From: a virus | Length of the DNA: 64,000 bases | Virus record (IMG/VR): IMGVR_UViG_3300025674_000030 | Location: 1 to 64,000 of that record | Direction: 5' to 3' (one strand) | Part shown: positions 1-64,000 of the stretch, piece after piece | How the letters are laid out: each line of letters starts with the position of its first letter | How positions within the stretch are numbered: position 1 is the stretch's first letter | Translations under genes and position numbers: made by a program | Notes under the pieces: model-generated | What the model saw: only the letters and a program-made list of their open reading frames with translations | The model's database searches: none | Told to the model about the DNA's origin: nothing

Positions 1-1
1 T

Positions 2-1072
2 TGGTCTTCCGAGATGGATGAAGAGCGTGTCTGGATTGATCAGACTATTGAGAAGACAATCGGATATATCCAACAAGGTGGTCAGTTTGACATGTCCCTA
101 CAGGTAACCATCCCCAATGAGTTTCAAAAGCTTGCTCCAATAAATATTGGTTACACTGCTGGTATTGAGACAACAAAGATAGCCCACCAATGGATTCCAA
201 AGGCCAACGAGATGGATAAGATCATTGTTGTATCTTCTCACTCTAAGCAAGTGTTTGAGAACACGGAGTATCAAGCACAGAACCAGCAGACTGGCGAACA
301 GGTCACGCTGAGAACCCAAGTTCCTGTTGAGGCAGTTGGCTACCCCGTCAAGACTTTTGAGAACTTGCCAGAACTGGATCTAAATCTCCCCACGGCGTTT
401 AATTTCCTCACAGTTGCACAGTTTGGTCCAAGAAAAAACCTTCATAATACCATCAAGTGGTTTATTGAAGAGTTCCGTAATGAAGATGTTGGTCTTGTTG
501 TGAAGTCTAACATTGCCAAGAATTGTTTAATGGATCGTAAGCGCTTACAAACAGATCTTACGAACTTCCTCCGTCAACAGGGAGAGAGACAGTGCAGAGT
601 ATTCCTCCTACACGGCGATATGACCGACGCCGAAATACACTCCTTGTATTCCAATCCCCAAATCAATGCATTTGTCTCTCTCCCCCACGGCGAAGGATTT
701 GGCCTTCCACTCTTTGAGGCTGCATACTCAGGTCTTCCTGTGGTCACTGTTGGTTGGTCTGGGCAGCTAGATTTTCTTGTAGATGCTGAAGGTCAGGAGC
801 AGTTTTATAACGTAGCCTTTGACCTACAGCCAGTCCAGAAAGAGGTTGTTTGGGATGGGGTTATCGTTCCTGATTCTATGTGGGCTTATGCTCGTGAATC
901 TTCTGCTAAGGAGCAGATGCGTATTTGCCGTGCCGATGCTACTCGCCGCGATGACTATGCTGAGGTTCTACAAGATAGATTCTCCGAGCCTGTTATGTAT
1001 GATAGGTTTGTGAGTGAAATACAATCTGTTTTTCCAGAAAACACCTTGATTGATTTGGAGTCAATGCTTTGA
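2..1072 (+). CDS. Glycosyltransferase, GT4-like (5' partial)
   Basis: Left-truncated gene: the frame is open from base 2 and encodes WSSE before the first in-frame ATG at 14, so the true start lies outside the window. The C-terminal half looks like a GT-B enzyme of the GT4 type. It has a strand followed by QFGPRKNLHN near residue 138, and a donor-sugar site HGEGFGLPLFEAAYSG near residue 225 with the E-x7-E spacing that binds the nucleotide sugar in this family. It would transfer a sugar from an activated donor onto a glycan or protein in the cytoplasm. The acceptor and sugar are unknown. Its stop overlaps the TTG start of the next glycosyltransferase (TTGA), so the two are probably translationally coupled. 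Confidence 0.8.
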   Translation, partial: WSSEMDEERVWIDQTIEKTIGYIQQGGQFDMSLQVTIPNEFQKLAPINIGYTAGIETTKIAHQWIPKANEMDKIIVVSSHSKQVFENTEYQAQNQQTGEQVTLRTQVPVEAVGYPVKTFENLPELDLNLPTAFNFLTVAQFGPRKNLHNTIKWFIEEFRNEDVGLVVKSNIAKNCLMDRKRLQTDLTNFLRQQGERQCRVFLLHGDMTDAEIHSLYSNPQINAFVSLPHGEGFGLPLFEAAYSGLPVVTVGWSGQLDFLVDAEGQEQFYNVAFDLQPVQKEVVWDGVIVPDSMWAYARESSAKEQMRICRADATRRDDYAEVLQDRFSEPVMYDRFVSEIQSVFPENTLIDLESML

Positions 1073-2970
1073 GGCTCGGCTTTGTAAGCGACTTTTACGC
1101 CCCCTCAATCGGCGGCACGCAGATCCTCGCACAAAGTTTATGTGAGGGTTTTGCCGATCTTAGTCATGAGGTGGAGGTTATCACCACCCCCGATTCAAGT
1201 CGAGAACACAGCAACTATTCTTACAAAATTCATGAAGTAAAAGGGCTTAATTTTACAAACTCAGATTTCTTTCTTGTCCAGAACTATGATGCTGTTTTAG
1301 TTCTTGCTGATTTGTTTTCTCCAACCTTACAGACAATCAATCCGGGTGACACTCGCAAGAGCATCTTGATCTTAAATCTGGACGAGAATGTTTATCGTTG
1401 GATCCATGAAGGCAGAATTCCAAATGTTCAGCAGATTGTAGAAAAGATAAAACTTTATACCCATGTTGTTTCCTTTTGCAAAGGAGCGCCTGTAAACAAG
1501 TTTCTTGAAGAGAATGGGATAGAACACTCATTCATTCCAAACTTCACCAGAGACACACAAATTACTCAGAAGCCACCGATTCACATTCGTAATGCCCTCA
1601 AGTTAGGAAACAAGAAGATCATCTTCAATCACGGTTTGATCGAAGATAGAAAAAACCAACTATCTCTAATTCAGAGCTTTGCTGCTTCTGGACTTAGAGA
1701 AGACCACACTCTTGTATTACTTGGTTCTCCGCGAAGTGCTTCTGATAACGCTTATCTCTCACAGATTAACTCTATGATTGAAGAACAGGGGCTCTCCGAG
1801 TGCGTCAAAATGGTGAAGGGAACGAACAACAGAGGTCTAATTGACCTCCTACTTTGTTCTTCGGACATTTATGTTCTTCCATCAAAAGCAGAGGGGTTGC
1901 CGCTTGTTTTGCTTGAGGCTATGTCTGCTGGGTTGCCTTGGATTTCTACTCCTGTTGGTGGTGTGCCTGAAGTTTTTGGATCGCTACAAGGCGGCGTAGT
2001 GCTCCCACAAATAGCATTCACATCAGAAGAGCTAGAATCCGCAGTCCGCTCTGTTGAGCGAGGTCATTCACGACGCGAATGGTCCGAGAATTTTACAAAA
2101 GAAAAAGCTCTTGAGCGCTATAGCAGCTTGCTTAATGTAGAAGAGGATTATATTGAAGCAATACATTACCTCCAACAGCATAGAATTAGTTTTGGAAACC
2201 AAGTGTATAATGAACCAGAGGCTATTGAAAATTACTTGAGTTCATGCCTTCAGTTTGCAGGCATTGTAGATGAAGTATTTATCATTAATCATCGATCTTC
2301 AGATAATACATTAGATGTAATCGAAAGTTTCAAAGAAAGATATGATAATGCTGGTATTCAGCTAAGGTGGAGAACAGAAGAAAGAGACCTTTCTAAGAAC
2401 TTTACGATAGCTGATGTTTTTGGAGCCGCTGTGCAGGAATGTAATAATGAAATAGTGTTCCGTCACGACGCCGATTTTGTTTTTGGCAAGGGTTATTTAA
2501 AAACTATGGTTTCCGCTATCAAGTCACTTGCAGATGAAAGAGTTTATGCTTGTGGTTATGAAATACCAGTAGTCTCAGAAAACCTGACTCTCAAAGATAA
2601 CAAAATTATCAATCATGGTTTTTGTAATATGCATGTTGCTGTACCAAGGGTATTCAAGAAATCTAAGACAATTTGTCTTCAAAATCACGTAGGCGGAAAG
2701 TATGAGTGGTTTTATCCAGTAGAGCCTGATTGCTCTCATTGGGCTATTTTGAGTTTTAATAGAGAATCACTTTTATCTGTCAATATTAAATCTGTTGAGC
2801 GTCAGCAGGTGCGTGAAACTATGAACACATTTATGGAAGATGTTCAAACAGGTAAAGTAGATGGTGAATGGATCGGTAATGATTCATTGAGAAGAGAAAC
2901 AGAAGAACAAAATAAAAAAGATACAAAGCTGAAAAAGAGTAGTGTAATTGGTGAAACTTATGCCTTTTAA
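1069..2970 (+). CDS. Two-domain glycosyltransferase, GT4 fused to GT2
   Basis: Starts at TTG (1069) overlapping the previous stop; the N-terminal sequence MRLGFVSDFYAPSIGGTQ is the classic opening of a GT4 enzyme, so this start is credible. Residues 1–360 form a GT-B fold with the donor block KAEGLPLVLLEAMSAGLP near residue 275. From about residue 370 a second, GT-A (GT2-like) domain begins, with NEPEAIENYLSSC, a nucleotide-binding strand VDEVFIINHRSSDNT, and an acidic metal-site candidate RHDADFVFG near residue 466. A two-headed enzyme could add two sugars in sequence to the same glycan. At 633 aa it is about the sum of one GT4 and one short GT2. Substrates are not predictable. Composition becomes more AT-rich toward its 3' end. 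Confidence 0.8.
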   Translation: MRLGFVSDFYAPSIGGTQILAQSLCEGFADLSHEVEVITTPDSSREHSNYSYKIHEVKGLNFTNSDFFLVQNYDAVLVLADLFSPTLQTINPGDTRKSILILNLDENVYRWIHEGRIPNVQQIVEKIKLYTHVVSFCKGAPVNKFLEENGIEHSFIPNFTRDTQITQKPPIHIRNALKLGNKKIIFNHGLIEDRKNQLSLIQSFAASGLREDHTLVLLGSPRSASDNAYLSQINSMIEEQGLSECVKMVKGTNNRGLIDLLLCSSDIYVLPSKAEGLPLVLLEAMSAGLPWISTPVGGVPEVFGSLQGGVVLPQIAFTSEELESAVRSVERGHSRREWSENFTKEKALERYSSLLNVEEDYIEAIHYLQQHRISFGNQVYNEPEAIENYLSSCLQFAGIVDEVFIINHRSSDNTLDVIESFKERYDNAGIQLRWRTEERDLSKNFTIADVFGAAVQECNNEIVFRHDADFVFGKGYLKTMVSAIKSLADERVYACGYEIPVVSENLTLKDNKIINHGFCNMHVAVPRVFKKSKTICLQNHVGGKYEWFYPVEPDCSHWAILSFNRESLLSVNIKSVERQQVRETMNTFMEDVQTGKVDGEWIGNDSLRRETEEQNKKDTKLKKSSVIGETYAF

Positions 2971-3628
2971 AGATTTGATATTTGAAAAAAATGTTTTACT
3001 CTTAGGTCCTGCTTCTTATTTATATGATGGCTCTTACTCACAGGACTTAAAAAATTATGATATTGTAGTGAAATTGAATAGAATGGTTGAAACTGATTTA
3101 TGTAAAGACTTTATTAATGATAGGTGCGATGTTTTGTATCATTGCATAAATTTTGATTCATCTATTGGAGAAAATCCAATAGATTTTGGCAAATTGATAT
3201 CTGAGAAAGTTAAAACAGTGAGAGTAGCATATCCCCCTGTAAAATCTTGGTATGCTAATAATTTAAAAAATTATTCAATTTTGAATAGTGACTTTGGTTT
3301 TCCAACAACAATTATAGACAACAATACATATATGAATCTATGCAATCTATGCGGACAAACTTCTCCAAACACAGGAACCATAGCAATTTATGATCTTTAT
3401 TTGCAAAAACCTAAAACAATAACTATAAAAGGGATTACTATGTTCTCTGGTGGCTACAATAAAAATTATAGGACGAAGATAACAACTGAACAAGAAGTAA
3501 GAGAATTGAATCAAAAAGTAAAAAATCATAACATAGATTTTCAAAAAAACTTTTTAAGAACTTTTCTAAACAATGAAAAATTCTTTATTGATGATCATTT
3601 AAGGAGCAGCATTGATGGAAGCTCTTAA
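2960..3628 (+). CDS. GT29-like (sialyltransferase-type) glycosyltransferase
   Basis: The start is set at ATG 2960 because GGTGA lies 5 nt upstream; in-frame TTG 2948 and GTG 2951 are possible but less likely. The 222-aa product has two blocks like the sialyl-motifs of GT29. The first is near residue 12: VLLLGPASYLYDG followed by YDIVVKLNRM, like the L motif with its G-N-G..D-vViR-N pattern. The second is near residue 135: SPNTGTIAIYDLYL then ITIKGITMF, like the S motif P-S-T-G. GT29 enzymes use CMP-sugars, and a CMP-sugar synthetase gene lies 3.5 kb downstream. It is shorter than eukaryotic family members and has no membrane anchor, so it is probably cytoplasmic. The identification rests on motif resemblance only. 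Confidence 0.6.
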   Translation: MPFKDLIFEKNVLLLGPASYLYDGSYSQDLKNYDIVVKLNRMVETDLCKDFINDRCDVLYHCINFDSSIGENPIDFGKLISEKVKTVRVAYPPVKSWYANNLKNYSILNSDFGFPTTIIDNNTYMNLCNLCGQTSPNTGTIAIYDLYLQKPKTITIKGITMFSGGYNKNYRTKITTEQEVRELNQKVKNHNIDFQKNFLRTFLNNEKFFIDDHLRSSIDGSS

Positions 3629-4673
3629 TATTAGCTTTTACTGCTGGTTACCAAAGAGCGGCTTCTCTGGTGGCAGGTATTTATCCCTCTGTTTAGCAAA
3701 TAGTTTGGCAGACTCTGGGTGTAATGTGGATTTTTTCACAAACGAAACAAATTCACATATGGCTCTAACATGTTTCGAAAATTCAAAAGTAAATTTTAAA
3801 ACAATAAGTACCCAAACTAGTTCTTATGATTTTGGAATAATAATCCCAAATGGTCCCGGTTCATACGATTTCTACAATCTATTTTTAGATAATGCGATTA
3901 ATTTAAACCATAAAAATATTTTTTATAATTTTGAAAGTGGAAATTGGTGGAATGCTCAAAGTCCATATAAGAAAGATATATCATTGTGGGATCCTTGGAA
4001 AAAAGTTGCAAAGCTTTGTGACACAATCTTGAGTATTTCAAGAACCGGTAACCAGTGGGCAAAAGAGTTTTACGATAATCAGGATTTTATCTATGAACCC
4101 GGACCAATTAATATAAATTATGAAAAACCAAATCTTGTAAAAAGCAAAAAAGTTTTTATAATGTCAAGATTTGGCGCTACTAGTGTCCATAAAGGGTGGA
4201 ATCAATTACACCTGTTAAATACTAAAGTGCTTTCAAATTTCGAAATTATTCTAAACACTGGAAATGTAAATCTCAATCAAGATATCAAAAATAATATTTC
4301 TAATCTTTTCAGTAAAAATGAGATAAAAGTAACATTTAGGCATTCTATAAGCGAGAAAGAAAAAAAGCAATTAATGAAAGAATCTTCATTTCTTTTTTTT
4401 GCTACTGAATTTGAGGGCTTAGGTATGCCCCCGCTTGAAGCGATATCGTTAGGAACTAATGTTTTGTGTTCTGATATACCTGTGTTAAGAGAGACTGGAG
4501 AAGGCTTTTATGTTTTTTTTGATAACAAATCAGCCAATATTGATCATAAAATTGAACAGGCTTTGCACAAAAAAATACCTTTTGAAGAAGTTGTAAAATT
4601 CAATAATAAACACAGCATGAGTGGGATTTCAAATTCTTTGATAACAAAATTACATGATAGGAAGAAAAAATGA
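3615..4673 (+). CDS. Glycosyltransferase, GT4-like
   Basis: Start at ATG 3615, with AAGGAG 8 nt upstream; TTG 3612 is the alternative. The 352-aa protein opens with a strand and glycine loop (FYCWLPKSGFSGGRYL) typical of GT-B acceptor domains. It carries a donor-site motif FEGLGMPPLEAISLG near residue 270 with the E-x7-E spacing. The middle region VFIMSRFGATSVHKGWNQL matches the start of the second Rossmann domain. It is predicted to be a cytoplasmic sugar transferase acting in the same glycan pathway as its neighbours. Base composition is strongly AT-rich, like the whole 3–8 kb stretch. It ends in an ATGA overlap with the dehydrogenase gene. Confidence 0.75.
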   Translation: MEALNISFYCWLPKSGFSGGRYLSLCLANSLADSGCNVDFFTNETNSHMALTCFENSKVNFKTISTQTSSYDFGIIIPNGPGSYDFYNLFLDNAINLNHKNIFYNFESGNWWNAQSPYKKDISLWDPWKKVAKLCDTILSISRTGNQWAKEFYDNQDFIYEPGPININYEKPNLVKSKKVFIMSRFGATSVHKGWNQLHLLNTKVLSNFEIILNTGNVNLNQDIKNNISNLFSKNEIKVTFRHSISEKEKKQLMKESSFLFFATEFEGLGMPPLEAISLGTNVLCSDIPVLRETGEGFYVFFDNKSANIDHKIEQALHKKIPFEEVVKFNNKHSMSGISNSLITKLHDRKKK

Positions 4674-5470
4674 AAATAGGAATCATTGGTCTGGGCGTTG
4701 TCGGCACAGCAGTAAAAAACGGCATGGTACACGTCGGACATACTGTCGCCGAGCACGATCTAAAATTAAAAACCTCTATAACTGATTTGTTGGATTGTGA
4801 AATTGTTTTTATATGTGTGCCGACTCCCACTTCAAGTAGTGGAAGGTGTAATACAAAGATATTAGAATCTGTTGTTGATGATTTGGTTCACTTAAATTAT
4901 CAGGGAATCATAGCAGTCAAATCTACTGTTTCAATTGGTACAACTGAAAGGCTATCAAATTTCTACAAAAACAGCAAAATTTGTTTTGTTCCTGAATTTT
5001 TAAGAGAAAGGTGTGCAACTGAAGATTTTATATACAATCATGACTTGTGTGCAATTGGCGCTCTTGAACAAGAGGTATATGAAAAAGTAAAACAGGCACA
5101 TGGCGATTTGCCTGAAAAAGTAGTCTTTTGTACTCCTTCGGAAGCTGAAGCAGTGAAGTATTTCAACAACATTTATAATGCAGTGTTGATAACTTTCGCA
5201 AACAGTTATCATGATATTTGTGAACATATGGGAGTTGATTACTCTAAGGTAAAAGAACTGGCAGTGCTCAGAGATCACATAAATGACATTTACCTAAATT
5301 CTAGTGAAAACTTAAAAGGCTTCAGTGGACCATGCCTACCTAAAGATACAAAAGAAATTGCAGCACTCAGCGTAGAAGAAAGCTTAAATCACATTACATT
5401 TTTTAGTGATGTATTGAAACAAAACTCAGTTTTTAAGAAGACGGTATTGGATGGCATGAGAGATGAGTAA
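4670..5470 (+). CDS. UDP-glucose/GDP-mannose dehydrogenase family, short form
   Basis: NAD-dependent nucleotide-sugar dehydrogenase that would oxidise a UDP-hexose C6 alcohol to a uronic acid. Visible are the NAD-binding GxGxxG (GIIGLGVVGTAV, residues 4–15), VKSTVSIGTTE, the PEFLRE block, and the catalytic-cysteine motif GFSGPCLPKD with Cys about 222. Family members usually have about 400–450 aa with a C-terminal UDP-binding domain; this one stops at 266 aa soon after the catalytic cysteine. The nucleotide-binding C-terminal domain is therefore missing, but the frame ends cleanly in an overlap with the next gene, so this is not an obvious frameshift. Either it is a minimal active form, as seen in some viruses, or it has changed substrate. 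Confidence 0.8.
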   Translation: MKIGIIGLGVVGTAVKNGMVHVGHTVAEHDLKLKTSITDLLDCEIVFICVPTPTSSSGRCNTKILESVVDDLVHLNYQGIIAVKSTVSIGTTERLSNFYKNSKICFVPEFLRERCATEDFIYNHDLCAIGALEQEVYEKVKQAHGDLPEKVVFCTPSEAEAVKYFNNIYNAVLITFANSYHDICEHMGVDYSKVKELAVLRDHINDIYLNSSENLKGFSGPCLPKDTKEIAALSVEESLNHITFFSDVLKQNSVFKKTVLDGMRDE

Positions 5471-6419
5471 AAACTACGCTGTGGTTACTGGAGCAGCAGG
5501 CTTTATAGGCAGCCATCTTGCTCTAGGATTGTTGAAAAATGATTATATTGTCATCGGTATTGATAATTTTTTCAGAGGAACAGAAGACAATCTATTGCCA
5601 TTGAGAGGCAATAAGAATTTCAATTTTTTTAATTGTGACCTTTCATCACAAGAAGAGTGCAAAAGCTTAAAACAAAAAATAGGTTCAATTATAAAAAATG
5701 CAAGATGTGAAATTTATCACTACGCAGCAATTAATGGAACAAAATATTTTTACGACTTCCCTTTTGAAGTATTCAGCAAAAATGTTTCAATAACCGAGAA
5801 CACTTTATCATTACTAGATTCCCAAAGCATAAAAAAATTTATTTTTGCTTCTTCTTCGGAAGTGTACGGATTCAATCCCCCAACACCAACTTCCGAACTT
5901 CATGAAATAGTGTTGAATATTGAAGCCGATAGAGATAGCTATGCTTGTTCAAAAGTTCATAATGAATTTTTGATTAAATTTTTTTGCCAAAAAAATGATA
6001 TTGACTATCTCATTTTGAGATTGTTCAATGTGTATGGTCCCAATATGGTTTCAACAGATTATGGACAAGTAGTTCCAGAGTTTATAAGAAGATTTAAAGA
6101 AGGAAAGTTTTCCATAATAGGAGATGGACTTCAAACAAGAAGTTTCTGCTACATTGATGATAATATACAAGTAACACTTAAAGCTTCTTCTATTGCCTCA
6201 GATCAAGTCTTAAATATAGGAAATGACGAAGAGGTAACGATATTAGAGCTAGCAAAACTTATACATAAAATAGGCAATAAAAACTTTGATCCAGTATTTT
6301 TACCCGCTAGAAAAAATGATACTCTCGTAAGAAAACCATGTAATAAAAAACTATTTGGTTTCATAGGAAAGCACGAGTTCTTATCGCTGGAGCAAGGAAT
6401 CACTAAACTACTTAAATAA
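5463..6419 (+). CDS. NAD-dependent sugar epimerase/dehydratase (extended SDR)
   Basis: Extended short-chain dehydrogenase/reductase of the UDP-glucose 4-epimerase / dTDP-glucose dehydratase type. The NAD-binding motif TGAAGFIGSH lies at residues 9–18, the catalytic SSSEVYG strand near residue 135, and the Y-x3-K pair in DSYACSKVHN near residue 160. LRLFNVYGP and the late RSFCYIDD block are also typical. The length of 318 aa is normal. It would act on a nucleotide sugar, probably as an epimerase, supplying the surrounding glycosyltransferases. It starts 8 nt inside the end of the dehydrogenase gene, which suggests coupled translation. The exact substrate cannot be read from the sequence. Confidence 0.8.
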   Translation: MSKNYAVVTGAAGFIGSHLALGLLKNDYIVIGIDNFFRGTEDNLLPLRGNKNFNFFNCDLSSQEECKSLKQKIGSIIKNARCEIYHYAAINGTKYFYDFPFEVFSKNVSITENTLSLLDSQSIKKFIFASSSEVYGFNPPTPTSELHEIVLNIEADRDSYACSKVHNEFLIKFFCQKNDIDYLILRLFNVYGPNMVSTDYGQVVPEFIRRFKEGKFSIIGDGLQTRSFCYIDDNIQVTLKASSIASDQVLNIGNDEEVTILELAKLIHKIGNKNFDPVFLPARKNDTLVRKPCNKKLFGFIGKHEFLSLEQGITKLLK

Positions 6420-6434
6420 AAAAAATTTATAGAT

Positions 6435-6470
6435 ACAAATATTTGCTTATATGCAAATTTGTGTTATATT
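6435..6470 (+). promoter_or_regulatory. Candidate promoter with overlapping inverted repeat
   Basis: In the 73-nt gap before the SIS gene, TTGCTT (6443–6448) and TATATT (6465–6470) are spaced by 16 bp, a plausible sigma70-type promoter. The −35 box lies within the inverted repeat ATTTGC-TTATAT-GCAAAT (6441–6458), itself nested in ACAAAT…ATTTGT (6435–6462). An inverted repeat over a promoter could be an operator, but in such AT-rich DNA the match may be chance. Confidence 0.35.
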
Positions 6471-6492
6471 AATAAAATCACCAAGGAAAAAA

Positions 6493-7071
6493 ATGCAAAT
6501 TGATTTTGAAAATATTGAAGAAAAGTTAGAAAGCGCAAGCTTATCGCCATCCTTTGAAAAAATTGTAACAAAGCTAAACAATGCCAAAAAGATTTATCTA
6601 ATTGGCAATGGCGGACTGCACTTTGTCGCTAGTCACATGTCAACAGACTTAACAAGATTAATACCAGACAAAGTGGCATACTCATTTGACAGTTTTGGTT
6701 TTATTACCTCAAACGCAAATGATCATGGCTTCGGAAATATATTTACTAGATGGCTTGAAACTGTGGCACCAGTTGATGAAGCAGAAGACTCATTAGTCAT
6801 AGGAATGTCCTGTTCGGGCAATTCTTCCAACATAATTAGCTGCCTACACTGGGCTGAGGAGATGGGGTTTTCAACTTTCATGATGTCAGGACAAAAATCT
6901 GAAAAGCTCTCAGATAGTATTGATGAAATGGTTTTTAATTGTGATTACTTTCATACTGTCGAGGTTCTTTGCATGATGATGTTCTATGAACTTATACATC
7001 AGACAGACAACAAGTGCCCCTCTATCAAAGGCGAAAAGGTAAGATTGAAAGATTCACCCTTGAGAAACTAA
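6493..7071 (+). CDS. SIS-domain phosphosugar isomerase, GmhA-like
   Basis: The start is placed at ATG 6493, preceded by AAGGAAA; an in-frame ATG at 6451 would put 14 unconserved residues inside the promoter-like region. The 192-aa protein is a single SIS domain: GNGGLHFVASHMSTDLTR, then NDHGFGNIFTRWLE, then the phosphate-binding MSCSGNSSNII. This order and spacing match sedoheptulose-7-phosphate isomerase (GmhA), first step of the ADP/GDP-heptose pathway. Arabinose-5-phosphate isomerases also carry SIS domains but normally with CBS domains, absent here. The C-terminal metal-ligand region of GmhA is not clearly conserved, so the substrate may differ. It is the first gene of a coupled trio with a CMP-sugar synthetase and a HAD phosphatase. 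Confidence 0.7.
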   Translation: MQIDFENIEEKLESASLSPSFEKIVTKLNNAKKIYLIGNGGLHFVASHMSTDLTRLIPDKVAYSFDSFGFITSNANDHGFGNIFTRWLETVAPVDEAEDSLVIGMSCSGNSSNIISCLHWAEEMGFSTFMMSGQKSEKLSDSIDEMVFNCDYFHTVEVLCMMMFYELIHQTDNKCPSIKGEKVRLKDSPLRN

Positions 7072-7715
7072 TGAAAAAAGTTTGTATGATACCTGCCCGA
7101 TTGGGCAGCCAAAGATTGAAACAAAAAAATTTACTGAAAATCAACAATATGTCAATTGTTCAGTTATGTGCTAAAAAATGCATAGATTCTTCAGTATTTG
7201 ACGAAGTGTACATCAATAGCGAGTCTGATGTTATTCTTGAAGAAGCCCCACCCTCATGTTACAAATACAAAAGAAATGAAAAATTTGCCAATAATCAAGC
7301 AACATCAGAAGATTTTATAAGGGACTTTATTTCAAATGTTCAATCAGATTATTTATTTCAAATTCACTCAATTGCTCCACTGATTACTGTAGAGCAAATA
7401 TCTTCTTTTGTAGAAGCTTTTGTGAATTCAAACAAGCAAGTTGGATTAACATACGAAAAAATAATTTTAGAGTCCTTAGTGGAAGAAAAACCAGTTAATT
7501 TTACATTTAAGAAAAAGTCAAATTCTCAAGATTTAAAAGATATTCATGTAATAAATTGGGCAATGACTGGCTGGAATTTAAAAAGTGGTGTAATGAAGGA
7601 AAGTTGCATATCTTTTGGCAGTGATAGATTTTTTTTTGAACTACCAAGATTCAATGGTAGTGTGATAAAGACCGAACAAGATTACAATTTTTGTAAAAAA
7701 ATTTTGGAGTTATAA
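7071..7715 (+). CDS. CMP-sugar synthetase (acylneuraminate/Kdo cytidylyltransferase-like)
   Basis: Starts at ATG 7071 in a TAATG overlap with the preceding stop; this start puts the nucleotide-binding loop at the very N-terminus as expected. The motif MIPARLGSQRLKQKN (residues 6–20) is the CTP-binding signature of NeuA/KdsB-type enzymes. Further on, QATSEDFIRDF and the IAPLITVEQI block match the family's TSEDx and PLxT regions. The 214-aa length is typical of a single-domain cytidylyltransferase. It would join CMP to a 3-deoxy-ulosonic acid (sialic, legionaminic, pseudaminic or Kdo type). A GT29-like transferase that could use such a donor lies upstream. No NeuB/KdsA-type condensing synthase is visible, so the host must supply the acid or the gene lies outside. 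Confidence 0.75.
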   Translation: MKKVCMIPARLGSQRLKQKNLLKINNMSIVQLCAKKCIDSSVFDEVYINSESDVILEEAPPSCYKYKRNEKFANNQATSEDFIRDFISNVQSDYLFQIHSIAPLITVEQISSFVEAFVNSNKQVGLTYEKIILESLVEEKPVNFTFKKKSNSQDLKDIHVINWAMTGWNLKSGVMKESCISFGSDRFFFELPRFNGSVIKTEQDYNFCKKILEL

Positions 7716-8120
7716 ATGTTAACAGTGGAAGAGTTTAATAAAATACAAAAAATTGAAAATGCAAAAAATATTGCAATAGATTTTGATGGCGTTATTCATG
7801 CCTGCTCAAAAGGCTATTATGATGGTACTGTTTATGATGTACCAATTGAAGGATCTCTAAAAGCATTAGAAGCATTACATAATAAGGGATTTAGCATTTT
7901 TATATATTCATGTAAAAGTAGATCAGATAGACCCGAGGTTGATGGAAAAAATGGAACACAAATGATTTGGGATTGGTTAGAAAAACACAATGTTAAACAA
8001 TATGTAACTGATGTAGTATCAGAAAAGCCAAGAGCCATATGTTTCATTGATGATAAAGGAGTTCGTTTTAACAATTGGGAAGACACATTTGAGCAATTAA
8101 AAAAAATAGGCATTTTATGA
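7716..8120 (+). CDS. HAD-superfamily phosphatase
   Basis: Small haloacid-dehalogenase-fold hydrolase of 134 aa. Motif I is AIDFDGVIH (about residues 21–29) with the nucleophile Asp and the general-acid Asp two residues later. Motif II is IYSCKSRSDRPE, and the metal-binding motif is FIDDKGVRF near residue 108. No large cap domain is present. Given its place directly after the SIS isomerase and CMP-sugar synthetase, dephosphorylation of a sugar phosphate (a GmhB- or KdsC-like role) is the best inference. A nucleotidase role is also possible. The ATG directly abuts the previous stop, and the gene ends in an ATGA overlap with the next epimerase. Confidence 0.7.
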   Translation: MLTVEEFNKIQKIENAKNIAIDFDGVIHACSKGYYDGTVYDVPIEGSLKALEALHNKGFSIFIYSCKSRSDRPEVDGKNGTQMIWDWLEKHNVKQYVTDVVSEKPRAICFIDDKGVRFNNWEDTFEQLKKIGIL

Positions 8121-8953
8121 AAATTTTAGTAACTGGACATAAAGGCTACATTGGTAGCAAAATATTTAACAAATTAGACGATGGAATCAACATTGTTCAT
8201 GGCTTGGATTTAAAAGATGGTAGAGATGTTCTCCACCATCTGCCAAACACAAGTTATGACTATGTTTTCCATCTCGCAGCATTTCCAAAGGTTCAACAAT
8301 CCGTAGAAGAGCCTTCAGATACATTTAGAAATAATGCTTATGCCACATCTGTTCTATTAGAGTGGGCAAAGAACCATAATGTAAAAAGAGTTATCTTTTC
8401 TTCCTCTGCTGCTGCTGCCGATGTAACATCACCATACGGACTTCACAAGAGAATCTCAGAGCAAGAGTGTAAACTCTATTTTCAACTCTATGGACTAGAT
8501 ACGGTTTGTCTTCGTTATCATAATGTCTATTCCGAAGATCAAATCTATTGCGGCTCGTACTCCACAGCGATAAGTGCTTGGATGCAGATGATTCGTGAAG
8601 GTAGAGAACTTCGTATGGATGGAGATGGAGAACAGACAAGAGATTTTGTACATGTTGATGATGTTGTATCTGCTAACATTTTTTGTATGAACCAAGATAA
8701 GCCATTTGCTGGTACGGTACACGATGTTGCTAGCGGTGTTTCATGCTCTCTAAATTCAGTCAGAGAGATAATTAACAAAAACCATAATGTAGTTTGGATT
8801 GAAAATTCAGAAAGAAAAGGTGACATTAAGCATTCACAGTCTGACATTTCTGGGTTATTATCTCTTGGATGGAAGCCGTCTGTTGCTATAGAAGATGGCT
8901 TACAAAGATGTTTTTCAAAGGATAATCTATGTGTGGAATCTTTGGCTCAGTAG
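8117..8953 (+). CDS. NAD-dependent sugar epimerase (extended SDR)
   Basis: Second extended SDR enzyme of the cassette, 278 aa. The NAD-binding loop is VTGHKGYIGSK at residues 5–15, the strand VFHLAAFPKV follows near residue 53, and the active-site Y-x3-K is SPYGLHKRISE near residue 115. LRYHNVYS and the TRDFVHVDDV motif place it with UDP-glucose 4-epimerases and relatives. It is slightly shorter than E. coli GalE (338 aa). The likely role is interconversion of a UDP-sugar feeding the local glycosyltransferases. Its last 25 nt overlap glmS. Base composition rises in GC within this gene, marking the right edge of the AT-rich stretch. Confidence 0.8.
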   Translation: MKILVTGHKGYIGSKIFNKLDDGINIVHGLDLKDGRDVLHHLPNTSYDYVFHLAAFPKVQQSVEEPSDTFRNNAYATSVLLEWAKNHNVKRVIFSSSAAAADVTSPYGLHKRISEQECKLYFQLYGLDTVCLRYHNVYSEDQIYCGSYSTAISAWMQMIREGRELRMDGDGEQTRDFVHVDDVVSANIFCMNQDKPFAGTVHDVASGVSCSLNSVREIINKNHNVVWIENSERKGDIKHSQSDISGLLSLGWKPSVAIEDGLQRCFSKDNLCVESLAQ

Positions 8954-10749
8954 CCGACAGCGTAGAATACAACGCAATCAAGCAAGGACTCAAAAACCTT
9001 GCTTATCGAGGTTATGACTCGGCAGGCATTGCCGTCGCAACGTCACAAGGAGTTGTAATCGAGAGGACAGAGGGGCATCCTAAGTTCCTCCCCGACCTTG
9101 ACTTGAGAGGAACTGTTGCTATCGGGCACAACCGATGGGCAACTCACTCACCTCCAACGAAGGACAATTCTCACCCCTATACCTCTAATGATAATAAGAT
9201 TAGTCTTGTCCACAACGGAATCATTGAGAACTATGTTGAGGTCAAGAACTTTCTAGAAGGTAAGGGTTTCACTTTTTACTCTGAGACTGATACTGAGGTG
9301 CTACCAAATCTTATTCAGTATTATCTCTCTCAGGGAGACGACCTCCGCGCTGCTATGCGCCATACTGCAAAGCACGTTGAAGGCGCATTCGGCGTTATCT
9401 TCATTCACGCTGATTATCCAAACCAAATGAACTTGATGAAGCTTGGCTCTCCAATGTATGTTGGGCGTGCTGATGATTCTGTCTATGTTTGTTCTGACGC
9501 CTTCTCGTTCCCAGAAGATGTAAAAACCTATTCCTCAATTGACGATAGTAAGATCCTCATCATTCGTAAGGACTCTGTTGATGTTCAAGATCTCAATGGC
9601 ACTAAGTTAACACTTATTTTTGAAGAAAAGGATGTATCAGCAGATACCTACTGCCTTGGTAAGTACGACCACTACATGCAGAAGGAAATATACGAGCAGT
9701 TTGATTATGTTATGTCTGGGCTTATGGGAAGAATCAGAGACACAGAAATCATTCTTGGTGGCCTTCAGGACTGTATCGAAAAGTTCGCGAGCAGCAATCA
9801 GATTATCTTTACGGGCTGCGGCTCTGCCAATAATGCTGCCCGCGTCGGCGCGCTTGTTATGGAAGAAGTTGGTAGACTTATGGCCCGCAATATAGCTTCT
9901 GGCGAGTTGAAGTACAAAGACGCCCTCGTAGACGAAAAGTCTTGGCTTGTAACTGTTTCTCAGTCTGGAGAGACTGCTGATGTTATTGGCTGTATCAAGA
10001 ACATGAAGGCAAAGGGGGCTAACGTTCTCGGTATTGTAAACACCCCCAACTCAACCATTTACCAGATGACTGACTGTGGTATTCACATTCGCGCCGGCAA
10101 GGAGGTATCAGTTGCTTCAACAAAGGCCGTTACAAACCAAATTCTTGCTATGCTTCTTCTCGCCTACAAGATTGGCCTTGAGAACGGATGCTCCTATCGA
10201 GAATACAAGGAATTTGTGAGAGAAGCTCAAAAACTGCCATATTTTATTAATCGAGCCTTGGCCCAAGAAGATAAAATCAAGGGTATTTGTGACACTTACA
10301 GAGCTTCTAAAACTGCTTTCGTGATAGGTCGTAATGTCCTTGAGCCAATCGCAGATGAGATTGCTCTGAAAATTAAGGAAATTTCGTACATCCACGCTGA
10401 AGGTTACTCAGGCTCAGAATTGAAGCATGGACCACTCGCGCTGATTGATGATGAGATTCTTAATATTTGTTTGCTTGACAAGAACTTTTATCCAGAGAAG
10501 ACAATCAGCAACATAGAGGAGATTAGGGCAAGAGGAGGGAAAGTTATTCTTATAACAAACTACACAAAGAATGAAATAGAGAATAAAATCTATGATAGGT
10601 TGGTTAGCGTCGAGACCGGCAACAACAAATACATAACTGCTATGATTTTCAATGTTGTTGGTCAATTAATCTCTTACCACCTTGCTCTTCATAATGGAAG
10701 AGACGTTGATCTACCAAGAAATCTCGCTAAGAGCGTAACCGTTGAATAA
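8929..10749 (+). CDS. glmS: Glutamine–fructose-6-phosphate aminotransferase (GlmS)
   Basis: Full-length (606 aa; E. coli GlmS is 609) enzyme that makes glucosamine-6-phosphate from fructose-6-phosphate and glutamine, the entry step to UDP-GlcNAc. The N-terminal nucleophile is present after Met removal (MCGIFG, Cys2), and the glutaminase domain shows AYRGYDSAG, HNRWATH and HNGIIENY. Two SIS isomerase domains follow: TGCGSANNAA near residue 295, VSQSGETADV near residue 345, and AEGYSGSELKHGPLALI near residue 490. The C-terminus ends DVDLPRNLAKSVTVE, matching cellular enzymes. AAAGGA sits 6 nt before the ATG. It is probably active and host-derived. It would enlarge the amino-sugar pool for phage-directed glycosylation or counter depletion of cell-wall precursors. 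Confidence 0.95.
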   Translation: MCGIFGSVADSVEYNAIKQGLKNLAYRGYDSAGIAVATSQGVVIERTEGHPKFLPDLDLRGTVAIGHNRWATHSPPTKDNSHPYTSNDNKISLVHNGIIENYVEVKNFLEGKGFTFYSETDTEVLPNLIQYYLSQGDDLRAAMRHTAKHVEGAFGVIFIHADYPNQMNLMKLGSPMYVGRADDSVYVCSDAFSFPEDVKTYSSIDDSKILIIRKDSVDVQDLNGTKLTLIFEEKDVSADTYCLGKYDHYMQKEIYEQFDYVMSGLMGRIRDTEIILGGLQDCIEKFASSNQIIFTGCGSANNAARVGALVMEEVGRLMARNIASGELKYKDALVDEKSWLVTVSQSGETADVIGCIKNMKAKGANVLGIVNTPNSTIYQMTDCGIHIRAGKEVSVASTKAVTNQILAMLLLAYKIGLENGCSYREYKEFVREAQKLPYFINRALAQEDKIKGICDTYRASKTAFVIGRNVLEPIADEIALKIKEISYIHAEGYSGSELKHGPLALIDDEILNICLLDKNFYPEKTISNIEEIRARGGKVILITNYTKNEIENKIYDRLVSVETGNNKYITAMIFNVVGQLISYHLALHNGRDVDLPRNLAKSVTVE

Positions 10750-10758
10750 GGAGTAACC

Positions 10759-10980
10759 ATGAGTAACGGAACATTTAGACTTTCAAATCAGGCACTTGGT
10801 GCTGTTATGATGGCTCTTCAAGAGTCACTTTTAAACCAACTAGACATTGTGCCAATCCTTAAGGGGTTTGAGCTAACCCAGACTGAAGATGGTCTTGTGG
10901 TTACCAATCCACCAACCGTTCGTGTAAGTAATGACCGACCAGTCACCGAAGAAGAGCTAACAAGACTGGCGGGAGAGTAG
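10759..10980 (+). CDS. Small conserved-type phage protein, unknown function
   Basis: A 73-aa acidic soluble protein preceded by AAGGAGTAACC, a strong ribosome binding site. It begins with an amphipathic helix (LSNQALGAVMMALQESLLNQ) and ends with VTEEELTRLAGE. No catalytic motif, membrane segment or metal site is visible. It lies between glmS and the zinc-ribbon gene in an uninterrupted run of coding frames. Nothing links it clearly to either the glycan or the transcription genes. Confidence 0.7.
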   Translation: MSNGTFRLSNQALGAVMMALQESLLNQLDIVPILKGFELTQTEDGLVVTNPPTVRVSNDRPVTEEELTRLAGE

Positions 10981-11235
10981 TTGCCCCGCTACCTATACAA
11001 ATGTGATAGCTGCGAAGGAGACTTCGTGGCTTTTCACTCGTTCTCAGAACAAAAGGAGTCCTGCGACCTCTGCGGACATGAGAGCGTTACAAAAATGGTA
11101 GGTAAGCCGATAGTCTTGAACAAAAAGCAGGAAGATTCTAAGGCTACTGGTAACCTCACAAATGAATATATTGAAGCCAATCGTGAGCTTCTAACTGAGA
11201 TGAAGGAGGAAGCAAGCAATGGACTTTATGAGTAG
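10981..11235 (+). CDS. FmdB-type zinc-ribbon protein
   Basis: 84 aa, starting at TTG 10981 immediately after the preceding stop, with GGGAGAG upstream. The N-terminal half is a zinc ribbon: YLYKCDSCEGDF then CDLCGHESVTKMVG, i.e. two CxxC knuckles about 20 residues apart. This is the layout of the small FmdB-like 'putative regulatory' ribbon proteins. The C-terminal half is charged and probably helical. Such ribbons bind nucleic acid or protein; its position just upstream of the late sigma factor suggests, but does not prove, a transcription-related role. Confidence 0.7.
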   Translation: MPRYLYKCDSCEGDFVAFHSFSEQKESCDLCGHESVTKMVGKPIVLNKKQEDSKATGNLTNEYIEANRELLTEMKEEASNGLYE

Positions 11236-11551
11236 GCTTGAGATGGTGCTATCGCTTATCTTGTTGGTGTCACTTGGTATCAACGCGATTCTGTTTGTGT
11301 ATTCTCGCAACGTAGCACAAAAGCTTGTCATTATCTCTGCGGAGATTGATGATATGAGGACAGCCGCTGCAAGCTTTGCAAGGCATGTAAAGGCTGTATA
11401 TGAACTTGAGATGTTTTACGGTGACCAGACGTTACAAGCGCTGATGGATCACGCTCGCTCATTCCGAGAATACATGGATGAATTTGACTTTATATACATA
11501 CCAGATGAAGAGGAAGAAGATGCCGAGACGCAGCAGATCGAAGAAATCTAA
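11219..11551 (+). CDS. Single-pass membrane protein, unknown function
   Basis: 110 aa with AAGGAGGAAG 7 nt before the ATG. One N-terminal transmembrane helix is evident (LSLILLVSLGINAILFVYS, residues 8–26). An amphipathic helical region follows, then a strongly acidic tail (IPDEEEEDAETQQIEE). The topology would leave a short N-terminus and a long soluble C-terminal arm. No family is recognised. Its 3' end overlaps the sigma factor start by about 30 nt, so it is likely cotranscribed and perhaps translationally coupled with it. Confidence 0.7.
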   Translation: MDFMSRLEMVLSLILLVSLGINAILFVYSRNVAQKLVIISAEIDDMRTAAASFARHVKAVYELEMFYGDQTLQALMDHARSFREYMDEFDFIYIPDEEEEDAETQQIEEI

Positions 11552-12212
11552 TCACTATTTTACCAAAGAGCACGAAAATGCAATCATAGAATATTGTTCT
11601 ACTGATTGCAACAAAAGAAAGACTGAAATATATGTCACCATGTTGCGACCTGCATTTAGTGAAATGGTAGATAAGATCGTTTTCACGTATAAGTTTACAA
11701 CATTGCCTAATATAGATTCTCTAAGAGAAGAGTGCAAAGTCTGGTTGATGACCATACTCGATAAGTTCCAGCCAGATAAGGGGCATAAAGCTTTTTCTTA
11801 TTTCTCAGTTATTACAAAAAACTGGTTCATACACAAAGTCAAAAAACAAAAAAGAAAAAATCAACGTGAAGTACAATATGATGCTGCACCCAAAAGATAT
11901 GAACAAGAATACCTTGCATCAGAAGACACTTGGGTCACCAATCGATTAGAGCAGGAATTTTGGAAATCATTTTATGAAGACATGAAAACATGGAAGTTCA
12001 ATGATATGAGAGAGAATGATGAGCGCGTGTATAAGGCAATCATCGTTCTATTTGAGAGTAGAGACGACATAGAAATTTTTAACAAGAAAGCTATTTACCT
12101 TTACCTGAGAGAGATAACTGGTCTCAACACAAAGCAGGTTGTAAACTCTTTGAACAAGTTCAGAGAACATTATGCAGATTTTAAATCTGATTGGGAAAAT
12201 GGCAAGATATGA
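11520..12212 (+). CDS. 55: Late-transcription sigma factor, T4 gp55-like
   Basis: The start is placed at ATG 11520, just downstream of GAGGAAGAAG; in-frame ATGs at 11478 and 11505 would add residues overlapping the previous gene. The 230-aa product looks like the minimal sigma factors of T4-type phages. It has a region-2-like core with the motifs LREECKVWLMTILDKFQPD and KAFSYFSVITKNWFIHKVKK (about residues 70–108), the helical part that contacts the core polymerase clamp and melts the −10 element. A second helical block (LYLREITGLNTKQVVNSL) near the C-terminus resembles a region-4-type helix-turn-helix. It would reprogram host RNA polymerase to late phage promoters, which in T4 have only a −10 element. 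T4 gp55 is 185 aa. Confidence 0.7.
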   Translation: MPRRSRSKKSNHYFTKEHENAIIEYCSTDCNKRKTEIYVTMLRPAFSEMVDKIVFTYKFTTLPNIDSLREECKVWLMTILDKFQPDKGHKAFSYFSVITKNWFIHKVKKQKRKNQREVQYDAAPKRYEQEYLASEDTWVTNRLEQEFWKSFYEDMKTWKFNDMRENDERVYKAIIVLFESRDDIEIFNKKAIYLYLREITGLNTKQVVNSLNKFREHYADFKSDWENGKI

Positions 12213-12496
12213 GTGACGAATTTGACGATTTGATGGACGAGGCAATAGAAAACATTCGCAATGACCGCAAGGTTGCGCGAGAGTTTTTGAATGAGCTTGC
12301 AAATCAGATTGCTCAAAATGCAGAAAATAACAGAGCACTTTCCCCCGTAGCTGCCAAACATATTGAAACCATGCAGCGCTCAAACGAACAACTAGTGAAA
12401 GTTCTCACCCTAAAACAAAAGGAGAGAACCAAAGAGGTGGGTCTGTCTGATGAGGATAAGGCTAGTCTTTTTGATATGATCCAAGGGGAGTCTTAA
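12209..12496 (+). CDS. Small acidic helical protein, possibly small terminase or sigma coactivator
   Basis: Starts at ATG 12209 in an ATGA overlap with the sigma factor; a TTG at 12191 is a weaker option. The 95-aa protein is helical throughout, with NIRNDRKVAREFLNELANQI, then AAKHIETMQRSNEQLVKVL, and a C-terminal hydrophobic/acidic end (SLFDMIQGES). The 'RSNEQLVKV' helix style resembles some small terminase subunits of marine T4-like phages. Coupling to gp55 suggests instead a gp33-like coactivator. Neither assignment is secure. The next gene starts on its stop codon (TAATG). Confidence 0.5.
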   Translation: MSDEFDDLMDEAIENIRNDRKVAREFLNELANQIAQNAENNRALSPVAAKHIETMQRSNEQLVKVLTLKQKERTKEVGLSDEDKASLFDMIQGES

Positions 12497-13683
12497 TGGC
12501 GATTAAAGACAACATAGACTTTTCAACCTTCACTGATAGCAAATCTTCTAAAGATTTGTTTTCTAACTCAATACGAAAAGCTTTTACCTATGATTCGTAT
12601 GGCGATAGAACTACATTTCAAGCCGTTGTTATATCAGACCCAATACCAGTTAGTCCCAAAGATTTAGAGTTTTTTACAGGCGAACCCGGCTTTGTTGGGA
12701 AAGCTATCAACACTATCAATAATACCACTACTCAGTTTACTTATAGAGCGAGAATAATAGGCACCAACTCTCCACATTCATTTTTACCAGACCCATGTGA
12801 TCCAGCTTATTCTTCTGAACCTGAAGAGTCTTTCAAAATAATAGCAATGCACACTTTGTTTGTTTCTAACGAAGAAGGGGGTTCTGTCAACTCTTTGCCT
12901 CGCTTTGGTTCTGTCGTTGAGGTAGAATTAAAAAAGAATGTTTTTGGTTATGATTTGCAATACGGAAAACATATCAAACTAGTGTCCAACCCTGAAACCA
13001 ATAAAGAAGCTGCTGAAGCATGTGACACCTTAGAGGCATCTATGGCAAGAGCAAGTGGACAGCCAATATCGTCTTATGCTTTCGGTGAAGAATCTGGGGG
13101 CCCGCCACTCGATGATCCCAAGGTTCAAGAAATTTATGATGAGTATGTAAAGAGATATGGGCTTGAACTTGCGCCACCTGATGGGATGTGTGGAAACTTG
13201 CCGGACTATCCATTGGAAAAGTGTAAGACAGGTACAATAGGCTCTGTGACTGTCACTTTGCATCCCAAGTTTTTTGACAAAGTTAAAGAAAAGTATGATT
13301 TAGTTAAAGCGCAAAACTTTAATGAAACATTTGATGGGGGTTCAAGCATAAGAGTTTTGAAAAAACAAATAAGCCTAAGAATCAATAACTCACAAGCAGC
13401 GGGAAATCAACTCAGCCTCGATGAAATGATTGGGGGCTCTTCTGGTTTGTGTGATCCGCCCACCGCCCCTTTGCCAACAAGCCCCGGAAAAGGCTCTAGA
13501 CACATTTATGGCTGTGCCATAGACTTTGGTGGAATTTTACAAGAAGAAGGAGTAAAGGCTGCAAAGCTCTCTAACTCAATAGCTAGAAGGTCAAAGACAT
13601 ACAAGTTTCTCCTGTCCCTACAGGAGCCGGGCTTTAAGAACTATAGTGCCGAACCATGGCACTGGAGCGTAGACGGTAGATAA
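12496..13683 (+). CDS. Baseplate hub protein with C-terminal M15 peptidase
   Basis: 395 aa. The C-terminal ~65 residues form an M15-type (VanY/D-Ala-D-Ala carboxypeptidase) zinc peptidase: SRHIYGCAIDFGG supplies His336 and Asp343, and AEPWHW supplies Glu386 (catalytic) and His389. The N-terminal part has RFGSVVEVELKKNVFGYDLQYG near residue 135, a β-rich stretch like an OB-fold hub domain. Its position, immediately before the spike-like protein and the baseplate genes, matches T4 gp5, in which an OB domain carries a lysozyme that opens the cell wall during injection. Here an endopeptidase or carboxypeptidase would replace the lysozyme. The peptidase call is firm; the OB domain and hub role are inferred. 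Confidence 0.75.
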   Translation: MAIKDNIDFSTFTDSKSSKDLFSNSIRKAFTYDSYGDRTTFQAVVISDPIPVSPKDLEFFTGEPGFVGKAINTINNTTTQFTYRARIIGTNSPHSFLPDPCDPAYSSEPEESFKIIAMHTLFVSNEEGGSVNSLPRFGSVVEVELKKNVFGYDLQYGKHIKLVSNPETNKEAAEACDTLEASMARASGQPISSYAFGEESGGPPLDDPKVQEIYDEYVKRYGLELAPPDGMCGNLPDYPLEKCKTGTIGSVTVTLHPKFFDKVKEKYDLVKAQNFNETFDGGSSIRVLKKQISLRINNSQAAGNQLSLDEMIGGSSGLCDPPTAPLPTSPGKGSRHIYGCAIDFGGILQEEGVKAAKLSNSIARRSKTYKFLLSLQEPGFKNYSAEPWHWSVDGR

Positions 13684-14676
13684 ATGCCAATAAAAATATC
13701 AGACAAAGGCTCTCCCACAGAGGAGCGCATAAAGCAAAAAAAACACATTAACACAACCCCATCCGACAGTGGCTTAATGCACGCTGATAATGGGGATAGT
13801 GAACGTGGTCCACAATATAAGACTGCGCCTAATGAAAAAATCTTTTCCAAAAACAATGCCTATATTGTTCTTGGCACTGATAGACCTTCCTCTATGGCCT
13901 CTGGTTATGGCGCCAAGGGAAGCAACAGGGCAGCTACCATAGATTTGGTAGCCGGTAGAATGTCATCTGCGCGTGGTGGCAAGGGTGTCAAAGACTTAAC
14001 GCACGTTGATAACAACTTTGCAGCAGATGCAGCCAGAGTTTACATAAGCCAGTTAACAGATATTGATACCAACTTTGGTATTGTTGAGGGCTCAATAGGA
14101 AACATCAAGGGAAGAAGCGCGGTTGGTATAAAAGCTGATGGTGTTAGAGTATTTGGTCGAGAGGGCGTAAAGATTGTTACTGGCCGTGGTAACAACTGGA
14201 AAGGTTTTGGACTTAAGGGTGAGACAAACTCACTCGGTGGTAAAATCTCACAACCAGCCCCCGGTATTGAACTTATTGCTGGTAACAACACAGAACCTAG
14301 AAAGGTTTGGGGTGGTATAGCTAACCCGGTGGAAACAATAGAGACATTGCAGCCCATAGCGATGGGATACAACACTAGAGACGCTTTCAGGGAACTTGGT
14401 GAGATTATAGAAGAAATACTTGGAGCCCTTATTAACCTCGGTATTGTGCAAATGTCTGTCAACTCTGCTACTGCCGCAGCCTTTGCATCATCTGGTGTTT
14501 ATCCGCCACACAGCGTTGCAGCAGGCGTCATAGGCTCAGCTAACTCTGCTCTTATCCCTACATCTGTTATGAATCCACTATACCACGCAAGAGTCAATAA
14601 AACTATGTGGGAGTTTAACCACCTGACTCCATTTGGTTACAAATTTATTTGCAGTAGAAGTGTCAAGTCAACCTAA
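13684..14676 (+). CDS. Probable baseplate spike-associated virion protein
   Basis: 330 aa, starting directly after the preceding stop. The middle of the protein is glycine- and β-rich with repeating hydrophobic–G–polar patterns (GRSAVGIKADGVRVFGREGV, then KIVTGRG), as in β-helical or β-prism spikes. The N-terminus (residues 1–50) is charged and disordered-looking. The region near residue 245 (LGEIIEEILGALINLG) is a probable helix. By position it sits where T4 has the gp5 C-terminal needle and associated hub proteins, so a central-spike role is inferred. No enzymatic motif is visible. Confidence 0.55.
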   Translation: MPIKISDKGSPTEERIKQKKHINTTPSDSGLMHADNGDSERGPQYKTAPNEKIFSKNNAYIVLGTDRPSSMASGYGAKGSNRAATIDLVAGRMSSARGGKGVKDLTHVDNNFAADAARVYISQLTDIDTNFGIVEGSIGNIKGRSAVGIKADGVRVFGREGVKIVTGRGNNWKGFGLKGETNSLGGKISQPAPGIELIAGNNTEPRKVWGGIANPVETIETLQPIAMGYNTRDAFRELGEIIEEILGALINLGIVQMSVNSATAAAFASSGVYPPHSVAAGVIGSANSALIPTSVMNPLYHARVNKTMWEFNHLTPFGYKFICSRSVKST

Positions 14677-14695
14677 ATATAGAAAAGAGTAAAAG

Positions 14696-17600
14696 ATGGC
14701 AGAATCTAAGTTTTTAAAATACCAAGACAAGAATAGGGATTTTTTGATTGATGTATGTGAAGTGGATCTTCCACCTCCCGAAGAACAGGTCTGTAAAGAC
14801 TGTGTTCCAAACCCAAAGGCTCTTATTCCAAACTGGAAGACCTTTGAGGATCTTACTCCTTTTCTCAACGAGAAAATCTGCCAGTATCAAATTGCCATAA
14901 CTACGCCCGAGACCTCTACCGGTGCCTCTTTGGATTCTACCGAGTTAGAGGCACAAGAAGCGCTACAAGAATTGTACGCTCAATACTCTGAAGAAGCTAT
15001 CGAAGCTTTTCTAGAATATTACCAAAAGGCTGTAAACGACCCCAATCTCTTAAAAATGAGAGAATCTATTGATTATCGTGATTATGATTTAGATGCCCGC
15101 CCACTATCTCATTTAAAACTTTTATACTCTTTTCCTTTTGAGATACTCTCATCTCTAGAAGATGAGGAACCCGAAGACGACGAAGCTGAAGAGGCTGATG
15201 GAGAAGATATAGTCGTTGAGTTTGGGGCCACCCGCATGAACCCGGATTTGATTCGAGTCAGAAAGGCTCTCAATCTTTATGCAAGATATGAGAAGGTTTA
15301 TCGGTTTACCGATGGTGGCTCTTTGAGGTTCTTGGAAGCTGGCGGGCTCTTCAATCTAGAAAACTACGGAGACGCTGGACTTGTTGCTGGCTCTTCAATC
15401 ACTTCAAATTTGATACCACAACTTGATGCGTTCTTGAATGAAAAGGGGTTTAACATTCCCGGTGTTGGTGGTCTTTCTGGTATTTTTGAAGATAAGGTTA
15501 CAAAGATAGAGTTCACCTTTACGCCACAATATAGGGTTAAGAAACTAAGAATATACACACAAACATGTGGAGAAAAACCAGTAGTTATAAAAAAACTCAA
15601 AAGACTGAACAAAAAGCCAAGCTGGCGAGACAGAACGGCGGTTGCATATTTCGCCCAGATGAAGAAGATGGAAAGAGATTTAACCGCCAGAGTCCCCAAG
15701 CCTTGGCTGGAGTTTGTCAAGGAATACACCTATCCAGAAATTGAGTCTGTCACTAACGCTGGCTATAACAATACAGATCCAGAGAATAGCGTTACCTCTT
15801 GTATTGCATCGAACCTAGAGGCAGAGGGCAAACAACTTGGCCAAGACATCTTGGATGATGTTTTTGGTATTGGTGATGCCATTGCATTACAGTTCCACAA
15901 GGCGCTTTGTAATGAAGACTATCAAGAAATGATAGAGCAAAAAATCAAGTTTGGGCAGATACCCTCAGAAGCCCTCTTGGTTTCTGCCCAAGGGAGGGAC
16001 GTAGATCAAATAGATGCAGCCAGATTCTCACCAACCGGAAAGCAAGGAGAAGTTAACAAAAACATTGGTGCTTTTGCTATAGAGCAAGCCTTCAGGGAGC
16101 TAGACGAAAGGGACCAAGTGTTTTCTAACTTTTGCGCTCTATTGCTTAGTGGCACTGTCGGTGGTGGTGATTTAACAAGACAGCTTGATTTGCTATGGGC
16201 CAACGGGCTTGATAAGATTCGAGTTTGTGGTCTGTTTGATTTGATGCTTGATGCCATTCAGTGTCTATTTAAGGGCCTTACTTTGGAAGAGGCATTGGCA
16301 AGTATGCTGCAAGCCGCCCTTAAGGCAATGTCTATAGAAAACTTCGGTGATTTATTTGTTGGACTCCCTCCTGACAAGCAACAAGAGTTAGACGAGCTTG
16401 TACAGAGAAAGCTTGCCAGCGGCGATATATTCAGACCAGACTCGCAGCAGCAAAGGGTTTCTGATGAATCTGCAAAGGGTGAAAATGCTAGAATAGATGT
16501 TGATGAAGATCCTTCGCTATTTGGCAATATTCGGTTTAACAAGCCTTGGGAAAATCCAGAGCTTGTTAGTGAGCAAAACGAGAAACTGTTGCGTGAAAAC
16601 TCTTATAGCAGCGAGTCGCCAACAGGAATCCCGCCCGCAAACACAAGAAAGTCAGACGTTGGGGATGCCACGGCAAGAGCGCAGCTACAGAATGTGGGCT
16701 CTGAGCTTAATCCTGCACTAATCATGGATGCTTATGCCTCTGCTCTTATAGAAGTTTACAGCGAGAACCTTCTTGACCTACTTGATATCTTAAACAGATT
16801 TCCCGGCGCACAAATCATTTCAAAGATCATTGCCTTGATTGACTGCCCCATACCACCTATTTTTGATCCAAGTTTGATGGATTTCTTGAAAGACATTGAG
16901 TTGCCATTTTGTAGAAACACTCAGCATATTGGCCTGCCCAGATTGGAAAACCCCTTTGCCTATCTTCCAAAGCTTAAAGACTTGTTCAGGCTACTATTCC
17001 AAATCATTAAAATTGAACTGCAAAAGCTTGTCGTCAGGATTATTGTCAAACTGATCGTTAAAATATGTGAGCTAATCGGAAATGCGATTTGTAAAGCACT
17101 AGAGGCTGTTGGTGATATTGCAGCCGCACTACCAGCTATTGCTACCGGTAGATCAACTTTCAAGGATGTAATCAGAGAGACAATATGTGGACCTGACACA
17201 GATGAAGAAAGAATAGATGACACAATCGTTGACATGTTCCAGAAGATGGGTGCTGGAGGCGCAGCGTTTGCGGATCGAGCAGCAGTCATGTCATTTGCGG
17301 AAGACATATCGGCCACAACAAGTCGAAGAGAGCTTACAGACGCTGTTTTGGGTAATCCATCAGAGACTTTTTTGAGTGTTATGCAGAGCTTGATTGAATT
17401 TGAGCATCCTCAGTTTGCTGAAGCATTCAATAACAGAGAAAACATTAGCTCTTTCTTTGGCAACATTGGCAATCTAATGCCCACAGATGCTAAGCAGGCA
17501 TTAAGAGATTTCTCAGCAGGTCTATCGGAAGACGACCAGTTGCCGGCGAACCCCACACTTTGTGCAACTGCGGAACAAGTCGAAGATTTCTGTAATCTCC

Positions 17601-20600
17601 GCGCTGGGCTTTTGGAGGGTAGAGCCTCGCCAGAGCAGATAGCCAAGCTTTGTGATAGTGCGAGAGATACTTTCAAAAACGATATAGAAGACTTAGCAAC
17701 GATTTTGAATGATGGTATACCAAACTACCTCAACAACAATATGCCCCCGATGATCTCGGATCCCGGTTGCAACAACGGTTTACTTCCATTCGAGCCAGAA
17801 GAGATAACAAAAGCAACCACTAAAACACTCGATGGTAATATGGAGCAGTTGAAGATTGCTTACACCTACGATATGATTGGTAATGGCCCGCTTGAAAGAA
17901 ACTGGGGTTTCATAAACATGGTGCTCTCTGATACAGAGGGCAATCCATATACTTCTCACTTGAGAAAGTCAGCCAACTCTGGTCGTATATTCAAAAAAGA
18001 TTTTGTTGATTTTTATGTTGATAGTGAATCCGAAGCAGATGAAGACACAAGATACACCAAGCTGTCACGACAACATGGTGCGTTCCCAATCAAAGTTGCA
18101 GACTGGCTTCAGGAAGAGATGCCAAGACAAATTGCTGCTGGAAGCTTCAACTCAAATAACGACGAGAGAGATAACCAAATCTTTACCAAATCATTTGAAG
18201 ATTTAAACTTTACTGGCCTATTTGGAGACGTTGACTTGCTGGCATTGCCAGATTACGGATACAACACCGATGTAAGCGCAGACTTCAACAACCAAAATGT
18301 TAAATTTAACAAAAAAGCCAGAAAGGCAAACCCAGATTTATCACTACAGTTTAGAGACAATGCTAAGGGTACAGGCATGTTCTCTTATGGATTTGAACTT
18401 GAACTATATCTCTCGGATATTGTGAAAGAGGATGGCGAATTTAAAAACAGACCCGACGATAACTGCCGCATTTTGATTAGAAATATAGTAAACACCAAAG
18501 CCAAGGTAAGTGCTGCTGATGGCTCTTATTCTGATAAAAACGAAGAATCAGAAAAAAGCTCCAAGAATGAAGAAGAGTCAATCTTACGTTGGAGAGCATA
18601 TGAATTCCTAGCTACAGATAATGGTCTTGATGGAATAGATATGACCGCTTATCCAAGATACTATGAGACTACTAGAAGAGCGAAAGGTAACATACCTCAA
18701 GTCTATCTCCTGCAAGATATTTTAGAGAAAAATGCTTCCGATTCGCTTCCAAGCCCTTCAGAAATCAAATCAACCCATGATCTCCTTATGAATTCTATTT
18801 TTCAGAGGTTTGCTCAAGAGATTTACAACAACGACTCTGCCTTTGTATATGGCGCCGCACTTGATGATTTGACCTATGAAGACATTGAATATCTCGACCC
18901 CAATACTGGTGAGCTTTATGAAGACTCTGATTACACCAATGAGGACGCAATACTTGGCGTTAGTAGAGACCAGTTTGTGAATGGTGATGATGCAAGGGTG
19001 ATTTATCTTGATCCTGCTAAATTTGGTGGCAACTATATCAATCCACCACTGTATATCAAGCCTGTGAAAAATGATGGCTGGCTTGGGATGATCGATGTGA
19101 TGTTCCCAGAAATAGGGCCATGTAAGCCCTATAGGGCAGATTTAGTAGATTTTGGCTCCATTCAGCAGAGAATCAATGAGTCTTACGGTTCGATACCGGA
19201 AGATGAGAGGCTTAGAACTGACCCTGATTGTGTAAGAGAGGAGCCTTATAACAGAATTCTAGAACGTCCGTCGAAGGCTGGTATCGAAGGGCTCATTAGT
19301 GCGGCGGTAAGAATCTACTCAAGCCTTCACATACTAAAGGCTTTGGCCACCTATACCAAGTTTAAGCCCGACTTCAGTGAGACTTTTAGCAGAATCAATG
19401 CACAATATGTCATTGAAAAAATGGAAGAGGATTTTAAAGATGCTCAGCCAAGTGCGTTCTTTGAGTTCTTCAATCCATTCAAAGATCAGGAATTCTGGTA
19501 TGCTTTCTTGGAGCAGTCTGTTCAGACCTACGCCAGAAGGTACGCCAATGACCAACTACCAGATCCGCCTGCGGCAGTCGTTGATGCGCTAACAAGAATA
19601 GAAGAAGTCATCAAAAAGCACAGAAACATCTATAAAGATACCTACAACACCAAGGATGGTAGAACCATTATTGGGCTAAGAGATGCCAAAAAGATTGGCG
19701 ATGCATCGTTTCTACAAAGCTTGAAAAACTACAGAGCAGACAAGAACCTTGAGGTTGTTCAGGAAACCGAGGCAGATGCAAAAATTATTTTACAAGAACT
19801 GGTCATCGAAGAGCTTAACTATATGGGCGATGTGTTCATAAAGAATCTAGAGGGAACATCGTTCGCTAATAATGATATGATATCAAGTTTGCCCAAGTTC
19901 CTGCTCGAATCTTTGACTGAAGGCTCTAGCCTTGACATAGATAAAGAAATAAAGCAAGAAGTAGTAGATTTGGAAACAGAAGGGGAAGATCTTTACACAA
20001 GTGGTGGAGAGCTTATAACCTTGGACGGCGAAGATTATGTTGGTTATTATCATGTTCATGTTGATGAAGATGGTGAGTCGGTATATATGGAGGGCTCCTA
20101 TCATTCTGAAGAAGACCACGACATTCTTGTGGTTTCTGCGAAGAAAATAATTGTACCCATTGGTGATATTTCTTGGCGAGGAGAAGCACCCGAGCCAAAT
20201 ATTGCCAAGCCATTTAAGCTTGAAAAGTACATAAGACTTGGAGATCAATTCTATTCTAGTAACCAAGCAGCTAGAGACGAACTGAACAGGAGAACTACCA
20301 CCCCTGAGCAAACAAACATTTCTGATTTGTTCCCCGGCACTATGGAGCTTGTGTACGATGAAAACGGGGTAGAGATAGGGATTACTGGCGAGCTTGGTGC
20401 GCGCTACGGACTTGAGTTTTCTATTGCCGAAGGTGTGTTGGCTAGGGTGGAAGTTGATGTTTTGGATTTGCCAGTCTCCCAGTTCCAGTTCTTAGAAGAT
20501 AACTCCAAGCTGCTCCTTTGTTTGGTTAACAACTTGCTGGATGATCCAGATTTTAATGCAGTTGTAAAGTATATCTTCCCACTTAGCAAGGTTCTTTCTA

Positions 20601-21070
20601 CCCTTTCTATCTACAATGATTTGGCTTTTGTCCCATCTATCGGAGAGAGGGTTGTAGAAACTGGCGAGGGCGATCCGCCCGGTAGATTCATCATATCGAC
20701 AGACAACGGTGATGGTACATACTCCACACAGCTTAGACCCGGCGCCGAAGGCTGGCTTACTGCGGAGGATAGAGATCCCGGCTTCTTTGCTGGTAATGGC
20801 TTCTTTATGTTGCATTATGACAAATGGGATCAGAATATCTTAACCAAATCAAAGTTTAGAATCAAAAAGCTATTTAAGGGCTTCTACAACTCAAGAGATT
20901 TCGATCCAGATGGAGAGGACGCAAACTCACCCGGTGAGGCATTTTTGGCAAGCTTGAGGGCATCATTTAAGCCAGCAACCGGCCAAAGACTACTTCCATG
21001 GTGGAAGAGGAGAATGTTGAGGACCAATCCGTTTAATGCAGACGGCGCACTCTGTGATAAAAAAGACTAG
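14696..21070 (+). CDS. Giant virion protein (2124 aa), probable tail/baseplate component
   Basis: Starts at ATG 14696 after a purine-rich AAAAGAGTAAAAG. The product is mostly acidic and soluble, with a very acidic stretch near residues 155–172 (EDEEPEDDEAEEADGED). A markedly hydrophobic/basic helical segment lies near residues 760–815 (LFQIIKIELQKLVVRIIVKL, then IVKICELIGNAICKALEAVG). The rest alternates helical and β-rich parts and no family is recognised. It lies between hub/spike genes and gp25. A tape-measure protein or an oversized hub or wedge protein is possible, and the hydrophobic segment would suit membrane insertion during DNA entry. Size alone makes it one of the largest virion proteins here. 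Confidence 0.65.
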   Translation: MAESKFLKYQDKNRDFLIDVCEVDLPPPEEQVCKDCVPNPKALIPNWKTFEDLTPFLNEKICQYQIAITTPETSTGASLDSTELEAQEALQELYAQYSEEAIEAFLEYYQKAVNDPNLLKMRESIDYRDYDLDARPLSHLKLLYSFPFEILSSLEDEEPEDDEAEEADGEDIVVEFGATRMNPDLIRVRKALNLYARYEKVYRFTDGGSLRFLEAGGLFNLENYGDAGLVAGSSITSNLIPQLDAFLNEKGFNIPGVGGLSGIFEDKVTKIEFTFTPQYRVKKLRIYTQTCGEKPVVIKKLKRLNKKPSWRDRTAVAYFAQMKKMERDLTARVPKPWLEFVKEYTYPEIESVTNAGYNNTDPENSVTSCIASNLEAEGKQLGQDILDDVFGIGDAIALQFHKALCNEDYQEMIEQKIKFGQIPSEALLVSAQGRDVDQIDAARFSPTGKQGEVNKNIGAFAIEQAFRELDERDQVFSNFCALLLSGTVGGGDLTRQLDLLWANGLDKIRVCGLFDLMLDAIQCLFKGLTLEEALASMLQAALKAMSIENFGDLFVGLPPDKQQELDELVQRKLASGDIFRPDSQQQRVSDESAKGENARIDVDEDPSLFGNIRFNKPWENPELVSEQNEKLLRENSYSSESPTGIPPANTRKSDVGDATARAQLQNVGSELNPALIMDAYASALIEVYSENLLDLLDILNRFPGAQIISKIIALIDCPIPPIFDPSLMDFLKDIELPFCRNTQHIGLPRLENPFAYLPKLKDLFRLLFQIIKIELQKLVVRIIVKLIVKICELIGNAICKALEAVGDIAAALPAIATGRSTFKDVIRETICGPDTDEERIDDTIVDMFQKMGAGGAAFADRAAVMSFAEDISATTSRRELTDAVLGNPSETFLSVMQSLIEFEHPQFAEAFNNRENISSFFGNIGNLMPTDAKQALRDFSAGLSEDDQLPANPTLCATAEQVEDFCNLRAGLLEGRASPEQIAKLCDSARDTFKNDIEDLATILNDGIPNYLNNNMPPMISDPGCNNGLLPFEPEEITKATTKTLDGNMEQLKIAYTYDMIGNGPLERNWGFINMVLSDTEGNPYTSHLRKSANSGRIFKKDFVDFYVDSESEADEDTRYTKLSRQHGAFPIKVADWLQEEMPRQIAAGSFNSNNDERDNQIFTKSFEDLNFTGLFGDVDLLALPDYGYNTDVSADFNNQNVKFNKKARKANPDLSLQFRDNAKGTGMFSYGFELELYLSDIVKEDGEFKNRPDDNCRILIRNIVNTKAKVSAADGSYSDKNEESEKSSKNEEESILRWRAYEFLATDNGLDGIDMTAYPRYYETTRRAKGNIPQVYLLQDILEKNASDSLPSPSEIKSTHDLLMNSIFQRFAQEIYNNDSAFVYGAALDDLTYEDIEYLDPNTGELYEDSDYTNEDAILGVSRDQFVNGDDARVIYLDPAKFGGNYINPPLYIKPVKNDGWLGMIDVMFPEIGPCKPYRADLVDFGSIQQRINESYGSIPEDERLRTDPDCVREEPYNRILERPSKAGIEGLISAAVRIYSSLHILKALATYTKFKPDFSETFSRINAQYVIEKMEEDFKDAQPSAFFEFFNPFKDQEFWYAFLEQSVQTYARRYANDQLPDPPAAVVDALTRIEEVIKKHRNIYKDTYNTKDGRTIIGLRDAKKIGDASFLQSLKNYRADKNLEVVQETEADAKIILQELVIEELNYMGDVFIKNLEGTSFANNDMISSLPKFLLESLTEGSSLDIDKEIKQEVVDLETEGEDLYTSGGELITLDGEDYVGYYHVHVDEDGESVYMEGSYHSEEDHDILVVSAKKIIVPIGDISWRGEAPEPNIAKPFKLEKYIRLGDQFYSSNQAARDELNRRTTTPEQTNISDLFPGTMELVYDENGVEIGITGELGARYGLEFSIAEGVLARVEVDVLDLPVSQFQFLEDNSKLLLCLVNNLLDDPDFNAVVKYIFPLSKVLSTLSIYNDLAFVPSIGERVVETGEGDPPGRFIISTDNGDGTYSTQLRPGAEGWLTAEDRDPGFFAGNGFFMLHYDKWDQNILTKSKFRIKKLFKGFYNSRDFDPDGEDANSPGEAFLASLRASFKPATGQRLLPWWKRRMLRTNPFNADGALCDKKD

Positions 21071-21075
21071 TAGGT

Positions 21076-21085
21076 AGTATTTATA
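21076..21085 (+). promoter_or_regulatory. Candidate late promoter element
   Basis: AGTATTTATA ends 12 nt before the gp25 start, upstream of GGGAGG. It resembles the ACTATTTATT element found before other structural genes in this window and distantly the T4 late box TATAAATA. Support is pattern recurrence only. Confidence 0.3.
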
Positions 21086-21097
21086 GGGAGGGTTGAT

Positions 21098-21466
21098 ATG
21101 TCTTCAATAGCAGTTAGGTTGCCTTTATCTCTAGATGACACCGATGGCTTTGGTATGCTTAAGACCATTAGAGATACAATAAGGCAAAATTTAAAAATGC
21201 TCATATTGACTGAGCCCGGCGAAAGAATCATGGAGCCACAATTTGGGGTTGGCATGAAGAGGTATTTATTTGAAAATTTCTCTGATGATGTTTATTCTCA
21301 AATTGATGCAAGAATAAGAGAGCAGGTATCAATCTATATACCCGATATTGCTATAAGAAGAATCAATTTCTATCTAATAGAACCAGACTCAAACAATATT
21401 TCATTCAGACTGGAGTATTCCATACCATCCATAGCAGTAACTGATTTATTAGAATTTACTATTTAA
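21098..21466 (+). CDS. 25: Baseplate wedge protein, gp25-like (P2 W / lysozyme-like fold)
   Basis: 122 aa, the usual size of the family. The typical features are VRLPLSLDDTDGFGML near the start, then IRQNLKMLILTEPGERIMEP, containing the L-L-x-T-x-P-G-E-R signature, and FGVGMKRYLFEN. gp25 joins the wedge to the sheath-initiating ring in contractile tails. Despite its 'lysozyme-like' name it is not thought to be an enzyme. It is preceded by GGGAGGGTTGAT. It is followed by the gp6/J gene, the conserved order W–J of contractile tails. Confidence 0.92.
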   Translation: MSSIAVRLPLSLDDTDGFGMLKTIRDTIRQNLKMLILTEPGERIMEPQFGVGMKRYLFENFSDDVYSQIDARIREQVSIYIPDIAIRRINFYLIEPDSNNISFRLEYSIPSIAVTDLLEFTI

Positions 21467-21467
21467 T
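21458..21467 (+). promoter_or_regulatory. Candidate late promoter element
   Basis: ACTATTTAAT overlaps the gp25 stop codon and lies 18 nt before the gp6 ATG. It shares the first eight bases of the ACTATTTATT element seen at two other gene starts. It also encodes the C-terminus of gp25, so chance is possible. Confidence 0.25.
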
Positions 21468-21485
21468 ACCAAGGAAAAACGCTAA

Positions 21486-23282
21486 ATGCCACAAGATCCA
21501 AAAAAGAAAATACCCATAAATTATACTAACAGAGAATTTGACGGTATTCGTAACGATCTTGAGCAAATTGCAGAAAGGTTTTATCCCGACACCTTCCAAG
21601 ATTTTAGTGAAGCCTCTTTCGGCTCGATAGTCTTGGACTCAATAGCGTATGTTGGTGATCAGCTTTCTTTCTATCTCGACTACAATGTTAATGAGATGTT
21701 CTTAGACACATCTTTTCAGCTAACAAACGTTTTGAGGCATGGAAGGATTATGGGCTACAAAAACCAAGGTAGACCATCCACCTATGGTGTTGTCTCGCTC
21801 TATATTAGAGTTCCCGCTTCCACCGTTGGTCTTGGACCAGACACACGCTATCTACCAGTCTTAAAAAGAGGAAGCAGATTCACCTCTCAATCTGGTCTCA
21901 ATTTTGTCTTAACAGATAACGTGGACTTCTCAGATCCAAAAAACGAAACTGTTGTTGCGAATGTTGACTCTACAACAGGCGCCCCAACCTTCTTTGCAGT
22001 CAAAGCATACGGCAATGTTGTCTCTGGCTTCTTTAAGAGAGATACTGTAGAAGTTGGAGACTTTGAAAGATTTAAGTTACTAGAGGTTCAGTCTGCAAAC
22101 GTTGCAGAGATCATCTCTGTTACTGACTCTGGGGGCAATGAATATTACGAAGTTGAGAACCTATCTCAAGATATCATTTACAAAGAAATACCGAATAACA
22201 ACTTTAGAGAAGAAAATGCCCCTTCTGTCATGAAGCCATTTTTAGTATCTAGAAAGTTTGTGTCTTTTACTGAAAGAAGTAGAACTTTCATACAATTTGG
22301 CTCCGGTAATCCAAACGAAACAGACGTTGTTGCTGAGCCACAAAAGGTAGCTTTAGATATCTTTGGCAAATCTTACGTGACTGATACAACGTTCGACCCA
22401 ACCAAACTAACAAAAAACCAAAATTTTGGAGTCGTACCCTCCAACACAACCCTTGAGATTATCTATAGAGTTACCAATCCATCAAACTCTAACACAGCAG
22501 TTGGTAATCTAAGAAGCGTATCGAATGCAAGATTTGATTTTGAAAATAGAACAAGCCTTCTATCGTCAAGAGTGGAAGCAGTAATCAATTCTTTAGAGGT
22601 TTCTAATGAAAAGCCTATTACTGGAGACGTTTCACTGCCTTCTACTGGCGAAGTAAAGAGAAGAATATATGATTCGTTCTCGACTCAAAACAGAGCAGTA
22701 ACTCAGGTTGATTACGAAAACTTGGCTTACAGAATGCCAGTAAAATATGGCTCTATCAAAAGGTGCTCAGTCCAGAAGGATCCTGATTCTCAAAAAAGAA
22801 ACCTGAATATGTATGTTGTTTCTGAAGACTCTTTCGGAAAACTGACTCTATCAAGCGATACGATCAAGAAAAATCTAAAAGTTTGGCTAAACCAGCACAG
22901 GATGATTAACGACACGGTTGATATTATTGATCCATTTATCCTAAATGTGGGTGTAAACTTTGTGGTATCTTCTAAACAAGGTGTCAACAAGTTTGATTTA
23001 TTGGAGAGATGTGTTGCTGCACTTGGGGCAAAATTTGGACAGCCGTATTACATTGGAGAGGACATAAATATTTCTGAAATGTATCAAGAGTTGGGAAAAA
23101 TCAGCGGTGTACACGAAGTAATCAACATTAAGATTGTTAGCCAAGTAGGCTCAAACTATAGCGGTAGTTCGATAGATATCAACCAAAATCTTTCTCCAGA
23201 TGGAACCAAGATTATTATTCCAAAGAATGCCGTTGTCGAAATCAAATACCCAGATGTGGATATAAAGGGGCAAGTTAGATAA
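21486..23282 (+). CDS. 6: Baseplate wedge protein, gp6/J-like
   Basis: 598-aa protein with the N-terminal block typical of T4 gp6: NYTNREFDGIRNDLEQ, then a 'SFGSIVLDSIAYVGDQLSFY' segment and YNVNEMFLDTSF. The C-terminal half (INSLEVSNEKPITGD, then VTQVDYENLAYRMPVKYGSI) matches the Baseplate_J core shared with phage P2 J and Mu gp47. gp6 forms the inner ring that ties wedges together around the hub. AAGGAAAAACGCTAA precedes the ATG. Length is close to T4 gp6 (660 aa). The following gene starts on its last base pair. Confidence 0.9.
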   Translation: MPQDPKKKIPINYTNREFDGIRNDLEQIAERFYPDTFQDFSEASFGSIVLDSIAYVGDQLSFYLDYNVNEMFLDTSFQLTNVLRHGRIMGYKNQGRPSTYGVVSLYIRVPASTVGLGPDTRYLPVLKRGSRFTSQSGLNFVLTDNVDFSDPKNETVVANVDSTTGAPTFFAVKAYGNVVSGFFKRDTVEVGDFERFKLLEVQSANVAEIISVTDSGGNEYYEVENLSQDIIYKEIPNNNFREENAPSVMKPFLVSRKFVSFTERSRTFIQFGSGNPNETDVVAEPQKVALDIFGKSYVTDTTFDPTKLTKNQNFGVVPSNTTLEIIYRVTNPSNSNTAVGNLRSVSNARFDFENRTSLLSSRVEAVINSLEVSNEKPITGDVSLPSTGEVKRRIYDSFSTQNRAVTQVDYENLAYRMPVKYGSIKRCSVQKDPDSQKRNLNMYVVSEDSFGKLTLSSDTIKKNLKVWLNQHRMINDTVDIIDPFILNVGVNFVVSSKQGVNKFDLLERCVAALGAKFGQPYYIGEDINISEMYQELGKISGVHEVINIKIVSQVGSNYSGSSIDINQNLSPDGTKIIIPKNAVVEIKYPDVDIKGQVR

Positions 23283-24700
23283 TGGCTATTAGACGCTACG
23301 TTGCAAACGCAGATAACACTATTTCAAATGCTTACAAAGAAAACCTGCGAACCCGCGCTACTGGCTCAAACATGGGCCAAGCAGATGTTAGTGAGGTTTT
23401 TTCGATTTATGCTAGACAGTCTACATCATCAGCAGAGCTTTCCCGTGTTTTAACACAGTTTGATGTATCTGCGATCTCATCCGATAGAACTGCTGGCATT
23501 ATACCTACATCTGGAAGTGTAAGCTTTTATCTACGTCTATTTAACGCAGAAACCTCTAAGACGGTTCCGAAAAACTTTGTAATAGTTGCACAAGCGATAT
23601 CAAAATCATGGACAGAGGGTGATGGTCTAGACCTTGAAAACTACAAAGATGTGGGTGCCTCTAACTGGATCTCAGCCTCTTCAACAACAGCGTGGGATTC
23701 GGCTGGCGGTGATTATCATGCATCACCGACTTTTACACAAACTTTCTCTACTGGTCTTGAAGATTTAGAAATAGATATTTCCTCTCTTGTGGAGCAATGG
23801 ATTGCTGGTACAAAAGACAACTACGGCATTGGTATTCGCCTTACTTCTTCTCTCGAAACTGCCCAAACTTCTTATTACACTAAGCGCTTTTTTGCCAGAG
23901 GAACACAATACTTCTTCAAGAAGCCTGTTATTGAAGCTCGTTGGAATTCTTCAAACCAAGATGATAGAGGAAACTTTTACATGTCGTCCTCCTTGGCCCC
24001 AGCAGCCGATAACTTAAACACGCTCTATCTTTACAACTATGTTCGTGGGCAGCTAACCAATATTCCAGCAATTGGGACAGGTGAGATATATGTTGATTTG
24101 TATGAAACCCTTGGTGGTACCGCATTGACACAGGCTATAAACACTCCCGCAACCGGCGGCTATGTCTCTACTGGAATCTATTCTTGCTCAGTGTGTTTAA
24201 CTGGTACCTACACAACCTTGCGTGACGTTTGGTATTCTGGTAGCACTCAATACTTTACTGGAACTATCTCTCCAGAAACTTTTGCTGCTGCTGCCGTATC
24301 TACCGGGAATAACCGCTATATTACCAAGATCAAGAATCTTAGAAACAAATACTTCTCTGAAGAAGAAGCGCGCTTCAACGTCTATGTCCGAAGCAAAAAC
24401 TGGTCCCCAACTATTTACACAGTAGCGTCAAGTGAGATAGAAAATACTATTATTCCAAGTGCGTCTTACAGAGTTTATAGGGTTTTGGATGGCTACAATG
24501 TACTACCACACGGCACAGGATCAGACCTACAAACACTACTCTCTTACGATGTATCAGGAAACTATTTCAATCTTGACATGTCCTTGCTTGAGCCCGGCTA
24601 CGAATATGGCATCAAGTTCGCGTTCTACGACTCTCAGAGGCAGAGTTGGATTGAGCAAGATCAAAAGTTCCTATTCAGAGTAGAAGAATATGAGTATTAA
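23282..24700 (+). CDS. Virion protein with DNRLRE-like β-sandwich
   Basis: 472 aa, ATG overlapping the gp6 stop (TAATG). Residues 1–215 have the pattern of the DNRLRE domain: LTQFDVSAIS, GSVSFYLRLFNA, a W-rich acidic stretch (SKSWTEGDGLDLENY), then DISSLVEQWIAGTKDNYGI. That domain is known from bacterial surface and secreted proteins. The C-terminal part is β-rich and ends in FRVEEYEY. In a baseplate operon between gp6 and the gpI-like giant, it is probably a structural wedge or fibre-attachment protein that has recruited a β-sandwich module. The domain call is from pattern only. Confidence 0.55.
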   Translation: MAIRRYVANADNTISNAYKENLRTRATGSNMGQADVSEVFSIYARQSTSSAELSRVLTQFDVSAISSDRTAGIIPTSGSVSFYLRLFNAETSKTVPKNFVIVAQAISKSWTEGDGLDLENYKDVGASNWISASSTTAWDSAGGDYHASPTFTQTFSTGLEDLEIDISSLVEQWIAGTKDNYGIGIRLTSSLETAQTSYYTKRFFARGTQYFFKKPVIEARWNSSNQDDRGNFYMSSSLAPAADNLNTLYLYNYVRGQLTNIPAIGTGEIYVDLYETLGGTALTQAINTPATGGYVSTGIYSCSVCLTGTYTTLRDVWYSGSTQYFTGTISPETFAAAAVSTGNNRYITKIKNLRNKYFSEEEARFNVYVRSKNWSPTIYTVASSEIENTIIPSASYRVYRVLDGYNVLPHGTGSDLQTLLSYDVSGNYFNLDMSLLEPGYEYGIKFAFYDSQRQSWIEQDQKFLFRVEEYEY

Positions 24701-27700
24701 AGACTTATTTGACAAGAAAAGAAATGATTTACCCCAGACCACCAATCAAGAAATGCTTGATAATGTGGAGTCTACGAACAATCTTATACAAAAGTCAGAG
24801 TTAAGAGAAACATTTGTACCTCAGATAGACTATTCTGAGCCTGAAAACTTTACAAAGTTTGGTTCTGCTCATCTTTACTATAAATCTGCAATAGAGAGGA
24901 TTTATGATTATTTCCCTTATGACGGCTCTGAGGCTGAGATAAATGCTTTCACAAACCAATCACTTCCTCATGAGAGGTATATCTTTGATAACCTTTACCC
25001 AAGAACAAATGGTTATGCCAACTTTGATGGCTCCTCTTACATCAATCTAAAGGGTGGCCCAAACGCAACGTCCTATACTACCCTTGGTGGTCTTTTTAGG
25101 GATGCTGGTTCTACAAAAAGAAGCCAAGCCAACCTTTACGAAACCAATGTTTATCAAACTGATAACAAGCCCTCTGATTATGGCTCAGGCACTAGAGAAT
25201 CAAATCTAAAGTGTGATTTCCAAACAGGTGTGACTGTTGAGTTTTGGTTGAAAGCCCCTGCGCCGTCTTCCAACACAAAGCAGACCATTTTTCATCTAAC
25301 CAATTCATCAGGTGGTGATGCTCTTACTATTTTCCTTTCTGGAACAACGGGCTCACCATTTCATGTTAGTATTGATGATTCTGCTACTTCCGTATTCTCA
25401 AATCAACAGCTTGGTTCAGCACCAACCACAAGTTCAATAGAGGACTGGAAACACTATGCTGTGTCCTTCAAGAGCGCAAGTGCCGGTGTTGAAACAAAGC
25501 TTTACGTCAATGGTGTGTTAGATTCTACAAACACTCTTGGCTCTACAGGAATCAACACACTCACGCAAAAGGGCACTATTGCTTACATAGCCTCTGGTTC
25601 TGTTGGCTATTTTTCTGGCTCTATGGATGAATTTAGGTTTTGGAAAACAGAAAGAAACGCTTTCCAGATTGGGACCAACTACTTTACCCAAGTTCGTGGC
25701 GGCGCAAATACTGATACCGCAAATAGCACCCTTGGGGTGTACTACAAGTTTAACGAAGGGACAACAGGTGATTCCGCGCTAGATGAGATTGTTCTCGATT
25801 ACGCTGGCAGAATAACCAATGGCACTTGGAACGGCACAGTATCCAGAACTCTAGAATCAGCGATCGTTGAAGCGGGCGCCGCCGCCACAGAATACCAAGA
25901 TCCAATAATTTACGATAGCCATCCATCTGTTGTTTCTTTGAAGAGCGATCTTGAATCAAAGGGCACTTTTTACGATAGTAACAATCCAACAAAGTTTATA
26001 AACTACTTTCCTTCTTGGGTTATTGAGGAGAGCGAAAATGATGATAAAAGCCAGCTTGAAATGGTGTCACACATCATTGGAACCTATTTTGATAAACTTT
26101 ATTTACAGATACAGTCTGTCACCCAGTTTAAGCAGCCATTATACACAAGTGCCTCCTACAAGCCACTGCCATTTGCAAGAAACCTTCCGCAGTCATTGGG
26201 TCTCTATACCCCTGAAATCTTCATAGATTCTGATATCATCAACACTGTAGCCAATAAGACAGAGGCTTTCAACTTTGAGGGAGACTTAGAAGATACAAAA
26301 AATCTAATCTATCTGAACTTATACAACAATTTATCTTCCATATTCAAGTCTAAGGGTACAGAAAAGTCAATCAAGGGGGTGTTGCGATGCTTCTATATTG
26401 ACGATCAGGTCATTAAGCTAAACACCTACAGCAACAAAGCAAGATATGAACTAAGAAATAACCTTGAGCAAACCACAAAGCTAAACAAATACATCAACTT
26501 TAACAAGCGCTCTGGTACTGGTGCGGTTATATTCCAAAAGCAAGACCCAGCAGACACAACCAATACTATCGGCTATATTTCAGGTTCTGAATCAGAGGGC
26601 TATGAGTTTGCATATGGCGCCACTGTAGAAGCTGACGTAACTTTTCCATATTTTAAAAATTCTATTGACGTTATAGACAGAGATTTTAACGAAGTTTCGT
26701 TGTTTGGTGTTGTTTCTGCAAGCGTGGATGCTCCAGACGACACAACTTTCTTTGGAACAGATAACACAAACTTTCAAATTTTTGCTGTAAGAGATCACAA
26801 GAAGTCAAAAAATGCTTACTTTAAGCTGACCTCCTCTATATCTCCGAACCCATTTCCAGAGATTACAAGTAGCGTTTTCTTTGATGTTTACAATAACCAA
26901 GATTGGAACCTATCTGTCTCGGTTGTTCCCAGCAAATCGGGTAGCTTAAAGTACGTCACTGGTTCAGGTGATTATTCGTATACTCTTAAATTTGAAGGGT
27001 ACAACACTCTTCTTGGTGATGTTCGTGATAGTTTCTCAATCGAAGAAACCCTAACCAAAACTCAAGGTGAAAACTTCTTAAAATCAGCTAAGAGAGTTTA
27101 CGCTGGTGCTTATAGGCAAAACCTAACTGGCTCACTAATCAACGAAAGCGATGTGCTTGTATCTGGGGTTCGCTACTGGCTCCGAAGTATTGACTTTGAT
27201 TCCAAAAAGCAACACGCTTTAGACTTTGATAATGTTGGTAGAACCGACAGTTATCAGAATCTATCTGTTCTTGATTCACAAACCAAAAATCTCGATGTTT
27301 TGAACAAAGACACTCTAGCGCTTAGTTGGGAATTTGGTAATCTTACCGGCTCCGATTCTGGTGGCAATTTTTATATCACCGATTATAGCTCTGGATCAGC
27401 CCTTGTTAGAGATAACTATGGCTGGGTAGGCAGTATATCGGGCTACCAGCACTCTGGCTATGGTTATGGATTTGCAACCTCCTCCGCAGACGCGATAGAA
27501 GAAAAGAGACTAAATGTATTTAAGTTTGTAGATCCAGAGAGAACTATATCATCGGACATGATCACCCTTGTTGATGATGCCTTGGAGCTATACGGGGTAC
27601 CAGAAGATGTTGTTAGCTACCACCATACTCTAGAAAAGAGTATGTATAGTGCCATCTCTGATGAAATGCTTAAGTTTTTCGCAGGCGCAGCAGATTTCAA

Positions 27701-30700
27701 CAACCTCATAGGTGACCCCGTTAATCGTTACAGAATGGATTACAAGGCGTTAGAAAAACTAAGACAAGCTTTCTTCCTAAGAGTAGAAAATGTCAAAGAA
27801 GTTGAGCGCTACATAGATTATTACAAGTGGTTTGATGATTCGCTTGGTGATATTATTAAGCAGCTAATACCTGCCTCTGCGGTTGTTTCAGAAAATATCT
27901 TCGATGTTGTCGAGAGTCATGTTTTAGAGCGCAATAAATATCAGTCTAAGTTCCCAACCATTGAGTTCAGGACAGCAGATCCAGAAAGCCCTGCTTTGGG
28001 TATTCGAGAAAAGACTTATGATTGGGAACACGCACATCATCCGGCATCTAACTCCCAAAGAGAAAATTCAGAATATTGGCAGAAGAGAGCCAATCGTGAA
28101 AATTCTGATGTAATATCATCTGGCGATAGTGCCATTGACGAACAAAGAGATGGCATTATTGAAACTGCCGATAAGTACAATAACCAGCCAGCACCAACAG
28201 TAAGCCAGCCAGATAGACAAACCTATTCCGGTCAAACCTACGTTCTTAGAAAACTATCAAGACCATACAAGCTAAACATCGATAGGCGTACATATGAACC
28301 AAGAATCATTAAGGGTGGCACAAACTTTGAAGTAAACAAAAACTTTGAATACCACAGGGTCGCCTTGCATCCGGCAGGGCCAGTGAACAATGATGATGGC
28401 GTATTCGTGCCAAAAAATGTTCTTCTTGGGTTTACTGAAGATTTGGTACAACTTGAAGATACAATCGATCCACCCAAAGATCCAAGAATCTTAGTGAAAA
28501 GAAACATAAAAGTTCAATCTGGTCGGGATTGGGAAGATGGTATTGGCTACAAAAATAACAAATCTGATATAATCTTCCCTTTCAATATCATTAGTTCTTC
28601 CATAAACACTGGCTACAACAAAGAAGTGGTCGAAAGAGTTACGGCTAGTGTGGAAGTGGTCAATATCCATAACGATGTTTATGGCGAGGATATGGAGCGC
28701 CCCATGCAGGGCCCATTCACCGATTATGCCGTTGGCGGCCTCCAGTACCGACACATCGGACTTAACGATGGTAATGACAACTACCTAAACAGACCAGAAG
28801 GATGGAAACTAGCCTTGGGGCTATGTGCTGGCGTTACTGGTGCGATTGGTATGATAGGCCCCGACTACCCATACCCAGAGGCCAATGCAGTTAACGAGAA
28901 TCCATACCCAATGACCGGTGCCCAAAAGGCCCACCTTTACAGAGATATGGTTGCTAAGCGCCCCGTGAACATTCGCAACATTCACCATACAACCGGCTCA
29001 ACGATACTTGGTAACTATAACCACAACTATGATGTTGTGCAGGCAGGCAGTGCTTTCTCTAATCCAAGGCAGTTTGTTGAAAAGCAGCCTTCTTTGCCTG
29101 CCAACACCTTTAGCAGCAATGCTCGTTATGCTACTTCTGTCAGGACACTGTTGGATATCAATAGAAATAGCGGAGGACACAACGATATAAACGGAGACTA
29201 CTCTGTAGAATATCTCTTAAGCGCCTCTGGCGACTCTGTATTCACAACAAGATTTTCTGCGCCCGGCGGTATAGAGGTGATGACAAAGGGTTATCAAGAC
29301 TTTAGATCTTCGACATATTCTGTATACAACGCCCTAAATGCAAGAAACCAGACTGTTAGAAGATCTTTCCAAGGAGTTTCATCCTCCATAGTTTCTGAAA
29401 CCAGTGGAATAAGAAACTTTGATCACACTGGTCGTGATTTTGGTTTGACAAACTTGGCCGCACGTCACTCTGCTCGCTTCTTCCGTGATTCAACTTTGGA
29501 GTCTAACCCCGGAGCTTCTTACAACGAAGCCCCCTCATTCCATAGAGTACACAGGAACAACAAGGTCTTTGCGGTATTTGAGTCCGATAACACCAAACAA
29601 AGTTTCGACAACCTTAACGTGCAGCACCAAATACCCCGTTCCGATCGCCAATATTCTTGGATTACATCTTCTATAATCCACAGAGATGTTAATGATCCAC
29701 GCTATTCTGGCTTTATGAACACTGATGTAAATGAGCCCCCTGCTGATGCGCCATATTATGTGATTACTGGCGCTTATATTCCATTCTTTGAATATGTTTC
29801 GGCTTCTGACCCCGGCTCTGCCATTTATCAGAACACAACCAGATTAAACCTCCTCGTTACAGATGCAACAGGATCAGAACAAAATGTACTTGGGAGCCAA
29901 AACGTACAAATAACTTCTCTCACTACATTACCGGAACACCGTAGACTTAACGCCCTCTTAATCCGTAGAGGCGATTTGTATGGGTGGAACTGGAACAAGG
30001 TAAGGCAACAGGACCACCCAATCCTTAGAATTGAAAAGCAGCAAAACAAGATATCAGCTTATTCAAACAATCAGATAGTATCTTACGACATGAGACCAGT
30101 AAACCAATCTGGCAGGCCGGTCATGCTTAATATTTACAAGACTACCCAGACCAACGTGGGCGGTGTTCCCACGCAAGCCTCCAGTTCGATTACTTTGAGA
30201 GCGACCTACAATAATCTCAAGCAGGGCTTCAACGATGTAGATTACCAAAATGTTAGTGGACTAAGATTGAGTAACAGAAGAACAAGTCTAGAAGACTTTG
30301 TTGATATGGTTACTAGTAGCCCAGAATACTCTCTAAACTGGGTCAAGTATTCAGAAAACATCTTCCCCTCTCAAAGAAACGCATTTGATGTAAGCAAGAC
30401 TCTTAGAGATGGCTATGATAACAAATACTGGAGAGATCAGGCGACTGATCGCGAGAAGCTTGGAAATACTTTGGAAAATTCATTTGGTGTCTCTTTGTCA
30501 CAAAGCTCTTGGATTCTAGATGCGCCACCAGATTTCTATACTCGCGCAACAATCCCTAGCTCCGCAGATCTAAAAACCAAAGCCGCAGGCGAGCTACAAA
30601 ATACTTACTTTAGCTATCACAACTCGGGTGCTCCCGCAGCCAACACACTATCACCCGGCGCCCTTTATTCAAGAAAGCATTGTGTTCCAACATATCGCTC

Positions 30701-33575
30701 GGTTGTTTCACCATCTGGTATTGAAATAAGTCAGACTGGCAGTGGGCACACGAACTTGACAGGAAGTTTGATTGAGATTTTTGGTGGTGAGGCGCTTTGG
30801 CAAGCAGGCAAGAAAGCCGGAATTGTTGACAACTCTACTGGAACCCCTTCTTTTTCACCTATCTCCTCCAATCCTTGGTTTAATGATTATGACGACTTCA
30901 AGGCAGAACTTAAGCCTATATCCAAAGATTACTCCATAGTTCCAGAATTTAGAATCAGCGAGAAGGTGCCAACATACCTCAAGGTGGGCACCAACGGTGC
31001 GGGTATCATTGACGCCTTTGAGATTGTTGGGACAGCCAACAACAGTTCAGATGAAGATTTTTACAAAGATTACTCCAACTCTGAGTTTTTGAAAGATTTT
31101 GCTAATATTTCTGATATTACTAAAACAGATCTCAAAGAGCTAAGACTCGTCTGCAAGGCGATAACAAGATTCAATCCATATAAGGGATTCTACCCAGCAC
31201 AAAGAACCGTTGATATGGTTCAGCAGTTTGGAGTTTCTTACGAAAACTCATTGTCTGCAAACGGCCAAGGCTCAGAGCCAAACTCTGGTAGGGATTTGAT
31301 CGACAATAGTGGATCTTACTTGAGGCCGCTTTTGCAGCCACTGTTTGCTCCCGGCATCCTATACAACACAATTAAGTCTGGTATCTCTGTTGACTTCCCT
31401 GTTCTAACTACTCCCAAGAAAAGAGTGGTTGAATACACGAGTGGAAGCCAGCCTATCTACCTATTGAACACATTGTCTCCAGAAGAGGGCCCCGGCTTAT
31501 CTGGCGAGGAAAGGTGGTCTAGTGGTAAGTTTTGGGACAAAAGACTTCCCTTTGAGACCATTATAGACCCAGATAGACACATGGCTAATCTTCAGTTCTT
31601 TGATATGGAGCCACACCCAACAGTAAGCCTCGACGTAACTGCGTCGTTCGCAGCCCCCACAAATGATCCAACATTTAAGAAAATGTCTAACAACTTCTTT
31701 GCTGAAGTTGCTGATTTCTTCTTAAAGGATTCTGAATACACAACCCTTAAGTCAGGAATAGTTGAGGGAGAGTTTACTTTTGAAAGCGGCTCTGTTTATG
31801 GTGCAAGATTGAAGATTCGACGTTCCACAAAGGGCGACAGAACCTACGTGTATGATTATGATGCAAAGGGGGTTACTGGATCCTCAAATAGCAGCTACTT
31901 TGGCACCAATGGTTTGAGAGTACAAGACCTATCTGGTAACTTGGGCACAAGCTCCATACAGGTTCCCCAAGATCCAAAAGAAAACTCCAACTTTAAAGAA
32001 ACCTTTACAATGTATTCAAGACCGACAGCCTTTGGTCCTGCCTGCCTAGGTCGCGAATCTGATAACTTTACAGAAAACAGCGGTGCCATAGACAGCCTAA
32101 CAGGGTATAACTGGGCTTTCACACCTCCTTATTACCACGGTGAATCTTGGGCAGACTTGGTTTTCTACCCCGATCACACCAAAAAATACACCCTTGAAGA
32201 GATACTTTCTGAAATGAAAGTAAACTACCTAAGAGTAGACACGGGATACGAGCACGATTCTATTGTTTATGGTAGTGGCACCGCTGCAACCTCCATCTAT
32301 GGCTCTCATAATGTTAATGAAAACTCAATGCAACTAGACTCTGTTCTAAACTTGTTTGGTATTGAAAACATACCATTTGAGGAGATTGAACAAGAGACTA
32401 ACCTCAAGACACAAAGAAACACTACAGTTGCACAAAGATGGGTTATTCAGCCAAAGGCTGAGACACCAATGATGAACTTTAATGATGAAGGGGTAAACCC
32501 AATCAACAGCGCAAGCTACAGCCTTGAACCAGTTTATGGCAGCGCTTCTGTTCCTCGTGGAATGTGGCACCAGTTTGGAAACATTCCAGAAGATTCTACT
32601 AAGGGTATTTTCTTAGAAATCGGTGACATACCTTCAAACTGGCTACAGTTCCACCAACTAACTGTTGGACAGGATTCAATTTACAACAACCAAGACTCTG
32701 GCTCAAATGGCCCAGACCTCTTTAGAAAGATGCTGTCCCTAACTGACCTACTTGGGTTTGATAACTCTTCAACAAGATTGGGAGAACTCAAGGAATCTCA
32801 AACCATTCGAGAGGCTATCGTTGCAGTACCTTACATCACTTTGTCAAATGGAAACTGTAACGACACAAATAACCAAGCTTCTGATTCTATGCAAAAGCAG
32901 TTCTTCTCAATCCCAAGAGAAAGAATAAAGGCGGCTATGAATGTTGGTTCAGCAAGGGGTGATGCTGAGTCTTCAGCAGGAGATTCGATCAGAGATCTAG
33001 TCTCTAATGTAAAGAGATATGTTCTACCACCAGAGTTCGATTTTGTTGCAGATTCACAAAAAGAGCCACTAGTGATGTACTTCTTTGAGTTTGAGTACAA
33101 GCTTGATAAGGATGATCTTTCATATATTTGGCAAAACCTTGCACCAAGAGACTATAAGAAGATGCAAGAAAAGATACAATACTCTGCACACAATCTTGCT
33201 GAAAACGAACTTCTACAGCCAGAAGACATCATCGAAAATAAAAACCTACGCTGGATGGTGTTCAAAGTTAAGCAGCGCGGTATGGCCAAGTACGAGGATA
33301 AAATTTATCGTCAGGCAGGAACCAACGGGACCACCGAGCAAAGCTCTGGCTACAAGGTTGAATACAACTGGCCATACGATTATGTATCATTTGTCGAGAT
33401 GATCAACATAGATGTGGAAACTTTGATGGATAATGAGGCTGCGATGACCTCCACCAAGGTCAATGCTGCCTCAACAAAAATCCCAGACTCTGTTGGCAGA
33501 GACAAGGTTACACAAGCCGTAGAGGACAATATTGTTGAGAAAACACTAAATATGATAGATGGGTTGGTTGAATAG
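24690..33575 (+). CDS. Giant baseplate protein, gpI/gp7-like with LamG domain (2961 aa)
   Basis: Starts at ATG 24690, 11 nt inside the preceding gene. Residues about 170–340 look like a laminin-G/concanavalin-A-type lectin domain: TGVTVEFWLKAP, then WKHYAVSFKSASAGVETKLY, VNGVLDSTNTL and GSMDEFRFWKTERNAFQIG. Near residues 545–570 is SIFKSKGTEKSIKGVLRCFY, the KGT-x-x-S/G-I block of P2 gpI-type tail proteins. These follow J in P2 and correspond to T4 gp7 in the wedge. The gene order W–J–(DNRLRE)–I-like supports this. The remaining ~2300 residues are β-rich, S/N/G-rich and not recognised. At 2961 aa it is nearly three times T4 gp7 (1032 aa), so many peripheral modules have been added, possibly for host-glycan binding. 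Confidence 0.7.
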   Translation: MSIKDLFDKKRNDLPQTTNQEMLDNVESTNNLIQKSELRETFVPQIDYSEPENFTKFGSAHLYYKSAIERIYDYFPYDGSEAEINAFTNQSLPHERYIFDNLYPRTNGYANFDGSSYINLKGGPNATSYTTLGGLFRDAGSTKRSQANLYETNVYQTDNKPSDYGSGTRESNLKCDFQTGVTVEFWLKAPAPSSNTKQTIFHLTNSSGGDALTIFLSGTTGSPFHVSIDDSATSVFSNQQLGSAPTTSSIEDWKHYAVSFKSASAGVETKLYVNGVLDSTNTLGSTGINTLTQKGTIAYIASGSVGYFSGSMDEFRFWKTERNAFQIGTNYFTQVRGGANTDTANSTLGVYYKFNEGTTGDSALDEIVLDYAGRITNGTWNGTVSRTLESAIVEAGAAATEYQDPIIYDSHPSVVSLKSDLESKGTFYDSNNPTKFINYFPSWVIEESENDDKSQLEMVSHIIGTYFDKLYLQIQSVTQFKQPLYTSASYKPLPFARNLPQSLGLYTPEIFIDSDIINTVANKTEAFNFEGDLEDTKNLIYLNLYNNLSSIFKSKGTEKSIKGVLRCFYIDDQVIKLNTYSNKARYELRNNLEQTTKLNKYINFNKRSGTGAVIFQKQDPADTTNTIGYISGSESEGYEFAYGATVEADVTFPYFKNSIDVIDRDFNEVSLFGVVSASVDAPDDTTFFGTDNTNFQIFAVRDHKKSKNAYFKLTSSISPNPFPEITSSVFFDVYNNQDWNLSVSVVPSKSGSLKYVTGSGDYSYTLKFEGYNTLLGDVRDSFSIEETLTKTQGENFLKSAKRVYAGAYRQNLTGSLINESDVLVSGVRYWLRSIDFDSKKQHALDFDNVGRTDSYQNLSVLDSQTKNLDVLNKDTLALSWEFGNLTGSDSGGNFYITDYSSGSALVRDNYGWVGSISGYQHSGYGYGFATSSADAIEEKRLNVFKFVDPERTISSDMITLVDDALELYGVPEDVVSYHHTLEKSMYSAISDEMLKFFAGAADFNNLIGDPVNRYRMDYKALEKLRQAFFLRVENVKEVERYIDYYKWFDDSLGDIIKQLIPASAVVSENIFDVVESHVLERNKYQSKFPTIEFRTADPESPALGIREKTYDWEHAHHPASNSQRENSEYWQKRANRENSDVISSGDSAIDEQRDGIIETADKYNNQPAPTVSQPDRQTYSGQTYVLRKLSRPYKLNIDRRTYEPRIIKGGTNFEVNKNFEYHRVALHPAGPVNNDDGVFVPKNVLLGFTEDLVQLEDTIDPPKDPRILVKRNIKVQSGRDWEDGIGYKNNKSDIIFPFNIISSSINTGYNKEVVERVTASVEVVNIHNDVYGEDMERPMQGPFTDYAVGGLQYRHIGLNDGNDNYLNRPEGWKLALGLCAGVTGAIGMIGPDYPYPEANAVNENPYPMTGAQKAHLYRDMVAKRPVNIRNIHHTTGSTILGNYNHNYDVVQAGSAFSNPRQFVEKQPSLPANTFSSNARYATSVRTLLDINRNSGGHNDINGDYSVEYLLSASGDSVFTTRFSAPGGIEVMTKGYQDFRSSTYSVYNALNARNQTVRRSFQGVSSSIVSETSGIRNFDHTGRDFGLTNLAARHSARFFRDSTLESNPGASYNEAPSFHRVHRNNKVFAVFESDNTKQSFDNLNVQHQIPRSDRQYSWITSSIIHRDVNDPRYSGFMNTDVNEPPADAPYYVITGAYIPFFEYVSASDPGSAIYQNTTRLNLLVTDATGSEQNVLGSQNVQITSLTTLPEHRRLNALLIRRGDLYGWNWNKVRQQDHPILRIEKQQNKISAYSNNQIVSYDMRPVNQSGRPVMLNIYKTTQTNVGGVPTQASSSITLRATYNNLKQGFNDVDYQNVSGLRLSNRRTSLEDFVDMVTSSPEYSLNWVKYSENIFPSQRNAFDVSKTLRDGYDNKYWRDQATDREKLGNTLENSFGVSLSQSSWILDAPPDFYTRATIPSSADLKTKAAGELQNTYFSYHNSGAPAANTLSPGALYSRKHCVPTYRSVVSPSGIEISQTGSGHTNLTGSLIEIFGGEALWQAGKKAGIVDNSTGTPSFSPISSNPWFNDYDDFKAELKPISKDYSIVPEFRISEKVPTYLKVGTNGAGIIDAFEIVGTANNSSDEDFYKDYSNSEFLKDFANISDITKTDLKELRLVCKAITRFNPYKGFYPAQRTVDMVQQFGVSYENSLSANGQGSEPNSGRDLIDNSGSYLRPLLQPLFAPGILYNTIKSGISVDFPVLTTPKKRVVEYTSGSQPIYLLNTLSPEEGPGLSGEERWSSGKFWDKRLPFETIIDPDRHMANLQFFDMEPHPTVSLDVTASFAAPTNDPTFKKMSNNFFAEVADFFLKDSEYTTLKSGIVEGEFTFESGSVYGARLKIRRSTKGDRTYVYDYDAKGVTGSSNSSYFGTNGLRVQDLSGNLGTSSIQVPQDPKENSNFKETFTMYSRPTAFGPACLGRESDNFTENSGAIDSLTGYNWAFTPPYYHGESWADLVFYPDHTKKYTLEEILSEMKVNYLRVDTGYEHDSIVYGSGTAATSIYGSHNVNENSMQLDSVLNLFGIENIPFEEIEQETNLKTQRNTTVAQRWVIQPKAETPMMNFNDEGVNPINSASYSLEPVYGSASVPRGMWHQFGNIPEDSTKGIFLEIGDIPSNWLQFHQLTVGQDSIYNNQDSGSNGPDLFRKMLSLTDLLGFDNSSTRLGELKESQTIREAIVAVPYITLSNGNCNDTNNQASDSMQKQFFSIPRERIKAAMNVGSARGDAESSAGDSIRDLVSNVKRYVLPPEFDFVADSQKEPLVMYFFEFEYKLDKDDLSYIWQNLAPRDYKKMQEKIQYSAHNLAENELLQPEDIIENKNLRWMVFKVKQRGMAKYEDKIYRQAGTNGTTEQSSGYKVEYNWPYDYVSFVEMINIDVETLMDNEAAMTSTKVNAASTKIPDSVGRDKVTQAVEDNIVEKTLNMIDGLVE

Positions 33576-33577
33576 TA

Positions 33578-34579
33578 ATGGCGAAATTTATAGATAAAAA
33601 AGAACGAGTAATAGATTTCAAGCTAACTAGCTATGGAAATTATCTGCTATCTATTGGCAACTTCAAGCCAACCTATTATTCTTTTTTAGATGATAACGTA
33701 GTATACGACTCAGAGTATTTCGGCAGAACGGGCGAGAAACAGAATGATATCCAAAAAAGAATCAAAGAAGATACTCAGTATCTTGAATCTCTGGTTTTGT
33801 TTGAAGAGATAGGTAAAAACACCCTACCCGCTACGGAGATGAACTTCTTCCAATCAGATGTTACCCCACAACAAAAAACAACAAGAATAGATGAGTTCAG
33901 GCTTAACTCAATTATTGGTGATTCTTTTGTTGCAGAAGACAAACAAAAAGTTCCATCTTGGAAGGTTGTGTCCCTAAGATCTGATATATCGTCATCTACT
34001 GCTATTGATGGAGTTAACGGCACCCAAATCCCACAAATAAACATCACAGCAAGCTACTTTAAAAAAATAGCAGAGGTTGCCGAATATAACGAAAGAATCC
34101 TCAACACATCCATCGCTCCAGATCTAGAATCTGTTAGCGAAGTTTTTGCAGATGGTAAAGTGATTTACTTGGAAATGAGCGAACCAGTTATTTATGTTGA
34201 AGAAGCAAACACCGAAATCTTAAATCAAAATTTTGATATTGAAGTTTTTGAGGTTCAAGATGGTACCGCAGCAAGTGGTGAAAAATTGATAAGAAAATAC
34301 TTCCAAGATAAGCAGGAGCAAATTGTTGATGATTATATGGTCGCTGCCAATCCAGTAACAAACCCAGAAGATCTGATAACCGACGACGCCATAGAGAAGT
34401 TTTTTTCTGTGCTTGTTGACGGCGAGATAGATGAAAAAACTGCTTGCAAGCTTGCTTCTGTCTTTAACAAAGAAAGCTTTTTGATTGATTTAGACTTTGA
34501 TTGTGACAAGGTTGTACAAGAAGATCTATTTTATGATATTTATGGTAGTGAAACAGAGGCCGAGATATGTCAAACATAG
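33578..34579 (+). CDS. Virion protein, 'LTxxG…GxF…DD' N-terminal module
   Basis: 333 aa, starting 3 nt after the giant gene. Its N-terminus (VIDFKLTSYGNYLLSIGNFK, then FLDDNVVYDSEYF) shares a pattern with the protein encoded at 40200, suggesting a common structural module near residues 10–50. The remainder is acidic and mixed α/β with no catalytic signature (EVFADGKVIYLEMSEPVIYV). The last 13 nt overlap the next gene. It is assigned to the tail or baseplate by position. Exact role unknown. Confidence 0.6.
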   Translation: MAKFIDKKERVIDFKLTSYGNYLLSIGNFKPTYYSFLDDNVVYDSEYFGRTGEKQNDIQKRIKEDTQYLESLVLFEEIGKNTLPATEMNFFQSDVTPQQKTTRIDEFRLNSIIGDSFVAEDKQKVPSWKVVSLRSDISSSTAIDGVNGTQIPQINITASYFKKIAEVAEYNERILNTSIAPDLESVSEVFADGKVIYLEMSEPVIYVEEANTEILNQNFDIEVFEVQDGTAASGEKLIRKYFQDKQEQIVDDYMVAANPVTNPEDLITDDAIEKFFSVLVDGEIDEKTACKLASVFNKESFLIDLDFDCDKVVQEDLFYDIYGSETEAEICQT

Positions 34580-36789
34580 TGCTAAAGGGAGATGTACTAC
34601 AGAACATAGGAGAGTTTTTGCCCAATGTTTATATCGAAAGCATTGAGGTAACTACAGATTCTACAAGAAATAGAAGTACAACATTTGCTCTCGACATATA
34701 TTTCTCAGTTCTTTTTTTGATTTCTGATGAATATGATGTCTCCGATATTAAGAGGCAGATTGAAGATGTAAACTTTTATTGTAGTTTCAAAAATACCTTT
34801 TATACCAAATCTGGCCTACTTGATACTGACACCGAGCCTATAGACTTGTTGAGTGGTGTTGAGCTTTCTAGCTTGCTAGATAACAAAGCAAACTATCAAG
34901 ATGATTTGTATGATGAAGAGGGTAGAAGAGTTTTAAAAGTTAGCGCGAACAGGATTATTAATAGGGAACTGCCTCCAGAATTTGAGCTTTATCTATACAC
35001 CTTTTCATCATTGCTAAACAAGGCACAATATAAATATACTCTTTCTGGTGCCGATGTACCCGTTCTATATTTCAATACAAGCAATGTGTCTTATGAAAAA
35101 ATCTTTTCTTCTGGCTACAAGATTCTTAAAGAAGAACAAGTTATCTATCTTGATACAGCGGGCCAGAAATATGGACAAGTGCCCCTGCTGGGGCTTGACC
35201 GAAACTATTATAAAACTTCAACAGTGACAAGAGAGGATATTATCTCAAGCGTTAATGCATTATTGCGACGCTTTAGCGCAAGAAGCACAAGCGTCTTGTC
35301 TGATTTAGTAGATTCAATCAAGTATGTTTTACGCACCGAGTCCGATACAGAAAACTTACTGGTCGAACTCGACAAGGTTAGAAAGTCTTTTCCCAACAAA
35401 ACCAACAACAATCCTGTTGGCAACTTATACGCCGCATATTCTAAACTTTTGCAAAACTTTAACTCATCTTTCCCTCGCGTAGATATTGTTACAAAAGATA
35501 GATATATGACTGGCAAAGTTATTGATAAAAGGAATCCTCGCGGCACAGAGCTTACTCCGATCGCAACAAGAAGCTCCGTTGACGCCATACCCGCAGATTT
35601 GGTTTTTGTGCATAGAGAGCGCCCGGTCGATCAGTTTGGTGGATCAATAGGCGCCTTCAATGAGGGCATGTTTTTTGTTCGTTTCGAGGAAATACTAAAG
35701 AATGAAACAAACATAAGCGTTCTGTTAGATACAGAAAGGTTGTACCAAGTTTTTGCAAATCGAAACTTGAATTCCTTAAGAAGAATATTGTTCTCTTATC
35801 TACCAATGAGCAGGATTTCAATAACAAAATCGCATGATTATGATGGGTCTTCTACAGAGCAAACCCAGCACCTTGATTTTTCCTTTCCAGAAAGAAAGCC
35901 ATCTTATAGTCTTGATTCGGGCGATTCAACAGTTCAATCATTACCGCTTTTTGATATAGAACAGGGTATAGAAGAATACAACTTTGGCTTTACTGCCCCT
36001 CTTGAAAAGCTACTCTGCTTTAGATTTTTAGATATTGATAATTTTGATGATGCTTATGATGCAATACAAATCGAAAATGTCGGATCTGTGGTATTTACTT
36101 ATGTTTTTGAAGCTCAGATGGCGGATAGGACGCACGATTTTGCTATATTTTTATACAACAAATATAGAGAGATATACGACAACTTTATATCCTATGTGGA
36201 CATGGCAAACGAAATCTGTAGTTACAATAACATAGAAAATAGATTTAATGATTTTTTTGTAAATTCAATCAGTGAACAATACCCAGATGATATGTATCCT
36301 TGGGAAATAGCTCCCACATTTTACTCCATGATGGCTTACCTATTATCAGACACAACGTTTGAAACACTTTCAGAAGCAATGGAATATTCCAAGAACATAA
36401 GTGCCGTTGTCTCCCCGGAAAGTGGAAACCTAAGTTCTTTAGAGCAGTTTAGAGCAGTGCTCGATGAGTTTATGATAACAATGGACTCTTTTTTGAGCAG
36501 AGCCAATACTTTCAGTGCAGTTCAAATATTTAGAGAACTTCAAAAAGAAGTTTATTTAACACCGCTTGGCTATCGTGGCTCGGCAGCAATAGACACTTTG
36601 CCCGATGAGGCTGAAGATGATTCTGGTGGCATTATCGCTGGCGGTCTGGGCGGCGGCGTCCTCCGCATCGGGCAGCGCCTGACAACAGTAGATACAAATG
36701 TAGAATCTACAGCCGAAGAACAGCAAATTGGCGATGGTCGTAGATCCCCCCAGACCGGAGGCTCAGGAGACATACCATCTGAAGTTTAA
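34567..36789 (+). CDS. Virion protein of unknown function (740 aa)
   Basis: The product has mixed secondary structure with several tyrosine-rich helical stretches (FLYNKYREIYDNFISYVDMA) and no membrane segment. The last ~60 residues change character sharply to a Gly-rich hinge (GGIIAGGLGGGVLRIGQRL) and a disordered polar tail. The coding DNA there (36620–36690) is clearly more GC-rich than the rest, suggesting a recombined or late-added tail. It is placed in the baseplate operon by its overlapping neighbours. No family recognised. Confidence 0.6.
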   Translation: MSNIVLKGDVLQNIGEFLPNVYIESIEVTTDSTRNRSTTFALDIYFSVLFLISDEYDVSDIKRQIEDVNFYCSFKNTFYTKSGLLDTDTEPIDLLSGVELSSLLDNKANYQDDLYDEEGRRVLKVSANRIINRELPPEFELYLYTFSSLLNKAQYKYTLSGADVPVLYFNTSNVSYEKIFSSGYKILKEEQVIYLDTAGQKYGQVPLLGLDRNYYKTSTVTREDIISSVNALLRRFSARSTSVLSDLVDSIKYVLRTESDTENLLVELDKVRKSFPNKTNNNPVGNLYAAYSKLLQNFNSSFPRVDIVTKDRYMTGKVIDKRNPRGTELTPIATRSSVDAIPADLVFVHRERPVDQFGGSIGAFNEGMFFVRFEEILKNETNISVLLDTERLYQVFANRNLNSLRRILFSYLPMSRISITKSHDYDGSSTEQTQHLDFSFPERKPSYSLDSGDSTVQSLPLFDIEQGIEEYNFGFTAPLEKLLCFRFLDIDNFDDAYDAIQIENVGSVVFTYVFEAQMADRTHDFAIFLYNKYREIYDNFISYVDMANEICSYNNIENRFNDFFVNSISEQYPDDMYPWEIAPTFYSMMAYLLSDTTFETLSEAMEYSKNISAVVSPESGNLSSLEQFRAVLDEFMITMDSFLSRANTFSAVQIFRELQKEVYLTPLGYRGSAAIDTLPDEAEDDSGGIIAGGLGGGVLRIGQRLTTVDTNVESTAEEQQIGDGRRSPQTGGSGDIPSEV

Positions 36790-36814
36790 GGACTTTTAGT
36801 TAGGAAAAACAACA

Positions 36815-37303
36815 ATGACAACAATAGACACAGATAGGCTCATAAGTAGATTTGAAAATTTGGATACCAGAACTGAAATGGGGGCAGTAGCCGCAGAAGC
36901 TAGGGAGTTTTTCGACAAGCTTGATGTATTGGCGAGCATTACCGGTTCAGTAGGGGAGCCTGTTTTTGTTGAAATAGCAGTGGAGGAGTCGGATAATTTA
37001 GTAGTTGATTCGCTAAATTCCACAAACAGTGTGATTGTCATTAGAGAAGAGACTCCATCTTTTCCTCCTATCGAGTCCTACGATTATGTTACCAACAAGT
37101 CAAGTGAAGAGATTCAAAAAGATTTGGAGAGTATTTATAGTACCATGGGTGATGAAATGATAAATGACCTTTTTAATACTATGATCAGAGACATCTCAAA
37201 AGACGCAACTGCGCCAGCAAGTTCTACAACTTTTACCTATGATTTCAAGTTTTGTCAAAACAGAAATGCTTCAATAACCGGATCCGTTGGTGGGGGGTAC
37301 TGA
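36815..37303 (+). CDS. Small acidic virion-operon protein
   Basis: 162 aa, preceded by TTAGGAAAAACAACA. The N-terminal ~100 residues are acidic and probably partly coiled (LISRFENLDTRTEMGAVAAE, then ESDNLVVDSL). The C-terminus is short and polar (CQNRNASITGSVGGGY). There is no signal peptide, membrane helix or known motif. The next gene's ribosome-binding stretch TGGGGGGT lies within its 3' end, so the pair is probably translated together. Confidence 0.6.
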   Translation: MTTIDTDRLISRFENLDTRTEMGAVAAEAREFFDKLDVLASITGSVGEPVFVEIAVEESDNLVVDSLNSTNSVIVIREETPSFPPIESYDYVTNKSSEEIQKDLESIYSTMGDEMINDLFNTMIRDISKDATAPASSTTFTYDFKFCQNRNASITGSVGGGY

Positions 37304-37304
37304 T

Positions 37305-37838
37305 ATGGCTACAACCAACAACAGGCTTCGACCAAGAAGAGCATATAAGAGGCCAGTAAATAAATCTTCCGCAGATATCCCGGTAACCAGCACAATCTAT
37401 AATGTAATGGACAACTCGCGCAGGCTATCAGATCAAAAAATCATAACTAAAACATCTGGAGATGGGGAGCCGATACAAGACTCACTTGCTGTTTTAAGCG
37501 CTTTTGGTATGACTGTCGTAGAGGAGCCAAAAAACGTTGAGTCTTCGTTATTATCTGATGCTTTTATAGATTCTCGAAAACTTGAAACCCTACAGAAAAC
37601 TCAAGATACCAACCCCAACAGATTGCAACAAAAGAAGTTTAAAAACCTAAAGAACAAAAAAGTACCTATTTCTGATGTTTTCAATCAAGCGGCCCCAAAC
37701 CCAATAAACGATCTGGATACTTGTCAAGCAAATGAGTATAATATATCCCCAAAACCATCTTTCAATGTTATTGAAATAACAAATGATTTCATCAACTTTT
37801 CTCCCCTCCCCTTATCCACCAGAATTAAAACAAAATGA
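37305..37838 (+). CDS. Basic/disordered virion-operon protein
   Basis: The start is placed at ATG 37305, 6 nt after TGGGGGGT; in-frame TTG at 37287 is less likely. The 177-aa product has a basic N-terminus (NNRLRPRRAYKRPVNKSS) and looks largely disordered, with a KFKNLKNKKVPISDVFNQ stretch in the middle. It could be a linker or chaperone that docks on an acidic partner. It overlaps the next gene by an ATGA junction. No homologue recognised. Confidence 0.55.
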   Translation: MATTNNRLRPRRAYKRPVNKSSADIPVTSTIYNVMDNSRRLSDQKIITKTSGDGEPIQDSLAVLSAFGMTVVEEPKNVESSLLSDAFIDSRKLETLQKTQDTNPNRLQQKKFKNLKNKKVPISDVFNQAAPNPINDLDTCQANEYNISPKPSFNVIEITNDFINFSPLPLSTRIKTK

Positions 37839-40156
37839 CTAGTAAAAGATTGACAATCGCTGACCCACAACTACTATCTGGAAGTGGTGATATCACTCGC
37901 GATGCCCTTGGTCTTTCCGTAGACGGTGGCATCATATCTGACTTAATCCAAGAATACGATTATTCAGAGGCCACGGAGGATGAAGACGAAATAAAGAAAA
38001 AGTACATATACAGCATGAGGCTTGTTGGTTCTGAGCAGATATTGAACGATAAGCAATGGTTGTCTTATGTTAGCGGAGGAGAGTATTCAGATGCTTCTTA
38101 TCCGGGTATCTTTGCCGATCTAACATTCTTTGACCACCACCACAATGAGAACATCCCTTATACAGAAAAAGAGGTAAGAGAGAACGGAACTTACAGTACA
38201 CAAAGCCCCACGTTTGTTTCTTGCAAGCCACAGGTTAATAACTACTTTAGGTTGTACGAAGAATCAATACGCAACTTGTCTGACGTTAAAGTTTTGCCAA
38301 ATGGCTACAAGTTACTACACAGTGGTAGCATGATAACTGAGCAGTTTAAGCTTGGCTCTGTGCAGGTTGAGCAAACTGCCTCCCTCTTGGAAAACATATT
38401 TGTAACCAGTGAAGATGTTTATGATGAGATCCAAACAATAAACAACAAGTCAGATTTGTTGCCATATTATGTAAGAACTTCTTTTGATTTTGAATCAACA
38501 GGGCAATTCATTCATGCAGTAGAAGAAAACAATTTTGAGTATAGATTTATAAAGGTTCTAAAAGATTCATTTTTGTCCCAAGATGGCGCTACCGCTCCCT
38601 TGGATGTTACGTTCACAGTGCAGGCTCAGGCTATCGACAGCAGTAGGGAACTAAACAGCGCAACAAGCAATGTAGGGCTTAAAGTAACAGACGTTTTCGA
38701 TATGTTAAGCTACTCCCTTTCCGACTACAACACCGAGAACAGCAATTTTGATTATCTTTATGACAACTCAGAGGCGACCACTTCTCAGTATAATAACAAC
38801 TCGGTTAGAAGATTTGAAAAAACTTTGCCAACAATTAAGCAAACCAACTCTTTGCTTAGCTTGTTAAATGGGCCCATTTTCAAGAATACGTTTTTTGATT
38901 CTCCGCTGGAATCCCAAGAAAAATACAACGAAGTTGTGGCTTATAGAATAGAGAAGATAGGTGGCCAAGTATCTGGTGACTCACTTACTCAAAATACACT
39001 ACAAAACTTTTGGTTTTTAAATACAGATGGGGTAGAGAGGTTTGACTTTATAGATAATCAAGTATTCTTTAATCAAGATTACACGTACAGAATCTATAAA
39101 TATGTGCTAGTGGCGGGTATAGAATACAGTTACTCAGATCTTGCAGTTACAAGAACAATAGCCGATTTAGATAGTGATGGTATAACTGATTCTGCGGGCT
39201 GGTGTCTTGAGTTTTTTGATCCAGCAACCGGCGATTCTTCCGCACCGGTATTTGATGATGGCACTGGTGGAGTGGAGAACATAACCAATACGCTATCCAG
39301 TGATGCGCAAGTTCAATCACAAAACAAATACCTTGCTGATTTCAGACTTACTGTCAGGCCATCTGTAAAGATAGTCGAAGTTCCTATTATGACCAAAGAG
39401 GTTTCAATAGTTGACTCGTTCCCCAACTCTGTCCAAATAAGGCCAACCTTTTTGCTGGACAACTCCAACACATTGCAATTTTTTGTTCGGTATGATACTA
39501 AGGTTCCCGCGCTTTTCCCGACACCTGTAACAACAGCAGACGCAGATTATAAGCAAAGGTTCATGAACTCTTATGATTTAATAGAGAGCGATCTGGTTAC
39601 GGGTGAATCTGGAACCCTACCATTGACCCTTGAAGTTTATAGACTTAAGGAGATGCCACGGTCTGTGGCGGACTTTGACGGAAGCTTACTAATGTCGAAG
39701 AGTATGAAAGTATTGAATCATGATGCTACTTATTCTGCGACTGTTTGTTTCGATAAGGTCACACCAAACACCAAGTATTACTACATGTTTAGGATTGTGA
39801 ACGAAGCTGGCAATGCCGGCCTAAATTCCAATATAATAGAAGCAGAGCTAGTTAGTGATGGTGGCTACAAGTTTGCTAACTTTGAATCTTATTTTGAAAA
39901 CGAACTCAAAGAGAGAGCTTTATCGAGAACACTAAAAGGATTTAAAAAGTTAATAGGGATTAGTCCTACTATTGAAAACCTCATTGTTGATGATTCTATG
40001 GTTGATTATTCTGACCTAGCTAAAAACCAAATCAATAATATAACTTTTGGCCAAAGCGACAATCCAGTGTGGGAAAAAAAGTTTAAAATTCGACTTACAT
40101 CGAAAAAAACAGGCAAGAAGATAGATATAAACATAACACACAAACTCGTTGGTTAA
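37835..40156 (+). CDS. Large β-rich virion protein (773 aa)
   Basis: Begins in an ATGA overlap. The protein is soluble and β-rich. Its last third has a fibronectin-III-like strand pattern (TPNTKYYYMFRIVNEAGNAG) near residue 645, as found in many phage tail and capsid surface proteins. The end (FKIRLTSKKTGKKIDINITH) is basic. The middle contains an acidic calcium-loop-like stretch, DLDSDGITDSAG near residue 445. It is probably a peripheral tail or baseplate protein. Function is not more precisely readable. Confidence 0.6.
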   Translation: MTSKRLTIADPQLLSGSGDITRDALGLSVDGGIISDLIQEYDYSEATEDEDEIKKKYIYSMRLVGSEQILNDKQWLSYVSGGEYSDASYPGIFADLTFFDHHHNENIPYTEKEVRENGTYSTQSPTFVSCKPQVNNYFRLYEESIRNLSDVKVLPNGYKLLHSGSMITEQFKLGSVQVEQTASLLENIFVTSEDVYDEIQTINNKSDLLPYYVRTSFDFESTGQFIHAVEENNFEYRFIKVLKDSFLSQDGATAPLDVTFTVQAQAIDSSRELNSATSNVGLKVTDVFDMLSYSLSDYNTENSNFDYLYDNSEATTSQYNNNSVRRFEKTLPTIKQTNSLLSLLNGPIFKNTFFDSPLESQEKYNEVVAYRIEKIGGQVSGDSLTQNTLQNFWFLNTDGVERFDFIDNQVFFNQDYTYRIYKYVLVAGIEYSYSDLAVTRTIADLDSDGITDSAGWCLEFFDPATGDSSAPVFDDGTGGVENITNTLSSDAQVQSQNKYLADFRLTVRPSVKIVEVPIMTKEVSIVDSFPNSVQIRPTFLLDNSNTLQFFVRYDTKVPALFPTPVTTADADYKQRFMNSYDLIESDLVTGESGTLPLTLEVYRLKEMPRSVADFDGSLLMSKSMKVLNHDATYSATVCFDKVTPNTKYYYMFRIVNEAGNAGLNSNIIEAELVSDGGYKFANFESYFENELKERALSRTLKGFKKLIGISPTIENLIVDDSMVDYSDLAKNQINNITFGQSDNPVWEKKFKIRLTSKKTGKKIDINITHKLVG

Positions 40157-40170
40157 TAAAAGGCAAACCA

Positions 40171-40180
40171 ACTATTTATT
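40171..40180 (+). promoter_or_regulatory. Candidate late promoter element
   Basis: ACTATTTATT in the 43-nt gap before the 40200 gene, ending 19 nt before the ATG and just upstream of AAAGAGGAAA. The identical 10-mer occurs in the gap at 61286. It is a likely start point for transcription of the 40–43.5 kb virion genes if gp55 uses it. Confidence 0.4.
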
Positions 40181-40199
40181 TTGAAAAAGAGGAAATAAT

Positions 40200-41219
40200 A
40201 TGGCTTTTTTGGACAATAGCGGTGACATTATCTTAGATGCTGTGCTAACAGATCTTGGAAGAAAGAGAATGGCGGAAGGTGATTTCAGAATCACCCAGTT
40301 TGCTCTCGGTGACGACGAGATTGATTATTCTCTCTATGACGCCAACCATCCCTCTGGTTCTGCCTACTTCGACTTGGAGATACTCCAGACTCCAGTTTTT
40401 GAGGCATTTACAAGAGGCAATGCCAACATCAATTATGGTTTGTTAACTTTTGACGGAAATGCTGACATACTCTATCTTCCATCAATGGCTATTAATGAAT
40501 CAACTCTAACAAGCGCCAAAAGGCTCTACAACAACGTGATTTATTTGGCTGTGAATCAGCAAACTCGCGATGCCTTAGTTGACGCTGCCGCAATAGGAAA
40601 CACAGAGCAAGTTGTGCTGGAGGGCGGCAATGAGCATGTGTTATTTGAAACAGGTCTTAATACAGCCAACAATGATCCAGCAGGAACGGCAAAGGGTAGA
40701 ACAGATTACATAGTTAATACTGGCCTCTTGGATAGTACAATGACTCTTACTGCTGATGCGAGATTTTTGTCCGCTGTATATGCAGTCGAAGAGGGATCAA
40801 CTTTCTCTTACCCTGCGGGCGCTTCAGCTTTTAATGTCACCATCAATCTGAAGGGGCAACCAACTCCACCCACTGCTGGCGCTACTGGCGTGGTTGGTAG
40901 AAGAGTTTATACAATTCCCACCATCAGCAACTTGGTTGAAGATCAGGATGTGGGCGGAACTACTCAGGCAACAGATATTTCAAGCATTAATGGCCCACGC
41001 GGTGTAGCGACAGCTATGGGATTCTCAGTTTCTCCTGAGCTACGAAGAGACAAGAACTCAGCAGCGCCTGCGAAGTTTTCTTTACACGGTAAGATTTCTC
41101 AAGACCTGTTTGGTGATAGTAAGACATATGATTACATTGATACTGTAATCTACCTAAATGGAAACACCTCGGGTGCAAATATACAAACAATCATTAGAAT
41201 AATCAGACAGGCAAGCTAA
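40200..41219 (+). CDS. Virion protein, 'LTxxG…GxF…DD' N-terminal module
   Basis: 339 aa with AAAGAGGAAATAAT before the ATG. The N-terminus (ILDAVLTDLGRKRMAEGDFR, then FALGDDEIDYSLYD) shares a pattern with the 33578 protein. The rest is β-rich, with a proline/glycine hinge (GQPTPPTAGATGVVGRRVY) near residue 220. No enzymatic motif. A preceding gap holds a candidate late promoter, so it may be expressed independently of the upstream genes and in higher amounts. Tail or fibre-associated structural role inferred. Confidence 0.6.
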   Translation: MAFLDNSGDIILDAVLTDLGRKRMAEGDFRITQFALGDDEIDYSLYDANHPSGSAYFDLEILQTPVFEAFTRGNANINYGLLTFDGNADILYLPSMAINESTLTSAKRLYNNVIYLAVNQQTRDALVDAAAIGNTEQVVLEGGNEHVLFETGLNTANNDPAGTAKGRTDYIVNTGLLDSTMTLTADARFLSAVYAVEEGSTFSYPAGASAFNVTINLKGQPTPPTAGATGVVGRRVYTIPTISNLVEDQDVGGTTQATDISSINGPRGVATAMGFSVSPELRRDKNSAAPAKFSLHGKISQDLFGDSKTYDYIDTVIYLNGNTSGANIQTIIRIIRQAS

Positions 41220-41236
41220 GCTAACGGAGTCAATAA

Positions 41237-42277
41237 ATGCCAGTACAGTACGAACCTTTTAACACATCACAAGATGTAACTACAACCAAGACATTACTAC
41301 ACGAAGTGATTCCAATCACGGGCTCAATTGTTAGTGGTACCTATGGCGTAGGCAATATCAAGGACTACGCCCATGGTATGTTTCAGTCTGTTTATGACTA
41401 CCCCTACCTAAGTTCTTCGGCTAACCACATCTTTGATATCACTGTTGGTTATGATGAATCTTCTGGCTTAAGCGGCTCCGGTACTCAAAACGCAAAGAAG
41501 ATAAATCTCTACAATCAGTACGCTCAGGTTCTTCTCGGATACACCGGCTCTACTGCCGATGGTGTTCGTAAGTTTGAGAACGACTTGACTCTAGACGGTA
41601 CTGGCTCAATGAAGGAAGTTTTCTTCATTAACTTCTCTCGCCTTATTACAAAAGACCAAATCAAGAAGGGCTCCTTTTCGTTAAGTCTAGGGACTGGCTC
41701 TGCATATGCATCCCCGTTTGCTGGTGATCAGTTGGTGTTACAAGATCACGAAGCTACCGAAACCAGCGGCTTTTCATCGCAAAATCCCGGTGGTGATTAT
41801 GGTGTTCTTTATACAAGTTCTGTTGGAATCAACAGCGACTCTGGCGTTGGTAACATTTTTTATCAAGCAGGTATCGCGGTTATTACCGCCTCTGTATTTG
41901 CTCCTACTGTCGAAATGAATGCAGCCGGCGAAGATATAGATGCAGTTCTTACTGGTTCTGCAATTTCCGGCGCTTGTGACGCACTTAGGCACCGCACCTT
42001 TAACCTTAGCTTCAACAACACTACGGAGATTAACTCCAAGATTTACTTCTGTCGCGTACCTCACAACAAATTCAACTACAGTGCCAACCCAACATATCTT
42101 TCTGGCGCTTCGATTAGGGTTAAGAATGAGGACGAGACTGCAAATCCAGTGTCCTACATCACCACTGTTGGGCTTTACTCCTCTACAGGCGAACTACTTG
42201 CGACCGCAAAGCTCTCTGAGCCACTTCGCAAGGATCCAACTAACGAGCTAACACTTCGCGTCCGTCTCGACTACTAG
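41237..42277 (+). CDS. Virion protein, paralogue A with shared C-terminal module
   Basis: 346 aa, preceded by AACGGAGTCAATAA. The last ~75 residues (NKFNYSANPTYL, then TVGLYSSTGELLATAKLSEP and LRVRLDY) align well with the end of the next protein (EANFSNNPTYI, RIGVYDENKNLIGVATLSSP, FKIKLDI), so the two are paralogues or share a docking module. The N-terminal parts differ. Composition (S, T, G, N, Y) is that of an extracellular β protein. A fibre, collar or decoration function is plausible but unproven. Confidence 0.65.
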   Translation: MPVQYEPFNTSQDVTTTKTLLHEVIPITGSIVSGTYGVGNIKDYAHGMFQSVYDYPYLSSSANHIFDITVGYDESSGLSGSGTQNAKKINLYNQYAQVLLGYTGSTADGVRKFENDLTLDGTGSMKEVFFINFSRLITKDQIKKGSFSLSLGTGSAYASPFAGDQLVLQDHEATETSGFSSQNPGGDYGVLYTSSVGINSDSGVGNIFYQAGIAVITASVFAPTVEMNAAGEDIDAVLTGSAISGACDALRHRTFNLSFNNTTEINSKIYFCRVPHNKFNYSANPTYLSGASIRVKNEDETANPVSYITTVGLYSSTGELLATAKLSEPLRKDPTNELTLRVRLDY

Positions 42278-42286
42278 GAGGTTAAG

Positions 42287-43513
42287 ATGCCTTTTAGGAA
42301 GTTTGGAGATACAGACCTCATAAGAAACACAGTTATTTCTTATCCAAAGGTAAACTTTTTCATCTATGATGGAAATGTTTACCACAATCACCGTCCCGAT
42401 CAAGATGGGCAGTTTGACAAAGTTTATTCTTCTGAGGCAGGCTCAATAAACCTCTATGAGTACAACATAGATAAGTTGTCTGGAAGTAACGACTTTATCT
42501 ATCCATACATTACAAAACAATCTGCTGGAGCCACGTTCAAGACAGTTGGCAAAGTTTCGTATTCAAACGAGTTTATTTATGGTGATAGGGTCACTGGTAG
42601 TTATCCACTAACGGCCAGCATCTCTAGAGAATATATGACAAACCCAAGTGCAAGAAATACGGGCACCGACCCAAGCACTGGTGCCACATTCCCAACAAGC
42701 CCCCAGCACCCACACTTTTATGCACTAAAGAACAGGCTAAACTATCTTGGACAAATAAGTCCTCATTATCTTGTATCCTCTTCTTTCGGAAATAAAAACA
42801 ACCAGACAATCAATTTAATATCGATCCCATCCATTGCATATGGTTCACAGATTAACCCCGGCTCGGTTTCTCTCAAATGGTATCTCACTGGTTCTTTGAT
42901 TGGAGAACTCAGAGACGAGAAGCAAAACGGTGAACTAATACAAATTGGTCCAGAAGGTTCTACTGGCTCAGGTTCTGTTGCCGGCGTCGTTCTATATGAT
43001 GAGGGGTTCCTACTGCTCACAGGCTCTTGGGATCTTAGTACAGAACAGATTGGGCTAACTGACGGCGGTTCTATCACTGAGCCACAATGGATCTACTATG
43101 GCGCAGGGGCCAAAGATGGAGTAACGCAAGCAAGCGCACCACCGGGCTACATTTCTGCTTCTTTTGATATGTCGTTTGAAGGGCACACAGAAACCCAAGT
43201 CTTGACCATGTTCGCACATGCTGCTCGCGGAGAAGCCAACTTTTCAAATAATCCAACCTATATTGAGCACGGGCAAACAAAAGTGCTGCTTAGTTCGTCC
43301 GCTGTGTTTGAAGAAAATCCAGAAAGAACGATTAAAAACACCGTCTCATCTAGCTTTGATGGCTATGAAGCACCTTTTAAGAGACAAGTATACATTTCAA
43401 GAATTGGGGTGTATGATGAAAACAAGAATCTTATAGGTGTTGCCACTTTATCAAGCCCTGTTCTTAAGGAAGAAACGCAAGACCTGTCTTTTAAGATAAA
43501 GTTGGATATATGA
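42287..43513 (+). CDS. Virion protein, paralogue B with shared C-terminal module
   Basis: 408 aa, preceded by AGGAGG. It shares its C-terminal ~75 residues with the protein just upstream but has a different N-terminal half (ISYPKVNFFIYDGNVYHNHR, then KLSGSNDFIYPYITKQSA). It is rich in Ser, Gly, Tyr and Asn, as in β-structured tail proteins. Likely an assembly partner or alternative of its neighbour. It ends in an overlap (ATGA) with the resolvase gene, the point where structural genes give way to DNA-metabolism genes. Confidence 0.65.
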   Translation: MPFRKFGDTDLIRNTVISYPKVNFFIYDGNVYHNHRPDQDGQFDKVYSSEAGSINLYEYNIDKLSGSNDFIYPYITKQSAGATFKTVGKVSYSNEFIYGDRVTGSYPLTASISREYMTNPSARNTGTDPSTGATFPTSPQHPHFYALKNRLNYLGQISPHYLVSSSFGNKNNQTINLISIPSIAYGSQINPGSVSLKWYLTGSLIGELRDEKQNGELIQIGPEGSTGSGSVAGVVLYDEGFLLLTGSWDLSTEQIGLTDGGSITEPQWIYYGAGAKDGVTQASAPPGYISASFDMSFEGHTETQVLTMFAHAARGEANFSNNPTYIEHGQTKVLLSSSAVFEENPERTIKNTVSSSFDGYEAPFKRQVYISRIGVYDENKNLIGVATLSSPVLKEETQDLSFKIKLDI

Positions 43514-44049
43514 TTTTAGGTATTGATGTTTCAACAAGCATTACGGGGTTTGCTATAGTAGACAAAAAGGGTAAGATAGTCCTTTCTGAAGCCTGTGACC
43601 TTCGCAGAGACAAGACATTTTTTTCTAAGTGTCTCACAATAAGAGCAAAAATTTTAGATATTCTGGAGGCTCATGGGGGCAAAATCGAGCATATTTATAT
43701 CGAGCAGCCCTTCACGTTCTTTAACTCTGGGGGCTCATCTGGTAAGACCATGGCCGCCCTGCAAAGATTTAATGGCGTAGTTTCATGGATGTCTTACGAA
43801 TGCTTTGAGATACAGCCAGAATACCTTGGGGCAACTCAGGCTCGCAAGCTCGTAGGGATTAAAGTTCCTCGTGGCGAAAAGGCAAAAAAGATTGTTATGG
43901 AGCATCTGCTTGCGAATGACCCCGACTTCACCATTCAGTATACAAACAAGGGTAACCCCAAGCCACAAGAGTACGATAGAGCAGATGCACTCGTTGTTGC
44001 AAGAGCGGGGCTGCAAGATATCTGGAACAAGAAGCTTGCTGAAGAATGA
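43510..44049 (+). CDS. RuvC-like Holliday-junction resolvase
   Basis: 179-aa nuclease of the RNase H-like fold. The acidic residues expected for two-metal catalysis are seen: Asp6 in ILGIDVSTSITG, Glu65 in IYIEQPF, and Asp156/Asp159 in EYDRADALVVARAG. The length is close to E. coli RuvC (173 aa). It would cut four-way junctions or branched DNA to prepare replicated phage DNA for packaging, in place of T4 endonuclease VII. Followed by primase and the Mre11–Rad50 fusion, it belongs to a recombination-dependent replication set. Confidence 0.82.
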   Translation: MILGIDVSTSITGFAIVDKKGKIVLSEACDLRRDKTFFSKCLTIRAKILDILEAHGGKIEHIYIEQPFTFFNSGGSSGKTMAALQRFNGVVSWMSYECFEIQPEYLGATQARKLVGIKVPRGEKAKKIVMEHLLANDPDFTIQYTNKGNPKPQEYDRADALVVARAGLQDIWNKKLAEE

Positions 44050-44070
44050 TCATCGTGTTATCTTACGTTC

Positions 44071-45009
44071 ATGAACAAGGCAGCAGCAAAGAAGATTCTG
44101 TATGAAACGCTTGGGGCAAGTTGGGACAGGGGCTCGGAACTCCTTTTCAAGTGCCCTTCGTGCAATCATCATAAGCGTAAATTCTCAGTTAACTTGGACA
44201 AAAATGTTTATAAGTGCTGGATTTGCGATTATTATGGTCGTAATATTAGGCGTGTTATTAGACGGTTTGGTTCGTATGTGCAACTACAGAAATGGGACCA
44301 GATTACAGACAGAACAGATATTTCGAGATTTTCTGAGCTTTTTATGGACGAACAGTCTGGAGAGAGCGAAGCAAAACTTGAACTCCCGTCAGAATTTGTA
44401 AGTCTTGCCAACAAGAACCTGCCCCTATCTGCCAATCGCGCCTTACGTTATCTTAAAGAACGTAAAGTCACCAGAGAACAGATTGTTCGCTGGAAGATGG
44501 GTTTCTGCTACGATGGAGAATATAGCGGCAGAATTATTGTGCCATCGTTTGGGACCTCTGGTTACCCGAACTATTTCATTGCGCGCTCATATGTTGGGCA
44601 TGGCATGAAGTATAAGAACCCACGTTCATCGAAAAACGTCGTGTTCAATGAGCTATTTACTAACTGGAACGACGACTTGATTATTGTTGAAGGAGTATTT
44701 GATGCAATTAACGCAGGAAACGCTGTGCCTATCTTGGGGTCTACGCTACGCACAGACTCCGACCTATTACGAAAGATTGTACGAAATGACACCCCGTGCT
44801 ACATCGCCCTCGATCCTGACGCGGCTGATAAAGAGCGCCGCATCATTCAAACGCTTTTGCGCTACGATGTGGAACTCTATAAGATCGATGTAACAGGCTA
44901 CGAAGACGTTGGTGCCATGCCACAGAGTGTATTTAAGCAGCGCAAAGCTGACGCATCTCTTATCGATAGAGATAACTATTTGCTATTAGACATGCTGTCT
45001 GCAATATAG
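44071..45009 (+). CDS. DNA primase (zinc ribbon + TOPRIM)
   Basis: 312 aa. An N-terminal zinc-binding domain has Cys28, Cys31, Cys49 and Cys52 (KCPSCNHHKRKF, then YKCWICDYYG), as in DnaG/T7 gp4 primases. A TOPRIM core follows, with IIVEGVFDAINAG near residue 205 and ALDPDAADKE near residue 247, providing the Glu and the DxD of the metal site. It is shorter than DnaG and lacks a helicase domain, comparable to T4 gp61 in size (342 aa). It makes RNA primers for lagging-strand synthesis. No clear Shine–Dalgarno precedes the only usable ATG, so expression may be low or coupled. Confidence 0.88.
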   Translation: MNKAAAKKILYETLGASWDRGSELLFKCPSCNHHKRKFSVNLDKNVYKCWICDYYGRNIRRVIRRFGSYVQLQKWDQITDRTDISRFSELFMDEQSGESEAKLELPSEFVSLANKNLPLSANRALRYLKERKVTREQIVRWKMGFCYDGEYSGRIIVPSFGTSGYPNYFIARSYVGHGMKYKNPRSSKNVVFNELFTNWNDDLIIVEGVFDAINAGNAVPILGSTLRTDSDLLRKIVRNDTPCYIALDPDAADKERRIIQTLLRYDVELYKIDVTGYEDVGAMPQSVFKQRKADASLIDRDNYLLLDMLSAI

Positions 45010-45016
45010 CTAATAC

Positions 45017-45045
45017 TTGACATGTCTTCTTGGGCGTGCTATAAT
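45017..45045 (+). promoter_or_regulatory. Perfect sigma70 consensus promoter
   Basis: TTGACA (45017–45022) and TATAAT (45040–45045) are both exact consensus hexamers separated by the optimal 17 bp, in the only sizeable gap of this region. Predicted transcription would start near 45052, giving a very short leader before the AGGTAG ribosome site and the ATG at 45063. It should be read by host RNA polymerase without phage factors, as for early genes. Confidence 0.85.
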
Positions 45046-45062
45046 AGTTTTTGGAGGTAGTA

Positions 45063-45242
45063 ATGAGAGAGTTGCTAGACGATAATCCCGTCTATTTTAT
45101 TTGCTTAGCTTTAGGGGTTTATATCCCGACAGCCCTGATTTTTATTTCGGTTGTGAATCTTTTTGAAGAGGCTGAAGAAAAACCACAACCGATAGTTGAA
45201 AACTTATATGTTTCAGATGTTTGTGAACAGGAGATTAAATGA
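45063..45242 (+). CDS. Small single-pass membrane protein
   Basis: 59 aa from ATG 45063, with GGAGGTAG upstream (in-frame TTG 45051 lies inside that site and is unlikely). It has one transmembrane helix (YFICLALGVYIPTALIFISV, about residues 11–30) and an acidic C-terminal tail (EEAEEKPQPIVENLY). It is the first gene after the consensus promoter, so it is probably made early and strongly. A membrane-directed early function such as superinfection exclusion or host takeover is only a guess. It overlaps the next gene's ATG. Confidence 0.65.
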   Translation: MRELLDDNPVYFICLALGVYIPTALIFISVVNLFEEAEEKPQPIVENLYVSDVCEQEIK

Positions 45243-48200
45243 AGATCGCCCATATTGCTGATACTCACATCAAAAACTTGAAGTATCATGAAGACTATCG
45301 CACTTGCTTTGAGCAAATGTACCAGATCTTGCGCGAGCAGAAAGTAGACTATATCGTTCATTGCGGCGATATTGCCCATACAAAAACCCAGATCTCTCCA
45401 GAGTTTGTTGAGATGGCTACCGATTTGTTTAACAATCTTTCTGGGATTGCTAAAACCTATGTCATTCTTGGCAACCATGATGGGAATCTAAAGAACAGCA
45501 ACAGACAAGATGCTATTACGCCTATTGTGCAAGCTATCGACAATGATGACTTAATTCTTTTGAAAAAGGCAGGCGAAATAGAAATTGAGCCCGGTGCGAC
45601 TATTAATGTATTGTCTGTCTTTGATCGTGATAACTGGACTCAGCCAACCGATGTGGACAAGATTAACATTGCCCTATATCATGGTGCGATTTCAAATTGT
45701 CAAACAGATGCTGGCTGGACTATGGAGTTTGGCGAAGATGAGCTTTCTATTTTTGATAAGTTCGATTTTGCCATGCTTGGGGACATTCACAAGCGACAGT
45801 TCCTTGATGATGCTGGTCGTGTATACTACGCAGGCTCAACAATTCAGCAAAACCATGGAGAGAGTAACGACAAGGGTTTCTCTGTTTGGACAATCAACTC
45901 GAAAAATGATTGGAATGTAGAGCATTTTACACTAGAAAACCCGCGTCCTTTTGTTACAGTCGAGTTAACCTCTACGGGAAAGTTGCCACGTAACACCAAG
46001 ATTCCAACAGGGGCTAGACTTCGCATTGTAAGTGACAACAACCTGCCACTTGATGTGATGCGCAAAGCGGTTGGTGTCGCTCGTCATAAGTTTAAGCCAG
46101 AATCGATTTCTTTTCTTAATCGAGCAGCAGGTCAACGTGGTAACGTAGAGGAAATCTCCGATGGTCTTGGCGCAGCGAACCTGCGTGATCCAGAGATTCA
46201 ACAAGAATTGATATCTGAGTACCTCAAGGATTACCAAGTTAAGTCTGATGTTATGGCCAAGATTTACAGACTGAATGCAACTTATAACGAAAAGGTTGAA
46301 GCCAATGAGGATATTACCAGAAACGTCAACTGGAAGCTAACAAAGTTTGAGTGGTCGAACTTGTTTAACTATGGTGAAAACAATTCTGTCGATTTCAACA
46401 ACATCAATGGCATTACGGGAATCTTTGGTAAAAACTTTTCTGGTAAATCATCAATCATTGATTCCATTTTGTTTACAATATTCAATACAACAAGCAAGAA
46501 CGAGCGCAAAAATGTTAACGTTGTAAACCAAAACCGCAACTGGGGTGAAGGAAAAGCAACGATCAAAATCGGACAAAAGACATACACCATTCATCGTAAG
46601 GTTGAAAAGTATGAAAAGAAGTCAAAGGGTCAGATTACCACTGAAGCGAAAACTCATCTTGATTTTTCCGTCTATGACGCTATATTGGACGAAACAACTT
46701 CTCTAAATGGAACAACGCGCAACCAGACTGATGCCAATATTCGCAAGCAGCTTGGTACGATAGAAGATTTTCTTATCTCCTCTATGTCTTCTCAGCATGG
46801 AGCACTTGCGTTTATCAACGAAGGCTCTACCAAGCGTAAGGAAATTATTGCAAAGTTTCTTGATTTGGAGTTTTTTGACAAGAAGTTTAAGTTTGCAAAA
46901 GATGAAGCACAAGACTCTAAGTCTCTAATCAAAAAACTACAAGGTCGTGATTATGATAAGGAGTTAAAGGAAGCAAAAGCTCTCTTGGCATCACACAAAG
47001 ACGAGATAACAAAGGTCGAGACTAAAGAGAAAAATCTACAGTCAAAGCTGAAGTTTGCCCGTAACAAAGAACTTGAGTTATCACTTACTATCTCTAGTGC
47101 CCCAACAGAGGTAATCGATGTTCAGGTAATCCAATCTGAGACAAAAAAGACAAGAAATAAGATAATTTCTTTGTCTGATTCTATCATTGATGATGGTAAC
47201 GCACTACATAGTGAAAGAGAGCGACTAAAAAAGATTAGCGATCTTATCCATACTTTGGATTATGATAGGCTTTCTGGCTCTCTCGTATCCATCGAGGAAG
47301 CAGAACAGCTTCTAAAAGAGCAGACGCAAAAGTTAGAGGTAGCGACAGAGAAGAAGAAGTTATTAGAAGATATTCCTTGTGGAACAAACTACCCTACTTG
47401 TAAGTTTATCCGTGACGCCCATGTTGCCACAGCAGTTATTCCAGAAATGGAAAGCGATATTGATAAGCTACAGACTACTCTATCTGGCTTAAATCCAGAA
47501 TTGGTTAGAGACCATCTAGACAAGTATCGAAAGCTTGAAAAAAAGCAAGTCGAAACGACAAATCTTATTAAGGATTTGCAGTTGGGTATTGAGAGAAAGA
47601 GGTCCGCGCTCGAAAGGCTGAACAACACCATTGAAGGTCTTGCGGACAAGCAAAATTTGTATGAAGAAAACAAAGAGGCTATCGAGAACTTAGAAAAACT
47701 AATAAAGGAGAAAGAACTATATGCCCATCAATCCAAGTCCCTTGAGGAACAAGTTGAGCGAGCTTCGCAAGAAAAGATTAATCTTTACAAGCTCATCGGC
47801 TCAGAAGAACAACGAATCGAAAGCATCAAAGAACAGCAAGTAGAATTCCAAAAAATTGAATCAGAGTATTCAGCGTATGATTTATTCTTGCGCTGTATGC
47901 ACCCCAATGGTATTGCTTATGATATTATTAAGCAAAAGCTGCCAATCATCAACGAAGAGATCGCAAAGATTCTATCAAATGTGGTAGACTTTGAGATCTT
48001 CTTTGAGACATCTGGCAATAAGTTTGATATTTTTATTAAGCACTCTAAGCACGAAGCACGCCCAATTGAAATGGCTTCTGGGGCAGAGAAGACTATGGCT
48101 GCTATGGCTATTCGCCTTGCGCTACTATCCGTCTCTTCATTGCCCAAGAGCGATCTATTTATTTTGGACGAGCCCGGCACTGCTTTGGACGAAGAGAATA

Positions 48201-48346
48201 TGGCTGGATTTATTCGGATCTTGGAACTAATTAAGGTGTATTTCAAGAACGTCTTGCTGATTTCTCACCTTGATTCTCTCAAGGATTGCGTAGATATGCA
48301 GATTGTGATTGAGAAAGAAGCAGGTTTTGCAAAGGTAAATCAATGA
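45239..48346 (+). CDS. Mre11–Rad50 (SbcD–SbcC; T4 gp47–gp46) fusion nuclease
   Basis: 1035-aa single chain. The N-terminal ~330 residues are an Mre11/SbcD phosphoesterase: HIADTH (Asp8, His10), HCGDIAH near residue 42, LGNHDGN near residue 80, and LGDIHKRQF. After a linker, a Rad50/SbcC ATPase begins with Walker A GKNFSGKSS at residues 397–405. A long coiled coil follows, whose apex carries CGTNYPTC (Cys714, Cys721), a zinc-hook-like pair. It ends with the ABC signature SGAEKT (947) and Walker B DLFILDEP (972). In T4 and bacteria these are two polypeptides. The complex processes DNA ends for recombination-dependent replication. The CX6C hook differs from the usual CxxC. No frameshift is needed to read across the junction. 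Confidence 0.93.
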   Translation: MKIAHIADTHIKNLKYHEDYRTCFEQMYQILREQKVDYIVHCGDIAHTKTQISPEFVEMATDLFNNLSGIAKTYVILGNHDGNLKNSNRQDAITPIVQAIDNDDLILLKKAGEIEIEPGATINVLSVFDRDNWTQPTDVDKINIALYHGAISNCQTDAGWTMEFGEDELSIFDKFDFAMLGDIHKRQFLDDAGRVYYAGSTIQQNHGESNDKGFSVWTINSKNDWNVEHFTLENPRPFVTVELTSTGKLPRNTKIPTGARLRIVSDNNLPLDVMRKAVGVARHKFKPESISFLNRAAGQRGNVEEISDGLGAANLRDPEIQQELISEYLKDYQVKSDVMAKIYRLNATYNEKVEANEDITRNVNWKLTKFEWSNLFNYGENNSVDFNNINGITGIFGKNFSGKSSIIDSILFTIFNTTSKNERKNVNVVNQNRNWGEGKATIKIGQKTYTIHRKVEKYEKKSKGQITTEAKTHLDFSVYDAILDETTSLNGTTRNQTDANIRKQLGTIEDFLISSMSSQHGALAFINEGSTKRKEIIAKFLDLEFFDKKFKFAKDEAQDSKSLIKKLQGRDYDKELKEAKALLASHKDEITKVETKEKNLQSKLKFARNKELELSLTISSAPTEVIDVQVIQSETKKTRNKIISLSDSIIDDGNALHSERERLKKISDLIHTLDYDRLSGSLVSIEEAEQLLKEQTQKLEVATEKKKLLEDIPCGTNYPTCKFIRDAHVATAVIPEMESDIDKLQTTLSGLNPELVRDHLDKYRKLEKKQVETTNLIKDLQLGIERKRSALERLNNTIEGLADKQNLYEENKEAIENLEKLIKEKELYAHQSKSLEEQVERASQEKINLYKLIGSEEQRIESIKEQQVEFQKIESEYSAYDLFLRCMHPNGIAYDIIKQKLPIINEEIAKILSNVVDFEIFFETSGNKFDIFIKHSKHEARPIEMASGAEKTMAAMAIRLALLSVSSLPKSDLFILDEPGTALDEENMAGFIRILELIKVYFKNVLLISHLDSLKDCVDMQIVIEKEAGFAKVNQ

Positions 48347-49473
48347 GTAATGAGTTCGATTTTCTGCCACCAGCAGAAGCACCCCCATCATTCAACCAAG
48401 AAAAAGACCACTTCCACGAAGAAGTAGAAGCGGAAGACTTTGGTATGGTTGAGGACTTCGGATTACAGATGGAATACTCTGACGAAGATATGCTACCCGA
48501 GAACACAGCCCCATCATCTTTGAATGTGGGTTTTGTTGGTGTTGGTGGCGGCGGCAATAAGATGGTCAATGCTATGATTGAGTTGGGTTTCAACAAGACC
48601 CTGATGGTTAATAGCACCGGTAAGGACATACCGAAGAACGTAGAAGAAGAGCACGTCGTTCTTATTCCCGATAGCGATGGCATCGGCAAGAACATCGCCT
48701 ACGGCAAAGAAATCCTAACACAGAACGGCGCTATTGTAGAAGACGCTCTGCGTATCAAGTTTGGTAAGGTTGATTGGTTGTTCGTGATGGCAGGTGGTGG
48801 TGGTGGCACTGGTTCGTCCGTAGTAGCACTACAGCCCGTCTTTGAGCGCTACCTACAATCTGTTCAGGCAAGCGGCAAGGTTGTCTACATTGTCTCTTGG
48901 CCAACAGCGCAAGAGAACCTAAACCCAACCATTGCCAAGAACGCCCTATCACTACTCAATGATGTAACTCCTTATCCACACATTGTTCTAGATAACGAGC
49001 GCTCTACACGCCTCCTGCGTGGTCGTATTGGTATGCTTGGAATGTACCCAGTAGCCAACACCCAGTTTTCAAAGATCTTCGCGCAGATACTCAAGTTGTC
49101 TACCGAAGACTCTCCAATACAATCTTTTGACTCCAAGGACTTAGAGACTTGCTTTGGCAAGGACGGTCGTGCCTTTATTGGTTCCACAATGATTAAGGAT
49201 CCCAATACTGGTAAGTTGGGTACCACCATAATGCACAACTGTATGAACCGCTCTGCTTGCCCACCACCCAAGGGCAAGGCCGCAGCAGGCTCTCTTATCC
49301 TTGTAGTCAGCGAAGAAATGGTTGCCGACCCTCGCGTATCTAAACACCTTGAGTCTGCGATTGCTTATGTTGGCGGTCGCTGCGAGACACTTTTCTCTGG
49401 TGTTTATGTCAGAAAGAATGTTCCCGGACTGATTGCGATACTAAGTATGAATGGGATCGAGAAAGGAAAGTAA
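48343..49473 (+). CDS. Tubulin/FtsZ-superfamily GTPase
   Basis: 376 aa, ATGA-coupled to the nuclease. After a ~60-residue acidic extension comes VGFVGVGGGGNKMVNAM (T1 loop), then the tubulin signature AGGGGGTGSS at residues 150–159 (T4 loop). The T7-loop block FDSKDLETCFGKDGRAFIG has Asp263 and Asp266 in the place of the catalytic Asps of FtsZ (xDxxD…GxAxxGS), so GTP hydrolysis at a subunit interface is likely retained. The protein stops soon after the core and lacks an FtsZ-type C-terminal peptide, arguing against simple mimicry of host FtsZ binding to FtsA/ZipA. Roles known for phage tubulins include centring and rotating phage DNA or moving capsids; interference with host division is the alternative. 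Confidence 0.88.
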   Translation: MSNEFDFLPPAEAPPSFNQEKDHFHEEVEAEDFGMVEDFGLQMEYSDEDMLPENTAPSSLNVGFVGVGGGGNKMVNAMIELGFNKTLMVNSTGKDIPKNVEEEHVVLIPDSDGIGKNIAYGKEILTQNGAIVEDALRIKFGKVDWLFVMAGGGGGTGSSVVALQPVFERYLQSVQASGKVVYIVSWPTAQENLNPTIAKNALSLLNDVTPYPHIVLDNERSTRLLRGRIGMLGMYPVANTQFSKIFAQILKLSTEDSPIQSFDSKDLETCFGKDGRAFIGSTMIKDPNTGKLGTTIMHNCMNRSACPPPKGKAAAGSLILVVSEEMVADPRVSKHLESAIAYVGGRCETLFSGVYVRKNVPGLIAILSMNGIEKGK

Positions 49474-49477
49474 ATAA

Positions 49478-49921
49478 ATGAAAGTCACCAAGTCACAACT
49501 AAAACAGATTATCTTAGAAGAGCTTGAAGTTGTGCTCACTAATGAAGAAGTTGAAGAGATGTTTGGCGAGGAGGTTCGCAAAGAAGTGGAAGAAGGTCTT
49601 TTTGGTGGCGAACTTGATGTATCGATGAAAAAATCCCCTCAACGTGGCAAAGTTCATTCAAAAACTAGCCGAGAAGAGGAGCGGTTGCAAAGATTTCTTG
49701 ACTCTGTAACAGCGAATATAGAAAACGAAAAGCAAAAAAGAAGCATTACTAACAAAATAATAGCATTCTTGAATGCAGAAAAAGAACAACTAAAGAAAGA
49801 TTTCATGATCCCAGAGCAGGAAAATAATCCTTGGGCTATTTGCACAGCTTCTGTGGGTCGCGAAGATAAAGAAAAATATGAAAAATGCGTTAAAAGCGTA
49901 AAAAGGAGAAACAAAAAATGA
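49478..49921 (+). CDS. Head-region protein with MKxTK N-terminal peptide (copy 1)
   Basis: 147 aa. The first 18 residues (MKVTKSQLKQIILEELEV) belong to a peptide repeated at the start of several proteins in this region. It contains I-L-E, compatible with the [LI]-x-E cleavage rule of the gp21 prohead protease. The body is charged and helical, with two Cys near the end (WAICTASVGREDKEKYEKCV). A role as a capsid-internal protein delivered by the N-terminal peptide is inferred. No known family recognised. Ends in an ATGA-type overlap with copy 2. Confidence 0.65.
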   Translation: MKVTKSQLKQIILEELEVVLTNEEVEEMFGEEVRKEVEEGLFGGELDVSMKKSPQRGKVHSKTSREEERLQRFLDSVTANIENEKQKRSITNKIIAFLNAEKEQLKKDFMIPEQENNPWAICTASVGREDKEKYEKCVKSVKRRNKK

Positions 49922-50196
49922 AAATCACAAAGACTAGACTAAAGCAGATTATCAAAGAGGCATTAGATGATATATCTTCTGATGATGTTCTTGGTCGTAC
50001 CGAGCCAAGATATTTTGATGATGAAGGCGAGCGCGCTTTTGATCCCTCTGATGCTCGTGATCTTAGAGATAGATTGGTAAAAGCTATTAGATCCGGGGCG
50101 TTCGATAGCCTATCAGATGAGAACATGGAGTTTGCAAGGAGGCTTTTCGGCCCTGCTTTTGACGATCTAAGAAAGCAATATGGCAGAGGACAATAG
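49918..50196 (+). CDS. Head-region protein with MKxTK N-terminal peptide (copy 2)
   Basis: 92 aa starting MKITKTRLKQIIKEALDDIS, the same peptide as its neighbours (AAAAGGAGAAAC precedes the ATG). The rest is acidic, with RYFDDEGERAFDPSDARDLR and a C-terminal helix (MEFARRLFGPAFDDLRKQYG). The unrelated bodies following a common N-terminus suggest a sorting or assembly tag. Function otherwise unknown. Confidence 0.65.
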   Translation: MKITKTRLKQIIKEALDDISSDDVLGRTEPRYFDDEGERAFDPSDARDLRDRLVKAIRSGAFDSLSDENMEFARRLFGPAFDDLRKQYGRGQ

Positions 50197-50200
50197 ACTA

Positions 50201-50755
50201 ATGAAAATCACAAAATCAGAACTTTTCAATCTCATTAAAGAGGAGATTATGTCCGAGATGGATGTCCTCACTATGATGGATGACCCAAACGATGATTCTC
50301 AAGAGCCAGAATCTTTCAAAGATATGGATCAGGTAGCCGAGATGATGGAGAACGCTGTTCTTACTTCTATGGATAGTCCAATCGCTTTGATCTCAAACTT
50401 CCTTGTGACAACGCAGGGAGGACATGAGACACCAACAGAACTTGTGAGAGAAGGTATGCAAATGCTCCATCAAGCAGGTTTCCGTGAGCCTGATGCCAGT
50501 GTTATTGAAAAAATGATAAAAGATGAAATGGACAGTGGATATTACGACACTACCTATTACGCCGACGGCGAAGGTGTAGCGCCGATGCCCACTGATGATC
50601 GGCACTTGAGAGAGGGTATGGAAAACATTACCCCAGAAAATATGCAACTCGTTATGGATGCAATGAAAAAGATGGCGCCTCTAGTTGGAGCTATATCTCT
50701 ACCAGTTTTAATTGGTCTTATTTATGATCAGTTTAGGAAAATGGGTGCCAAATGA
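50201..50755 (+). CDS. Head-region protein with MKxTK N-terminal peptide and C-terminal hydrophobic helix (copy 3)
   Basis: The start is taken at ATG 50201, where the shared peptide begins (MKITKSELFNLIKEEIMSEM); an upstream in-frame ATG at 50180 lies inside the previous gene. 184 aa, acidic and methionine-rich, with one hydrophobic C-terminal helix (MAPLVGAISLPVLIGLIYDQ) that could span a membrane. Tag plus membrane helix would be unusual for a purely internal capsid protein. It overlaps the following small membrane-protein gene. Confidence 0.6.
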   Translation: MKITKSELFNLIKEEIMSEMDVLTMMDDPNDDSQEPESFKDMDQVAEMMENAVLTSMDSPIALISNFLVTTQGGHETPTELVREGMQMLHQAGFREPDASVIEKMIKDEMDSGYYDTTYYADGEGVAPMPTDDRHLREGMENITPENMQLVMDAMKKMAPLVGAISLPVLIGLIYDQFRKMGAK

Positions 50756-50955
50756 TGAGCAAAGAACAAAAGCAAGCACTACTCGATAGGGGCATACAAA
50801 AACTAACTTCCCGCAAACTACTTGTGTGGCTTACTGCTACAGGTCTTATGGCTTGGGGCGGCCTAGAATCAGCAGACTGGGTTATCATATCTGGTCTTTA
50901 TCTCGGTGGTCAGTCTGTGATTGACGCTATTGTAAAACTCAAGGGACTTGAGTGA
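50752..50955 (+). CDS. Two-helix small membrane protein, holin candidate
   Basis: 67 aa (66 if ATG 50755 is used). Two hydrophobic segments are visible, LLVWLTATGLMAWGGL and WVIISGLYLGGQSVIDAIV, with a positively charged N-terminus and KLKGLE end. Size and topology fit a class II holin. The next two genes also encode membrane-anchored coiled-coil proteins. Holins lack a sequence signature, and no endolysin is adjacent, so this is a contextual proposal. Confidence 0.5.
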   Translation: MMSKEQKQALLDRGIQKLTSRKLLVWLTATGLMAWGGLESADWVIISGLYLGGQSVIDAIVKLKGLE

Positions 50956-51332
50956 AAGAGAAAATCCTAGCATTTTGCTTAAAACACTGGAAGGAGATCG
51001 GGCTTGTCCTGCTCCTTCTTGTTGTCTTTGGTAAGTCACAATATGATGTACGCAACATAATCAAAGCGCATGAGATTGCCGAACAGTCCTTAAAAGATCA
51101 GATAAGCACCCTACAATCCCTCCACACCGAAGAGTTGCGCCTGCGCGATGAAGCCCTTGAACGCTACCGCATAGAGATAGAAGAGTTGGAGTTGGAATAC
51201 GAAGCACGACAAGCCGAAATAAAAGACTTAACGAGAGCAGAAAAAGAAGTTATAATAAAAGAGTTCAAACAAGACAAGGCCCTGATTATACAGCGCTTTG
51301 AAGAAACCTACGGATTAAGATATGTTGAATAG
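50952..51332 (+). CDS. Membrane-anchored coiled-coil protein, i-spanin-like
   Basis: 126 aa from GTG 50952 (GTGA overlap). A short basic N-terminus is followed by one transmembrane helix (IGLVLLLLVVFGKS, about residues 17–30), then about 90 residues of charged heptad-like helix (LRDEALERYRIEIEELELEY). This is the layout of inner-membrane spanins (Rz). The adjacent gene could encode the partner. It could also be a general structural coiled coil. Confidence 0.5.
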   Translation: MKEKILAFCLKHWKEIGLVLLLLVVFGKSQYDVRNIIKAHEIAEQSLKDQISTLQSLHTEELRLRDEALERYRIEIEELELEYEARQAEIKDLTRAEKEVIIKEFKQDKALIIQRFEETYGLRYVE

Positions 51333-51732
51333 TCTAATACTGCTTGTTATACTCTCAACTGCAAGTGCCGAAGACTTTACTGTCCTCTCTGAAAATCAAC
51401 CCGCTCCATTCGAGGGTGTTTTACTTAGTGTTCCTGCTGCCGCAGAAATATTAGCCAAACAAGAAGAAACACAGATGCAGTGTGAGCTTGAAATAGAGTT
51501 TCAGCTTGATAAGGCGGGAACTCAATGTAAGCTCGATAAAGAACTCCTTGAGGCACGTATCTCAACGCTTGAAAACCAATATACCGAGATTATAGCACAA
51601 AAAAATCTTGTTATTGATAAGCAGCAAGAAATCATCAAGAAGCAGGCACCGCATCGTAAGTGGTTGTGGTTTGCTGGCGGTGTTGTACTTGGTGGCGCCA
51701 CTTATTACGGAATTCAACAGGCAGCAAAATGA
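51322..51732 (+). CDS. Exported coiled-coil protein with C-terminal membrane helix
   Basis: 136 aa, overlapping the upstream gene by 11 nt. The N-terminus looks like a signal peptide (LILLVILSTASAEDF, cleavage likely after ASA). Then comes a helical region with two cysteines (MQCELEIEFQLDKAGTQC), a coiled coil, and a C-terminal transmembrane helix (WLWFAGGVVLGGATYYGI). No lipobox is seen, so it is not a standard outer-membrane spanin. Perhaps a unimolecular-spanin-like or envelope protein. Confidence 0.5.
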   Translation: MLNSLILLVILSTASAEDFTVLSENQPAPFEGVLLSVPAAAEILAKQEETQMQCELEIEFQLDKAGTQCKLDKELLEARISTLENQYTEIIAQKNLVIDKQQEIIKKQAPHRKWLWFAGGVVLGGATYYGIQQAAK

Positions 51733-52277
51733 AGCACACTAACTTACCATTTCATCTTTATGTGTGGGTTAACAACAAATACCTTGGCCCTAAAATGCCT
51801 GAAGGCTATACATATGCCCTGTGGCACGGTATTCATTCAAGAGAGGGACAAATCCCCATGGCTCACGTTTTGTTAGAAAGTGGTGCTCACTGGTCTGGTT
51901 TGCCACTACACGCTATGTCTAACTTCCACGGCCCAAGCACTTGGGAAGAGAAGCCACACGGCGATTTAATACCTTGGACTGCTATGGGCCCAGACATAGA
52001 GGCGTGGCACGCAAAGTATCTTGAAGGACTTGAGGTAGAGCTATTTCGCTATGGATGGAAAGGCAAACATACAGGCATAATAATCGACTGGACTAATGGA
52101 TTTGACAGATACCCACAGGAGCACAAGCCTCTTAATCTTGTTTCTCTTGATGATGGGCAGTTTGCTTTACAGCCAAACAACTATTGTAGATTTAGAGATG
52201 ACCACTTTATAGACAAATCTAAGTTTGAACAAACCAAGTTCTATCGCAGAGGCGAAGAGGTTTGGTGGGGTCAATGA
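51729..52277 (+). CDS. Unknown Trp/His-rich protein
   Basis: 182 aa from ATG 51729 (ATGA overlap); the frame is open further upstream but that part lies inside the previous gene. It is rich in Trp, His and Tyr (YALWHGIHSREGQIPMAHVL, then LLESGAHWSGLPLHAM and LIPWTAMGPDIEAWH). Several His/Glu/Asp could form a metal or active site, but no known motif is matched. A cytoplasmic enzyme or phage-specific structural factor are both possible. Confidence 0.6.
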   Translation: MKHTNLPFHLYVWVNNKYLGPKMPEGYTYALWHGIHSREGQIPMAHVLLESGAHWSGLPLHAMSNFHGPSTWEEKPHGDLIPWTAMGPDIEAWHAKYLEGLEVELFRYGWKGKHTGIIIDWTNGFDRYPQEHKPLNLVSLDDGQFALQPNNYCRFRDDHFIDKSKFEQTKFYRRGEEVWWGQ

Positions 52278-52654
52278 GCAAAGATCCAGATTACATTGTA
52301 AGAGTAGAACAAGCTATTGCTGACAAGTATGGTGACGAAGCAATCCAGAACCCCAAAGCAGAATGGGACGAGAACAAAGAGAAAGTCTATCTGGAGCAGA
52401 TGCGAGAACTCTACAAAAAGCAAAAGAAAAACGACGAAGCCAACGATAAAGTAGAAGTAAATGGGATAAAGGTTTCAAGAAAACTACTTAATAGAGAATC
52501 CAAGACAGGGTGTCCTGTTTGTGGTGCTTTCTCACATTCTACCCGTGATGATGTATCGCTTGTAAAGTTTGACTGCTGCTACAAGTGCTATATCAAGTGG
52601 GTTGATGGGAGAGAAGAGCGCTGGAATAACGGGTGGAGACCCAAACAAAACTAG
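52274..52654 (+). CDS. Zinc-knuckle protein, unknown function
   Basis: 126 aa from ATG 52274 (ATGA overlap; in-frame TTG 52262 is less likely). The N-terminal part is a charged helix (NKEKVYLEQMRELYKKQKKN). The C-terminal part has CPVCGAF and then CCYKCYIKW about 25 residues later, a four-cysteine zinc knuckle. The fold is reminiscent of small phage zinc-finger proteins that bind nucleic acid. It precedes the terminase area, so a packaging accessory role is conceivable. Confidence 0.6.
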   Translation: MSKDPDYIVRVEQAIADKYGDEAIQNPKAEWDENKEKVYLEQMRELYKKQKKNDEANDKVEVNGIKVSRKLLNRESKTGCPVCGAFSHSTRDDVSLVKFDCCYKCYIKWVDGREERWNNGWRPKQN

Positions 52655-52656
52655 CA

Positions 52657-52666
52657 ACTACTTATT
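52657..52666 (+). promoter_or_regulatory. Candidate late promoter element
   Basis: ACTACTTATT, one mismatch from the ACTATTTATT element, in the 28-nt gap before the gene at 52683 and just upstream of AAAGGAAC. Suggests a separate late transcript for 52.7 kb onward. Confidence 0.3.
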
Positions 52667-52682
52667 TCAAAGGAACACTACT

Positions 52683-53231
52683 ATGGCAACAGTTTACGAA
52701 ATCGTTCAGGGCTTGTCGCAAGCCGCTGCAAATGCTTATGATGGAGCAATGACCGAAGAGGGAGAGCCCGTAAAGGCAGGGCTAAAGAGAGAAGAGGGCA
52801 ACCCCCTTATTGATAAGCGCGTTATGGATGGCTTCAATGTCAAGTTCCACGGTAATATCATGCGTCTCTCTTATATGTCCGAGGTTACCTTGAAGGAAGT
52901 TTATGCAAGCGGATTTGAATCTGAGGTTGAGTCACAGATGAATGAGATAGTAAAGTTTCTCAAGAAGGAGGCTCGCAAGATTACTGGCACCACTCCATCG
53001 CTAACAAAACAGGGGGAGATTGATATTCGTGTTGAGAATTCATCTCGTGTGCGCTCTTGGGTTACCGCCTGTTTAGAGTACAAGGTTGGTGGAATGGAAG
53101 AAGTTGCTGTTGTTGGAGAAGCTACCGAGGACAAGCTTGCCGCTGGCTGGGAAGCCTTTATGAAGCAGGGCGGCCTTGGAACTCGCCCAAAGAACGATAA
53201 GAGACCTAAGAACTCAGGAGACAAGAAGTGA
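52683..53231 (+). CDS. Conserved-looking soluble phage protein
   Basis: 182 aa; ATG 52683 follows AAAGGAACACTA. α/β composition with a helix-rich middle (VESQMNEIVKFLKKEARKIT), a strand TKQGEIDIRVENSSRVRSW, and a basic disordered C-terminus (GTRPKNDKRPKNSGDKK). It immediately precedes the tag-bearing 65-aa protein and the terminase. The family is not recognised. A packaging or portal-associated role is suggested by position only. Confidence 0.6.
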   Translation: MATVYEIVQGLSQAAANAYDGAMTEEGEPVKAGLKREEGNPLIDKRVMDGFNVKFHGNIMRLSYMSEVTLKEVYASGFESEVESQMNEIVKFLKKEARKITGTTPSLTKQGEIDIRVENSSRVRSWVTACLEYKVGGMEEVAVVGEATEDKLAAGWEAFMKQGGLGTRPKNDKRPKNSGDKK

Positions 53232-53425
53232 AAGTTACAAAAACCTTACTAAAGCAAATAATCAAGGAAGAGCTTGAAGAAATGCAGGGCACTGACTCAA
53301 TGCGTGATTTTGAAACCGAAATTGGCGTTTTGATCGAAAAGGCAATAGCCCTCGCAATGGAGGCTAGATTATCAAGAGTTGAAGATATTCTTACTTCTGC
53401 TCACGAAGAGTTAATGGGTCTATAG
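53228..53425 (+). CDS. Small protein with MKxTK N-terminal peptide (copy 4)
   Basis: 65 aa from GTG 53228 (GTGA overlap). It begins MKVTKTLLKQIIKEELEEMQ, almost identical to copies 1, 2 and 5. The remaining ~45 residues are a helical acidic body (IGVLIEKAIALAMEARLSRV). It lies directly before the large terminase. The small terminase subunit is a possibility by position, but the tag suggests an internal head protein. Confidence 0.65.
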   Translation: MKVTKTLLKQIIKEELEEMQGTDSMRDFETEIGVLIEKAIALAMEARLSRVEDILTSAHEELMGL

Positions 53426-53434
53426 TGGGTATGA

Positions 53435-55015
53435 ATGCCAAGATTAACGAAAAAGCAAATACTCAAAGAAGTCGTTAAATGCGGCAAAGATCCATCTTAT
53501 TTCCTCAAGAACTATGCCCGTATATCTCACCCGATGCACGGGCTTATGTTATTCAACACATTTGATTATCAGGACGAACTCCTAAAAGACTTCAACGACT
53601 ACCGTTTTAATATCATCAACAAAGGTCGTCAGTTGGGTATCTCAACGATTACTGCTGGCTACATTGTTTGGATGATGTTGTTTCATCGAGACAAAACCAT
53701 TCTTGTCATGGCAACTAAGTTTGAGACAGCAGGCAACTTGGTCCGAAAAGTCAAAAACATTATGAAGAACCTTCCTGACTGGATCAGAATTGCAAATATC
53801 ACAACCGACAACCGCACGTCCTTTGAGTTGTCTAATGGCTCTTCTATCAAGGCTGCCTCCACTTCTGGCGATGCTGGTCGCTCTGAGGCACTATCGCTTC
53901 TTGTTCTTGACGAGGCTGCACACATTGAAGGTCTAGAAGAGTTGTGGACTGGTCTGTACCCGACACTATCTACTGGTGGTCGTTGTATCGCCATCTCTAC
54001 ACCAAATGGTGTTGGTAACTGGTTCCACAAAACCTGCACAGGCGCCGAAAGCGGAGAAAACAACTTCAATCTAACGACGCTGATGTGGTGGGTTCATCCC
54101 GAAAGAGATGAAGAATGGTTCAAGAAAGAAACCAAAAATATGTCCAAGAGGCAGATTGCACAGGAGTTGGAGTGCAACTTCAATACTTCGGGTGAAACTG
54201 TTATCGATCCAGAGAATATGGAATGGATTATGTCCAACATTAGAGAACCAAAACATAAAACTGGATTTGATAGAAACTTTTGGATCTGGGAAGAGTATGA
54301 TCCAAGCTGCAACTATCTCATGTCAGTAGATGTAGCAAGAGGCGATGGTGCAGATAGTTCTACATTTCATATCCTTAAGCTTGAAACTATGGAAATTGTT
54401 GGTGAGTATATGGGTAAGCCAACTCCCGATTTGTATGCTAATATGCTAAATCAGGTTGGTAGAGAGTTTGGAAACTGTATGCTGGTCGTAGAAAATAACT
54501 CTATTGGCTATACTGTCATAGATAAATTAATAGAGTATGGCTATCCCAACCTCTACTATTCGATTAAATCTACACACGAATATATTGATCAACATCTTGG
54601 CGAACACAGGACAGGTGCCGTTGCTGGTTTTTCCACAACAAGCAAGACTAGACCGCTCATTGTTGCCAAGCTAGAAGAGTTTGTAAGAAACAAACTAGTT
54701 AAGACGTATTCTTCACGTTTGGCAAACGAGTTCCGTACTTTTATTTGGTATAACGGGAAGCCACAAGCCATGAGGGGCTACAACGATGACTTGGTGATGG
54801 CTCTTGCGATTTGTTGCTGGGTGCGGGACACAGCCTTGCAAACAAACGCACGAGACTTAAACTACCAAAAAGCGTTCGTTGATTCAATCATGACTTCAAG
54901 GACTACCCTAAACACGCAAATAAAAGGACAAATTGGCTACACAGGAGAAGATACCACAAGTAGAATGAACGAAGCAAAAAACCTATATTCCCAATACATG
55001 TGGATAATAAAGTGA
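53435..55015 (+). CDS. 17: Terminase large subunit (gp17-like)
   Basis: 526 aa. The ATPase domain has the T4-type Walker A NKGRQLGIST (residues 63–71), Walker B LLVLDEAAH (Asp159, Glu160) and coupling motif AISTPNG (186–192). The RNase H-like nuclease domain shows Asp299 in SVDVARGDGAD, Glu353 in VVENNSIG, and Asp451/452 in GYNDDLVMAL. It pumps DNA into proheads and cuts concatemers. The start at ATG 53435 is preceded by TAGTGGGT; an out-of-frame ATG 4 nt upstream ends quickly. T4 gp17 is 610 aa; a somewhat shorter C-terminus is normal in marine relatives. Confidence 0.95.
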   Translation: MPRLTKKQILKEVVKCGKDPSYFLKNYARISHPMHGLMLFNTFDYQDELLKDFNDYRFNIINKGRQLGISTITAGYIVWMMLFHRDKTILVMATKFETAGNLVRKVKNIMKNLPDWIRIANITTDNRTSFELSNGSSIKAASTSGDAGRSEALSLLVLDEAAHIEGLEELWTGLYPTLSTGGRCIAISTPNGVGNWFHKTCTGAESGENNFNLTTLMWWVHPERDEEWFKKETKNMSKRQIAQELECNFNTSGETVIDPENMEWIMSNIREPKHKTGFDRNFWIWEEYDPSCNYLMSVDVARGDGADSSTFHILKLETMEIVGEYMGKPTPDLYANMLNQVGREFGNCMLVVENNSIGYTVIDKLIEYGYPNLYYSIKSTHEYIDQHLGEHRTGAVAGFSTTSKTRPLIVAKLEEFVRNKLVKTYSSRLANEFRTFIWYNGKPQAMRGYNDDLVMALAICCWVRDTALQTNARDLNYQKAFVDSIMTSRTTLNTQIKGQIGYTGEDTTSRMNEAKNLYSQYMWIIK

Positions 55016-55022
55016 GAAAATA

Positions 55023-57014
55023 ATGGCACCAAAAAATCCAAAGCAAGGTGGAAACCCCGCCAACAGACAGTCGCAGTTATTCAAATCTCTTACAAGACTC
55101 TTTTCAGGCCCTATCGTTAGTTACCGTTCAGAGTCTGGTCGTAAGATTCGTAGACAACATTTGGATAAATACTCAACCAGATTCAAATCAGCATCTGGGC
55201 AACAGTTCAAAAAGCAGTCTTATAATCCTTTAGATACAATCGCTGCAAACGCTATTGCAAACCAGCGTCGCTCAGAGCGCTACATTGACTTTGATCAAAT
55301 GGAGTACATGCCTGAGTTGGCCTCCGCTCTTGATATATACGCAGATGAAATGACTACATTTTCTGCACTTTCTCCAATGTTGAATATTAAGTGTCGCAAT
55401 GATGAAATCAAGGCAGTCCTCAACATTCTTTACCACAACGTAATGAATATAGAGCACAACCTCTTTGGCTGGTGTCGTACAATGTGTAAGTATGGCGATT
55501 TCATTATGTATCTGGATATTGATGAGAACGAAGGTATTCAGTCTACGATTGCCCTTCCTTTACAGGAAGTTGAAAGACTGGAAGGTCTTGATGCCACAAA
55601 CCCAAACTATGTTCAGTATCAGTGGAACTCTGCTGGGATGACATTTGAGAACTGGCAGGTTGCACATTTCCGAATCCTCGGTAACGACAAATATTCACCA
55701 TACGGCACTTCTGTACTAGAACCTGCCCGTCGTATCTGGCGCCAACTAACCCTTATGGAAGATGCCATGATGGCATACCGTATCGTTCGTTCTTCTGAGC
55801 GAAAGGTGTTCAAGATTGATGTTGGTGCTGTTCCTCCACAGGAAGTTGAGCAGTTTATGCAAAAGATTGTATCTCAGCTAAAACGCCACACAATTGTTGA
55901 TAAAGATACTGGTCGCATTGATTTGCGATATAATCCACTGTCAATCGAGGAGGACTACTATATTCCTGTTCGCGCCGGCTCTGTGACAGATATTCAAAAC
56001 CTTGGTGGTGGACAAAACACAACCGCTATTGATGATATCAAGTATCTTCGTGACAAGATGTTTTCTGCCATCAAGATACCACAGGCTTATCTCACAATGG
56101 GCGAGGGTGCCCAAGAAGATAAGACTACACTTGCCACCAAGGACATTCGCTTTGCGCGTACCATTCAGCGCCTACAGCGTTCTGTTCTGCATGAGTTAGA
56201 GAAGATTGGTATTATTCACCTCTATACTCTTGGATATAGAGGCGAGGATCTTCTAAACTTTAAACTTGCACTCAATAACCCAAGCAAGATTGCTGAGCTA
56301 CAAGAGTTGGAGCATTGGAAGAACAAGTTTGATATTGCGGCCTCTGCAACCGAAGGTTATTTTTCTCGTCGCTGGGTTGCTGATAATATTTTTGGCATGT
56401 CTCATGAAGAGTTCCTGCGCTGTCAGCGTGAACAGTTTTATGATCGCAAGCATGACACAGCACTTGAGGGCGTTGCAGAAGTACCAGTAGAAGAATCCGG
56501 CGGTGGTGGTGGGCTTGATCTTGGCGGCGGCGAAGGCGGCGAGCTTGATCTTGGGGGTGCCCCAGAGGGCGAGGTCGATCTCGGAGCCGATGATACTGGT
56601 GCTGAAGAAACAGGTGGCGGCGAAGAGTCTGCACTTTTGGCAGAACCTCCCGGCTCTCGTGATTCTCCACGCCTTGCAAAATCACTAGGTAGCCGTGCCA
56701 GAACAGGAAAAAAATATGTCACCAAGAAATCCAAAGGCAAAGCCTACCAGAAGGTAGCCGTAGATAAGCGCCCTGCTGGTGCCAGAAGTAGAAACTATTC
56801 AAGTATCCCAACTCCCGAAATGAACACATATAGAACTAACAATCTTGGTGCTCCTGAGTTAAGATCTTTGTCTAGAGGTATTTATGAAGACAAAGACTCT
56901 ATTTACCAAAGAGAACAAAAAGAAGAACAGGCTCTTCTTGAGGTTAATAGCTCTGTCAAGTTCTTAATAGAATCATTAGAAACAAAAGCTACGGAGAATA
57001 AAGATGAAGAATAA
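55023..57014 (+). CDS. 20: Portal protein (gp20-like) with long disordered C-terminal tail
   Basis: 663 aa. The core matches T4-type portals: RYIDFDQMEYMPELASALDI, YGDFIMYLDID, FRILGNDKYSPYGTSVLEPA, the stem region RIWRQLTLMEDAMMAYRIVR, and DKMFSAIKIPQAYL near residue 345. The core ends near residue 490. A Gly/Asp/Glu repeat segment (three 10-residue units) follows, then a basic stretch (SRARTGKKYVTKKSKGKAY). The last ~60 residues end in helix VNSSVKFLIESLET. T4 gp20 is 524 aa, so about 140 residues are extra. The dodecameric portal is the DNA channel and initiates prohead assembly; the acidic/basic tail could dock scaffold or terminase. Confidence 0.93.
   Translation: MAPKNPKQGGNPANRQSQLFKSLTRLFSGPIVSYRSESGRKIRRQHLDKYSTRFKSASGQQFKKQSYNPLDTIAANAIANQRRSERYIDFDQMEYMPELASALDIYADEMTTFSALSPMLNIKCRNDEIKAVLNILYHNVMNIEHNLFGWCRTMCKYGDFIMYLDIDENEGIQSTIALPLQEVERLEGLDATNPNYVQYQWNSAGMTFENWQVAHFRILGNDKYSPYGTSVLEPARRIWRQLTLMEDAMMAYRIVRSSERKVFKIDVGAVPPQEVEQFMQKIVSQLKRHTIVDKDTGRIDLRYNPLSIEEDYYIPVRAGSVTDIQNLGGGQNTTAIDDIKYLRDKMFSAIKIPQAYLTMGEGAQEDKTTLATKDIRFARTIQRLQRSVLHELEKIGIIHLYTLGYRGEDLLNFKLALNNPSKIAELQELEHWKNKFDIAASATEGYFSRRWVADNIFGMSHEEFLRCQREQFYDRKHDTALEGVAEVPVEESGGGGGLDLGGGEGGELDLGGAPEGEVDLGADDTGAEETGGGEESALLAEPPGSRDSPRLAKSLGSRARTGKKYVTKKSKGKAYQKVAVDKRPAGARSRNYSSIPTPEMNTYRTNNLGAPELRSLSRGIYEDKDSIYQREQKEEQALLEVNSSVKFLIESLETKATENKDEE
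56511..56600 (+). repeat. In-frame 30-bp tandem repeat in the portal gene
   Basis: Three units with an exact 30-bp period begin at 56511, 56541 and 56571. Each encodes a xLDLGG-like 10-residue unit (GLDLGGGEGG, ELDLGGAPEG, EVDLGADDTG). A fourth, degenerate unit may follow. The repeat is more GC-rich than the rest of the gene and probably arose by slippage. Confidence 0.85.
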
Positions 57015-57834
57015 GCACAATAAGAAGAGAAATACAGCCTTTGTATTTGAAGCGCTTGCAAGAGAAGCAACTGTGGCAATTGTAAAGGGCGATCAGGAGC
57101 GTAAAGCCAAGGTTGTTTCAATTGTTCGTAAGCACTTTACCGGCGACTCTCTTCTGAAGAAAGACCTTGAGTGCTATCGTTCACTTTACGAAAACCAAAA
57201 TCTTGACAAGAACACAAGCCAAAAGATTCTTGAAGCAGTGATGGCAGCAAAGCGCTTAATCGATCCAGATGGCCTTTTTAAGCAGCAGACCGAAGTTATC
57301 AATGATATCAACAAAGAACTAACTCCTGCTACTTTTAACAATTTTGTTCCCAACTATAAGGCACTTGCCACCATTGCAAAAATGTTTAATACTGATTCAC
57401 CAAAGCAAAAGGTAATGCTTGAAGAGAAAATAATAGAAGGTATGTCTGGAACTCTTATAGAACATACTATGCAGCCCATCGATAGTATTACTTTTGCAAC
57501 TTTTACCAAGAAATTTAATGACAAATATAGCTCCTCTTTATTAAAAGAGCAAAAAGAACTAATAAATCATTACATATCATCTTTTGCAATTGATGATTTA
57601 GAAACTAAAATTTACCTCAACCGCGAACTTGGTCGCTTGAAAGAAAGCTTAGAGAAGGCAACTGAGGTAGAAGAGGTTGCTTCTGATCAAGAGATGATCA
57701 ATAAAACGAAGTTGGTCAAAGAGCGGCTCGAATCACTTTCTGGCGACACAACTCTTACAGAAGCAACCCTCTTCACAATTTTGAAAACTCAAGAACTCGT
57801 AAAGGAAATCTACGACGATGGCAGTAACAGTTAG
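57004..57834 (+). CDS. Helical head-region protein of unknown function
   Basis: 276 aa, overlapping the portal gene by 11 nt. Almost entirely helical and charged, starting with a basic N-terminus (MKNKHNKKRNTAFVFEALAR). The position between portal and prohead protease is where T4 has core genes 67 and 68. It does not resemble those in size, but a scaffold or portal-assembly role fits. A run such as LIEHTMQPIDSITFATFTKK has no known motif. Confidence 0.6.
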   Translation: MKNKHNKKRNTAFVFEALAREATVAIVKGDQERKAKVVSIVRKHFTGDSLLKKDLECYRSLYENQNLDKNTSQKILEAVMAAKRLIDPDGLFKQQTEVINDINKELTPATFNNFVPNYKALATIAKMFNTDSPKQKVMLEEKIIEGMSGTLIEHTMQPIDSITFATFTKKFNDKYSSSLLKEQKELINHYISSFAIDDLETKIYLNRELGRLKESLEKATEVEEVASDQEMINKTKLVKERLESLSGDTTLTEATLFTILKTQELVKEIYDDGSNS

Positions 57835-58390
57835 AATTGTTCCAATCCCAGAGCCCGTTAAGGTTACAATCAAGCCTAAAGCTCCTCCTCCTAAAGTAAC
57901 TTTAGAGCTAGACATTCGCAAGTCTCTTAGTGGCGATCTAATGATTTTTGATCATGGTGACATTGATATTGTTTTATCTGGTAAAGACAAGAAGATTACT
58001 GCGTTCCCCAAGCAAACACAAACTGATTTTACCTATGGCGCCCAAAATCGTTTGTTTAGTCATCTTGCTAGAAAGGGCATCGTCATTCCTGAGTCTATTC
58101 AGGGCGGTTCATTTTATGGCGCCATGGAAGCATCTCTACAAGAAGCAGCAGATGGCAAACTAAACGCCGCCAAGTTTGCACTCATAAGCATTGAGAAGTT
58201 CATAAAAGAAGAGAAGCCATACTATGAACATGTAGAAGCTATTGTTGGCAGTACCGAGGACGAATATATTAATCCCGACAAGACTGACTCTACTGAGCTT
58301 GGCGAAGTCCCACAGCGCGACGAGCAAGGTTCTATCCGAAAGGGCTATGTCCGAGATCCTTACACCTTCTCTTACATGTATACAATATAG
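57818..58390 (+). CDS. Head-region protein of unknown function
   Basis: 190 aa with AAGGAAATC before the ATG, overlapping the previous gene by 17 nt. It has a proline-rich β N-terminus (IVPIPEPVKVTIKPKAPPPK), a globular middle (DLMIFDHGDIDIVLSGKDKK) and a C-terminus ending YVRDPYTFSYMYTI. The N-terminal extended segment may thread along a partner. No family recognised. It lies between the portal and protease genes, so a head-assembly or neck role is inferred. Confidence 0.6.
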   Translation: MAVTVRIVPIPEPVKVTIKPKAPPPKVTLELDIRKSLSGDLMIFDHGDIDIVLSGKDKKITAFPKQTQTDFTYGAQNRLFSHLARKGIVIPESIQGGSFYGAMEASLQEAADGKLNAAKFALISIEKFIKEEKPYYEHVEAIVGSTEDEYINPDKTDSTELGEVPQRDEQGSIRKGYVRDPYTFSYMYTI

Positions 58391-58398
58391 GAGGTTAC

Positions 58399-58740
58399 AT
58401 GGAGATAGTTTTATTTATTCTTTTTGCTTACGGACTAACACAAATATTAGTCTATAGTGATATGCCAATCCTAAAAAGATTAAGGCCAAGCAAAGAATCC
58501 TACAGGGGCTATGGCAAGGTGTTTCATTGCCCCATGTGTATGGGATTTCATGTTGGTTGGTTTTTGTGCCTTCTTTCTCCTTGGACAGAACTATTTACGT
58601 TTGATGTTACAATAGTTAATGCTTTTTTGCTTGGCTGTCTTTCGTCTGCGACTTCTTATGTTTTAAACATGGTGTTCTCTGACGAAGGAATCATGATAAA
58701 GCACAACTACAAGCATGAAAACTATTTTGGAGAAGAATAA
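58399..58740 (+). CDS. Membrane protein with CPMC motif, DUF1360-like
   Basis: 113 aa; AGGAGG precedes the ATG. It has three probable hydrophobic helices (EIVLFILFAYGLTQILVY, GFHVGWFLCLLSPW, VNAFLLGCLSSATSYVLNMV) and the motif FHCPMCMGFHVGW. This resembles small phage/bacterial DUF1360-type membrane proteins with a conserved C-P-x-C-x-G-F. Function of that group is unknown. It interrupts the head genes and is coupled by overlap to the next tagged protein. Confidence 0.6.
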   Translation: MEIVLFILFAYGLTQILVYSDMPILKRLRPSKESYRGYGKVFHCPMCMGFHVGWFLCLLSPWTELFTFDVTIVNAFLLGCLSSATSYVLNMVFSDEGIMIKHNYKHENYFGEE

Positions 58741-58985
58741 TGAAAATCACAAAAAGCAGACTAAGACAGATAATCAAAGAAGAACTTCTTAAAGAAATAA
58801 AAGAAGGCGAAGAAATTGAAATGTCTGATCTTTATGCTGACTATGGTGAAGATCCAATCGAAGCACTACAGAAAAGAAGAGATGAGTTGGAACCTAGGCT
58901 GCGCACAGCAAAAGATGCTGAGTATTACATGAAGCTAACCAGAGAAATTGTGAGGCTAAAGCTTGAACGGGAGAAACAACAATGA
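58740..58985 (+). CDS. Small protein with MKxTK N-terminal peptide (copy 5)
   Basis: 81 aa beginning MKITKSRLRQIIKEELLKEI, the shared peptide. The remainder is a charged helix (EALQKRRDELEPRLRTAKDA, then LTREIVRLKLEREKQQ) likely to form a coiled coil. It sits just upstream of the protease and could be a prohead core protein analogous in size to T4 gp67 (80 aa), though no direct similarity is seen. Confidence 0.65.
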   Translation: MKITKSRLRQIIKEELLKEIKEGEEIEMSDLYADYGEDPIEALQKRRDELEPRLRTAKDAEYYMKLTREIVRLKLEREKQQ

Positions 58986-59047
58986 ACAACTTTCTACTAT
59001 CTAAGTGGGGACTACAGCCAGTCCGTCGTTGTTGCAAGGGCTCCTAG
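58982..59047 (+). CDS. 21-codon mini-ORF, possible leader peptide
   Basis: ATG 58982 overlaps the stop of the preceding gene (ATGA) and encodes MNNFLLSKWGLQPVRRCCKGS, ending at TAG 59045–59047. It spans the first two of three small hairpins in the gap before the next gene. Translation could change folding of this RNA, as in leader peptides. It may equally be spurious. Confidence 0.3.
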   Translation: MNNFLLSKWGLQPVRRCCKGS

Positions 59048-59067
59048 CTCGCGCGGGTAACGCCCGC
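59009..59067 (+). other. Cluster of three RNA hairpins
   Basis: Three adjacent stems: GGACT-ACAGCC-AGTCC (59009–59024), GGGCT-CCT-AGCTC with one G·U pair (59038–59050), and GCGGG-TAACG-CCCGC (59053–59067). GGGC (59038–59041) can alternatively pair with GCCC (59062–59065). The stretch is far more GC-rich than its surroundings. The last stem is followed by ACAAAGGAAAACA and no T-run, so it is not an ordinary terminator. It lies 14 nt before the start codon of the core-like gene at 59082 and may control its translation or mark an RNA-processing site. Confidence 0.45.
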
Positions 59068-59081
59068 ACAAAGGAAAACAA

Positions 59082-59312
59082 ATGAAACTCATATTAGAAA
59101 ACTGGAACAATTTTGTTAACGAAGAGGGGGAACTCGAAGAGGCAATGGCAAAAAATATCAAAGCTGAAAAATTGCCAAACGGTTTCTATCGTTTTTATGA
59201 TTATGAATCACAGTTATCAGGTCTTTATAATCCCGACGGCACAATGCGAAGCGGAGACCTTAACCTAAATAAGAAATTTGTTCAAACAAAAATATTGGAA
59301 CTAACAAAATGA
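59082..59312 (+). CDS. Small prohead-core-like protein
   Basis: 76 aa, preceded by AAAGGAAAACAA. The N-terminus MKLILENWNNFVNEEGELEE resembles the T4 capsid-targeting peptide style (M-K-x-Y-x-E-F-I-x-E), a signal that brings internal proteins into the prohead and is trimmed by gp21. The body is short (KLPNGFYRFYDYESQLSGLY). It is immediately upstream of and coupled (ATGA) to the protease gene. Core protein or protease partner is a reasonable inference. Confidence 0.6.
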   Translation: MKLILENWNNFVNEEGELEEAMAKNIKAEKLPNGFYRFYDYESQLSGLYNPDGTMRSGDLNLNKKFVQTKILELTK

Positions 59313-59908
59313 AACTACTAAGAGAATACTACGAACTATGTGAAGGCGGCGTATGCCAAGACCTTCTTACCGAAGACGAGAAGCGCTTTGTTTCCAACGG
59401 TGGCATGATGCTTACAGGCAAACTACAAGAGGCTGACGTGCAAAACGGCAACGGTCGTGTCTATCCTCTTAAGGTTTTAGCCAGAGAAGTGCAAAACTAC
59501 CAGAAGCTTGTAAAAGAAAATAGAGCGCTTGGCGAACTAGATCACCCAGACGATTCTGTTATCAATCTAAAAAACGCTTCTCACATGGTTACAGCTATCT
59601 GGATGGAAGACAAAGCTGTCATGGGTAAGGTCAAGGTTCTTAACACTCCGTCAGGTCAGGTTCTTAAGTCTCTAGTAGAGTCGGGTGTCAAGCTTGGCAT
59701 TTCTTCTCGCGGTATGGGCTCTGTGTCTGAAGCTGCTGGCAACGTGGTTGTCCAAGAAGACTTCCAGCTTATCTGCTTTGACTTTGTGTCTGAGCCATCT
59801 ACACCAAATGCTTTTATGATGCGTGAGGCAAAAGAATATAACAATAGAGTATTTACAAAAGCAGATCGCATTAACAGACTATTAAATGAGGTATTAAAAA
59901 ATGAATAA
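59309..59908 (+). CDS. 21: Prohead maturation protease (gp21-like)
   Basis: 199 aa, similar to T4 gp21 (212 aa). It has the family's N-terminal strand MLTGKLQEADVQNGNGRVYP and catalytic His79 in GELDHPDD. The nucleophile region is LGISSRGMGSV (Ser132/133), followed by DFQLICFDFVSEPSTPNAFM. The serine protease assembles inside the prohead core, cleaves core, internal and capsid proteins after [LI]-x-E sequences, and destroys itself. Its own N-terminus (MKLLREYYELCEGG) resembles the tag of its substrates. It is coupled by overlaps to both neighbours. Confidence 0.92.
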   Translation: MKLLREYYELCEGGVCQDLLTEDEKRFVSNGGMMLTGKLQEADVQNGNGRVYPLKVLAREVQNYQKLVKENRALGELDHPDDSVINLKNASHMVTAIWMEDKAVMGKVKVLNTPSGQVLKSLVESGVKLGISSRGMGSVSEAAGNVVVQEDFQLICFDFVSEPSTPNAFMMREAKEYNNRVFTKADRINRLLNEVLKNE

Positions 59909-60599
59909 AGCAGATTTACAAAAAATTCTATTGGAAGAAATAGGGACTGCAATAAACGAAGAGGAGCTTGATGAACAGAGTTTCCTCAAAAGAGTTGCCT
60001 CTGCCATGAAGAGAACGAGACGAGGCGATGAAAGAAGGGCACAAAGAGCCAAAGCAAGGCGCAAAGGTGCTGGCGCCGTGGATGATGCTGGCGAAGCTCC
60101 CGAAGATGTAAGCCCCCCAAAACCAGCAGCAAAAGAAACAAAAACTGTATCTTTATTTAAAGATATTATGCCAGAAGTTATAAATGATCATGGTCGCTCT
60201 ACAGAGCAGAAGATCCGTATTAGAGCCAAATTTACAAAACTAGGAAAGGCTCTGAAGAGGGATAGAATTTTAAATAAAGAAATATCATCTTCTAAGAAAG
60301 AAGAAGCTAAAAAGCGAAGACGTGCTGCTGCCGAAAACATAAAATCATTAAAACAAGCTATGAGTAGGGCAATAGAAAAGGAGAGCAGAAAAGCAATAAG
60401 AGCAAATACCGATATGGGTTCTTACAAAACCCCCGAACAAGCCAAGCAAAAGGTAAGCGAGGAACTGGCTAAACTTTTTCAAGATGATGCAATCGTAAAT
60501 CAAATTCTATCTTTTATTGATGATGATATGAGGCTAACCGAATCATTACTAACAAGAGTTGTACTTGAAAATCTCAAGGGCAACAAGGTGGTGTTGTGA
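59901..60599 (+). CDS. 22: Basic/charged prohead core (scaffold) protein candidate
   Basis: 232 aa, immediately after the protease, where T4 has gene 22 (major scaffold). It begins MNKADLQKILLEEIGTAINE, a variant of the N-terminal tag with I-L-L-E-E. It is dominated by Lys/Arg/Ala-rich helices (MKRTRRGDERRAQRAKARRK, then KKEEAKKRRRAAAENIKSLK) and ends with an acidic/hydrophobic segment (LSFIDDDMRLTESLLTRVVL). T4 gp22 is also highly charged and helical, but more acidic. The gene 22 label is positional. Confidence 0.5.
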   Translation: MNKADLQKILLEEIGTAINEEELDEQSFLKRVASAMKRTRRGDERRAQRAKARRKGAGAVDDAGEAPEDVSPPKPAAKETKTVSLFKDIMPEVINDHGRSTEQKIRIRAKFTKLGKALKRDRILNKEISSSKKEEAKKRRRAAAENIKSLKQAMSRAIEKESRKAIRANTDMGSYKTPEQAKQKVSEELAKLFQDDAIVNQILSFIDDDMRLTESLLTRVVLENLKGNKVVL

Positions 60600-61027
60600 A
60601 CAAAGCACAGCTAAAATCTCTAATCAAGCCAGTTGTTAAAGAGTGCATTCAAGAAGTCCTAATAGAAGAAGGGCTTCTTACAGAGGTGGTCTCACAAGTT
60701 GCGGCTGGTATGTCCAAGCAACCAATTGTCGAGAATAAGCCAAAGAAAAAGAACAACAATCTATTTAATGAAGACTTGCAAATGCAACGCAAGTCCCGAG
60801 AGGCGAATAAGAAACTACAAGAGCATCGCAAAAAGCTACTAGACTCAATTGGTCAGGATGCATATAATGGTGTAGATCTTTTTGAAGGCACCGAGCCCAT
60901 GAGGGAATCGGGAACACCCGGAGTATCCCATAGGCCAAATGTCCTAGGTGATAACCCAAGCGATGCAGGAGTAGATATCTCTTCCCTAATGGGACAAGCA
61001 AACAAAGTTTGGCAAGCACTTAAATAG
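60596..61027 (+). CDS. Second core-like protein with N-terminal tag variant
   Basis: 143 aa from GTG 60596 (GTGA overlap). N-terminus MNKAQLKSLIKPVVKECIQE, then VLIEEGLLTEVV with L-I-E, which suits a gp21 cut. The middle is a Lys-rich charged helix (RKSREANKKLQEHRKKLLDS). The C-terminal part is polar (GTPGVSHRPNVLGDNPSDAG) and ends in a short helix. The pairing with the previous gene suggests both are internal head proteins. Confidence 0.55.
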   Translation: MNKAQLKSLIKPVVKECIQEVLIEEGLLTEVVSQVAAGMSKQPIVENKPKKKNNNLFNEDLQMQRKSREANKKLQEHRKKLLDSIGQDAYNGVDLFEGTEPMRESGTPGVSHRPNVLGDNPSDAGVDISSLMGQANKVWQALK

Positions 61028-61035
61028 GAATAACA

Positions 61036-61284
61036 ATGAGTAGACGCAAAAGTGCAAATGTTGTCGTTAATGCAAGAGAGTGCAGGGGCAACCACGAGAA
61101 GATGATCCGTAAGTTTATAAAGAAGTGCAAGAAAGTAAAGATTCTTGAACAAGTCAGAGAGCGCAGATATTTTAAGAAACCCTCAGATGTTAAACGACAT
61201 GCAAAGCAGGCAGCTATTCGCAGGCACCGCCGCGAAGTAGCAAAGCAAAAGGCAAGAGAAGCCCGCCGCGAAAGAAATAGTTAA
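61036..61284 (+). CDS. rpsU: bS21 ribosomal protein homologue
   Basis: 82 aa, highly basic. The core follows bS21 of bacteria: VVVNARECRGNHEKMIRKFI, KKCKKVKILEQVRERRYFKK, PSDVKRHAKQAAIRRHRREV, then a K/R-rich tail. Compare the bacterial pattern V-V…E…ALRRFKR..EK.GIL.E.RRRE.YEKPT..RKR.K..A.KR. bS21 sits on the 30S platform next to the anti-Shine–Dalgarno end of 16S rRNA and affects initiation. Phage copies are known from marine phages and may exchange into host ribosomes to favour phage mRNAs. It lies between head and fibre genes. AGGAATAACA precedes the ATG. Confidence 0.88.
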   Translation: MSRRKSANVVVNARECRGNHEKMIRKFIKKCKKVKILEQVRERRYFKKPSDVKRHAKQAAIRRHRREVAKQKAREARRERNS

Positions 61285-61285
61285 G

Positions 61286-61295
61286 ACTATTTATT
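61286..61295 (+). promoter_or_regulatory. Candidate late promoter element
   Basis: ACTATTTATT, identical to the element at 40171, in the 38-nt gap after the bS21 gene. It ends 27 nt before the ATG at 61323 and is followed by CGGAGG. Likely start of transcription for the fibre-like genes if the element is a gp55 promoter. Confidence 0.4.
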
Positions 61296-61322
61296 ACGAC
61301 TATGTAAAAACGGAGGTTTCTT

Positions 61323-61733
61323 ATGTCTAACTTTATCAAGTCCTACCAAGCGAATGTAGGACTAAACCATGTGCCTGCCTATCAGGTTTCAGGACAACCA
61401 TTTGCTAGTGGCTCAATTGATGCTAGTTCGGGTGCTGTAAAGATAGAATTTCCCTATGTCACTCGATGGATATATATTCAAAACAACGACACTTCAAATA
61501 ACTGTAGAGTTGGCTTTTCACAAGAGGGGGTTGAGAATAATAACTTTTTTACCATTCACAGTGACCACACTCATCTAGATGGGCATTCTCCAGTGCTTGA
61601 ACTCAAAGTTTCAGAAATTTGGCTTTCTGGGTCAAACCCTGTTGATGTTGTCGCTGGTCTAACCTCGATTCCTGCTTCTCGCACCACAACGAAAAGTGGT
61701 ACAAGCTGGTCAGGCTCTGCTGGGGTGGGCTGA
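61323..61733 (+). CDS. Small β-structured virion protein
   Basis: 136 aa, preceded by CGGAGGTTTCTT. The β-rich sequence (IEFPYVTRWIYIQNNDTSNN, then LELKVSEIWLSGSNPVDVVA) ends in a Ser/Gly-rich tail (TKSGTSWSGSAGVG). The fold looks like a compact β-sandwich of a decoration, neck or fibre-tip protein. It is followed after 3 nt by the next fibre-like gene. No family recognised. Confidence 0.6.
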   Translation: MSNFIKSYQANVGLNHVPAYQVSGQPFASGSIDASSGAVKIEFPYVTRWIYIQNNDTSNNCRVGFSQEGVENNNFFTIHSDHTHLDGHSPVLELKVSEIWLSGSNPVDVVAGLTSIPASRTTTKSGTSWSGSAGVG

Positions 61734-61736
61734 TAG

Positions 61737-62369
61737 ATGGCTCAATTTGGATGGGCATACGTCAACTGTAACGACTCTAATCTTGGTGCCGATATGGGCA
61801 TCAGGTACGTTTCTGGCTCTGCCGTAACTGCTTCGTCTACATTTATCTATGATATAGATAATAACAAGGTTACACTAGACGGAGACATAGAGATTAATGG
61901 TGCGGTTACGGCAAGCTTCTTTGTTGTAGATGAAACCGAAGTTATCTCCGGTTCCACCATCTTCGGTAACACAGACGACGATACCCACCAAATGACTGGC
62001 TCTCTTTTTGTCGGACCCTCTGCTAGCGCCCCAGTTTTTAAAGTTGATGTCTACTCTAGCCAGTCAGTTACTACCGGCTTTAAGGTTGCTTATCGTTATT
62101 TGACAAGTTCTGGGCTTACCTCCTCCAATGAGAACTATATTATTGGTTTTGGTGGCTCTGGAGATTTAGAGTTTAGAGTACACTCTGCTTCTGTCGCTGG
62201 AGCCGGCGCCATTTTGATGATTAAGGATGAGGCCGCCAGTAGGGGCGGGACACTAACAATATCGGCTTCTTCTGGAGAGAACATAGACAATGATGGCTTC
62301 TATGAGCTATCCGGTTCTAACCCCGCTATCGGTCTCTACTCCAATGGCTCAAACTGGTTTGTGATATAA
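61737..62369 (+). CDS. Fibre-like virion protein
   Basis: 210 aa with a repeating strand pattern (FIYDIDNNKVTLDGDIEING, ASFFVVDETEVISGSTIFGN), typical of the shaft of phage tail fibres or of proteins with 'simulated image'-type β-repeats. The C-terminal half resembles a small globular head (YELSGSNPAIGLYSNGSNWF). It starts with MAQFGWAYVNCNDSNLGADM. Its position between two other S/T/G/N-rich genes supports an adhesin or fibre assembly. Confidence 0.6.
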   Translation: MAQFGWAYVNCNDSNLGADMGIRYVSGSAVTASSTFIYDIDNNKVTLDGDIEINGAVTASFFVVDETEVISGSTIFGNTDDDTHQMTGSLFVGPSASAPVFKVDVYSSQSVTTGFKVAYRYLTSSGLTSSNENYIIGFGGSGDLEFRVHSASVAGAGAILMIKDEAASRGGTLTISASSGENIDNDGFYELSGSNPAIGLYSNGSNWFVI

Positions 62370-62386
62370 ACTAAAGGAGCAATGCT

Positions 62387-64000
62387 ATGGCTTATAACGC
62401 CCTTTCAGGTACAGTTGTCGCGAACAAAACAGTTGTCTTCAAAGATAATAATGTTGATGGTGAATCTGAATTCAATAACATGGTTATGGGCGAGTTTTAC
62501 GGAGATGGAACAAATATAACAAATGTTGCCCGTGTTGTTGCCAACGACATTAATGACTATGTTGTCACACTTGGCAATCAAGAGCAAAGCCTTGTTGGTG
62601 AGCCAAACTTAAGATTTAATGGCAATAGGCTATATGTTAATGCACCAGTCACTGCGTCTGCCTTGCAGCTAACAAGCCTACAGGAAGGAACAGCACAATC
62701 AGATTCTTTTCTAGCCATAGATTCTAGTAACAATGTTATTCTAACATCTTCAGGTGGTGGCTCCGGTGGTGCAATAGGCCCGGCAGAAGACGGAGATTAC
62801 ACAGATGGCCTTTTTACAGATTTTACAACCTCAACAGCAGTGGGCACCCCCATTGATCGATTCAATGAAATTTTAAAAGCCCTTGCTCCCTCCCCCTCTC
62901 CAACACTAGACGATCTGGGGAGCAGCAACTTTGGTGCAACTGCAAAACTTTCTTTTGGTGCCTCACAAGGAATCACAGATTACACAAACAGCAACACTGA
63001 TGCTGGTTTTACTGCTGTGGACATAAACGGAACTTATTCAACAACCAATAGTGGAAACAATCTGCGTCGTGGCGTTTTTAATGGCGCCGCAACTATAGCA
63101 GGTATCTTAAACGATGATGTTGCTGCCGATGGCGTAAACTACCCTGCTGATTCTTTTGGGGATGCTAATCAGGGAACTTTGGTTCTTGAAGTAAACGGAG
63201 CAGAGATCCATTCTATTGATTTGACCGATGTTAATATTGGTTCTGGCAATCCCGGCTCAGGCACCGACTCCGACTTAAACGTTAGTGGCTCTGGTTTTAC
63301 AAGCTTATCGCAAACTGGTTCTGCCGTTTTTTCTGATGGTTCTGAGCTAGATATTTTTCAACATAGAACAGGCCGATATTCCATCAACCCAAATGACCAG
63401 AGAGATGGGTGGAACTATGCGAGAGTAATCCACAGAATAGGCAGCAATGATACGGTAACCAATTTTGTTGAATGGGTAAATGATCCTGACCCCAATGCCC
63501 TAACTGCTACTAATGGTGTTTTAGATACCCTAAATATGACAGGCGATCTTCAAATCTCTGGTGTAAAATATCACACAGGCGGAACAGCAGAATACAGAGT
63601 AGAAGTAGATAACGCTTATAGGGATGTATACAGTACAAGTAATATCACATTCGGCGTATCTCGTGTTTCTGTTCCCTCACAAACATTCCCAGCCATCGAT
63701 TATGCTGCTGGTGAAAATGAGACTAAACAACTGCAAATAACTGCGTCTGCCACAATTAACGCCAGTTCTATCTTGAATTCAAGTATCGGCGTATCAGTAA
63801 ACATTCCGCATCCCTTGAAGTCCGATCTTAGTGCCGCAGAGCCAGAAACTATAAATGGCATACTATTGTATAATCTAAGCAATAACTCTACCACTACCAG
63901 CGAAACTTTTAGAAGAGAAGATTATCGTCTTGCTTCCAGCAGCTATAATACACAATCTGATGTAACTGACTCTGGCAATGTTTGGGATTCAAGCGATTCA
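62387..64000 (+). CDS. Large fibre/adhesin-like virion protein (3' partial)
   Basis: The frame from ATG 62387 (AAAGGAGCAATGCT upstream) stays open for 538 codons to the right edge, so the C-terminus is missing. The N-terminus MAYNALSGTVVANKTVVFKD is followed by MGEFYGDGTNITNVARVVAN, a β-repeat style common in marine phage fibres (cf. 'GDGSGITN' repeats). A Gly-rich hinge (SSGGGSGGAIGPAEDG) lies near residue 125. Later parts are β-rich with many S/T/N. Likely a tail fibre or capsid fibre that recognises the host. Function is inferred from composition and context. Confidence 0.7.
   Translation, partial: MAYNALSGTVVANKTVVFKDNNVDGESEFNNMVMGEFYGDGTNITNVARVVANDINDYVVTLGNQEQSLVGEPNLRFNGNRLYVNAPVTASALQLTSLQEGTAQSDSFLAIDSSNNVILTSSGGGSGGAIGPAEDGDYTDGLFTDFTTSTAVGTPIDRFNEILKALAPSPSPTLDDLGSSNFGATAKLSFGASQGITDYTNSNTDAGFTAVDINGTYSTTNSGNNLRRGVFNGAATIAGILNDDVAADGVNYPADSFGDANQGTLVLEVNGAEIHSIDLTDVNIGSGNPGSGTDSDLNVSGSGFTSLSQTGSAVFSDGSELDIFQHRTGRYSINPNDQRDGWNYARVIHRIGSNDTVTNFVEWVNDPDPNALTATNGVLDTLNMTGDLQISGVKYHTGGTAEYRVEVDNAYRDVYSTSNITFGVSRVSVPSQTFPAIDYAAGENETKQLQITASATINASSILNSSIGVSVNIPHPLKSDLSAAEPETINGILLYNLSNNSTTTSETFRREDYRLASSSYNTQSDVTDSGNVWDSSDS

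What the first reader, a model, noticed from the sequence alone, without database searches (positions are those of the whole stretch)
49478..60655. Shared N-terminal peptide on unrelated small proteins in the head region: candidate capsid-targeting tag
Five genes (49478, 49918, 50201, 53228, 58740) start with nearly the same peptide, MK[VI]TKxxLxxxIxEE. Looser versions begin the proteins at 59901 and 60596. The protein bodies after the tag are unrelated. The genes flank terminase, portal and the gp21 protease. T4 delivers internal proteins with a short N-terminal capsid-targeting sequence that gp21 removes after [LI]-x-E. Each tag here has an I/L-x-E in a similar place (IIKE, IILE, LIKE, ILLE). 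This could be a set of packaged internal or injected proteins defined by one tag, with a consensus different from T4. An alternative is a common partner-docking helix.
Basis: partly seen in the sequence, partly recalled or inferred. Interest (0 to 1): 0.78.

Follow-up and report, generated by a model that had tools for sequence, protein, structure and literature searches.

The report
Shared packaging-tag candidate in marine phages
Five otherwise unrelated small proteins of this T4-like marine phage begin with the same short peptide, which occurs on hundreds of unrelated proteins in related phages and looks like a removable 'put me inside the virus head' label, so it could reveal which unknown proteins these phages carry into their hosts.

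Summary
The five tagged genes are real. A profile of the tag finds exactly these five starts in the 72.6-kb contig; the two 'looser' ones are not members. The tag is a protein-level module (codons vary freely) on at least 242 unrelated bodies in marine viral contigs. It is essentially absent from random viral contigs (0/44) and from bacterial or archaeal genomes (13 stretches in 257 Gb). Tagged contigs carry the T4-type S77 prohead protease (34/50 against 7/44 in random contigs), never the HK97-type one. Tags lie upstream of that protease on its strand. Conservation ends at residue 22, in [LIVM]-x-E followed by A/G/S/N. This is the cut rule of T4 gp21 and the LLRE|A/S motif at the homologous place in these viruses' own capsid proteins. 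The same body can carry different tags joined at such a site. Best reading: a capsid-targeting propeptide, cut by the S77 protease, defining a large set of packaged and probably injected proteins. A second tag class (ENWxxFLxE), also at window 59082, appears to do the same job. Packaging and cleavage are inferred, not shown.

The parts
49478..49921 (+). Tagged protein 1 (147 aa): MKVTKSQLKQIILEELEVVLTNEE...; candidate sites VEE|M27/28, VEE|G39/40; no canonical site at 22
   Evidence: (E 3e-9)
49918..50196 (+). Tagged protein 2 (92 aa): MKITKTRLKQIIKE|ALDDISS...; candidate site IKE14|A15
   Evidence: (E 2e-11)
50201..50755 (+). Tagged protein 3 (184 aa): MKITKSELFNLIKEEIMSE|MDV...; candidate site MSE19, aligned with LAE|A and MKE|A in relatives
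   Evidence: (E 2e-4)
53228..53425 (+). Tagged protein 4 (65 aa, GTG start): MKVTKTLLKQIIKEELEEMQG...; weak candidate site LEE18|M
   Evidence: (E 3e-7)
58740..58985 (+). Tagged protein 5 (81 aa): MKITKSRLRQIIKEELLKEIKE|GEE...; candidate site IKE22|G23; single-sequence AlphaFold model: helix 5-22, then a low-confidence stretch 24-32
   Evidence: (E 3e-10)
59082..59312 (+). Protein with the second tag class (76 aa): MKLILENWNNFVNEEGELEE|AMAK...; same body carries the MKITK tag in relative L221
59309..59908 (+). S77 prohead protease (gp21-type), the presumed processing enzyme; own N-terminus holds LCE12|G
   Evidence: Pfam PF03420 6e-30, PHROG 207, PDB 5jbl 4e-15, catalytic residues
53435..55015 (+). 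Large terminase subunit (context)
55023..57014 (+). T4-type portal protein gp20 (context)
   Evidence: Pfam PF07230 6e-77
59901..60599 (+). Not a member: MNKADLQKILLEEIG..., variable gene downstream of gp21; holds LDE25|Q
60596..61027 (+). Not a member: conserved gene MNKAQLKSLIKPVVKECIQEVLIEEGLL..., possibly a core or head protein

Best explanation
The first ~22 residues (MK[IV]TKxxLxxIIKEE[LI]xxx[LVI]xE) are a capsid-targeting propeptide. Steps: (1) the tag forms an amphipathic helix (inferred from composition and from one AlphaFold model); (2) the helix binds a component of the prohead core or scaffold, so that any protein carrying it is built into the prohead (inferred by analogy with the T4 CTS); (3) the S77 protease encoded next door cuts after [LIVM]-x-E, usually at residue 21/22 before A/G/S/N/Q, or at residue 14 when residue 15 is A/S/T (site statistics shown, cutting inferred); (4) the freed bodies stay in the head and are injected with the DNA, where their diversity suggests variable early or counter-defence jobs (inferred). 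The tag is a portable module: unrelated bodies share it, and one body can carry different tags.
For: Modular: 322 bodies fall in 242 unrelated clusters, and a 110-protein alignment leaves only MKITKxQLKxIIKEE......E as consensus. Protein-level, not DNA-level: all six Leu codons are used at position 8, and Ile and Thr codons also vary. Linked to S77: 34/50 tagged contigs >=30 kb, 19/20 of those >=100 kb, against 7/44 random contigs (p=3e-7); 0/50 have the HK97-type S78 protease; tag in 0/44 random contigs. Niche: 27/32 relatives with >=9 kb of DNA upstream of gp21 have the tag, always on the gp21 strand, at -0.2 to -1.1 kb or -6 to -10 kb, never downstream. Cut site: conservation falls to background right after E22. 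Given hydrophobic P3 and small P1', P1 is E in 50/81 tag-end sites against 13/277 body sites (p=1e-27). E22 and a small residue 23 co-occur (46/78 against 39/149, p=1e-6). Canonical sites are found in ~48% of tag ends against 4-5% of body windows of similar length, and are less frequent when IIKE|[AST] already exists (9/34 against 93/195, p=0.025). Same rule in the viruses' own capsid protein: LLRE|A/S (or close variants) at the place homologous to the T4 gp23 cut, 32 distinct capsid proteins. Tag swaps: window 59082 against L221:7870, and L105/L090/L278, with different tags joined to one body at LEE|A, IAE|A, LNE|M, LLE|S. T4 gp21 cuts after L/I-X-E and T4 CTSs are 10-19 residues (PMC9026906).
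Against: No virion proteomics is at hand for these viruses, so packaging and cutting are unproven. Only ~56% of tagged proteins (129/229) have a canonical site with a small P1'; in the window only 49918 and 58740 have one near the tag end, and 49478 and 53228 have weak ones. S77 linkage is partly shared ancestry, not 50 independent events. In 240-290-kb contigs the tag genes lie far from S77. Bodies are mostly acidic (mean charge -0.05 per residue), whereas T4 internal proteins are basic. A helix end could also favour Gly after the tag.
Confidence: 0.77

Rival explanations
1. Retained docking helix: the tag binds a common head or assembly partner (scaffold, portal or inner capsid surface) and stays on the protein; there is no proteolytic removal.
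For: The tag is a predicted amphipathic helix (helical moment 0.39 against 0.25 in bodies; helix 5-22 in the model of 58740). About 44% of tagged proteins lack a canonical small-P1' site.
Against: The P1=E preference, the E22/small-23 coupling and the match to the capsid protein's own LLRE|A/S motif are not expected of a docking helix; Glu at a helix C-terminus is unfavourable (own knowledge). Tag swaps join at LxE sites.
Confidence: 0.12
2. Targeting to the host membrane or another assembly site: a cationic amphipathic N-terminal helix brings proteins to the membrane where T4-like proheads start, or to another infected-cell compartment, without being packaged.
For: Amphipathic Lys/Arg-rich helix; prohead assembly of T4 begins on the inner membrane (PMC5694885).
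Against: Does not explain the protease link, the end of conservation at LxE, or the exchange with ENW-type tags.
Confidence: 0.05
3. Recombination by-product: a well-translated gene start (RBS plus first codons) has been copied onto many small genes, with no function for the peptide itself.
For: Tandem clusters of tagged genes; gene starts are joined to different bodies.
Against: Residues are fixed while synonymous codons vary across the set, so selection acts on the peptide. The upstream sequences differ between genes. Conservation reaches residue 22, beyond the initiation region.
Confidence: 0.04

Closest known systems
T4 capsid-targeting sequence (CTS) of internal proteins IPI-IPIII and Alt
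   Same: Short N-terminal peptide shared by otherwise unrelated head proteins; gp21/S77 protease encoded by the phage; candidate cut after [LI]-x-E before a small residue; bodies highly variable (PMC3012670, PMC9026906).
   Different: Consensus MKITKxxLKQIIKEELxxxLxE is unlike the T4 CTS; ~22 instead of 10-19 residues; many more tagged genes per genome (up to 16 exact matches); bodies mostly acidic; no hit to the tag profile in the T4 genome. Packaging not shown.
Long propeptides of phiKZ-like giant phages (SPN3US, 201phi2-1)
   Same: Inner-head proteins processed after a short x-x-E motif by a prohead protease distantly related to gp21; two SPN3US paralogues share an identical N-terminal 15-mer (PMC5694885).
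   Different: Motif A-X-E instead of [LIVM]-x-E; propeptides mostly >100 residues; no small shared tag on hundreds of unrelated bodies described there.
Phage P1 DarB capsid-targeting signal
   Same: N-terminal signal, sufficient to carry a reporter into the head (PMC9024508).
   Different: P1 Pro is compared with the HK97-type protease in that paper, not with gp21; no sequence resemblance was tested; described for one protein.
ENW/W-type tags found here (MKxIMENWxxFLxE, WSSF...WRKFLxE)
   Same: Same viruses, same gene slots around gp21, unrelated bodies, [FYLIV]-x-E ending; exchanged with the MKITK tag on the same body.
   Different: Trp-centred consensus closer in shape to T4 MKTYQEFIAE; the residue after E is often acidic (27 E and 13 D of 86), so the exact cut is less clear.

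Membership tests
T4-type capsid-targeting sequence / internal-protein system | Short N-terminal sequence shared by proteins with unrelated bodies | tested here: met
   242 body clusters under one tag; consensus limited to residues 1-15 and E22
T4-type capsid-targeting sequence / internal-protein system | Phage encodes an S77 (gp21-type) prohead protease | tested here: met
   Window 59309, PF03420 6e-30 with His/Ser conserved; 34/50 tagged contigs
T4-type capsid-targeting sequence / internal-protein system | Tag ends in the protease's cleavage motif ([LI]-x-E before a small residue) | tested here: met
   Set-wide statistics and capsid-protein motif; incomplete in individual window genes (49478, 53228)
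T4-type capsid-targeting sequence / internal-protein system | Sequence similarity to the T4 CTS (MKTYQEFIAE) | tested here: not met
   The MKITK tag profile finds nothing in the T4 genome; the ENW/W tags resemble the T4 CTS more. Hence 'works like', not 'homologous to'
T4-type capsid-targeting sequence / internal-protein system | Tagged proteins are inside the virion and their N-termini are cut | not testable with these tools
   Needs virion mass spectrometry; no data held
T4-type capsid-targeting sequence / internal-protein system | Tag alone directs a reporter into the head | not testable with these tools
   Needs a fusion experiment
HK97-type (S78) prohead protease systems | S78 protease in the tagged genomes | tested here: not met
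   0/50 tagged contigs have PF04586

The most novel reading that the evidence does not exclude
A deep-branching marine clade of T4-like phages uses at least two interchangeable, protease-removed N-terminal labels to load an open-ended cargo of small, mostly unknown proteins (up to 16 exact tag matches in one contig; among the few recognisable bodies a pentapeptide-repeat protein, a GNAT acetyltransferase, and in the second class an ADP-ribosyltransferase-like protein and NUDIX hydrolases) into the head for injection, so that the tags alone mark the injected arsenal in metagenomes.
Probability: 0.55. Interest if true: 0.85.

Novelty: new variant of a known kind. Interest (0 to 1): 0.74.

Why it matters
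If true, a 22-residue signature turns hundreds of 'hypothetical proteins' of abundant marine phages into a defined class: proteins carried in the head and delivered with the DNA, the class that in T4 includes anti-restriction proteins. It would give a sequence-only way to list injected proteins in metagenomes, show that capsid targeting has been re-invented or diversified beyond the ten-residue T4 label, and supply a new portable label for loading proteins into phage heads. It makes directly testable how general the CTS strategy is outside the T-even phages.

Tried and rejected
tblastn with the bare 22-aa tag against the phage collection gave nothing, probably because of the low-complexity filter; a profile search of chosen records replaced it. 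59901 and 60596 as members: rejected. Cut at IIKE14 as the general site: rejected for most members, kept for those with A/S/T at 15. HK97-type protease or capsid in tagged contigs without S77: none found (S78 0/50; HK97-type capsid 0/16); 15 of these 16 also lack the T4 portal, so they look like fragments. Nucleotide-level or duplication explanation: rejected. Basic, DNA-binding bodies as in T4 internal proteins: not the case on average. Structure of 50201: AlphaFold confidence too low to use (pLDDT 38). No paper describing this peptide was found in the held library (text searches for MKITK and IIKEE; topic searches); subscription papers and preprints are not covered.
Full report
WHAT WAS CHECKED. 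The window lies in a linear IMG/VR virus record of 72,646 bp, with the predicted genes on the + strand. Genes at 49478, 49918, 50201, 53228 and 58740 begin MK[VI]TKxxLxxxIxE[EA] behind Shine-Dalgarno-like sequences. Their bodies are not related to each other and match no known Pfam or PHROG family at useful significance. A profile made from other viruses' tags finds exactly these five places in the contig. The two 'looser' versions at 59901 and 60596 fail the profile and share only 1-2 of 16 residues with the five; they are dropped.

CONTEXT. The cluster surrounds a large terminase gene (53435), a T4-type portal (55023) and an S77 prohead protease (59309; PF03420 6e-30, PHROG 207, PDB 5jbl). 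T4 gp21 H85 and S140 (numbers from my own knowledge) align with H79 and S132 here. Closest cultured relatives are Flavobacterium phage immuto and Microcystis phage Mel-JY01, about 40% identical in the portal.

HOW WIDESPREAD. The same pattern in 85,000 bacterial and archaeal species genomes (257 Gb) gave 13 stretches in nine metagenome-assembled genomes, at least some of them from marine samples by their titles; these may be viral contigs binned with the MAGs (inference). Random viral contigs >=30 kb had none (0/44). With looser patterns and the S77 relatives, 322 tagged bodies fall in 242 sequence clusters. An alignment of 110 of them has the consensus MKITKxQLKxIIKEExxxxxxE and almost nothing after it. 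Synonymous codons vary at conserved residues, so the peptide and not the DNA is under selection.

LINK TO THE PROTEASE. 34 of 50 tagged contigs >=30 kb carry S77 (19 of 20 when >=100 kb) against 7 of 44 random ones (6 of 11 when >=100 kb), p=3e-7 overall. None of the 50 has the S78 protease. The 16 without S77 also lack an HK97-type capsid protein, and 15 of them lack the T4 portal, as expected of fragments. Around 79 relatives of the window's gp21, tags occur only on the gp21 strand and only upstream, in two niches: 0.2-1.1 kb and 6-10 kb before gp21; 27 of 32 loci with enough upstream DNA have at least one. In 240-290-kb contigs the tag genes form clusters far from S77. The association reflects one broad clade, so the contigs are not independent trials.

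THE CUT SITE. Conservation is high to residue 16, moderate to E22, and at background from 24. Given a hydrophobic P3 and a small P1', P1 is Glu in 50/81 places at the tag end against 13/277 in bodies (p=1e-27). E22 and a small residue 23 are coupled (p=1e-6). A site [LIVMF]-x-E-[AGSNQT] occurs at the tag end in 93/195 proteins against 4-5% of body windows of similar length; in the 34 proteins that already have IIxE|[AST] at 14/15 only 9 have the downstream site (p=0.025). In the same viruses the major capsid protein has LLRE|A/S or close variants at the position homologous to the T4 gp23 maturation site (32 distinct sequences). T4 gp21 cuts after L/I-X-E, and T4 CTSs are 10-19 residues long (PMC9026906). 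A single-sequence AlphaFold model of 58740 shows a helix at 5-22, a low-confidence stretch at 24-32, and then a helical body. For the window genes the sites are good in 49918 (IKE14|A) and 58740 (IKE22|G), plausible in 50201 (relatives have LAE|A and MKE|A there), and weak in 49478 and 53228.

TAG EXCHANGE. Window gene 59082 starts with another shared peptide, MKLILENWNNFVNEE. Its body, from ELEE|A on, is 76% identical to L221:7870, which carries the MKITK tag instead. A second body occurs with three different starts, joined at IAE|A, LNE|M and LLE|S (L105, L090, L278). The ENW/W class was seen on 119 proteins, in the same slots around gp21. Identical cargo with different labels that end in the same kind of site is what a removable targeting label predicts.

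WHAT THE CARGO IS. Nearly all bodies are unknown. Of 110 MKITK proteins, single members match pentapeptide repeats (L031), GNAT acetyltransferase, FliG_C, DUF5824 and two further weak families. Of 92 W-tag proteins: NUDIX twice, and singly GNAT, LigT phosphoesterase, LysM, guanylate kinase (possibly a chance start), and an ADP-ribosyltransferase-like protein below Pfam's cut-off. T4 Alt, a packaged and injected ADP-ribosyltransferase (own knowledge), makes the last suggestive. None matches replication or tail families.

INTERPRETATION. Shown: a portable, protein-level N-terminal module; its link to S77; its ending in the S77-type motif; its exchange with another module. Inferred: helix docking to the prohead core, packaging, proteolytic removal, and injection. 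Membership in the T4 CTS family is not claimed, because sequence similarity to the T4 CTS was tested and not met; 'works like a T4 CTS' is the claim, at about 0.77. Rivals are a retained docking helix (0.12), membrane or site targeting (0.05) and a recombination by-product (0.04).

TESTABLE MODEL. The tag profile finds nothing in T4, KVP40, S-RSM4, RM378, SP-15, Callisto or megaphage LR756511, weak variants in uncultured megaphage LR756508, weak matches in Mel-JY01, and a match in cultured Flavobacterium phage immuto, whose gp080 starts MKKSQLRQIIKEALDAS. A second immuto protein starts MKKSELVKLIKEELN. Immuto is therefore the natural organism for virion proteomics and fusion tests.

Noticed in passing
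window 48343-49473 (+): Tubulin/FtsZ-family GTPase (PF00091, 5e-9) directly upstream of the first tagged gene; T4 itself has none, whereas phiKZ-like phages have a tubulin spindle (own knowledge).
   Followed up: partly
window 61036-61284 (+): Phage-encoded ribosomal protein S21 homologue (PF01165, 2e-8) inside the head module, kept at the same place in relatives and, as an annotated RpsU, in Microcystis phage Mel-JY01.
   Followed up: partly
L238, L253, L408-L427 (major capsid proteins): In tagged viruses the capsid protein pro-region also keeps a second LTE|G motif at residues ~9-12 besides LLRE|A/S, as if cut more than once.
   Followed up: no
L215:747-1544 (+); also L197:438, L230:213, L059:8088: Reading frames holding two tags in line (MKIKKSELLALIKEE... 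twice in L215) or a tag in mid-frame, which could be polyproteins cut between cargoes or overlapping starts.
   Followed up: no
L246:5529, L247:9569, L258:4556 and L229:7724: A second shared motif, (L/I)DEGF(L/F)(D/G), follows both MKITK- and ENW-type tags, in L246/L247/L258 before Ala/Gly/Lys-rich bodies; possibly a second cut site.
   Followed up: no
window 1069-10749 (+): By sequence reading a run of sugar-metabolism genes (glycosyltransferase-, epimerase- and dehydrogenase-like); the one tested, 8929-10749, is a GlmS-type SIS/glutamine amidotransferase protein.
   Followed up: no
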